From contig LR026962.1 in the NCBI GenBank assembly GCA_900498215.1, positions 2,960,892 through 2,997,115 on the forward strand: 36,224 nt of DNA, given 5' to 3'. Source of the stretch: an uncultured Paludibacter sp. Its GTDB lineage: Bacteria > Bacteroidota > Bacteroidia > Bacteroidales > Paludibacteraceae. The notes beneath the pieces are model-generated. The model saw nothing but the letters and a program-made list of their open reading frames with translations, had not been told where the DNA came from and did not search any database. This document shows positions 1 through 36,224 of this stretch, in pieces. A program made the translations under genes and the position numbers. Positions within the stretch are counted from its first letter, which is position 1; every line of letters starts with the position of its first letter.

Positions 1-1
1 A

Positions 2-1903
2 CGAGAAAGAAACCGTAAAGTGCTGAATTTAGCAGGAAGCGCTACTTGGGAAGCTCTTAAAAATCTAAAATTAAGAACCGAAGTAGGACTGGATGACAGG
101 AGAGATAAGGATCAACGTTTTTGGGGAGTAACAACATATTATATTAAGAACGTTCCGTCTTCTGAAAATCAAGGTAAACCAGCCATCTCATTAGAGAATT
201 CAACAGACAATTCTATCCGAAACACAAATACTATAAATTATGATTTTAAAAAATATTTAAATGAAAATAATCATCTAAATGTAATGTTGGGGCACGAATA
301 TATTATTACCCAATCGAACACATTAACAGATATCGTACATGGATTCCCTGAAACATTTACGGCAAACGATGCTTGGAAATTATCTACTCAGGGAACTCCT
401 TTTTCTATTGACAATTATTATGAACCGGATGATAAATTATTATCTTTCTTTGGTAGGGCAAACTATGACTATTTAAGCAAATATCTGTTAAGCGTAACTT
501 TCAGAGCAGATGCATCATCACGTTTTAGTAAAGAAAATCGTTGGGGATATTTTCCGTCAGCAGCAGCAGCATGGCGTATTTCTTCAGAACATTTTATGAC
601 AGATACAAAAAAATGGCTGGATGATTTAAAACTGAGAATAAGTTATGGAACAGCTGGAAATAATAATATTCCTAAAGGTCAATTAACTCAAAGTTACAGT
701 TCAAGTATTACGTCCTGGATTAATGGATTTACAAATTATTGGGCTCCTTCTAAGACAATGTCTAATCCTGATTTAAGATGGGAGACAACTATTACAAGAA
801 ATATGGGACTTGACATCACTACTTTGAATAGCCGCTTAAGCGCTACAATTGAAGGATACATAAATACCACAAATGATCTATTAATAAGATTTCCTATTCC
901 TGGAACAGGATATGACTATCAATATAGAAATATGGGCGAAACTCAAAATAAAGGATTTGAGGTGTCTGTAAATTGGATTGTTGTAAATAACAAAAATTAT
1001 GGACTTACTTTAAATACAAATATAGGGTTTAATAAAACAAAAATAAAATCATTGGGAATAATGCAAGATTTTGGAGCAGAAACTTATTGGGCTTCATCGG
1101 AAATAGGATATGACTATTGGATTGCTAAAGGAGGAGCTGTAGGGGAAATGATAGGTTATCGTTCTGATGGCAGATACGAAGTAAGCGATTTTGAAGGATA
1201 CGATGGAACGAAATGGATTTTGAAAGAAGGTGTTGCAGATGCTTCAGCTGTGGTAGGAGAAATTAGACCTGGAAGTATGAAACTGAAAAATATAGACGGA
1301 AGTGAAGATAATTTAGTAACCTCTTCTGACCGCGAAATAATTGGAGATGCAAATCCTATAAATACAGGAGGATTGAATATAAGTGGTCGAATATATAATT
1401 TTGATATGTCTGCCGGATTTAACTGGAGTTATGGAAACGATATTTATAATGCAAATAAAGTAGAATTTACTCAAACAGGAAAATATCAATACAGAAATAT
1501 GATTGATGTTATGTCTGATGGTAATAGATGGACGAATTTAAAAGCTGATGGGACTATCAGTAATGATCCCGTAGAATTAGCCGAAATGAATGCCAACACA
1601 ACAATGTGGTCTCCTTATACGGCACGTATGATATTTAGTGACTGGGCAGTAGAAAATGGCTCATTCCTTCGTTTAAATACGCTCACAATTGGCTATAGCC
1701 TCCCTAAATTTATTCTAAAATCTATAAAAATTCAGAGTTTACGTCTGTATGCAACGGGTTATAATGTGTTTTGTTTGACAAATTATTCGGGATATGATCC
1801 GGAAGTGTCAACCATACGAAATACTAACCTTACTCCTGGTGTTGATTATTCTGCATATCCCAAAAGTCGTCAGATTGTATTTGGTATGAATATTAATTTC
1901 TAA
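2..1903 (+). CDS. SusC/RagA-like TonB-dependent outer-membrane transporter, 3' part
   Basis: This is the C-terminal part of a SusC-family TonB-dependent receptor, the outer-membrane barrel that imports oligosaccharides under a SusD lid. The frame is open from the left edge, so the GTG at 20 is not the start; about 630 residues are visible of a family that usually has about 1000, so the signal peptide, carboxypeptidase-like domain and plug lie outside the window. Family hallmarks are the barrel-strand pattern of alternating aromatic residues, the segment YNVFCLTNYSGYDPEV near the C-terminus (canonical NLFTWTNYSGYDPEV in SusC proteins) and the ending FGMNINF with a terminal aromatic residue. 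A susD gene follows after 19 bp, and pectin-degrading genes follow that, so the likely cargo is pectic oligosaccharide. The substrate is inferred from neighbours only. Confidence 0.95.
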   Translation, partial: RERNRKVLNLAGSATWEALKNLKLRTEVGLDDRRDKDQRFWGVTTYYIKNVPSSENQGKPAISLENSTDNSIRNTNTINYDFKKYLNENNHLNVMLGHEYIITQSNTLTDIVHGFPETFTANDAWKLSTQGTPFSIDNYYEPDDKLLSFFGRANYDYLSKYLLSVTFRADASSRFSKENRWGYFPSAAAAWRISSEHFMTDTKKWLDDLKLRISYGTAGNNNIPKGQLTQSYSSSITSWINGFTNYWAPSKTMSNPDLRWETTITRNMGLDITTLNSRLSATIEGYINTTNDLLIRFPIPGTGYDYQYRNMGETQNKGFEVSVNWIVVNNKNYGLTLNTNIGFNKTKIKSLGIMQDFGAETYWASSEIGYDYWIAKGGAVGEMIGYRSDGRYEVSDFEGYDGTKWILKEGVADASAVVGEIRPGSMKLKNIDGSEDNLVTSSDREIIGDANPINTGGLNISGRIYNFDMSAGFNWSYGNDIYNANKVEFTQTGKYQYRNMIDVMSDGNRWTNLKADGTISNDPVELAEMNANTTMWSPYTARMIFSDWAVENGSFLRLNTLTIGYSLPKFILKSIKIQSLRLYATGYNVFCLTNYSGYDPEVSTIRNTNLTPGVDYSAYPKSRQIVFGMNINF

Positions 1904-1922
1904 ACCTATAAAAATTCGAAAA

Positions 1923-3698
1923 ATGAAAAAGATATTATATTTTATAACATTAAGTTTCTTGGTTGGCTCAATGACGACTTCTTGTGATATGGATGCTCCA
2001 AGCCAGTCTACAATGGATGAGTCAGTTATATTTTCCACACCGGCATTGGCAGAAGCTGCTGTAATGGGAATTCACCAATCATTTGGGGAAACAAATTCGT
2101 ACCGAGGTCGTTTTCTGCCTTATTATGGAATAAATTCGGATATCGAATGGATAAATAATATGCCCACAACGGGTGTAGGATTAGCTGATGACGGTAAATA
2201 TGCATTAACCGGATATGATCCAAGTCCAACCAACACACAAATGAACACGAGTAATAATGCTTGGGCAAAGTTTTATGAGGGAATAGAAAGAGCCAATATG
2301 TGTATTAGAGGATTACGTGCCTATGGAAATATTGAATCCAATGCAGACTTAGCTCAACTGTTAGGCGAAGCATTAACGTTAAGAGCAGTAATTTATTTAG
2401 ACTTGATAAAAGGATGGGGAGATGTTCCTGCACGTTTTGAACCGATAAATAGTGAAACCATTTATTTGCCAAGGTCAGATAGAGATGTAATTTACAAACA
2501 AATTTTGGCCGATTTATTAGAAGCAGAAGATTTAGTAGCTTGGCCTAATGAAACATCTGTAACAAGTACTACCGAACGTATAAATAAAGCATTTGTAAAA
2601 GGATTAAGAGCAAGAATTGCACTTTATGCTTCAGGCTATAGTCAACGCAGCGATGGAATTCGTAGAAGCACCGATCCTGAATTAAGCGTTGAAAAAATGT
2701 ATACACTCGCAAAAAACGAATGCCTTGATGTAATAAAAAGTCAAACTTGCGAATTAGGAACTTTTGAAGAAAATTTTAAACGATTATGTAAAGATGATGT
2801 AACAGCAGGCAAAGAATCATTATGGGAAATACCTTTTTCGGATGGGAGAGGACGAGTGCTTTATACTTTTGGAATAAAACACAATAGTGCTGATCAGTAT
2901 ACACAACAAGCACAAGGAGGTGTAAACGGCCCTTTACCTTATTTGTTCTATGATTATGATTTAGATGATGTTAGACGTGATATAACGTGTATTCCATACG
3001 ATTGGTCGAAAGAAACAGTCAGCAAACAACAGCCTCGCTCTTTGAAATCGTGGTGTTTTGGTAAATTGCGTTATGAGTGGATGAATCGTATTGTAACTTC
3101 AACCAATGACGATGGTATTAATTGGCAATATATGCGGTTAGCTGATGTTTATTTAATGGCAGCAGAAGCCATCAATGAATTGGATGGTCCGGCTGCTGCA
3201 ACTCCTTATATGAAACCTATTTTGGATAGAGCTTTACCGGCTGCAAAAGTTACTACTTATATGGCGCAAGCAACAGGGAGCAAAACTGATTTCTTTAATG
3301 CAATTGTAGAGCAGCGTGCCTTTGAATTTGCAGGAGAATCATTAAGAAAAGCAGATTTAATCCGTTGGAACTTGTTAAAGACAAAATTAGATGAAGCGAA
3401 AACAAAAATGACTCAATTAGCAAACAGAGAAGGAAATTATGCCGATCTTCCTGAAAAAATATATTACGAAACTGCAGAGGACGGAGAAACTTTAATTATC
3501 TACGGATTAAATCATGGCGATACAGATGATGTGGGGGCTTCATTAAATTATGAATCCAATACTACGTGGATTTCTCCTACAAAATTGCCAACAGAACTCA
3601 TAAATGCTTTGTACCAAAAAGATCCTGATCAGCATCAATTTTGGCCCATTTGGCAAACATTTATTGATAGCAGTAACGGAAGTTTAACTAACGACTAA
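1923..3698 (+). CDS. SusD/RagB-family glycan-binding outer-membrane lipoprotein
   Basis: A 591-residue SusD-like lipoprotein that sits on its SusC partner at the cell surface and captures oligosaccharides for import. It begins with a lipoprotein signal peptide (MKKILYFITLSFLVGSMTTSC, lipid-modified Cys at residue 21). The mature part shows SusD/RagB features: an N-terminal SusD-like segment (EAAVMGIHQSF, then ALTLRAVIYLDLIKGWGDVP), TPR-type helices, and the C-terminal RagB segment with WQYMRLADVYLMAAEAIN and QRAFEFAGESLRKADLIRW. Length is normal for the family. It follows susC closely and precedes another surface lipoprotein by 11 bp, so the three genes form one transcription unit. The ligand is inferred to be galacturonan or another pectic glycan. 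Confidence 0.95.
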   Translation: MKKILYFITLSFLVGSMTTSCDMDAPSQSTMDESVIFSTPALAEAAVMGIHQSFGETNSYRGRFLPYYGINSDIEWINNMPTTGVGLADDGKYALTGYDPSPTNTQMNTSNNAWAKFYEGIERANMCIRGLRAYGNIESNADLAQLLGEALTLRAVIYLDLIKGWGDVPARFEPINSETIYLPRSDRDVIYKQILADLLEAEDLVAWPNETSVTSTTERINKAFVKGLRARIALYASGYSQRSDGIRRSTDPELSVEKMYTLAKNECLDVIKSQTCELGTFEENFKRLCKDDVTAGKESLWEIPFSDGRGRVLYTFGIKHNSADQYTQQAQGGVNGPLPYLFYDYDLDDVRRDITCIPYDWSKETVSKQQPRSLKSWCFGKLRYEWMNRIVTSTNDDGINWQYMRLADVYLMAAEAINELDGPAAATPYMKPILDRALPAAKVTTYMAQATGSKTDFFNAIVEQRAFEFAGESLRKADLIRWNLLKTKLDEAKTKMTQLANREGNYADLPEKIYYETAEDGETLIIYGLNHGDTDDVGASLNYESNTTWISPTKLPTELINALYQKDPDQHQFWPIWQTFIDSSNGSLTND

Positions 3699-3709
3699 AA
3701 CAAAGAAAT

Positions 3710-5260
3710 ATGAAAACAATAAATAAATTAATATATTTTGTAATGTTATTTGCAACCACATTTATTGTAAGCTGTTCAAATGATTTCACAGAATATCTGG
3801 AAACTCAATATGCGCGTCTATTTTCACCAATAAATTTGACTGCAAAAATACAAAACAAAGTTGATGTTAAATTAACTTGGACTGTGTCTGACAATGTAGA
3901 AAGCTATGTAGTTGAGGTGTACGAAAATGATAGTTTAACTTTCTCAGGAACCCCGGTAATGACTATTAGCGATATTACTCCAAATCAAGTTCCTTATACT
4001 ATAACAGGATTAAAAGGAGAAACAAAATATTCAGCCAGAGTTAAAGCTGTAAGCTCTTCTGTAGATGAATCAAAATGGACGGGAGTATATTTTAAAACCG
4101 ATGCCGAAAACATATTTTTTGCATTTGAAGATGGAGATATTCAGGCAACTTCAGTAACGTTACGTTGGCCAGCAGGACAAACAGCAACAGATATTCTTAT
4201 CACTCCGGGAGATATAACACACACATTAACTACCGACGAAATTGCCGCCGGTGTAGTTACAATAACAGGTTTAACAGGCGAAACCGAATATACTGCAAAA
4301 TTAATGAACGGTACTTCCACAAGAGGAACTGCAACTTTCACAACTTTAGTAGATCTTGGAGGAGCTATTGCGGTTTATCCTACAGATGATTTAGCTGCGT
4401 TACTTGCGGCAGCAAATTCCGGTGATGCTTTTGCACTTTATCCCGGAAATTATGGTTCTACAACAAAATTTGTTGTTCCTGTGAATGTCGAAATTAAAGC
4501 AGTTTATCCAAATGATAGACCAATTTTAAATGGTTATATTTCACTCGAAAATGGGTCTTCATTATTAATGAAAGAACTTATAATGGATGGTACCGGATTA
4601 ACCGATGGCAATCAAACAATAGTATTTAATACGGCGGCAACTACTTATGGAGGTCTTGATATTGAAGGATGTGAGATAAAAAACTATGTAAAAGGTTTAT
4701 ATTATGTGAATGTTGCATCTACGGTAGAATCTATTATAATTAATAATAATATTATTCATGATATTGAATGTAGCGGAGGAGACTTTATGGATTGTCGGAC
4801 GGGTGTAGTTAAAGTACTTACTTTTACTAATAATACAGTGTATAATAGCGCTGCTGCACGTGATTTTATTAGAATGGATGATTCTTCTGGAACATTCTCT
4901 GGAATCACTTCACAAATCACAATTGGTCATAATACATTATATAAAGTTAGTAATACTGATGGTAAAAGACTTCTGTATGTGCGTTTTGTAAACAACGCTA
5001 TTACATTTACAAATAATATTGTTGCAGAAACAAGAGCAATGTTTTCAAATCAAAGTAAAACAAGTGTTCCAAGTTTCAATAATAATAATTACTTCAACGC
5101 ACCAAATCTTACATCTACAGCGCCTACTGTAACTGCAAGCTTTTATGATGATTCCGCGTCAACGTTAGATCCAGGATTTACTTCTGCTGAAACGGGCAAT
5201 TTTACCATAACCAATGAAACAGTTAAAGATAAAGCTATTGGAGACCCGCGTTGGAGATAA
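3710..5260 (+). CDS. Surface lipoprotein with FN3-like repeats and a DUF4957/DUF5123-type beta-helix
   Basis: A 516-residue lipoprotein; the signal peptide ends in VSC at residues 20-22. Residues of roughly 34-128 look like a fibronectin type III domain (PINLTAKIQNKVDVKLTW, then YTITGLKGETKYSARVKAV), with a second FN3-like repeat at about 130-212 (ITGLTGETEYTAKL). Residues from about 218 to the end form a right-handed beta-helix of the kind annotated DUF4957 plus DUF5123: the opening YPTDDLAALLAAANSGDAFALYPG, quoted here only as its first residues YPTDDLAALL, and the ending IGDPRWR are typical. No acid/base pair or Arg cluster of a known lyase stands out. As third gene of the SusCD operon, it is most likely a surface glycan-binding protein; a weak or uncharacterised lyase activity cannot be excluded. 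Confidence 0.85.
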   Translation: MKTINKLIYFVMLFATTFIVSCSNDFTEYLETQYARLFSPINLTAKIQNKVDVKLTWTVSDNVESYVVEVYENDSLTFSGTPVMTISDITPNQVPYTITGLKGETKYSARVKAVSSSVDESKWTGVYFKTDAENIFFAFEDGDIQATSVTLRWPAGQTATDILITPGDITHTLTTDEIAAGVVTITGLTGETEYTAKLMNGTSTRGTATFTTLVDLGGAIAVYPTDDLAALLAAANSGDAFALYPGNYGSTTKFVVPVNVEIKAVYPNDRPILNGYISLENGSSLLMKELIMDGTGLTDGNQTIVFNTAATTYGGLDIEGCEIKNYVKGLYYVNVASTVESIIINNNIIHDIECSGGDFMDCRTGVVKVLTFTNNTVYNSAAARDFIRMDDSSGTFSGITSQITIGHNTLYKVSNTDGKRLLYVRFVNNAITFTNNIVAETRAMFSNQSKTSVPSFNNNNYFNAPNLTSTAPTVTASFYDDSASTLDPGFTSAETGNFTITNETVKDKAIGDPRWR

Positions 5261-5266
5261 CAATAA

Positions 5267-5309
5267 TTTTAAGATTTTACCTCTCAACAAAAGAGGTAAA
5301 ATCTTAAAA
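5267..5309 (+). terminator. Perfect 18-bp hairpin ending the susCD transcription unit
   Basis: The two arms (5267-5284 and 5292-5309) are perfectly complementary over 18 bp around a 7-nt loop (CAACAAA), starting 7 bp after the stop of the beta-helix lipoprotein gene. The right arm ends in an A-run and the left arm begins with a T-run, so it could work on both strands, though both flanking genes run rightward. It separates the binding/import genes from the enzyme genes and may act as a partial terminator or a 3'-end stabiliser. Confidence 0.8.
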
Positions 5310-5369
5310 AATATTTACATACAAAAAGTTTGTTGACAAGTCTTTTCATTTACATAAAATTAAAATATA

Positions 5370-6989
5370 ATGAATAGGAGAATATATAGTATTTTGACAT
5401 TTTTTCTTTTATGTTTTTTCACCGTGAGTGCAAAATCTAAAGATTACAGGTATGATTATTTGTATAAAAATTTGCCATTTAAAATGCCCAAATTAGAAAA
5501 ACCTAATTTTCCAAAACATACTGTCAGCATAAAAGACTTTGGAGGAGTTGGTGATGGAATAACGTTGAATACAAATGCTTTTAACAATGCAATGGAACAA
5601 TTATCGCAGCAAGGAGGCGGAACATTGCTTGTACCGAAAGGAATTTGGTTTACAGGTCCCATTGTTTTTCATTCTAATATTAATTTGCATTTGGACAAAG
5701 GAGCGTTAATTCTTTTTTCGCCTGATTTTAATTTATACCCCATTGTAGAAACCGTATTTGAAGGATTAGATACGCGCAGGTGTCAATCTCCCATATCCGG
5801 AAAGGATTTAGTAAATGTTGCTATTACAGGAGAAGGTTCCATTAATGGTTATGGTGAAGCTTGGCGTCCTTTGAAAAAGAATAAGGTAACACTCATTCAA
5901 TGGAAAAAAATAACTTCATCCGGTGGAATTGTCAAAGATGATACTTGGTATCCTTCTGAGAGTTCTTACCATGGAGCGCAAATTAGTGATATGAATGTTC
6001 CTCACGGAGATTTAACAGAGCAACAATGGTTGGATATTAAAGACTTTCTTCGTCCCGTAATGGTAAGTTTTATACGGTGTAAAAACGTGTATCTACAGGG
6101 AGTGCTTTTTGAAAATTCTCCAAGTTGGAATATTCATCCGTTGATGTGTGAAAATGTAATTTTAGATGGAATTTTTTCACGTAATCCTGCTTATGCACAA
6201 AACGGAGACGGATTAGATTTAGAATCTTGCAAAAATTCGATTATAGTAAATTGTCAGTTTGATGTAGGCGATGATGGCATTTGTATTAAATCCGGAAAAG
6301 ACGAAGCTGGGCGCAAACGTGCAACACCTACCGAAAATGTGATAGTTGACAACTGTAAAGTATTTCAAGGACACGGCGGATTTGTTGTGGGAAGTGAAAT
6401 GTCAGGAGGAGTTAGGAATATTTCTGTAACAAATTGTCAGTTTTTAGGAACCGATGTTGGTCTGCGATTTAAAAGTGCAAGAGGAAGAGGTGGAATAGTT
6501 GAAAATATTTATATATCAGATATTTATATGTTCAATATCGTAACCGATTCTTATCTTTTCGATTTGTATTATGGCGGAAAATCTGCTGTAGAAGCATTGG
6601 AAGATGAAAATGAAATATCAATGGAAGACAAAAAGTATGCGATAAATGAAGGAACTCCAATGTTCAGAAACATATTTGTAAAAAATATTGTGTCTCGTAA
6701 TGCGCGCAGAGCAATGTATTTCAATGGATTGCCGGAAATGAAAATAAGTAACATCCATATAGAAAATGCGTTTATTTCTTCCATTTTTGGAGCTGAATTA
6801 AGTAATTCGAAAGATATTGAATTTAAAGATGTATATATTGAGCCCCAAATAGGTTCAGCTTTAATTCTAAAAAATGTTGACAATTTTAAATCGGAAGGTT
6901 TTACCTATCCGAAAGAATTAGAAAAACCGGTAGACTTAAAAGAAAAGGGAAATTCTAATATACTGATTTCAGGAACGGAAATAAAATAG
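5370..6989 (+). CDS. GH28 polygalacturonase, secreted
   Basis: A 539-residue glycoside hydrolase family 28 enzyme that hydrolyses alpha-1,4-galacturonic acid linkages in homogalacturonan. A Sec signal peptide covers about residues 1-21 (cleavage near TVSA). The domain is a right-handed beta-helix opening with VSIKDFGGVGDGITLNTNAF (a typical GH28 start). All catalytic motifs are present: NGD with Asp280 in place of the usual NTD, the paired Asp301-Asp302 in DVGDDGICIKSG, His335 in GHG, and Arg367-Phe-Lys369 as RxK. Exo- or endo-action cannot be told from sequence alone, but the length and inserts around 165-225 resemble the exo-acting and Bacteroidota PUL forms. It leads the enzyme unit, 109 bp after the previous gene, with a hairpin in between. 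Confidence 0.93.
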   Translation: MNRRIYSILTFFLLCFFTVSAKSKDYRYDYLYKNLPFKMPKLEKPNFPKHTVSIKDFGGVGDGITLNTNAFNNAMEQLSQQGGGTLLVPKGIWFTGPIVFHSNINLHLDKGALILFSPDFNLYPIVETVFEGLDTRRCQSPISGKDLVNVAITGEGSINGYGEAWRPLKKNKVTLIQWKKITSSGGIVKDDTWYPSESSYHGAQISDMNVPHGDLTEQQWLDIKDFLRPVMVSFIRCKNVYLQGVLFENSPSWNIHPLMCENVILDGIFSRNPAYAQNGDGLDLESCKNSIIVNCQFDVGDDGICIKSGKDEAGRKRATPTENVIVDNCKVFQGHGGFVVGSEMSGGVRNISVTNCQFLGTDVGLRFKSARGRGGIVENIYISDIYMFNIVTDSYLFDLYYGGKSAVEALEDENEISMEDKKYAINEGTPMFRNIFVKNIVSRNARRAMYFNGLPEMKISNIHIENAFISSIFGAELSNSKDIEFKDVYIEPQIGSALILKNVDNFKSEGFTYPKELEKPVDLKEKGNSNILISGTEIK

Positions 6990-7080
6990 AGGTGAATCCG
7001 GTGCGTGTAAAGTAGCGAAGATATTTTTTTTAAAAATAAAGATAAAACACTTGAAAAGATTTGAGAAATTATTAAAATAA

Positions 7081-8244
7081 ATGAAAAAAATAATTTATAT
7101 ATCACTTTTTCTGTCTTTAGGATTAAATGTAGTTTCCTGTAAACCAAAATATTATATTAGAATGGCAGATTCGGAAATGACACGTAATCCGCAAAGTTGG
7201 ATGCTCGATTTTTCAGATAAACCAAAGTGGAGTTATTGTCAGGGACTGGAACTGCAAGCAATTTTACAAGTTTATAATAAAACCGGTGAAAAAAAGTATT
7301 TTGATTATGCTGAAAGTTTTGCCGATACGATGATAAATAACAACGGTTCAATAAAAACTTACGAACTTGAAAAATACAATTTGGATATGTTGAATTCAGG
7401 AAAAATCCTGTTTCCGATTTATGATATAACCCAAAAAACAAAATACAAAAAAGCAATAGATTTATTAAAAAGTCAAACTGATAACCAGCCAAGAGTTTCA
7501 AACGGTGGATTTTGGCACAAGAAAATTTATCCGCACCAGGTTTGGTTGGATGGAATTTATATGGCAATGCCTTTTTTAGCTCAATATGGAAAAGAATTCA
7601 ATCAACCGGAATTATTTGATGATATTACGTCTCAAATTATTAATGCAGAAAAAGATTTGAAGGATGAAAAAACCGGATTGCTTTATCACGGGTGGGAGGA
7701 AAGTCGCCAACAACGTTGGTCTGACCCGATTACAGGACGTTCACCTAATTTTTGGTCGAGAAGTATAGGTTGGTATATGATGGCATTAGTCGATGTGTTG
7801 GATTTTTTACCTGAAAATCATCCGAAGCGCACAGATATTATTCGCATTTTGAATGATTTATCTAAATCACTCGAAAAATATCAGGATAAAAAAACCGGAA
7901 TGTGGTATCAGGTAACAGATAAAGGAGGAAAAGAAGGAAATTATTTAGAATCTTCCGGCTCTATTATGTTTATTTATGCTTGGGTTAAAGGAGCTCAAAA
8001 AGGATATCTTCCTGAAGAATTTCTAAAAAAAGGGGAAAAAGCATATCAACAGTATGTAGAACAATTTATCAAAGAAAATCCTGATGGAACAATCAGTTTA
8101 ACAAATGTTTGCTCTGTAGCAGGACTTGGCGGAAATCCATATAGAGATGGAAGTTATGAATATTACATTTCAGAGCCCAAAAGAGACAATGACGCTAAAG
8201 CAGTTGCTCCCTTTATTATGGTAAGTATTATGTTAAACAAATAA
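7081..8244 (+). CDS. GH105 unsaturated galacturonyl hydrolase, predicted lipoprotein
   Basis: A 387-residue (alpha/alpha)6-barrel hydrolase of family GH105 (YteR/YesR type), which removes the 4,5-unsaturated galacturonyl residue from the non-reducing end of products made by pectate or rhamnogalacturonan lyases. The catalytic Asp is Asp157 in HQVWLDGIYMA; a second conserved Asp is Asp102 in LDMLNSGK. Further family segments are RSIGWYMMALVDVL and the C-terminal GLGGNPYRDGSYEYY. The N-terminus ends in VVSC (Cys20) after a hydrophobic stretch, so the protein is probably membrane-anchored outside the cytoplasm. It lies 91 bp after the GH28 gene and 27 bp before a PL1 lyase gene, whose products it would finish. 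Confidence 0.92.
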   Translation: MKKIIYISLFLSLGLNVVSCKPKYYIRMADSEMTRNPQSWMLDFSDKPKWSYCQGLELQAILQVYNKTGEKKYFDYAESFADTMINNNGSIKTYELEKYNLDMLNSGKILFPIYDITQKTKYKKAIDLLKSQTDNQPRVSNGGFWHKKIYPHQVWLDGIYMAMPFLAQYGKEFNQPELFDDITSQIINAEKDLKDEKTGLLYHGWEESRQQRWSDPITGRSPNFWSRSIGWYMMALVDVLDFLPENHPKRTDIIRILNDLSKSLEKYQDKKTGMWYQVTDKGGKEGNYLESSGSIMFIYAWVKGAQKGYLPEEFLKKGEKAYQQYVEQFIKENPDGTISLTNVCSVAGLGGNPYRDGSYEYYISEPKRDNDAKAVAPFIMVSIMLNK

Positions 8245-8271
8245 TAATAAGAATATTAAAATCACAGCAGG

Positions 8272-9651
8272 ATGGCACATAAATATATTTGGATAGTTTT
8301 ATTCCTTCTTTTAGCCGATTTTGGGACTCTTAATTCCCAAACTTTGGCATTTCCCGGAGCGGAAGGAGCCGGAATGTACACTACAGGAGGACGCGGCGGA
8401 AAGGTAATTTATGTAACATCCTTGGAAGATACGAATGAACCCGGCACTTTGCGCTGGGCGATAAATCAAAAAGGAAGCAGATTGGTGTTGTTTAAGGTTT
8501 CCGGTGTTATTCAATTGAACAGTCCATTGAAAATTAACAAAGGAGACATTACCATTGCCGGACAAAGCGCGCCCGGCGATGGTATTTGTATCAGAAATCA
8601 TGAAACAATTATCAGCGCTGATAACGTTGTAGTACGCTATATGCGGTTTCGGCTTGGCGATAACGCCAAAGAAGCCATTGATGCTTTTTCCGGGAAAGGA
8701 TGCAAGAATGTAATTGTTGATCATTGCAGTATGAGTTGGAGTGTTGATGAGGTTTCATCTTTTTACGATAATGAAAATTTTACTATGCAATGGTGTTTGA
8801 TTGCTGAAAGTTTGCGAAATTCCGTTCATAACAAAGGTGAACATGGTTACGGCGGAATCTGGGGCGGTAAAAATGCAAGTTTTCATCATAATTTTTTTGT
8901 GAGCCACGATAATCGGACTCCCCGTTTTTGTGGGAGCAGATACAGCGGTTTTCCTGAACTTGAAAAAGTTGATTTTAGGAACAATGTAATTTACAATTGG
9001 GGAAGTAATGATTCTTATGCCGGTGAAGGTGGAAGTTATAACATTGTGAACAATTATTACAAACCAGGACCGGCTACTAAATCCGACAAACATTTTCTAA
9101 ATCCATACGCGGATGATGGTAAAAATCATCAACCTGCAGGTATTTATGGTAAGTTTTATGTGAAAGGAAATGTGATGAAAGGAAATTGTAAAATAACGAA
9201 AGACAACGCTCTTGGTATAAAATTGAATACAACTTTTGAAAAATATGCTCCAAATGTTACATTGAATGATGTTATTCAAAAAACAGAATTTCCAATGCCC
9301 GCCGTTAAAACTCAATCGGCAAAAAAAGCATATAAAGACGTGTTGAAATTTTCAGGATGTTCATTAATTAGAGATACGTTAGACAAACGTTATGTAACGG
9401 AAACCGAAACGGGAACCTTTACATATAATGGTTCAAAAGGAAGCACAAAAGGATTAATTGATAGTCAAAATGATGTAGGTGGTTGGCCCGCATATAAATC
9501 ATTACCGGCGCCGCAAGATAGTAATGATGATGGAATTCCTGACGGTTGGCTCGAAAAAAAATATCCGAATAAAAAAGCAAACGATGTTGATATATCCGGA
9601 TATACTTATGTGGAAATGTATCTGAATAGTTTAGTAAAAAACATCAAATAA
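8272..9651 (+). CDS. PL1 pectate lyase, secreted
   Basis: A 459-residue polysaccharide lyase of family 1, cleaving de-esterified galacturonan by beta-elimination with Ca2+. A signal peptide covers about residues 1-22 (cleavage near NSQ). The mature protein opens with the Bacteroidota PL1 signature LAFPGAEGAGMYTTGGRGG and LEDTNEPGTLRWAI, followed by beta-helix rungs, VIVDHCSMSWSVDE (residues 147-160) and the Arg-containing SHDNRTPRF segment (Arg215/Arg218), where the catalytic Arg is expected. Near the C-terminus, PQDSNDDGIPDGWLEKKY resembles a Ca-binding thrombospondin type 3-like tail. Start chosen at ATG 8272 because the signal peptide begins there. The next gene starts 1 bp after its stop, indicating translational coupling with the methylesterase that prepares its substrate. 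Confidence 0.93.
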   Translation: MAHKYIWIVLFLLLADFGTLNSQTLAFPGAEGAGMYTTGGRGGKVIYVTSLEDTNEPGTLRWAINQKGSRLVLFKVSGVIQLNSPLKINKGDITIAGQSAPGDGICIRNHETIISADNVVVRYMRFRLGDNAKEAIDAFSGKGCKNVIVDHCSMSWSVDEVSSFYDNENFTMQWCLIAESLRNSVHNKGEHGYGGIWGGKNASFHHNFFVSHDNRTPRFCGSRYSGFPELEKVDFRNNVIYNWGSNDSYAGEGGSYNIVNNYYKPGPATKSDKHFLNPYADDGKNHQPAGIYGKFYVKGNVMKGNCKITKDNALGIKLNTTFEKYAPNVTLNDVIQKTEFPMPAVKTQSAKKAYKDVLKFSGCSLIRDTLDKRYVTETETGTFTYNGSKGSTKGLIDSQNDVGGWPAYKSLPAPQDSNDDGIPDGWLEKKYPNKKANDVDISGYTYVEMYLNSLVKNIK

Positions 9652-9652
9652 A

Positions 9653-10627
9653 ATGTTGGGATATAATAAAATATTACCGTTTTTATTTCTGATTTTTCTG
9701 TTGACAATATCTGAAATTACTTTAGCGCAACAACAAAAGAGAATTATTGTAGATAAAAAAGGAAACGGCGATTTTATTACTTTACAGGAAGCAATTAATT
9801 CTGTAAGAGCATTTGACCCCGACGGAAATGCAATCATTTTTGTGAAAGAAGGAGTTTATCACGAAAAAGTTGTCGTTCCTGAACAGATTTGCAATATAAA
9901 AATTATTGGAGAAAATAAAGAAAAAACCATTATAACAAATAACGACCACGCCAAAATAAACAACATGGGTACTTTTCGTACTTACACGTTGCAGATAAGA
10001 GGAAATGATGTTATACTGGAGAATTTGACAATTGAAAATAATGCTGAGCGAGTTGCACAAGCGGTGGCGCTACATACCGAAGGCGATAGAATATGGATTA
10101 GAAATTGTAATTTGCTTGGAAATCAGGATACGTTTTATGCAAACGGTGAGAACAGACGGCTTTATGTTGAGAATAGTTACATAGAAGGAACCACCGATTT
10201 TATTTTTGGAGGAGCAACAGCGTGGTTTGAAAATTGTAAAATTTATTGCAAACAAAATTCATTTATTACGGCAGCGCGCACGCCACAAAACATAAAGTAT
10301 GGATTTGTTTTCAATAATTGCAAAATTGCTTTGGCTGACAGTGTAAATTCGGTATATCTCGGTCGTCCGTGGAGAGCGTATGCAATGACAGTTTTTATGA
10401 ATTGCGATTTACCCAAAGGAATCAATCCAAAAGGTTGGGATAATTGGAGAAATCCTGAAAATGAAAAGACCGCCCGTTATTTTGAATATAATAATACAGG
10501 CGAAGGAAGCAAAATAGCGGAGCGGGTGAAATGGGCAAAAATTCTCACAAAAAAAGAGAGTAAAAACATAACAAGAAAGAAAGTTCTTGGCGATTTTAAT
10601 AAACAGATAATCAATAAAAATAATTAA
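9653..10627 (+). CDS. CE8 pectin methylesterase, secreted
   Basis: A 324-residue carbohydrate esterase family 8 enzyme that hydrolyses methyl esters of homogalacturonan, releasing methanol and exposing carboxylates for pectate lyases. A signal peptide spans about residues 1-25 (ending ITLAQ). The beta-helix carries all four CE8 motifs: Gln138 in QAVAL, Gln158-Asp159 in GNQDTFYA (acid/base Asp159), Asp182 in TTDFIFGGA (nucleophile) and Arg238 in YLGRPWR. Length is normal. The start codon lies 1 bp after the pectate lyase stop, so co-production of the two activities is very likely. Confidence 0.95.
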   Translation: MLGYNKILPFLFLIFLLTISEITLAQQQKRIIVDKKGNGDFITLQEAINSVRAFDPDGNAIIFVKEGVYHEKVVVPEQICNIKIIGENKEKTIITNNDHAKINNMGTFRTYTLQIRGNDVILENLTIENNAERVAQAVALHTEGDRIWIRNCNLLGNQDTFYANGENRRLYVENSYIEGTTDFIFGGATAWFENCKIYCKQNSFITAARTPQNIKYGFVFNNCKIALADSVNSVYLGRPWRAYAMTVFMNCDLPKGINPKGWDNWRNPENEKTARYFEYNNTGEGSKIAERVKWAKILTKKESKNITRKKVLGDFNKQIINKNN

Positions 10628-10658
10628 CCTTTTATTAACAATTTTAAAATTAAAACTT

Positions 10659-11327
10659 ATGAAAAAGATTTTACTTATTGCCTCTTTATTATTGGCAAAT
10701 ACCTTGTTAATTAGTGCTCAAAAAGTATGGAATTTTTCAGAAACAACTCTTTTTTCTGCACAGACATTTACAACAACTACTACAATTGATGGTTTAACAA
10801 TTGTAGCATCTGCAGACAAAACAATTGTCATCGATGGGAATAATAAAAGCATTGATGACTATTCTTTTACTCAAAGATTAAAATTAGGCGGTTCAGGTAC
10901 TGTTGATATCCGAAATGTGAATTTTGCTATTCCTACAGGCGATTGGACAATAACAGTTTACGGAATGGGTTCTTCTTCAGGCGTCCAAAGAACATTGGTG
11001 GTATCAGATGGAACAAGTGAAATATCGACTTTTGTAAATGACGGAACTGCCATAGGCAAAGCTTCTATAAATTACACAAACACGTCAGAAAGTACTCTTT
11101 ATATGTATTCTTTATCAAGTGGATTTAATATCTACTTGATAAAATATGAAGATGCGTCATTGTCAAGGACAGAGGATGTGAGCGATAGCAAACAAGTGGT
11201 TGATGTTCAGTATTTTGATGTTTTAGGTAAAAAAATTAATAGTGACTCCAAAGGTCTTGTAATTAAAAAAATTACTTATGAAGATGGAACAGCCGGAGTT
11301 GTAAAGACTTACATAAAAAGTAAATAA
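10659..11327 (+). CDS. Secreted protein of unknown function with a putative glycan-binding module
   Basis: A 222-residue protein that I cannot assign to a named family. Residues 1-20 are a signal peptide (cleavage after ISAQ). Residues 22-165 are rich in Thr, Ser and Gly and look like a beta-sandwich opening with KVWNFSETT, containing DYSFTQRLKLGGSG and ending in FNIYLIKYE. The layout resembles the module before the sorting tail of the large PL1 lyase on the other strand (14033-16291), and KVWNFS-type modules are common in Bacteroidota pectin lyases, so a stand-alone carbohydrate-binding role is plausible. The C-terminal 45 residues (QYFDVLGKKI, then KGLVIKKITYEDG) resemble a sorting-like tail but lack the usual Pro-Asn-Pro. 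It is the last gene of the enzyme unit, 31 bp after CE8, and is followed by a hairpin. Confidence 0.75.
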   Translation: MKKILLIASLLLANTLLISAQKVWNFSETTLFSAQTFTTTTTIDGLTIVASADKTIVIDGNNKSIDDYSFTQRLKLGGSGTVDIRNVNFAIPTGDWTITVYGMGSSSGVQRTLVVSDGTSEISTFVNDGTAIGKASINYTNTSESTLYMYSLSSGFNIYLIKYEDASLSRTEDVSDSKQVVDVQYFDVLGKKINSDSKGLVIKKITYEDGTAGVVKTYIKSK

Positions 11328-11344
11328 ATAATATCTTGCTAATT

Positions 11345-11380
11345 ATTATGGGTAATTGTATTTTTACAGTTACCCATAAT
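11345..11380 (+). terminator. Stem-loop between the small secreted protein and the GH43 gene
   Basis: Arms 11345-11360 and 11365-11380 pair over 16 positions, with one G-U wobble, around a TTTT loop. A T-rich stretch (TTATTTC) follows. It lies 17 bp after the stop codon and 20 bp before the GH43 start, so it probably ends or attenuates the preceding unit. Confidence 0.7.
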
Positions 11381-11399
11381 TTATTTCAAAAGGACTTCA

Positions 11400-13028
11400 A
11401 TGAAAAAAAATCTGTGCGTCATATATATAACTTTTGGTTTGCTGTTTTTCAATATTTCCGCGCAAAATTCAATATCAAAAACGTGGGTAGCGGATTTAGG
11501 TAACGGAACATATAAAAATCCTGTTCTGTACGCCGATTATTCTGACCCTGATGTGTGCCGTGTAGGAGAGGATTATTATATGACGGCTTCCAGTTTTAAT
11601 TGCATCCCGGGATTGCCTGTTTTACATTCTTACGATTTGGTAAATTGGAAAATAATAAATTATGCCATCGAGAAATTAACTCCTGAAGATGTTTTTTCAA
11701 TTCCTCAACACGGTAATGGAGTTTGGGCCCCTTCCATCAGATTTCATAATAATGAATTTTATATTTATTACGGCGACCCTGATTATGGTATTTTTATGGT
11801 AAAAACCAAAAATCCGGAAGGAAAATGGTCAGAACCTAAAATAGTAAAGGCGGGAAAAGGATTGATCGATCCTTGTCCGCTTTGGGATGAGGATGGTAGG
11901 GTTTATTTAGTTCACGCTTTTGCCGGAAGTCGTGCCGGTATAAAAAGTTTGTTAGCAATATCAGAATTGGACTCATTGGGTGAAAATGTAATTTCAAATG
12001 ACAGAATTATTTATGACGGTCATTTAATTGACCCAACCATTGAAGGACCTAAATTTTACAAGCGTAATGAGTTTTATTATATTTTTGCTCCCGCGGGAGG
12101 AGTTTCTACCGGTTGGCAAGTAGTGTTAAAATCAAAAAATATATTTGGACCGTATGAACGGAAAATAGTGATGGCGCAAGGAAATACTAAAATTAATGGT
12201 CCACACCAAGGAGCTTGGATAAACACTGTTTCCGGGGAAGATTGGTTTATCCATTTTCAAGATAAGGAAGCATTTGGAAGGGTTGTTCATTTACAACCAA
12301 TGATATGGAAAAATGATTTTCCTGTGATAGGAGTTGATAAGGACGGTGATGGTTGCGGTGAGCCCGTTTCAGAATATAGAAAACCCAATGTAGGTAAAAT
12401 CTACCTTATTGAAACTCCACAAGAGTCTGATGAATTTAATTCTAATGCGTTAAGTTTACAATGGCAATGGCATGCAAATCCTGAAAGTTGGTGGAGTTTT
12501 CCGGATATAACAAAAGGCGTGTTAAATTTATATTCGGTTCCGATTCCAAATAATTACAAAAATCTTTGGAATGCACCCAACTTACTGCTTCAAAAATTTC
12601 CGTCCGATAAATTTAAAGTTATCGTAAAATGGACATTTTATCCTTCTGAAAATTTGATAGGAGAAAGAGCGGGACTTATTATAATGGGAGTGGATTATGG
12701 CGTTGTAACATTGGAAAAAACAGAAAAAGGGCTTATTTTGTATCAGGCGGAATGTTTAAATGCCGATAAAGGAAATAAGGAAACGGTAAATAAATCAGTT
12801 TTAATAAATACGTCAACATTATATTTGCAAGCGAAAGTAAATTCTGATTCTAAATGTGTGTTTAGTTTCAGTACGGATGGAAATAGATTCAAAGAAATAG
12901 GTAAGGTTTTTGAAGCTAAACCCGGAAAATGGATTGGCGCTAAAGTGGGTTTATTCTGTTCACGTCCTCAAAAGACAAACGATGGCGGAAAAGTAGAAGT
13001 AGATTGGTTTAGAGTGGATAAATATTAA
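11400..13028 (+). CDS. GH43 glycosidase with C-terminal beta-sandwich (arabinofuranosidase/xylosidase type)
   Basis: A 542-residue secreted glycoside hydrolase of family 43. Residues 1-21 form a signal peptide (ending ISAQ). The five-bladed propeller covers about 36-325 and has the three expected acids: Asp49 in YADYSDPDV (base), Asp157 in GLIDPCPLW (pKa modulator) and Glu215 in DPTIEGPKFY (acid). Residues from about 335 to 542 form the concanavalin-like beta-sandwich often called GH43_C2, starting ESDEFNSNALSLQWQW. This build is usual for alpha-L-arabinofuranosidases and beta-xylosidases; which sugar it removes, from arabinan, arabinogalactan or xylogalacturonan side chains, cannot be decided here. 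The esterase gene follows after 13 bp. Confidence 0.9.
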   Translation: MKKNLCVIYITFGLLFFNISAQNSISKTWVADLGNGTYKNPVLYADYSDPDVCRVGEDYYMTASSFNCIPGLPVLHSYDLVNWKIINYAIEKLTPEDVFSIPQHGNGVWAPSIRFHNNEFYIYYGDPDYGIFMVKTKNPEGKWSEPKIVKAGKGLIDPCPLWDEDGRVYLVHAFAGSRAGIKSLLAISELDSLGENVISNDRIIYDGHLIDPTIEGPKFYKRNEFYYIFAPAGGVSTGWQVVLKSKNIFGPYERKIVMAQGNTKINGPHQGAWINTVSGEDWFIHFQDKEAFGRVVHLQPMIWKNDFPVIGVDKDGDGCGEPVSEYRKPNVGKIYLIETPQESDEFNSNALSLQWQWHANPESWWSFPDITKGVLNLYSVPIPNNYKNLWNAPNLLLQKFPSDKFKVIVKWTFYPSENLIGERAGLIIMGVDYGVVTLEKTEKGLILYQAECLNADKGNKETVNKSVLINTSTLYLQAKVNSDSKCVFSFSTDGNRFKEIGKVFEAKPGKWIGAKVGLFCSRPQKTNDGGKVEVDWFRVDKY

Positions 13029-13041
13029 TTTGGATAAAATT

Positions 13042-14010
13042 ATGAAAGACAGGTTTTGCGCGTTTTTATTTGTAATTGTTTTTTTGCCTTTTTTATTGTT
13101 TTCTCAACCGATAAAAAAGAACGAAATCCCTCGGGATACATCGTACACAATTTACAGCGCGTATAAAAAGATTAAGAAAAATTATCCGTTTATTTCTTTA
13201 ATTGATGAAAAATTGCCGAAAGGAGTAATTCAAAACAAAAACATCACTTATAAAATAATCGATCAAACGGATTATGGTAAACGTGAACTCAAACTCACTG
13301 TTTTCAGACCTGAGGATAAGCAAATTTATCCGGCGGTTCTTATTATTCACGGTGGAGGTTGGAGCTCAGGCACTCCCGGTATGATGAATGCGTTTGCACA
13401 AAACCTGTGTTTAAAAGGATTCGCGGCGGTTTGTGTTGAATATCGTTTAACTCCCGAAGCGATTTATCCTGCGGCGGTGGATGATTTGAACGACGCTGTT
13501 ATGTGGATATATAAAAACGCAACGAGATATAAATTGAATAAAAATAAAATTGCGGTTGCCGGATTTTCCGCCGGAGGCCAATTGGCTTCGCTTATCGGAA
13601 CAAAGAACAAGGATAAACTCATAAAAGCGGTTGTAAATGTAGATGGCATTACAAATTTTCTTGAAAAAGAAACCATAGATAGAGCCGAAAAAGCAAAGCG
13701 GGAAAACACGAAAATTCCTGTAGATGCACTTTGGCTTGGAGGAACTTTTTCAGAAAAATCCGAAGTTTGGAAAGACGCGTCTTCTGTTTTTTGGGTAACG
13801 GAAAATTCAGCGCCTACTCTTTTTATTTGCAGTTCTATTCCCCGCTTTCACAATGGAAGAGATGAGTATATACAGAATCTAAATTCATTTGGAATTTATT
13901 CCGACGCATATACATTTGATAATTGTCCGCATAGTTTTTGGCTTTTTTCTCCCTGGCAATCAATTACAATACAAAAAATGGTTGATTTTTTTTACAAAAT
14001 ACTGAAATAA
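13042..14010 (+). CDS. Secreted alpha/beta-hydrolase esterase, probably a pectin deacetylase
   Basis: A 322-residue alpha/beta-hydrolase. I take ATG 13042 rather than the TTG 12 bases earlier because it starts a clean signal peptide (MKDRFCAFLFVIVFLPFLLF, cleavage near SQP). Motifs: oxyanion-hole HGGGW at 103-107, nucleophile Ser176 in AGFSAGG, a candidate acid Asp274 and catalytic His297 in CPHSFW. The HGGG form belongs to the hormone-sensitive lipase/CE10-like group (BD-FAE type), whose members in glycan loci often remove acetyl or feruloyl groups. Placed directly behind GH43 in a pectin locus, acetylesterase action on acetylated pectin is the best guess, not proven by sequence. The gene converges with the PL1 gene on the other strand, with 22 bp between the stops. 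Confidence 0.85.
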   Translation: MKDRFCAFLFVIVFLPFLLFSQPIKKNEIPRDTSYTIYSAYKKIKKNYPFISLIDEKLPKGVIQNKNITYKIIDQTDYGKRELKLTVFRPEDKQIYPAVLIIHGGGWSSGTPGMMNAFAQNLCLKGFAAVCVEYRLTPEAIYPAAVDDLNDAVMWIYKNATRYKLNKNKIAVAGFSAGGQLASLIGTKNKDKLIKAVVNVDGITNFLEKETIDRAEKAKRENTKIPVDALWLGGTFSEKSEVWKDASSVFWVTENSAPTLFICSSIPRFHNGRDEYIQNLNSFGIYSDAYTFDNCPHSFWLFSPWQSITIQKMVDFFYKILK

Positions 14011-14032
14011 ATTTATGGATAATTAAATGCTG

Positions 14033-16291
14033 TTATTTACTTTTTATGATAATTTGAAGAATCATACCTTGTTTGGTTTTCGCTTTTAATAAGTAGCTTC
14101 CGGGAGTTAAATCAATCAAATCTATATTTTTTACATTTCCTTTAATTTGCCTTAAAACAGTTCCTGATAAACTATAAATAGATATTTGTTCTAATTCAAT
14201 ATCTTGAGGAGCATATAAATATCTTGTTATGGGATTAGGGTAAAATGCTGTTTTTGAGTTGTTAATAATTCCTACACCGGTAGAATCATATATCGTATTC
14301 ATATAAAAGAGGTAGTTGGAACCGCTTCCTTTCACTATTGTATGCGCACCGGAAGTAAGTGTTGCTGTAATTATTCCCGAAGATGGCGTGTAAACTGTTC
14401 CGTCAATTTTTACTGTTCCGGAATATGAACTGTTGAATACCAAAGTTACTGTGCCGGATTGAGTTGTAGTAAATGTAATATTGGTGGATGATTCTATTTT
14501 TAGACACTGTGTAAGTGTTAATCCATTGTAATTAACAGAGCCGTAACTTGTAGATAAATTTCCTGTAATTGTATAGAAAGAACTGGTTTTACCGGACAAA
14601 GTAAAGTTATGAATCATATCACCAGGCGAAGGTTCGGGATCGCCGCCCGGTTCCGTGGAAGTTGTGTCTCCCTGCACGGAAACAAGAGTTGTTTTATAAT
14701 TTGTAAGCGCTGATTTTAATCCGGAATTCACAGCGTAGGAAGCATCATCTACGGAATTGTCAAATGTCCATTTCAAATCGCCGCCTGTTACGCGTCCGGC
14801 ATATTGCATTACTTTTGTTTCGGCATCTTCAGGACTGTCAGGAGTATAATTATACATTACGGATGAATTAGTATCAAAATTATTGTATGTATTTGCTCCG
14901 TAAGCTGAATTTGTGTTGGAAGGAACTTGATCTGTCCTGTTTGAAACAACGTAAGCGTCAAAATCAACGGTTGAATTTATATAATTGGCGTCACCGTAAG
15001 GAACAAATCGTCGTTGTCCCGTCATATAATTATTGAATGCTTTTATTATTCCGCCGTCTTCGCTCGAAAAAGTGGGCATATTCTTATAATCGTTTGTTTG
15101 GGTTGTTTCATTCCACACATCAGAACCTTGCATCGAAATAAGCATCGGATATTTACAATTACGAAAATAATTGGCTTCTACAAAAACAGATGAACCTTCG
15201 GTGGAACCCACGCCGTATTTTGCAATTCCATCGTAATAATTATTGTAAACATGCGCGGAATAAAAACGCACGCGCGGATGTCTGGAATCTGAATGATCAT
15301 ACCAGTTGTGATGATAAGTAATAAATAAACCGGAAGTAGTTCCTTCGCTTAATCCCAGCAGGTTACTTTTACCGCTATCCCAAAAATGATTGTACGAGAA
15401 AGTTACATACGTTGATTTTTTACAGTCCAAAGCGCCGTCTCCTTTAATTTGGTCGGCGTCGCTTCCCGAGTTTCCATAAAACATATCGCAATTATGAACC
15501 CAAATATAATCATTGTCTTGCTGTAATCCCACATTGTCTCCTTCATCACTGTTACAATTCATAAATCCGATATTTCTTACCTCAATATTGGAAGCATTTT
15601 TAATACGAAGTCCCCATCCATCAGCAACGGCATCCTCTCCAACGCCTTCCATTGTTATATGGCCTAGAATATTATTTTTATTTTCAATAACAATATCACC
15701 GTTAAGCATATAATCCAGGTCAGTAATTTGTCCAACTAAACGTACAATTAAAGGGCGCGTGTCGTTTCCTTTTTTAAATCCATCTAAAATATTTTGTAAA
15801 CCCACACAAGGATTTGTATTCGCTCCCGTTACATCCATCGAAATGGTGTTTTTGCTGTTCTCCGTAATGTATAGAATAACCGCGCCATCTTTTGGAGTTC
15901 CATCTACTTTATAAGCTCCGGGAATGCGTCCGTTCCAAAACCCGAATCCGCTGCGATCATGTGAAACAACGATAAGTTCCGGAGTAATTGTACCAACGCT
16001 TTCAACATCTGAAATAACGGGAACTACTTTAATTGTATAAATACCGGCTTTAAGTCCCAAGATATCAGCTCGAAAATATGTTCCATAATTACGGATGAGT
16101 TGAGTGTCAATTTTTTTATCGGAAATTCCAGCGCCGGAATAATAAACATTATAGCTTTGCGCTTCAGTCACTGGTGCCCATTCCACATAAGCGCTTTCGA
16201 GCCAACCGGCTGATTTTATAATTGAAACAGATTGTGCCTGAATTGGTGATATGAATATCAAACCAATAAAAATTACTATGATTTTTTTCAT
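14033..16291 (-). CDS. Modular PL1 pectate lyase with T9SS C-terminal sorting domain
   Basis: A 752-residue secreted lyase. Order of parts: signal peptide 1-20 (ending IQAQ); an FN3-like region at about 22-110 (SAYVEWAPVTEAQSYNVYY); the PL1 beta-helix at about 115-450; a Pro/Gly/Glu-rich linker near 545-563; a beta-sandwich module at about 563-675; and a type A sorting domain at 683-752 (FYPNPITRYLYAPQ, SIYSLSGTVLRQI, DLTPGSYLLKA). PL1 landmarks are DADQIKGDGALDCKKST (277-293, Ca-binding Asp residues) and YHHNWYDHSDSRHPRVR (326-342), which holds the catalytic Arg. The sorting domain predicts export by the type IX secretion system and attachment to or release from the outer surface. It is transcribed alone, opposite to the rest of the locus. 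Confidence 0.93.
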   Translation of the reverse strand: MKKIIVIFIGLIFISPIQAQSVSIIKSAGWLESAYVEWAPVTEAQSYNVYYSGAGISDKKIDTQLIRNYGTYFRADILGLKAGIYTIKVVPVISDVESVGTITPELIVVSHDRSGFGFWNGRIPGAYKVDGTPKDGAVILYITENSKNTISMDVTGANTNPCVGLQNILDGFKKGNDTRPLIVRLVGQITDLDYMLNGDIVIENKNNILGHITMEGVGEDAVADGWGLRIKNASNIEVRNIGFMNCNSDEGDNVGLQQDNDYIWVHNCDMFYGNSGSDADQIKGDGALDCKKSTYVTFSYNHFWDSGKSNLLGLSEGTTSGLFITYHHNWYDHSDSRHPRVRFYSAHVYNNYYDGIAKYGVGSTEGSSVFVEANYFRNCKYPMLISMQGSDVWNETTQTNDYKNMPTFSSEDGGIIKAFNNYMTGQRRFVPYGDANYINSTVDFDAYVVSNRTDQVPSNTNSAYGANTYNNFDTNSSVMYNYTPDSPEDAETKVMQYAGRVTGGDLKWTFDNSVDDASYAVNSGLKSALTNYKTTLVSVQGDTTSTEPGGDPEPSPGDMIHNFTLSGKTSSFYTITGNLSTSYGSVNYNGLTLTQCLKIESSTNITFTTTQSGTVTLVFNSSYSGTVKIDGTVYTPSSGIITATLTSGAHTIVKGSGSNYLFYMNTIYDSTGVGIINNSKTAFYPNPITRYLYAPQDIELEQISIYSLSGTVLRQIKGNVKNIDLIDLTPGSYLLKAKTKQGMILQIIIKSK

Positions 16292-16325
16292 GTTTTATGG
16301 TATGTGTGAACAGAAAATTACTTTA

Positions 16326-16333
16326 CAAAAATA
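16326..16333 (-). promoter_or_regulatory. Putative -7 box for the T9SS-exported PL1 gene
   Basis: Read on the minus strand the sequence is TATTTTTG, matching the Bacteroidota -7 consensus TAnnTTTG. It lies 35 bases before the PL1 start codon. No clear -33 TTTG is visible at the right distance, so the call is tentative. Confidence 0.4.
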
Positions 16334-16515
16334 GGTTTATTTGAATAGGGGCGTGTATATATTTTGTTTGATTAGGTAGATTTTTTGATTTTTTACTTCA
16401 TTAATTAGGATGTCATAGAAAGGGAATTCATTATTTTTACTTACTTTTGTTAAATTCTGAATGGATGATAAAATAGGTTTTAAGCAATTCATTATTTTAG
16501 CATAACAAATAGAAC

Positions 16516-16523
16516 TAATTTTG
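16516..16523 (+). promoter_or_regulatory. Putative -7 box for the zinc-ribbon miniprotein gene
   Basis: TAATTTTG matches TAnnTTTG and lies 36 bases before the ATG at 16560, giving a leader of about 30 nt. A second match, TACTTTTG at 16442-16449, is further upstream. The 268-bp intergenic region between the divergent PL1 and miniprotein genes otherwise shows no repeat or ORF I can support. Confidence 0.4.
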
Positions 16524-16559
16524 TTGTAATAAATAAAATCAGTATTAGTAAAATATTTT

Positions 16560-16760
16560 ATGAAAAATAAACTTTGTCCTCAATGTAAAATCCGTCGTTT
16601 TCAGGTAAAAAACGATAAAGGAGAATCTGTTGTAGTAACCGTAACAGAAAACGATGAAATTGTACCAATTCATCCTGAACAATCTTTGGAGGGATTCGAT
16701 TTAGATGTTTTATATTGCTTAGGATGTTCTTGGAAGGGTTCGGTGAATAATTTGGTTTAG
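16560..16760 (+). CDS. Small zinc-ribbon protein, function unknown
   Basis: A 66-residue protein with two CxxC pairs, CPQC at residues 6-9 and CLGC at about 53-56, spaced as in a single zinc ribbon. The middle part (SVVVTVTENDEIVPIHPEQS) is soluble and mixed in charge; there is no signal peptide or membrane segment. I know similar unnamed short proteins from Bacteroidota but no function. Start chosen at ATG 16560, with a -7 box 36 bases upstream. It is monocistronic, converges on fabH and is closed by a shared hairpin. Confidence 0.8.
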   Translation: MKNKLCPQCKIRRFQVKNDKGESVVVTVTENDEIVPIHPEQSLEGFDLDVLYCLGCSWKGSVNNLV

Positions 16761-16781
16761 CAATAATCATATATAAAAACA

Positions 16782-16816
16782 AAAAACCTCTCTACTTAAA
16801 ATGTAAAGAGGTTTTT
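16782..16816. terminator. Bidirectional hairpin between zinc-ribbon gene and fabH
   Basis: AAAAACCTCT (16782-16791) pairs perfectly with AGAGGTTTTT (16807-16816) around a 15-nt loop. A-run and T-run flanks make it a usable intrinsic terminator in both directions, fitting the convergent genes on either side. Confidence 0.8.
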
Positions 16817-16839
16817 ATATTGTTTTCTTAAACTTTCAT

Positions 16840-17838
16840 TTATTCACTGTCATATCCCCATTTAAGGTATATTGCTCCCCAAGTAAAACCTGCTCCAAAG
16901 GCGGTAAGAATAATATTATCACCTTTTTTAAACTTCTTTTCCCATTCCCATAAACATAATGGAATGCTTGCGGCTGAAGTATTTCCGTAGCGGTCAATAT
17001 TGATGCATACTTTGCTGTAATCAATATTTGCACGTTTTACAGCGGCATCTATAATTCGCAAATTTGCCTGATGAGGAATAAACCAAGCAACGTCATCTCC
17101 GCTTAAGTTATTACGTTCCATCACTTGAGCAGAAGCTTCCGCCATGTTTGAAACGGCATATTTATAAACGTGAGTACCTTCTTGATATATATAGTGTTCT
17201 TGATTGTCAATCGTTTCATGCGTAGTAGGATTGGCTGAACCTCCCGCTTTTAATTGCAGATGTTTTAATCCAACGCCATCAGTTAAAAGCAACGAATCCA
17301 TTATTCCTGCATTTTCCGTAGTGGGTTCAATTAATGCTACACCGGCGCCATCTCCAAAAAGAGGAGCAGTTGTGCGGTCAGTGTAATTGGTTATGGATGA
17401 CATTTTTTCGGCGCCTAACACAAGAATTTTTTTGAATTTACCGGATTCAATAAAACCGGCTGCGGTTGATAATGCAACGATAAAACCTGCACAGGCAGCT
17501 TGAATATCAAATGCAAGTGCGTTTTTAACACCTACGTTTTCTGCTATAATAGAAGCCGTGGCAGGAAAAATATGGTCAGATGTAGTTGTTGCGCAAATAA
17601 TCAAATCTATTTCTTCCGGACGTATGTTTTTCTTTTGAAATAGTTCCTTTACAGCTTTAGTTGCCATTACAGACGTACCGGCGTGTGGATCTTTTAGAAT
17701 TCTTCTTTCTTTGATACCGACACGTGTTGTTATCCATTCATCGCTGGTATCCATCATTCTGCTCAGTTCATCGTTTGTTAGCTTATAATCAGGAACATAA
17801 CCACCAATACCGGTAATTACTGCATGAATTTTTGACAT
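16840..17838 (-). CDS. fabH: 3-oxoacyl-ACP synthase III (FabH)
   Basis: The 332-residue condensing enzyme that starts type II fatty acid synthesis by joining an acyl-CoA primer to malonyl-ACP. The catalytic triad is complete: Cys116 in DIQAACAGF, His256 in [10 protein letters not shown] and Asn286 in [10 protein letters not shown]. The glycine-rich [12 protein letters not shown] and C-terminal [17 protein letters not shown] are typical. I start at ATG 17838 ([10 protein letters not shown]); a TTG ten codons earlier would add a lysine-rich extension not seen in the family. The gene follows rpmF after 57 bp in a yceD-rpmF-fabH order; plsX, often between rpmF and fabH in other bacteria, is absent here. 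Confidence 0.97.
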
Positions 17839-17895
17839 CTTTTTGTTTTTTTGTCGAGAAAAACTCAACGTTAAAGTTTAAGTTAATTTGTTTTT

Positions 17896-18081
17896 CTATT
17901 CTGCGACTGTTTTTTCAACCGCTAATTTTCCTCTGTAGTAACCGCACTCAGGACAAACTGTGTGATAAATATGAGTTGCGCCGCAGTTAGAACAAATAGC
18001 CAATGTAGGCATTTGTGCTTTGTCATGAGTTCTTCTTTTTGCGGTTCTGGTTTTCGAGTGTTTGTGTTTAGGATGTGCCAT
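17896..18081 (-). CDS. rpmF: Ribosomal protein bL32
   Basis: A 61-residue large-subunit ribosomal protein. The N-terminus MAHPKHKHSKTRTAKRRTHD is the basic rRNA-binding tail and two CxxC pairs (CSNC, CPEC) form the zinc site, so this is the zinc-containing form. It starts 14 bp after the yceD stop and lies before fabH, the usual order that links ribosome production to lipid synthesis. Confidence 0.97.
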   Translation of the reverse strand: MAHPKHKHSKTRTAKRRTHDKAQMPTLAICSNCGATHIYHTVCPECGYYRGKLAVEKTVAE

Positions 18082-18095
18082 TTTAGTAAAATATT

Positions 18096-18671
18096 TTAAT
18101 TGTTTTCAAATATATTTTGTAAACCGTCCCATCTCGGGTCAGTTGGTGTTTCATCTGTTTCCATTTCGTCGTCCTCAAAATCAATGTCTTGCAAATCGTC
18201 ATCTTCCTCATCTGATTTTTGACGTGTAATATGTTTTTTAAGTTTGCCAATCATTGTTTTATTACATTCCCCTGATGGATGAACATGTTTAATAGGAATA
18301 TTTAAAACAATAAATTCATATAAAAACCAAGCAACATTAATTCCGCCATCGGTTTCAGGAACGACAACAGTGTCGTTTTCTTCTGAAAAACGGTTGCCAA
18401 ATTTAACCTGTAGCTTTTCTTTGTATTGTATTGGTTGATCCATATCATCCAAACAACGATTACACGGAATTTGTATTACTCCGTTTAATTGAAAAGAAAG
18501 TTCAAATACATCGGACTTTTTCTTTACGGTAATTATAGCATTTACATTTCCTTTTTTTACTTCAGGGCTGTCAATTTTCTGAAAATAAACGTTGTCTAAC
18601 GTAAATTCAAACGTTTGGCTATCTGTTTTTAAGTCCTTTAGATTAATGTAATATTGCTGAAATTTGGACAT
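18096..18671 (-). CDS. yceD: YceD/DUF177-family protein
   Basis: A 191-residue member of the DUF177 (YceD) family, linked in other bacteria to 23S rRNA accumulation; the molecular role is not settled. Characteristic are the CNRCLDDM segment in the middle and the later HPSGECN segment, which together supply conserved Cys residues. The C-terminus is highly acidic (DEEDDDLQDIDFEDDEMETD) before DPRWDGLQNIF, the family's ending. It is first in the operon with rpmF, with a good -7 box upstream. Confidence 0.9.
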   Translation of the reverse strand: MSKFQQYYINLKDLKTDSQTFEFTLDNVYFQKIDSPEVKKGNVNAIITVKKKSDVFELSFQLNGVIQIPCNRCLDDMDQPIQYKEKLQVKFGNRFSEENDTVVVPETDGGINVAWFLYEFIVLNIPIKHVHPSGECNKTMIGKLKKHITRQKSDEEDDDLQDIDFEDDEMETDETPTDPRWDGLQNIFENN

Positions 18672-18694
18672 AATGTGCGTTCTAAAAAACCGTG

Positions 18695-18702
18695 CAAAGG
18701 TA
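18695..18702 (-). promoter_or_regulatory. -7 box of the yceD-rpmF-fabH operon
   Basis: Minus-strand TACCTTTG fits TAnnTTTG exactly and sits 24 bases before the yceD ATG, predicting a leader of roughly 15-20 nt. No -33 TTTG is evident in the AT-rich stretch upstream. Confidence 0.6.
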
Positions 18703-18797
18703 CAAAATATAAGTGTATTATAAAAGTTTTTTTTATGATATTTAATTTTTGTGTTAATTATATTGTATGAGAGACCTTTTAGGTGGTTTGTTTTATG

Positions 18798-19961
18798 TTA
18801 TTCTGCTTTTTTATATGGTAGTATAATTCTAAAGGTGGTTCCTATATTTATTTCGGATTGTTTTACAAAAATCTTTCCTTTGTGGTATTCTTCAATAATT
18901 CTTTTAGCTAAAGATAATCCTAATCCCCAACCGCGTTCTTTGGTGGTAAAACCGGGAGAAAATATCGCTTTAAACATTTTTCGTTCCATTCCTTTTCCTG
19001 TATCGCAAACATCTATAATTATTTCATTTTCAGTGTTTTTTACTTTTATGTCGATTTTGCCGCTACCATTCATAGCATCAATGGCATTTTTACATAAATT
19101 TTCTATTACCCACTCAAAAAGGGGAACATTCAAACGTGTTTCCAATTCTTTTTCAGCTGAAAATAATAGATTAATTTCAACTTTGTTTGAAGCCCTGTTG
19201 CGAATGTAATTTACGGCGTTTTCGAGCGTTTTATAAACTTCTACAGATTTCAAATCGGGTTTAGAACCAATTTTTGAGAAACGTTCGGCAATGATTCTCA
19301 AGCGGTTTACATCTTTTCCCATATCCGAGATTAATTTGTCGTCTCCATAGCGTGATTTGAGCAACTCCGTCCACGCCAGTAAAGATGAAATTGGTGTGCC
19401 GAGTTGATGCGCTGTTTCTTTTGAAAGTCCTACCCAAACGCGGTTTTGCTCAGCGCGTTTTGTGCCAGAAAATGCAAAATATGAAATCATAATAAAAATA
19501 ATAATCACTCCGAATTGAATATAAGGAAAAACGTATAATTGTTTCAGGAGCAAAGAATCATCGTAATAAATGTATTGTCGTACATTTCTATCTAACTGTA
19601 TAATAAATGGTTCGTGTTTTGTTTTTAATTTTTCCAATTTGTTTTTAAGAAATTCTTGTGCGTTTTTTTCAGGGATGGGAATATTCCGGTGCTCGATAAT
19701 CTCTCCGTTTTCATCCGCAAGAATAACAGGAATAGTAGTATTGTCTTGAAGAATTTTTAGAATAAAATTTAAGTCGGTATTTTCAGATGTTGAATTAAGA
19801 AGTTTAGTAGCTTCCGCCCACGTTTCGATTTTTTTTCTTTCCTCTACCGAAAGCGCTTTTGCCAGCCGATTTGTAAAAAAAGTAGAAGCAATAACAATGA
19901 TCATTGCCACTGCAATAAAACCAAACTTAAGAATTTGAGTGTTTTGGTATGCCTTATTCAT
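18798..19961 (-). CDS. Orphan membrane sensor histidine kinase
   Basis: A 387-residue two-component sensor kinase. Membrane segments lie at about 11-29 and 146-165, enclosing an outside domain of about 115 residues (sensor of unknown ligand). No HAMP domain is visible; the second helix leads directly to the dimerisation helix. The phospho-accepting His185 is in SKETAHQLGTPISSLLAW, a Bacteroidota-typical H-box with HQLGTP in place of HELRTP. The ATPase domain has N-box Asn292 (ENLCKNAIDAM), G1 DTGKGM near 320 and G2 GWGLGL at 344-349. No response regulator gene lies next to it. It is divergent from era, sharing about 120 bp of upstream DNA. Confidence 0.92.
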   Translation of the reverse strand: MNKAYQNTQILKFGFIAVAMIIVIASTFFTNRLAKALSVEERKKIETWAEATKLLNSTSENTDLNFILKILQDNTTIPVILADENGEIIEHRNIPIPEKNAQEFLKNKLEKLKTKHEPFIIQLDRNVRQYIYYDDSLLLKQLYVFPYIQFGVIIIFIMISYFAFSGTKRAEQNRVWVGLSKETAHQLGTPISSLLAWTELLKSRYGDDKLISDMGKDVNRLRIIAERFSKIGSKPDLKSVEVYKTLENAVNYIRNRASNKVEINLLFSAEKELETRLNVPLFEWVIENLCKNAIDAMNGSGKIDIKVKNTENEIIIDVCDTGKGMERKMFKAIFSPGFTTKERGWGLGLSLAKRIIEEYHKGKIFVKQSEINIGTTFRIILPYKKAE

Positions 19962-19991
19962 TCAAACAGTTTTTTTAAAACTATTAAACGA

Positions 19992-19999
19992 CAAAAATA
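19992..19999 (-). promoter_or_regulatory. Putative -7 box for the histidine kinase gene
   Basis: Minus-strand TATTTTTG matches TAnnTTTG and lies 31 bases before the kinase ATG. The -33 element is not clear, so this is tentative. Confidence 0.4.
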
Positions 20000-20052
20000 A
20001 TGAAAAAGTGCATAACTTTACGAAACTTCAATGCTTTAGCAAAGTTTTTCTC

Positions 20053-20060
20053 TATCTTTG
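20053..20060 (+). promoter_or_regulatory. -7 box of era
   Basis: TATCTTTG is the strongest form of the TAnnTTTG consensus. The transcript would start about 5-8 bases later, which places the TTG at 20058 upstream of the mRNA and supports ATG 20082 as the era start. Confidence 0.6.
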
Positions 20061-20081
20061 TACAAAATATTCCAGAAGTTT

Positions 20082-20963
20082 ATGCATAAATCAGGCTTTG
20101 TAAATATAGTAGGTAACCCGAATGTGGGAAAATCTACACTTATGAATGCGTTAGTGGGTGAAAAATTATCCATCATTACTTCAAAAGCGCAAACCACACG
20201 CCATCGTATTTTAGGAATTGTAAACGGTGAAGATTTTCAGATTGTTTATTCTGATACTCCCGGCGTGCTGAAGCCGAATTATCGTTTGCAAGAATCCATG
20301 CTTAATTTTTCACGTTCGGCATTGCTTGATGCCGATGTGCTGTTGTATGTAACGGATGTGTTCGACAGTGAAGCGAAAAATAGCGATTTTATAGAAAAAG
20401 TAAAAAACAATTCAGCTCCTATTGTTTTGGTAATCAATAAAATAGATTTAATTGATCAAGAGAAGTTAATAGCGTTGGTTGAAAAATGGAAAAAAGTGCT
20501 TCCGCAAGCCGAAATTATTCCTATTTCGGCATTGAATAAATTTAACGTAGATGTTCTGTTGAAAAGAATCAAAGAACTCTTGCCGGAATCGCCGCCGTTT
20601 TTTGAAAAAGACCAGTTGACAGATAAACCTGCGCGGTTTTTTGTAACGGAAATTATCCGTGAAAAAATTTTATTGAATTATGAGAAAGAAATTCCATATT
20701 CGGTAGAAGTAGAAGTGGAGCAATTTTTAGAGGAAGAAACGCTGATACGCATCAATGCTGTAATTTACGCTGAACGTGATTCGCAAAAAGGAATTATCAT
20801 CGGGCACGGTGGGAAATCGCTGAAAAAAGTAGGAATGCAAGCTCGAAAAGACATTGAAGCGTTTTTTGAGAAAAAAGTGTTTTTGGAACTTTTTGTAAAG
20901 GTAGAAAAAGATTGGCGGAATAAAGATATAAAACTTCGCAATTTTGGATATAACCTTCAATAA
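20082..20963 (+). CDS. era: GTPase Era, 16S rRNA-binding ribosome assembly factor
   Basis: A 293-residue GTPase that binds the 3' end of 16S rRNA and helps mature the small subunit. G motifs: GNPNVGKST (11-19), the Era effector segment SKAQTTRHRILGI (34-46), DTPG (59-62 region) and NKID (119-122). The C-terminal KH domain has the loop GHGGKS at 241-246 and the family ending KLRNFGY. Start at ATG 20082 gives the normal N-terminus (MHKSGFVNIVG); an upstream in-frame TTG lies inside the promoter. It stands alone, with no rnc or recO beside it. Confidence 0.97.
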   Translation: MHKSGFVNIVGNPNVGKSTLMNALVGEKLSIITSKAQTTRHRILGIVNGEDFQIVYSDTPGVLKPNYRLQESMLNFSRSALLDADVLLYVTDVFDSEAKNSDFIEKVKNNSAPIVLVINKIDLIDQEKLIALVEKWKKVLPQAEIIPISALNKFNVDVLLKRIKELLPESPPFFEKDQLTDKPARFFVTEIIREKILLNYEKEIPYSVEVEVEQFLEEETLIRINAVIYAERDSQKGIIIGHGGKSLKKVGMQARKDIEAFFEKKVFLELFVKVEKDWRNKDIKLRNFGYNLQ

Positions 20964-21091
20964 ATCAGTTGATTTTCTTATTGGTTTATTTTTTTGAAAT
21001 TACCTGCTATATGCTTTTACAAGACTAAAAAATTATGAATTGTAAAACAATTTAATGTTTGCCTGCGTTATAATTATACAAATAAATTACT

Positions 21092-21103
21092 ATTGTTAAC
21101 AAT
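21092..21103. promoter_or_regulatory. 12-bp palindrome upstream of the ytxH-like gene
   Basis: ATTGTTAACAAT is a perfect palindrome 16 bases before the ytxH-like start codon. Its core TTGTTAACAA also occurs upstream of aqpZ (22966-22979). It may be an operator; it also contains the TTAACAA word seen before other starts, so it could instead be a leader element. In the 155 bp after era I see nothing else firm. Confidence 0.35.
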
Positions 21104-21118
21104 TTAAATAGAAGAATT

Positions 21119-21364
21119 ATGAAAAATGCAGGTGGATTTTTAGCAGGACTTTTAGGCGGCGCTATTGTGGGAGCTGCCATTGGATTGTTGTTCGCTCCTG
21201 AAAAAGGCGAAGATACCAGAAATAAACTTGTAGACAGTTTTGAAGATACCAAAGACAAAGTGATGGAAGCCCTTAAAAAAAGAGGCATCAATTTAAGTAA
21301 AAGCGAAGTGGAAGATTTGGTAGATGAACTGAAAGCAAAAGTAGAAACAAAATTTGACGAATAA
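21119..21364 (+). CDS. YtxH-domain envelope stress protein
   Basis: An 81-residue YtxH-family protein. A glycine-rich membrane helix covers about residues 5-25 (FLAGLLGGAIVGAAIGLLF) and is followed by the family signature APEKGEDTRNKL and an amphipathic coiled-coil tail (DSFEDTKDKVMEALKK onward). YtxH proteins are general-stress or envelope-associated proteins of unknown mechanism. It leads a tight operon; the next gene begins 6 bp after its stop. Confidence 0.9.
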   Translation: MKNAGGFLAGLLGGAIVGAAIGLLFAPEKGEDTRNKLVDSFEDTKDKVMEALKKRGINLSKSEVEDLVDELKAKVETKFDE

Positions 21365-21370
21365 GTCGTT

Positions 21371-21769
21371 ATGGCTGAAGCATCAAATACGAATAACAAT
21401 AATTTTCAGCAATTCTTTGCCGATGCCAAAGAGTATGTAAAGCTACAGACTGATTATTTACGAATTCAGTCTGTAGAAAAATTAACTATATTAATATCCA
21501 CGCTACTTATTATAATTGTTGCGGTGGTTTTATTGGCAGGGGCATTATTTTACTTGTTTTTTACTTTAGCGTACGCATTAGCGCCTGTGGTGGGAGGACT
21601 TGCTGTAAGTTTTGGAATCATAACACTATTTTATTTAATTATAGCGATATTATTACTTGTTTTTCGTAATAAGTGGATTGTTAATCCAATACTTAATCTT
21701 TTGATGAAATTATTTTACGAAAAATCAGAAGAAAAAGAAATTGCAAATAAAGATGGAAACAGTGATTGA
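21371..21769 (+). CDS. Phage_holin_3_6/DUF1469-type membrane protein
   Basis: A 132-residue integral membrane protein with two long hydrophobic helices at about 38-67 (TILISTLLIIIVAVVLLAG) and 72-101. The N-terminal cytosolic part is amphipathic (FFADAKEYVKLQTDYLRIQ), as in the Phage_holin_3_6 group, which despite its name is mostly chromosomal and found next to YtxH genes. No prophage genes are nearby. It overlaps the following gene by 17 bases. Confidence 0.85.
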   Translation: MAEASNTNNNNFQQFFADAKEYVKLQTDYLRIQSVEKLTILISTLLIIIVAVVLLAGALFYLFFTLAYALAPVVGGLAVSFGIITLFYLIIAILLLVFRNKWIVNPILNLLMKLFYEKSEEKEIANKDGNSD

Positions 21770-22067
21770 TAAAAACCCAAAAAAGAGTGAAAAATACGAA
21801 ATGGAAGATTTATCCGTACTTAAATTACAGATAAAACAGCGTATTGACTTGCAGAAAGAACAATTACAGTATTCTGCAAAACATCTGTTCCCGACTTCTC
21901 CTTCGAGTTTTTTATCTACTGTTACGAGTGTTGCAAATGCAGCTACAGGATTAGCTTCCGGAACAAGAAAAATGGGTAAAGGATTTTCCTTAATAAATGG
22001 AATTGTTGTGGGGTATCAATTAGCAAAGGGGATAAGTCGTTTTATCCGAAAGAAAATTAAAAAATAA
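21753..22067 (+). CDS. Small basic protein of the YtxH/holin-like operon
   Basis: A 104-residue protein counted from ATG 21753; a TTG 12 bases earlier is possible but less likely. The N-terminal half is charged and helical (MEDLSVLKLQIKQRIDLQKE), the middle has a Gly/Ala/Thr-rich stretch (SVANAATGLASGTRKMGKG) that may sit at the membrane, and the end is strongly basic (SRFIRKKIKK). I do not recognise a named domain. The 17-base overlap with the holin-like gene points to coupled translation and a joint role in the envelope. Confidence 0.8.
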   Translation: METVIDKNPKKSEKYEMEDLSVLKLQIKQRIDLQKEQLQYSAKHLFPTSPSSFLSTVTSVANAATGLASGTRKMGKGFSLINGIVVGYQLAKGISRFIRKKIKK

Positions 22068-22082
22068 AAAATTTTACATTGT

Positions 22083-22127
22083 AAAAATAGTCCTAAAAAA
22101 TCATCAACGTTTTTTAGGACTATTTTT
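22083..22127. terminator. Strong bidirectional hairpin between the stress operon and aqpZ
   Basis: Arms 22083-22100 and 22110-22127 are perfectly complementary over 18 bp with a 9-nt loop (TCATCAACG). A-run on one side and T-run on the other suit termination of both convergent units. Confidence 0.9.
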
Positions 22128-22155
22128 ATGTGAATGACTAAAATATTTTTTAAGA

Positions 22156-22854
22156 TTATTTTTCTTCAAGCATTGCTTTGTAAACAAATCCGGCAGACAT
22201 AGCGCCTATTATAGGAATTAGAATAAACAACCATAGTTGCCCTATGTAACCTCCGCCGGCAAACAATGCCTGGCTTATACTACGTGCAGGGTTTACCGAT
22301 GTGTTTGTTACAGGAATACTAATAAGGTGAATTAACGTTAAAGTCAAACCTATGGCAATTCCTGCAAAACCTTTTGGTGCGCGTTTATCAGTTGCACCCA
22401 TAATTACCATTAAGAACATAAATGTCATAACAAATTCGGTAACAAGAGCAGCAACCAAACCATATCCGTGCGGAGATAAACTTCCATATCCGTTTGCGGC
22501 AAAAGCGCCCGGTTTAGTGTTGTCGATAGAAAATCCCAGTGCTCCCGAAGCAATTACATAAATAATTGCTGCTGCTGCAATAGCTCCAACAATTTGTGCA
22601 ATCACATACGGAAGAATTTCTTTTCCGTTGAATCTGCCTCCAGCCCATAATCCAAATGTTACAGCAGGATTAAAATGTGCTCCGGAAATGTGTCCTACAC
22701 CATAAACCATTGTTAATACTGTTAATCCGAAAGCTAGTGATACGCCTGCATAAGCAATTCCCAAGTCAGGGATTCCGGCTGCTAAAACAGCGCTTCCACA
22801 GCCGCCTAATACTAACCAAAATGTGCCAAAAAATTCTGCAAAAAGTTTTTTCAT
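22156..22854 (-). CDS. aqpZ: Aquaporin Z
   Basis: A 232-residue inner-membrane water channel with six helices and two half-helices. The NPA boxes are at 62-64 ([11 protein letters not shown]) and 188-190 ([10 protein letters not shown]). The selectivity filter is that of a water-specific channel: Phe42, His176, Thr185 and Arg191, which correspond in order to E. coli AqpZ Phe43, His174, Thr183 and Arg189. Start at ATG 22854 gives [18 protein letters not shown], the typical N-terminus. It converges with the envelope-stress operon, which could fit an osmotic role for both. Confidence 0.97.
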
Positions 22855-22965
22855 AATAACATTCTTTTGATTTACCTACTCGTGTGGCTTTTCGGTATCC
22901 GCCAGTTGTTTTTGGAAATTAAATTTGTGTAAATTTATACAAAAAATATTTTTAACAACGAATAT

Positions 22966-22979
22966 TTTTGTTAACAAAA
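22966..22979. promoter_or_regulatory. 14-bp palindrome between aqpZ and mfd
   Basis: TTTTGTTAACAAAA is a perfect palindrome 112 bases before the aqpZ start. A TTAACAA at 22952-22958 lies just beside it, and another at 23004-23010 further on. The same core TTGTTAACAA occurs upstream of the ytxH-like gene. It is a candidate binding site; the surrounding 269-bp region holds no ORF I can support. Confidence 0.35.
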
Positions 22980-23081
22980 CTTAATGTAAATAGTGTTTTT
23001 TTATTAACAAAAATTGTTCCGAAAAATATTAAATGTTAGAACGATAATAAGGCAGTTTATTCATTCCTTACTTATTATTCA

Positions 23082-23113
23082 TTTGTCAACTCGTTTACTA
23101 TTTGCTATCTTTG
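23082..23113 (+). promoter_or_regulatory. Complete Bacteroidota promoter of mfd
   Basis: TTTG at 23082-23085 and TATCTTTG at 23106-23113 are separated by 20 bases, the textbook -33/-7 arrangement of this phylum's primary sigma factor. The mfd ATG starts only 10 bases after the -7 box, so the mRNA leader would be a few nucleotides long at most. Confidence 0.8.
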
Positions 23114-23123
23114 CATCCGCAAA

Positions 23124-26100
23124 ATGGAAAATCTAAATCTTGCCGATTTTCAAAAAAACGTTGCTTCGCATCCTCAGTTAAAGAAGTGTTTGGATTGGGC
23201 AAAATCACTCGAACGAAATCTGAAAATTTCCGGTTTGAGCGGGTCTTCATTGTCATTCATAGCGGCATCCATATTTAAGGAAAAACCGTCCACACAGGTT
23301 TTTGTGTGGAATGACGCGGACGAAGCCGCCTATCTTTATAACGATTTGAAGCAAATTCTTGGCGATGAACAGGTGATGTTTTTTCCTTCGTCGTACAAAA
23401 AAGCCATCCGTCTTTCGCAATTGGACAGTTCCAATGAAATTTTACGCACCGAAGTTCTCAACCGACTGTCTAATAATTCGAATCCTTGTTTGATAGTTAC
23501 TTATCCCGAAGCAGTGTTACAACGGGTTGTATCTGCTTCCGGAGTAAAATCTCATACCATTAAAATTAGAAAAGGGGAAAATATTTCCATCGATTTTCTC
23601 ACGGAAATGTTATTGAGTTTTGGTTTTCACAGGGTTGATTTTGTGTATGAGCCCGGTCAATTTTCAGTTCGCGGAGGTATTGTGGATATTTTTTCGTATT
23701 CATACGAATTGCCTTACCGGTTGGATTTTTTTGGAGATGAAGTGGAAAGCATTCGTGTGTTTGATATTGAAACGCAATTATCACAAAGTTACAAGGAAAG
23801 CATTGAAATTTTGCCCGATATGCACAAAGGCGATGATAAGCATAAATTAGTGTCTTTTCCTGAATTTTTATCCAAGGAAACTTGGTTTCATTTTGCCGAT
23901 GCGCTTTTAGTAAAGGAAAAAATCAACCAGTTATATAACGATGCCTTGATTAAAGCCAATACTATTTCAAAAACGGCGGATTTATTCGAAACACACATTA
24001 CAGGCGATGAGTTTTTGCAATTAGCAGAACCGTTTAGGAAAGTAGAGTGGGGAAACAGAACGCATTATAAATCAGCCTTTTCTGTTGAGTTTAATACCGC
24101 TGTTCAACCTGTTTTTCATAAGAACTTTGATTTGGTAGCCGAAAATTTGAAAAAATATCAGCAGGAAGGATATAAATTATATATATGCAGCGATAGTGTA
24201 AAACAAACCGATAGAATTGCAGCTGTTTTCAACGACAGAAACGATGAAATCCATTTTCAGCCGATAAAGAATACGATGCACGAAGGTTTTGTAGACCATG
24301 ATTTGAAATTGCTTTGTTATACCGACCATCAGATTTTTGACCGTTTTCATAAATACCAATTAAAAACGGATAAAACGCGCCAGGGAAAGGTGGTAATGAC
24401 TCTCAAAGAGTTAAATCAACTTCAAATGGGCGATTATGTAACGCACGTGGATCATGGAGTAGGTAAATTCGGCGGGCTTGTACGTACCAATGTGAATGGG
24501 AAAATGCAGGAAATGGTCAAACTTATTTATAAAGACGACGATATTATTTTTGTAAGCATCCATTCTTTGCATCGCATTTCTAAATACAAAGGAAAAGAAG
24601 GAGAAGCCCCCAAAATAAATAAATTGGGTTCAGGCGCTTGGGAACGATTGAAAGAACGTACTAAATCGAAAGTAAAAGACATTGCGCGTGAATTGATTAA
24701 ACTTTATGCCAAACGAAAAGCCGAAAAAGCATACCAATATTCTCCCGACAGTTATTTGCAACAGGAGCTGGAAGCGTCGTTTATTTACGAAGACACCCCC
24801 GATCAGGTAAAAGCCACTGCCGATATCAAAAAAGATATGGAAGCGGATATGCCTATGGATAGATTGGTTTGCGGAGATGTTGGCTTTGGAAAAACTGAAG
24901 TGGCTATCCGTGCTGCATTCAAAGCAGTTACCGACAGCAAACAAGTAGCCGTTCTTGTACCTACAACTGTGCTTGCTATGCAGCATTACAATACTTTTAA
25001 AGATCGTTTAAAAGATTTTCCGTGTACGGTAGCATATTTGAGTCGCGCCGTTTCTACTCAAAAAACCAAAGAAATACTTGAAAAACTTGAAAAAGGTGAA
25101 GTGGATATTCTTATCGGAACACATAAATTGGTGGGGAAATCAGTGAAATTCAAAGATTTGGGTTTGTTGATTATTGATGAGGAACAGAAATTTGGCGTTT
25201 CCGTGAAAGAAAAGCTCAAAGAACTGAAAGCAAACGTAGATACACTTACCCTTACAGCAACGCCGATTCCGCGCACGTTGCAGTTTTCGCTTTTGGGAGC
25301 GCGCGATTTGTCTATCATTAATACACCACCGCCCAATCGTTATCCGGTGCAAACTGAAATTCATCCTTTTGATGAAGATGTGATTCGGGAAGCAATTCAA
25401 TTGGAAATGAACCGGAACGGTCAAGTGTTTTTTATCAATAATCGTATTCAGAATATTTATTTGATGGAAGCGATGATAAAACGACTTGTCCCGGGTTGCA
25501 GAGTGGCTGTAGGACATGGACAAATGCACGCCGATGATTTGGAGGAAATAATTGTGGATTTTATTGATTATGAATACGATGTATTGGTTGCGACTACGAT
25601 TGTAGAATCCGGTATTGATATCCCGAATGTGAATACGATTATTATTAACAGCGCGCACAAATTTGGGCTGAGCGATTTGCATCAGTTGAGGGGTAGAGTA
25701 GGGCGCAGCAACAGGAAAGCGTATTGTTATCTTCTTTCGCCGGAGATGAGTTTGTTAACACCCGAAGCGCGCCGGAGATTGCAAGCCGTGGAAACCTTTT
25801 CGGAGCTTGGCAGCGGTTTCAATATTGCGATGCAGGATTTGGATATTCGCGGAGCTGGAAATATGCTTGGAGCGGAACAAAGCGGTTTTATTGCCGATTT
25901 GGGTTATGAGACCTATCAGCGAATTCTAAATGAAGCCGTCCATGAACTAAAAGACGAGGAATTTGCCGAACTTTATGCGGATGAACGTACCGAAAATAAA
26001 GGAAATACCGCTTATGTGACCGATTGTCAGATAGATACGGATATGGAACTGATGTTTAGCGATGAATATATCGAAAATGTATCGGAACGTATTTCGTTAT

Positions 26101-26462
26101 ATCGAGAATTGGATAATATTGAAAATGAGGTGGATTTAATTGAGTTCCAAAAGAATTTGGAAGACCGTTTTGGAAAAATCCATAAAAAAGGGTTGGGATT
26201 GATGTTGATTGTACGCTTACGCTGGCTTGCAATGCGTTACGGTGTGGAAAAATTAGTACTCAAAAACGGACAGATGATTGCTTTTCTTGTCTCCAATCTT
26301 AATTCTCCTTATTATCAATCGGATGAATTTGGTAAATTGCTGCAATATATGGCTTCTCATCCGCGTACAACCAAACTACGCGAACAAAATGGAAAACGCT
26401 CAGTGGTATTTATGGATGTAAAAACAGTGGAAGAAGCTTGGAGCATATTCGGCGGATTATAG
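23124..26462 (+). CDS. mfd: Transcription-repair coupling factor Mfd
   Basis: A 1112-residue ATP-driven translocase that removes RNA polymerase stalled at DNA damage and recruits UvrA. Parts in order: UvrB-like domains (about 1-330, with EPGQFSVRGGIVDIFSY); the CarD-like RNA polymerase-interacting domain near 425-490 (LQMGDYVTHVDHGVGKFGGL); the helicase core with Walker A GDVGFGKT at 584-591, the DEEQ box near 685 and ATPIPRTLQFS; the second RecA lobe with TTIVESGIDIPNVNT and QLRGRVGRS; and the C-terminal UvrA-masking domain, with the final GG. Length is normal for Bacteroidota. Transcribed alone from a clear promoter. Confidence 0.97.
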   Translation: MENLNLADFQKNVASHPQLKKCLDWAKSLERNLKISGLSGSSLSFIAASIFKEKPSTQVFVWNDADEAAYLYNDLKQILGDEQVMFFPSSYKKAIRLSQLDSSNEILRTEVLNRLSNNSNPCLIVTYPEAVLQRVVSASGVKSHTIKIRKGENISIDFLTEMLLSFGFHRVDFVYEPGQFSVRGGIVDIFSYSYELPYRLDFFGDEVESIRVFDIETQLSQSYKESIEILPDMHKGDDKHKLVSFPEFLSKETWFHFADALLVKEKINQLYNDALIKANTISKTADLFETHITGDEFLQLAEPFRKVEWGNRTHYKSAFSVEFNTAVQPVFHKNFDLVAENLKKYQQEGYKLYICSDSVKQTDRIAAVFNDRNDEIHFQPIKNTMHEGFVDHDLKLLCYTDHQIFDRFHKYQLKTDKTRQGKVVMTLKELNQLQMGDYVTHVDHGVGKFGGLVRTNVNGKMQEMVKLIYKDDDIIFVSIHSLHRISKYKGKEGEAPKINKLGSGAWERLKERTKSKVKDIARELIKLYAKRKAEKAYQYSPDSYLQQELEASFIYEDTPDQVKATADIKKDMEADMPMDRLVCGDVGFGKTEVAIRAAFKAVTDSKQVAVLVPTTVLAMQHYNTFKDRLKDFPCTVAYLSRAVSTQKTKEILEKLEKGEVDILIGTHKLVGKSVKFKDLGLLIIDEEQKFGVSVKEKLKELKANVDTLTLTATPIPRTLQFSLLGARDLSIINTPPPNRYPVQTEIHPFDEDVIREAIQLEMNRNGQVFFINNRIQNIYLMEAMIKRLVPGCRVAVGHGQMHADDLEEIIVDFIDYEYDVLVATTIVESGIDIPNVNTIIINSAHKFGLSDLHQLRGRVGRSNRKAYCYLLSPEMSLLTPEARRRLQAVETFSELGSGFNIAMQDLDIRGAGNMLGAEQSGFIADLGYETYQRILNEAVHELKDEEFAELYADERTENKGNTAYVTDCQIDTDMELMFSDEYIENVSERISLYRELDNIENEVDLIEFQKNLEDRFGKIHKKGLGLMLIVRLRWLAMRYGVEKLVLKNGQMIAFLVSNLNSPYYQSDEFGKLLQYMASHPRTTKLREQNGKRSVVFMDVKTVEEAWSIFGGL

Positions 26463-26547
26463 CATAAAAATCCGTTCGCAGAGAGATGAACACTATAATT
26501 AAACGCGGTGTAAGTATATACAGTCAACAAAGAAAGGGAATAAAAAT

Positions 26548-26583
26548 AAAAAGACGTCTGGAAGTAAATCCGGACGTCTTTTT
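26548..26583. terminator. Hairpin between convergent mfd and feo operon
   Basis: Arms 26548-26562 and 26569-26583 pair over 15 positions with one G-U wobble around AGTAAA, flanked by A- and T-runs. It lies 86 bp after mfd and 50 bp beyond the end of the small Cys-rich gene, so it can end both units. Confidence 0.85.
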
Positions 26584-26632
26584 ATTCAAACTAATTATAC
26601 TAACAAAAAATATGATGTTATTTCTTTTCAGA

Positions 26633-26800
26633 TTAATGGCATTTTGTACTTCCCCGATTCAAATTATTCTTTATCTCACATCCGGTGCAGCCGTCGCAAT
26701 TGGAAGATTTATTTTTTGTTTTAAGGGAGCGAACGGTTCTCATAATAATATAAACAATAGTAATGAGAACGATCGCCAGTGTAATAATATTCTGTGTCAT
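26633..26800 (-). CDS. FeoB-associated Cys-rich membrane protein
   Basis: A 55-residue gene that is easy to miss because of its size. Translation on the minus strand from ATG 26800 gives an N-terminal membrane helix (IITLAIVLITIVYIIMRTV, about residues 5-23), a short basic linker, and a cysteine cluster CDGCTGC at residues 35-41 followed by Cys54-His55 at the very end. This is the pattern of the FeoB-associated Cys-rich membrane proteins (FeoC-like position) seen after feoB in many anaerobes; a role in binding ferrous iron or assisting FeoB is supposed but not shown. It begins 15 bp after the feoB stop. Confidence 0.88.
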   Translation of the reverse strand: MTQNIITLAIVLITIVYIIMRTVRSLKTKNKSSNCDGCTGCEIKNNLNRGSTKCH

Positions 26801-26815
26801 AATTTAACCTGTTTT

Positions 26816-29281
26816 TTAAATAAAAATACTGCCTATTTGATAAGTGGCAAATGCCACTAACCATGCTAAAAAGGTAGTAAAAACCATTGTAAATATTGCC
26901 CAACTCCAGTTTGCTTCTTTCTTTATGGCGGCAATTACCGCTACGCAGGGAAAATATATCAGCACAAAAAGCATAAAGCCATAAGCCACAAGAGGTGTGA
27001 ATACTTTTTGCCCTTTCAGCTTGCCGCTGGTGTGTGTTTGACTTTGAAGTTTGTCAATCAAGCTGCTCGATGTCTCGTCCGCCGCCAAATCTGCGTGATA
27101 GAGAACGCCCATTGAACCCACCACAATTTCTTTGGCTGCCAGCCCCGTGATAATGCTTATTCCGATTTTCCAATCGAAACCCAACGGTTGAATTGCCGGT
27201 TCGATAAAATGTCCCAAGCGTCCTATGTAGGATTGTTCTTGATGTTCGGCTGTTTTCGCCAATTCAATTTCCGCAATCTTTTCAGATTTTACACTATCGG
27301 GTAAGCTGGTGTTTTGCTCTAAATAAGCTATTTGTTTGTCAAAATCGGAAGAATAATTTACGTGAATCGGATAATAACTTAACGCCCAAATAAGAATGGA
27401 TGCTAACAAAATCACCGTTCCCATTTTACGTAAATATTGGGAACCTTTGAACCACATATGTTTGGTGGTGTTTTTCATCGTAGGGATACGATAGGGCGGC
27501 AGTTCCATGACAAAGGGAACATCTTGTTTGGCAAATACTGTGTTTTTTAGCAACAAAGCGGTCAAAACAGCCAACAAAACTCCTATCAGGTAAACCGAAA
27601 GCAATACCAAACCTTGATTTTTTTGGAAAAAAGCCGAAATAATAAGCACATAAACAGGTAAGCGCGCGCTACACGACATAAATGGAGTGATAAGCATTGT
27701 AATAATCCGGTCTTTTCGGTTTTCAAGCGTACGAGTTGCCATTATGGCTGGTACATTGCAACCAAATCCCATTAATAAAGGGATGAAAGATTTTCCGTGC
27801 AGACCGATTTTGTGCATTAATCGGTCCATAATAAAAGATACGCGCGCCATATAACCCGTATCTTCCATAAGCGAAATGAAGAAAAATAAAATGAGAATGT
27901 TTGGCAGGAAAACAATTACACCGCCCACGCCGCCAATAACTCCGTCTATAATCAAATCGTGCAGAGCGCCTGCAGGGATTATGTCGTTCAGTAGGTTTCC
28001 GATGTAACCTACGCCTGATTCTATCCAATCCATAGGGAAACTTCCAATGGTAAACGTGGCTTGAAACATTAACCACATTAAAAAGAAAAAGATAGGGAAT
28101 CCCCAAATTTTATGTGTGAGCAGAAAATCGATATTACGTTTTTGCTTTTGGTCTGGCGCGTACGTGGTAACTTCTTTGAGCGCTCCGGAAATAAAACCGT
28201 ATTTAGCGTTTACAATTACCGTGTCTGAATTCTCGCCGTATTCTTTTTCCAAATTATCGACTTCCGTTTGAACAGCCGAAATAATTCTCGCGTAATTGTT
28301 GTGTGATTTTAGTTTTTCCAATACGCTTTTATCTTTTTCCAATAGTTTGATAGCCGTATAGCGTGTAGAATCATAAATTTTAGTAGCCTGACCCGTTTTT
28401 AATTCTTTCTGAATTTTCATTATGGCTTCTTCAATTACATTTCCGTAATTGATATGAATGTGTCTGACTATGGGATTTTTATCTTCATACACCTTAATTA
28501 CTTCTTCTATAAGTTCAGAGATACCCTCTCCTTTTACGGCTACCGTAGGAATAATGGGGATGCCGAGCATTTTTCCCAAATTTACGTAATCCAGATTTGT
28601 TCCTTTCTGCTTCAATTCATCATACATATTCAAAGCGATGATTACTTTGATGTTCATATCAATCAATTGAGTGGTAAGAAATAAATTCCGTTCCAGGTTT
28701 GAGGCGTCCACCACATTTATAATTATATCGGATTGCTTTTTCAAAATGTGATTACTTACGAAAAGTTCTTCAGGAGAATACTCTGTGAGCGAGTATGTTC
28801 CAGGTAAATCCGTAACTTTTAACTTATATTTTGGTGTGGAAATAATAGCTTCTTTTGCTTCCACGGTTACTCCGCTGTAATTACCGACACGTTCGTGTGA
28901 GTTTGACGCGTAGTTGAATAAAGTGGTTTTTCCACTGTTCGGATTTCCAACCAAGGCAATTTTAATGGCATTGCCTTTTTCTGCTTTTTCGAATATATTT
29001 TCTGTATTTTCATCAATTGTTCCGTTATATTCCGACAGGTTAATTTCATTTTGTTCGTTTTCGGGTACAACTTCAATCAACGCTGCTTCTTTGCGCCGTA
29101 ACGAAATGTTGTAATCCATAATTTCATACTCGATGGGGTCTTGCAGAGGCGCATTTTTAATTACTTTTACAGTTCGGCCCTTCACAAATCCCATTTCGGT
29201 AATTCGCTTGTGGAAGGTTTGATTTCCGCCCACTTTCACAATTACTCCTTTTTGATTATTTAATAATTCTGATAGATACAT
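26816..29281 (-). CDS. feoB: Ferrous iron transporter, FeoA-FeoB fusion
   Basis: An 821-residue inner-membrane Fe2+ importer. Residues 1-75 are a FeoA SH3-like domain (MYLSELLNNQKGVIVKVGG), normally a separate protein, fused to FeoB as usual in Bacteroidota. The G domain has GNPNSGKTT (112-120), the effector loop GNYSGVTVE, DLPGTYSL and the NMYDE segment as G4 (usual form NxxD). The transport part contains the two Gate/nucleoside-recognition halves with Cys-bearing segments GFGCNVPAIMATRT and FMSCSARLPVYV. It follows a porin gene by 12 bp and precedes the tiny Cys-rich gene, forming an iron-uptake operon. Confidence 0.97.
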   Translation of the reverse strand: MYLSELLNNQKGVIVKVGGNQTFHKRITEMGFVKGRTVKVIKNAPLQDPIEYEIMDYNISLRRKEAALIEVVPENEQNEINLSEYNGTIDENTENIFEKAEKGNAIKIALVGNPNSGKTTLFNYASNSHERVGNYSGVTVEAKEAIISTPKYKLKVTDLPGTYSLTEYSPEELFVSNHILKKQSDIIINVVDASNLERNLFLTTQLIDMNIKVIIALNMYDELKQKGTNLDYVNLGKMLGIPIIPTVAVKGEGISELIEEVIKVYEDKNPIVRHIHINYGNVIEEAIMKIQKELKTGQATKIYDSTRYTAIKLLEKDKSVLEKLKSHNNYARIISAVQTEVDNLEKEYGENSDTVIVNAKYGFISGALKEVTTYAPDQKQKRNIDFLLTHKIWGFPIFFFLMWLMFQATFTIGSFPMDWIESGVGYIGNLLNDIIPAGALHDLIIDGVIGGVGGVIVFLPNILILFFFISLMEDTGYMARVSFIMDRLMHKIGLHGKSFIPLLMGFGCNVPAIMATRTLENRKDRIITMLITPFMSCSARLPVYVLIISAFFQKNQGLVLLSVYLIGVLLAVLTALLLKNTVFAKQDVPFVMELPPYRIPTMKNTTKHMWFKGSQYLRKMGTVILLASILIWALSYYPIHVNYSSDFDKQIAYLEQNTSLPDSVKSEKIAEIELAKTAEHQEQSYIGRLGHFIEPAIQPLGFDWKIGISIITGLAAKEIVVGSMGVLYHADLAADETSSSLIDKLQSQTHTSGKLKGQKVFTPLVAYGFMLFVLIYFPCVAVIAAIKKEANWSWAIFTMVFTTFLAWLVAFATYQIGSIFI

Positions 29282-29293
29282 ACAATTTAATTT

Positions 29294-30439
29294 TTAGAAA
29301 GTAAAACCGAATCTGAAAATTGCCGCAAGAGCATTTTTTAGACTATTGCTTTGTCCTGAAGGATGGATAATGTATTGAATATCAGGTTGAATAAACAAAT
29401 ATTTTCCAATGGGTTTTTGCCAAGTGAGTTCAATTGCAGTTTCGCTATTAAGATTTGCGGTTAAATGTGCATGCGCCACAGAAAAACCCAAAATATCATC
29501 TCCTTTTTTACTCAAAAAACCGGAAGCATTCAAACCCAAACCAAGATATAAATTATTTGTGCTCAATTTTGAGGGGCTGTAACCGGCTTGTAAAAACGCA
29601 CCGATATTTTTATCGTTCGATTCCCACAACTTTTGATCGATAATAGAATATACGCCCCAAGTATTAGTGTTTAAGGAATCGGGAAAATTTTTATCCAGAC
29701 GCCTTTCTATAAAATGATCGTGTGCAAAAACCCCAATTTTATAGGTGCCTGATAAATTATTTAGATTAAATTGATGTTGAATTTCTGTTACTCCCAGCAC
29801 TCCATCACCTTTTTTAAACTGCCATTTTATATTATAAGGATTTTCTTCAAAATCTGTCGGCGAGCCGTCATATATTGCATTTATCCACGATGTTCTTTCT
29901 GAAATATTCCATTTTGAAGTAATACCCGGTGAGGTAAGAGGAAAAATGGGGGCGTGAAGATTTAGCGAAAAAGTAGGAATTATCCCGAATGAACTATTGA
30001 GAAATAAACCGCCGTATTCTGTACTTGCAAGTTCAACATTTAAATCTTGCAATCCAATGGTGAATTCTACTTTCCCTAATTGTTGTTTGTACCAAAGTTC
30101 CTGCAAATAAGTATGATTTCCGGCTTCGATATTTGAAACTACTTGTATATCTCCGAATAAAGTTTCAGTGGGAGTTCCGCCGTGCGTATTGGCTGCATTT
30201 ATAAAAAACTGTCCTCCTTTCCAAAGTCCCGCTTTTTCAATATCCAGTGCGATTTCAAAATTCGCAAATCCCAAATAGGTATATCCTTTTTTAATCCCTC
30301 CCGATAAATTTGCAACATTGTCGCCAACGTATGACGCTGCAAACGTCAATGAATTTTCTGATTCGTTTTCTGTTTCTTGAGCTTGAAGATAAAATGCCGC
30401 GATTGATAAGAAGAGAAGTAATAAAGTTTCTTTTTTCAT
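29294..30439 (-). CDS. OprB-like outer-membrane porin in the feo operon
   Basis: A 381-residue outer-membrane barrel of the carbohydrate-selective porin (OprB) type. Residues 1-20 form a signal peptide (ending YLQAQ). The mature part begins with a SLTFAASYVGDNVANLSGG stretch typical of this group, has alternating strands and turns such as GLWKGGQFFINAANTHG and LYLGLGLNASGF, and ends with a phenylalanine (FRFGFTF), the assembly signal. OprB members of known function pass glucose or other sugars; here the gene is 12 bp upstream of feoB, suggesting passage of ferrous iron or a small chelate. That role is inferred from position alone. Confidence 0.85.
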   Translation of the reverse strand: MKKETLLLLFLSIAAFYLQAQETENESENSLTFAASYVGDNVANLSGGIKKGYTYLGFANFEIALDIEKAGLWKGGQFFINAANTHGGTPTETLFGDIQVVSNIEAGNHTYLQELWYKQQLGKVEFTIGLQDLNVELASTEYGGLFLNSSFGIIPTFSLNLHAPIFPLTSPGITSKWNISERTSWINAIYDGSPTDFEENPYNIKWQFKKGDGVLGVTEIQHQFNLNNLSGTYKIGVFAHDHFIERRLDKNFPDSLNTNTWGVYSIIDQKLWESNDKNIGAFLQAGYSPSKLSTNNLYLGLGLNASGFLSKKGDDILGFSVAHAHLTANLNSETAIELTWQKPIGKYLFIQPDIQYIIHPSGQSNSLKNALAAIFRFGFTF

Positions 30440-30467
30440 AATTTTCAGTATTTATTAATTGATACTG

Positions 30468-30475
30468 CAAAATTA
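30468..30475 (-). promoter_or_regulatory. -7 box of the porin-feoB operon
   Basis: Minus-strand TAATTTTG matches TAnnTTTG and lies 29 bases before the porin ATG. The 109-bp gap to the regulator gene upstream leaves room for a promoter; I see no clear Fur or DtxR box. Confidence 0.5.
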
Positions 30476-30548
30476 CTGTAACCCATTTTTTAGTGAAATA
30501 CCAAAAAATGATGAAAAAAAGAATCGTAATCATCTTTTCTGATGATGT

Positions 30549-31148
30549 CTATATGGTGCTTTCCAAAGTAATATGCTTATTTACAACAGCATATATAGTT
30601 AAACCGGAGGCGGATTTAATACCTGTTTTTTGGGAAATATTTTTCCGATGGGTAATAACAGTATTGATACTAATATTTAGTTTGTCGGCGATTTCTTTGT
30701 TTGATAACCCGAGCGCAAGCTGTTTCAAAACTTCTATTTCCCGCTCACTGAGTAATTTTTCGGTCGTATTTACAGTGTTTGAATCATCGGAATAGAGTTG
30801 ATTTTTAATAACATCTGTGATTTTTTCCGGTGTGTCATTAATATTAATTACCGCGTCGAAAAGTGAAAGTAACTGTTCATCAAAAAGTTGGTAAGTAAAT
30901 GCAATCCAATGGGAGGAAGCCCAATTTTTTCTGAAAGATTGAAATTCTTTATTGTTATATTGTGCAATGGAGGGATTGGCTATTAATATACTTTCAGGAA
31001 ATTTTCTCAGTGTTTTTTCCGCTTCAGATAAATCATCTGCTTGAGATACCTGTATAGATAAATTTGAAGACAAAATAGCTTTCAATAAACCTTGGTAGAG
31101 AATAAACGATGATTCTATAATGATAATATTTATTTTTTCCTTGTGCAT
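30549..31148 (-). CDS. LuxR/NarL-type regulator with a degenerate receiver domain
   Basis: A 199-residue transcription regulator. Residues 130-190 are a typical LuxR helix-turn-helix (LSEREIEVLKQLALGLSNKE, NTVITHRKNI). Residues 5-118 have the length and pattern of a response-regulator receiver, but the phosphorylation site is gone: the acidic pair after strand 1 is Glu12-Ser13, the strand-3 segment is ILIANPS (55-60) with no Asp, and the strand-5 Lys is replaced in AVININD. It therefore probably responds to a partner protein or ligand, not phosphate. It starts 1 bp after the hemerythrin-like gene and is surely co-transcribed with it. A weak hairpin (30529-30546) follows its stop. Confidence 0.85.
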   Translation of the reverse strand: MHKEKINIIIIESSFILYQGLLKAILSSNLSIQVSQADDLSEAEKTLRKFPESILIANPSIAQYNNKEFQSFRKNWASSHWIAFTYQLFDEQLLSLFDAVININDTPEKITDVIKNQLYSDDSNTVNTTEKLLSEREIEVLKQLALGLSNKEIADKLNISINTVITHRKNISQKTGIKSASGLTIYAVVNKHITLESTI

Positions 31149-31149
31149 A

Positions 31150-31878
31150 TTATTCTCTAATTTCCAATTCCATTTTCTCTACTAAAGGAATTAAAATTAA
31201 ATCTTCAATTAACGAATGTATTTTCAGGTCGTAATTTAATTCTGTCAGCTTAAAAAAGAGTTTTCGACGCACCTGACGATCTTCTTTGAGCGGAAGATAT
31301 TTTATTAGTAATTGTACCAAATCATCCAACTTTTCTTCAATATCATCATGGTGCTCTTTGTATTCCACAACCGAATAGGACGTGTTTTGAATGCACTCAC
31401 TTTTATCTTTGTTTTGTATACAGCGTATTAAACTGTTGATGTAAGGAAAAACAATTTCATTTTCGTATATCAGATGCTCTTTTACTTCGTTGAAATAGTT
31501 TTGAAAAAAATTATCCACCATCTTAATTTCCGGAGTATCATTTAATTTGTAAAGCAGTTGTATTGAATCCTGAATGGAAGGATAAATATCATTTAAGTAG
31601 TAGGTATGGCTGTTTTGTAGGTACTTAACAATAAGAGGTAAGTCGTTAATCATTAGATCATTAGGGGTGGCGTCTTCTGTTTCAATATATAAGTTGAGTA
31701 AATACAAGAACAGTCCAAATCGTATGTTTTTATCTTCGCATACTTGACCGACTGTTTTTGTCTGTTGTAACGGAAGCAATATGTCAAAATGCTCTAAAAA
31801 AAGAAGCACTTTAGGATGTTGCAAAACAATACTTGTAATAATTGTTTCGGGTGTGATGTTATTTTTTATCGTATTCAT
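31150..31878 (-). CDS. Hemerythrin-like di-iron protein of the RIC/YtfE type
   Basis: A 242-residue helical protein with hemerythrin-type metal ligands: His91, His135, Glu139, His176 or His177, His221 and Glu225. The HxxxE spacing (135/139, 221/225) is that of the RIC (YtfE/ScdA) family, which repairs iron-sulfur clusters after nitrosative or oxidative damage. Residues of about 10-62 resemble the ScdA_N segment (TVGQVCEDKNIRFGLFLYLL), but its usual Cys-Cys pair is missing. Co-transcribed with a LuxR-type regulator and divergent from perR. Oxygen, NO or iron sensing is another possibility. Confidence 0.85.
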   Translation of the reverse strand: MNTIKNNITPETIITSIVLQHPKVLLFLEHFDILLPLQQTKTVGQVCEDKNIRFGLFLYLLNLYIETEDATPNDLMINDLPLIVKYLQNSHTYYLNDIYPSIQDSIQLLYKLNDTPEIKMVDNFFQNYFNEVKEHLIYENEIVFPYINSLIRCIQNKDKSECIQNTSYSVVEYKEHHDDIEEKLDDLVQLLIKYLPLKEDRQVRRKLFFKLTELNYDLKIHSLIEDLILIPLVEKMELEIRE

Positions 31879-31911
31879 TGATGAAAAAATAAGTAAGAAA
31901 CTATTTTACTG

Positions 31912-31919
31912 CAAAGATA
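31912..31919 (-). promoter_or_regulatory. -7 box of the hemerythrin-regulator operon
   Basis: Minus-strand TATCTTTG matches the best form of TAnnTTTG, 34 bases before the start codon. The palindrome at 31936-31946 covers the place where the -33 element should be. Confidence 0.6.
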
Positions 31920-31935
31920 ATAGTTTTTATTATAA

Positions 31936-31946
31936 AGAATTATTCT
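31936..31946. promoter_or_regulatory. Palindrome AGAATTATTCT, candidate operator
   Basis: The arms AGAAT and ATTCT are complementary around one central base. The same element in reverse complement, AGAATAATTCT, occurs at 32012-32022 in the same intergenic region. The AT-rich 5-1-5 form is similar in style to Fur/PerR-family boxes. Placed at the -33 region of the hemerythrin promoter, binding would block transcription. Confidence 0.4.
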
Positions 31947-32011
31947 AAATTGAATATTTTTTAGTCGTCGCTGTGAACATTTTTCATCTCTTGTTGTTTT
32001 ATTATCAAAAG

Positions 32012-32022
32012 AGAATAATTCT
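32012..32022. promoter_or_regulatory. Palindrome AGAATAATTCT, candidate PerR autoregulation site
   Basis: Second copy of the element at 31936-31946, on the other strand, 76 bp away centre to centre and 17 bp before the perR start. No clean -7 box was found for perR, so the relation to its promoter is open. Confidence 0.4.
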
Positions 32023-32039
32023 TATCTAATAATTGTATT

Positions 32040-32459
32040 ATGAACTTAAAAGCTAAAATCTACGAAGTACTAAAAAATGCAGATTTAAGAATTACACCGC
32101 AACGTGTAGCGGTATTAGAAGCATTTTATACGTTAAAAAATCATCCTACGGCTGATAAAATTATCCAATTTGTACAGAAAAAAAACCCAAATATAGCGGT
32201 AGGAACGATTTATAAGGTAATAGATATACTTATTCAGAAAGAAATCGTTCGCCTTGTGAAAACTGATAAAGGGGTGATGCGCTATGATGAAATTCATGAT
32301 CATCACCATCATTTGGTGAGTGAGAATTCGGATATGATTGAAGATTATTATGATGAAGAATTGGATGAATTATTGAAAAAATATTTTGAAAAAAAGAGAA
32401 TTGAAAACTTTACTATTGAAGATATTAAAGTAGAAATTACCGGAAACTTTGATAAATAA
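32040..32459 (+). CDS. perR: Fur-family peroxide regulator PerR, cysteine-free
   Basis: A 139-residue winged-helix repressor of the Fur family. Metal-sensing residues match B. subtilis PerR with a constant offset of two: His35, Asp83, His89, His91 and Asp102 for His37, Asp85, His91, His93 and Asp104. Asp102 is the residue that marks peroxide-sensing PerR rather than Fur. The DNA-binding helix is in the ITPQRVAVLEAF to GTIYKVIDIL region. The protein contains no Cys at all, so the Cys4 structural zinc site of classical PerR is missing. The dps, katG and peroxiredoxin genes that follow are its expected targets. Confidence 0.9.
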   Translation: MNLKAKIYEVLKNADLRITPQRVAVLEAFYTLKNHPTADKIIQFVQKKNPNIAVGTIYKVIDILIQKEIVRLVKTDKGVMRYDEIHDHHHHLVSENSDMIEDYYDEELDELLKKYFEKKRIENFTIEDIKVEITGNFDK

Positions 32460-32546
32460 CGGAACTCAATAAATTATCCACCTGCTGTAATCGGCAGAAT
32501 ATAAATAACTCAAAACAAAATATTAACAAATAAAAAATAAAAGATT

Positions 32547-32996
32547 ATGAAAACAAACGAATCAACCAAAGTTATAAACCTGTTAAATCAGGTTTTATCG
32601 GATTTACAAGTAGTGTATCAAAACCTACGCGCCTCGCACTGGTTAATCAAAGGAAATCAGTTTTATCAACTTCATAAATTTTATGAAGAACTTTACAACG
32701 AAACATCTGAAATGGTAGATGAAGTTGCCGAACGTATTTTAATGTTAGGCGGCGAACCGCTGCACACATATTCCGACTATTTAAAAGCTTCTAAAATTAC
32801 TGTAGTTACAAAAGTTCCTAAAGGATTTGAAAGTTTAAAAACCGTGGTCGATGACCAAGAATATCTACTTGCTTCTTACCGTAGCATATTAGATGCAGCC
32901 GACGACAACAAAGACGAAGGAACAGTGGCTTTAATGAGCGATTTTATTGCTTCAACCGAAAAAAGATTATGGATGCTTCATTCAACTTTAGCTTAA
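32547..32996 (+). CDS. dps: Dps ferritin-like DNA/iron protection protein
   Basis: A 149-residue four-helix protein that forms 12-mers, oxidises Fe2+ with hydrogen peroxide and stores the iron, so limiting Fenton damage. The inter-subunit ferroxidase ligands are at the usual positions: His31 (ASHWLIKG), His43 (LHKFYEE), Asp58 and Glu62 (VDEVAERI). There is no long Lys-rich tail, so DNA binding may be weak. It lies 87 bp after perR and 40 bp before katG, within a peroxide-defence cluster. Confidence 0.96.
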   Translation: MKTNESTKVINLLNQVLSDLQVVYQNLRASHWLIKGNQFYQLHKFYEELYNETSEMVDEVAERILMLGGEPLHTYSDYLKASKITVVTKVPKGFESLKTVVDDQEYLLASYRSILDAADDNKDEGTVALMSDFIASTEKRLWMLHSTLA

Positions 32997-33033
32997 CTTG
33001 GAAACGCATATAAATGTATTATAATTAAAATGA

Positions 33034-35226
<2,193 letters not shown>

Positions 35227-35282
35227 ATCATTTATTAATAAAAAAATAAACATATAATAATTAACAATTAAACAATTTAAAA

Positions 35283-35999
35283 ATGGAAGAAAAAAATCAA
35301 GAAGTGGTATCTATGCCACGTATCGGAGATAAAGCTCCGGCATTCAAAGCAGTAACTACACAGGGTGAAATTAATTTCCCATCGGATTATGAGGGAAAGT
35401 GGGCAATCCTTTTCAGCCATCCGGCAGATTTTACACCGGTTTGTACATCGGAATTTATGACTTTTGCTACAATGGAACAAGATTTTGCTGCACTCAACTG
35501 TCAGTTGGTAGGACTTTCTGTTGACGGGCTTTACAGCCATATTGCTTGGTTGCGTACTATCAAAGACAAAATCGAGTACAAAGGAATGAAAAATGTTGAA
35601 GTAAAATTCCCGTTGATTGAAGATATTACGATGGATGTGGCTAAAATGTATGGAATGATTCAGCCGAGTGAAGCCACCACCAAAGCTGTTCGCGCTGTAT
35701 TTTTCGTTGACCCGAAAGGGATAATCCGTACCATTATTTATTATCCATTGTCTTTAGGGCGTAATTTTGACGAGTTGAAACGTGTCCTTATTGCACTTCA
35801 AACTGCGGATGAATTTGGAATTGCTACTCCTGCAGATTGGCGTCCGGGAGACGATGTTATTGTTCCTACAGCAGGCTCGTGCGGAACAGCTAAAGACCGT
35901 ATGGAAGGTAAAGAAGGTGAAATGACTTGTTACGACTGGTTCTTCTGTACAAAAAAACTATCGAAAGAAGAAGTGGAGAGTAAGATTTATAAAAAATAA
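35283..35999 (+). CDS. Peroxiredoxin of the Prx6 (archaeal-like) group
   Basis: A 238-residue thiol peroxidase reducing hydrogen peroxide and organic peroxides. The peroxidatic Cys54 is in HPADFTPVCTSEF and the C-terminal dimerisation part is long, as in Prx6. Two further Cys, 216 and 222 (TCYDWFFCTKK), have the six-residue spacing of the Cys207/Cys213 pair of the Aeropyrum pernix enzyme, so Cys216 or Cys222 may resolve the sulfenic acid; another Cys is at 200. It is sometimes annotated as AhpC, but no ahpF lies beside it. It follows katG by 56 bp and is closed by a strong hairpin. Confidence 0.93.
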   Translation: MEEKNQEVVSMPRIGDKAPAFKAVTTQGEINFPSDYEGKWAILFSHPADFTPVCTSEFMTFATMEQDFAALNCQLVGLSVDGLYSHIAWLRTIKDKIEYKGMKNVEVKFPLIEDITMDVAKMYGMIQPSEATTKAVRAVFFVDPKGIIRTIIYYPLSLGRNFDELKRVLIALQTADEFGIATPADWRPGDDVIVPTAGSCGTAKDRMEGKEGEMTCYDWFFCTKKLSKEEVESKIYKK

Positions 36000-36015
36000 T
36001 GCAGAAAGTCTCAAA

Positions 36016-36069
36016 CTTTTAAACGAAAAATAACCTGCTGATTTCAGCAGGTTATTTTTCGTTTAAAAG
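36016..36069 (+). terminator. Long perfect hairpin after the peroxiredoxin gene
   Basis: Arms 36016-36041 and 36044-36069 are perfect inverted repeats of 26 nt with almost no spacer; in practice the loop takes in a few more bases. It includes a GC-richer tip (ACCTGCTG/CAGCAGGT) and a T-run. It is the end of the perR-dps-katG-peroxiredoxin cluster. Confidence 0.9.
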
Positions 36070-36092
36070 GGATATTCGTAAAATAAAAAAAC

Positions 36093-36127
36093 AAAGCCAA
36101 CTAAATCATTGTGAGATAGTTGGCTTT
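36093..36127 (+). terminator. Second tandem hairpin
   Basis: AAAGCCAACTA (36093-36103) pairs with TAGTTGGCTTT (36117-36127) around a 13-nt loop, followed by TTC. It lies 23 bp after the first hairpin, and the promoter of the next gene overlaps it. Confidence 0.75.
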
Positions 36128-36139
36128 TTCGTATCTTTG
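36109..36139 (+). promoter_or_regulatory. Promoter of the gene at the right edge
   Basis: TTG at 36109-36111 and TATCTTTG at 36132-36139 are 20 bases apart, matching the phylum's -33/-7 pattern. The -33 element lies in the loop of the preceding hairpin. The leader would be about 53 nt and contains GGAGG at 36176-36180, 18 bases before the start codon, too far for a normal Shine-Dalgarno, and the small palindrome GGTAATAACC. Confidence 0.6.
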
Positions 36140-36198
36140 ATTATTCCCCCGTTATTTGTGTTAGTGGCATAAAACGGAGGTAATAACCCCAAAAAGAT

Positions 36199-36224
36199 AT
36201 GTCAAAAGTACAAAAAATTTCTCA
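36199..36224 (+). CDS. Start of an unidentified gene, cut by the window end
   Basis: ATG 36199 opens a frame reading MSKVQKIS to the right edge. It has a good promoter upstream, so it is probably a real gene. Eight residues are too few to name it. Confidence 0.55.

Follow-up and report, generated by a model that had tools for sequence, protein, structure and literature searches.

How can a DNA-binding regulator be controlled once its receiver domain has lost the site of phosphorylation, and what is a hemerythrin doing beside it? This question is raised by two neighboring genes of an uncultured Paludibacter sp. (assembly GCA_900498215.1, contig LR026962.1), situated in a stretch of 36,224 nucleotides that was analyzed as a whole and is called the window in the following. 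An initial annotation suggested that the two gene products may be a one-off sensor/effector pair, in which a RIC-like hemerythrin would report O2, NO or iron to a phosphorylation-dead regulator by direct contact.

The pair is a member of an operon type that is already in print. PG1236-37 of P. gingivalis, which includes CdhR, and BT0519-0520 of B. thetaiotaomicron each unite a hemerythrin and a response-regulator-type gene in one operon, and Prevotella intermedia has a fused counterpart, PIN17_RS10465 (PMC10434189). When iron is low, expression of PG1236-37 rises about 7 fold and that of BT0519-0520 16-20 fold (PMC10434189). CdhR regulates hmuYR by a mechanism that the same paper states to be unclear, and the words 'receiver' and 'phosphorylat' are absent from its main text. 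Accounts of the direction of this control differ: the pg1237 product is called a repressor of hmu in one (PMC2671838), whereas cdhR and hmuYR rise together in another (PMC9666725). What is new here is a conserved dead pocket in the receiver, receiver-less fusions of repeated origin, a linkage to FeoAB and, in another clade, a candidate operator.

Results

The locus

The hemerythrin gene (31150..31878, minus strand; 242 aa) and the LuxR/NarL-type regulator gene (30549..31148, minus strand; 199 aa) are open reading frames separated by a single base (31149), just as initially annotated. A gene for an OprB-family porin (29294..30439, minus strand) lies 109 bp 3' of the regulator, and a FeoA-FeoB ferrous iron transporter (26816..29281, minus strand) is encoded 12 bp beyond the porin; the order on the minus strand is hemerythrin, regulator, porin, FeoAB.

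On the other side, an intergenic region (31879..32039) separates the operon from a divergent Fur-family gene (32040..32459, plus strand), which we read as perR-like. It belongs to an oxidative-stress neighborhood (32040-35226) that also contains a ferritin-like gene, read as dps or dps-like, and a gene that we call katG-like on the strength of its sequence. Elsewhere in the window (20-16291), SusC/SusD-like genes are followed by apparent pectin-degrading enzymes, again judged by sequence alone.

A predicted receiver fold without phospho-acceptor

The regulator is composed of a pseudo-receiver (about residues 5-120) and a GerE domain (132-187). The GerE domain is found by Pfam with an E-value of 7.7e-18 and 64.3 bits, against a cut-off of 23.5, which places the protein in the NarL/FixJ (GerE) family and bears out the earlier description of a good LuxR DNA-binding domain; Response_reg is absent among its Pfam hits at E<=0.1. 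Likewise, at E 0.01, GerE is found in 107/107 regulators of the family and Response_reg in eight of the 107. A profile built from these relatives can be aligned over almost its entire length with response regulators of the NarL family, VraR-type ones among them. Furthermore, strands and helices of the predicted model (mean pLDDT 92.8) succeed one another as in receivers, helix 4 being short, and the model matches 2qxy with Z 15.0 and an rmsd of 2.1 over 114 residues. The predicted receiver fold is thus intact.

Strand 3 of this model comprises residues 54-57, which puts N58 (codon 58 by position; 30975..30977, minus strand) where the phospho-Asp would be, and the family alignment places it there as well. 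I103/N104 lie about at the place of the Lys, and E12/S13 correspond to the acidic pair. The loss of the phospho-acceptor and of the conserved Lys, both claimed initially, is therefore confirmed. The acidic pocket, said to be lost too, is so only in part: its second position is S13, but Glu12 remains.

In the 107 aligned regulators, the phospho-Asp column holds N in 78, S in 11, D in nine and other residues in nine, such that Asp is missing from 98. Of the two acidic positions, the first holds E in 73/107 and D in 8/107, and the second holds P in 60/107. Asp and a Lys in columns 102-105 occur together in 0/107: the three rows with Lys (L058, L091, L127) all lack the phospho-Asp, and the nine with Asp (L040, L043, L059, L060, L082, L113, L123, L136, L142) have neither the Lys nor an acidic residue at either pocket position. 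As controls we used 20 other LuxR-domain regulators, drawn from lower search hits in the window's own and related genomes; 18 of them have receivers, and 15 of these keep both Asp and Lys, as counted by eye (the exceptions being L215, L218 and L222). Among the receiver positions, N58 ranks second in conservation, and the top 18 also include S14, E12, P59, P13 and D105, located in loops that follow strands 1, 3 and 5. With this pattern of conservation, the old phospho-pocket looks reused rather than decayed.

The window regulator accordingly lacks the Asp and Lys of a phospho-accepting response regulator and has a receiver fold without phospho-Asp, as do the pseudo-receivers RitR, FrzS, ChxR and NblR (PMC4395418; PMC12632262). 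In aspartate-less receivers, as far as these two sources describe them, the first acidic residue tends to stay (65%) and the second does not, and a basic residue occupies the place of the Lys in 70%, whereas in the present family the Lys is nearly always gone. Also unlike the pseudo-receivers surveyed there, this family has a conserved partner gene of the di-iron type; PMC12632262, a review from 2025, nowhere uses the word 'hemerythrin' in its main text.

A RIC-like hemerythrin below the RIC cut-off

The putative di-iron ligands of the window hemerythrin are H91, H135, E139, H177, H221 and E225. All six columns are invariant in 107/107 aligned hemerythrins, as is Y128. C47, which lies outside the RIC CC motif, is present in 103/107 relatives; its equivalent in the fusion protein L029, C43, is invariant across the 24 fusions described below.

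When the family profile was compared with solved structures, it matched ScdA (E 1.7e-14) and YtfE (E 2.4e-9, with the first His one column out of register). The same two proteins are the best structural matches of the predicted model (pLDDT 92.1), with Z 13.1 for ScdA and Z 12.9 for YtfE, values to be read with the ease in mind with which helix bundles score high, designed bundles also reaching Z 12.9 against this model. The window hemerythrin thus shares the fold and the RIC-type His/Glu ligand set with the RIC proteins YtfE and ScdA (PMC9268430). In contrast to RIC proteins as described there, it is paired with a regulator, or fused to one in some relatives, scores far below the cut-off of the RIC model TIGR03652 (52.6 against 204.7 bits) and has no CC of the DfCCgG motif that marks the RIC N-terminal domain; a CC is found there in one of 107 rows (L142), and alignment columns 35-38 mostly read L-G-F-G. 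On both counts, cut-off and CC motif, we rejected ordinary RIC as the identity of the family. It is not a canonical five-His hemerythrin either, as the HxxxH of the third motif is missing and no His occurs at position 181 in 107 rows (E 90, D 9, Q 4, A 2, V 1, K 1). With the Pfam Hemerythrin model, it scores 24.2 against a cut-off of 25.3, and 25.6 with neighbors in the frame.

Among the matches listed for a sample of 296 genomes of the phylum, ten genomes, the window's own included, score 242-288 bits with the hemerythrin profile and all other matches <=141 bits, a sharp split. In family f59, scores among the matches listed descend from 271 to 161 bits before a break, with the fusions lowest. 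We tentatively read the low-scoring group as ordinary RICs. Several genomes hold a second, lower-scoring hemerythrin as well; in the window's own genome, one hemerythrin match was found.

Conservation of the gene pair

A hemerythrin match was found in 170/247 genomes of the order, a number that may include ordinary RICs. The loci studied further amount to 114 rows: 109 listed order-wide matches in near score order, the window, and four further loci, two of which are copies of contigs already in the order-wide list; three matches within the score range (G091:C49, G249:C149, G031:C38) and weaker ones lie outside this sample. The regulator is directly downstream of the hemerythrin in 107/114 rows, with gaps of -104 to +52 for first-start ORFs. 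Three of the remaining seven (L045, its copy L062, and L088) stop at a contig edge, three (L078, L108, L128) have no regulator beside the hemerythrin, and in L083 (2480-3805) the order is reversed, with the regulator first. The alignments cover 107 pairs, window included, with the copy L061 dropped and L083 added; mean column identity of the two protein alignments is 29% and 33%.

Seen from the regulator side, the hemerythrin is adjacent in 27 of 29 loci, fused in one and absent in one (L019), several of these loci coinciding with loci of the 114-row sample. By these counts from either side, the adjacency of hemerythrin and regulator exceeds chance. The survey of homologues that had been suggested with the initial annotation therefore speaks for conservation of both the pair (107/114) and the pocket without Asp (98/107); the pair itself is widespread and, with its published counterparts in P. 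gingivalis, B. thetaiotaomicron and P. intermedia, far from a one-off.

Hemerythrin-GerE fusions that lack the receiver

Long frames (310-370 codons) with hemerythrin matches are many in family f59, and one is found in the window's own family. Such length alone is no proof of fusion, since L152 and L162 have 315-317 codons yet are unfused. We identified 24 hemerythrin-GerE fusions of 311-369 aa (L029 at 784-1725, L148, L174, L182 and L185-L204) in which profile search finds no receiver: Pfam detects GerE and Hemerythrin in 24/24 and Response_reg in 0/24. As the 20 loci L185-L204 were picked for frame length, the share of fusions is not a frequency.

Mapped on a tree computed from 104 hemerythrin domains, the fused state requires at least six changes, four of them forced by strongly supported branches; these are quick trees in which L029 sits on a long branch, and such changes alone cannot separate fusion from splitting. 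A single clade is rejected for all 24 fusions (p 4e-132), for the 23 without L029 (p 1e-45), for the 23 without L148 (p 0.0018) and for L029 and L148 together (p 0.00013). It is allowed for the 22 others (AU p 0.144), which may represent one event. From these rejections, it follows that the fusions have at least three separate origins. Of the two readings, fusion accompanied by receiver loss is simpler than splitting. In one genome, G662, a fusion (L192) coexists with a split pair (L165). In the literature searched, we found no published account of receiver-less hemerythrin-GerE fusions or of the receiver of CdhR.

Iron genes and a candidate operator

Downstream stretches of 16 relatives were searched for the genes that follow the pair in the window. 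In L259, L260 and L261, the regulator is likewise followed by the porin and then FeoAB; L268 has FeoAB without a matched porin; L262, whose stretch is cut by the contig end, has a porin, with FeoAB not found; and in L271, of the same genus, a porin follows the regulator with no FeoAB in the stretch searched. In total, a porin is found in 5/16 and FeoAB in 4/16. A survey of downstream neighbors gave OprB in 7/59 (window included) and FeoB in 2/59, and upstream neighbors have FeoB transporter domains in 3/85; G682 and G710 have a FeoB match immediately before the hemerythrin, on its strand. Most other neighbors of the pair varied, and the iron linkage is therefore confined to some clades.

A palindrome of another clade, ATMCCYA-N4-TRGGKAT, is found with <=2 mismatches upstream of 48/181 hemerythrin genes (12 of the 48 fused) and in 14/1810 of a shuffled control, the consensus having been derived from the same data on which it was scored and the rows being related. 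Examples are L141, L137, L171 and L182, upstream of the hemerythrin, and also L228 (1501-1518). The palindrome is similar to the NarL 7-2-7 heptamer arrangement. Of three exact matches in G188, judged by eye, one lies 107 bp before feoAB, one lies before a TonB-dependent-receptor-like gene and the third is unassigned; G641 has one, before the hemerythrin, and G710, G682 and G668 have none. Upstream of the window operon (31879..32039), the palindrome was not found (best 7 mismatches), nor was a comparable upstream motif in the window's clade.

Own-genome matches to a stricter consensus with 3 mismatches numbered 18, fewer than the 29 of a reversed control. Near feoB, the palindrome with <=2 mismatches occurs at 3/14 loci of genomes with the pair and at 2/11 usable loci of genomes without it (L235, L229; L232 and L252 were unusable). 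This feoB-locus test failed to tie the motif to the regulator, and we do not assign the palindrome to this regulator; for the clade in which it occurs, it is a candidate operator.

Discussion

We consider it probable that the pair constitutes a CdhR-type two-protein sensor/regulator of iron, and probably also of oxygen or redox state, with the hemerythrin as input, the pseudo-receiver as dock and the GerE domain as output. In such a system, the hemerythrin would bind a di-iron center, whose occupancy or oxidation state would alter its shape; it would dock on the pseudo-receiver, which no longer takes phosphate, and docking would in turn alter the DNA binding of the regulator at genes for the uptake of heme and iron, to which the downstream porin-FeoAB genes would probably belong here. 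The parts of this scheme that we infer are that the hemerythrin binds metal and touches the regulator, what it senses, which genes are the targets and in which direction they are controlled. In the literature that was read, reports of interaction, metal content or DNA binding by purified protein were found for none of the pairs.

That the hemerythrin is the likely input partner, as proposed initially, is supported by the conserved pairing, the invariant ligands and the repeated fusions in which it replaces the receiver. The last point carries most for the roles of the two proteins: at least three separate lines keep the hemerythrin without the receiver, which is hard to reconcile with a receiver that has its own input, and the most likely sensor is therefore the hemerythrin, with the pseudo-receiver serving as its dock. 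Iron or redox state is the likeliest signal, given the ligand invariance, the FeoAB linkage in some clades and the published low-iron induction; among O2, NO and iron, iron has the best circumstantial support.

Like PG1236-37 and BT0519-0520, to which kinship is judged by the published description of the genes, the window has adjacent hemerythrin and response-regulator-type genes; unlike them, its operon continues into porin and FeoAB. A hemerythrin domain as input module, as proposed here, is also described for Bhr-DGC (PMC9388753) and plant BRUTUS (PMC12022348). As these sources portray the two, the present system differs in having a DNA-binding protein as its output; 'DNA-binding' and 'LuxR' are absent from the main text of PMC9388753.

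Several observations count against the sensor/regulator reading: operon partners need not touch, three hemerythrins lack the regulator (L078, L108, L128) and one regulator lacks the hemerythrin (L019), nine of 107 receivers keep Asp, 22 of the fusions may go back to one event, iron genes adjoin the pair in some clades only, and the operator motif is not tied to the regulator. The foremost alternative is a RIC-type repair or protection hemerythrin, acting as iron donor or in NO/O2 handling, that is merely co-expressed from an iron-responsive promoter with a constitutively active regulator. It would account for the RIC fold and RIC-type ligands and for the joint induction of both genes in low iron (PMC10434189), and a model is in print for Shewanella in which the atypical regulator SsoR is constitutively active and controlled by Fur. 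Yet the repeated fusions keep the hemerythrin without the receiver, a single row of 107 (L142) has the RIC CC motif, and several genomes hold the second, lower-scoring hemerythrin besides, such that we regard co-expression alone as rather unlikely.

Another possibility is that the pseudo-receiver responds to something else, for instance a small ligand or the phosphorylation of a tyrosine, with the hemerythrin as one of several modifiers. A pseudo-receiver that binds c-di-GMP is in print, and CdhR of P. gingivalis is reported to be under tyrosine-phosphatase/kinase control: Ltp1/Ptk1/Php1 signaling is said to converge on it, and one paper speaks of CdhR phosphorylation in its discussion. The measured effect of Ptk1, however, is on the level of cdhR mRNA, direct phosphorylation being described as under investigation, and the fusions lack the receiver. 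The published mention of CdhR phosphorylation, together with the negative operator test, slightly raises this explanation, which we still hold to be improbable, and slightly weakens the sensor/regulator reading. Finally, a receiver that still accepts phosphate in some members, of which the window regulator would be a decaying copy, is barely credible, for the nine Asp-bearing regulators that suggest it have neither Lys nor an acidic residue at either pocket position, and the Asn that replaces Asp elsewhere is conserved rather than random.

Returning to the reading of hemerythrin as input and pseudo-receiver as dock, we are evenly divided over a stricter version, a 'split one-component' system, in which a di-iron hemerythrin would sense iron or redox state and the pseudo-receiver would be purely a protein-docking adaptor to the DNA-binding domain. 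With an adaptor of this kind, evolution could repeatedly fuse the sensor to the DNA-binding domain and discard the adaptor.

The switching of bacterial pseudo-receivers has been called a mystery in a 2025 review (PMC12632262). In the large family described here, the pseudo-receiver is accompanied by a conserved partner whose putative metal site is intact, and natural fusions offer a built-in control, which makes the question of mechanism testable with few experiments. If the reading is true, it would define how a widespread class of pseudo-receivers is activated, and the sensing of iron by plant hemerythrins would have a counterpart in bacterial transcription. For these bacteria, it would mean an iron sensor that acts on the uptake of both heme and ferrous iron.
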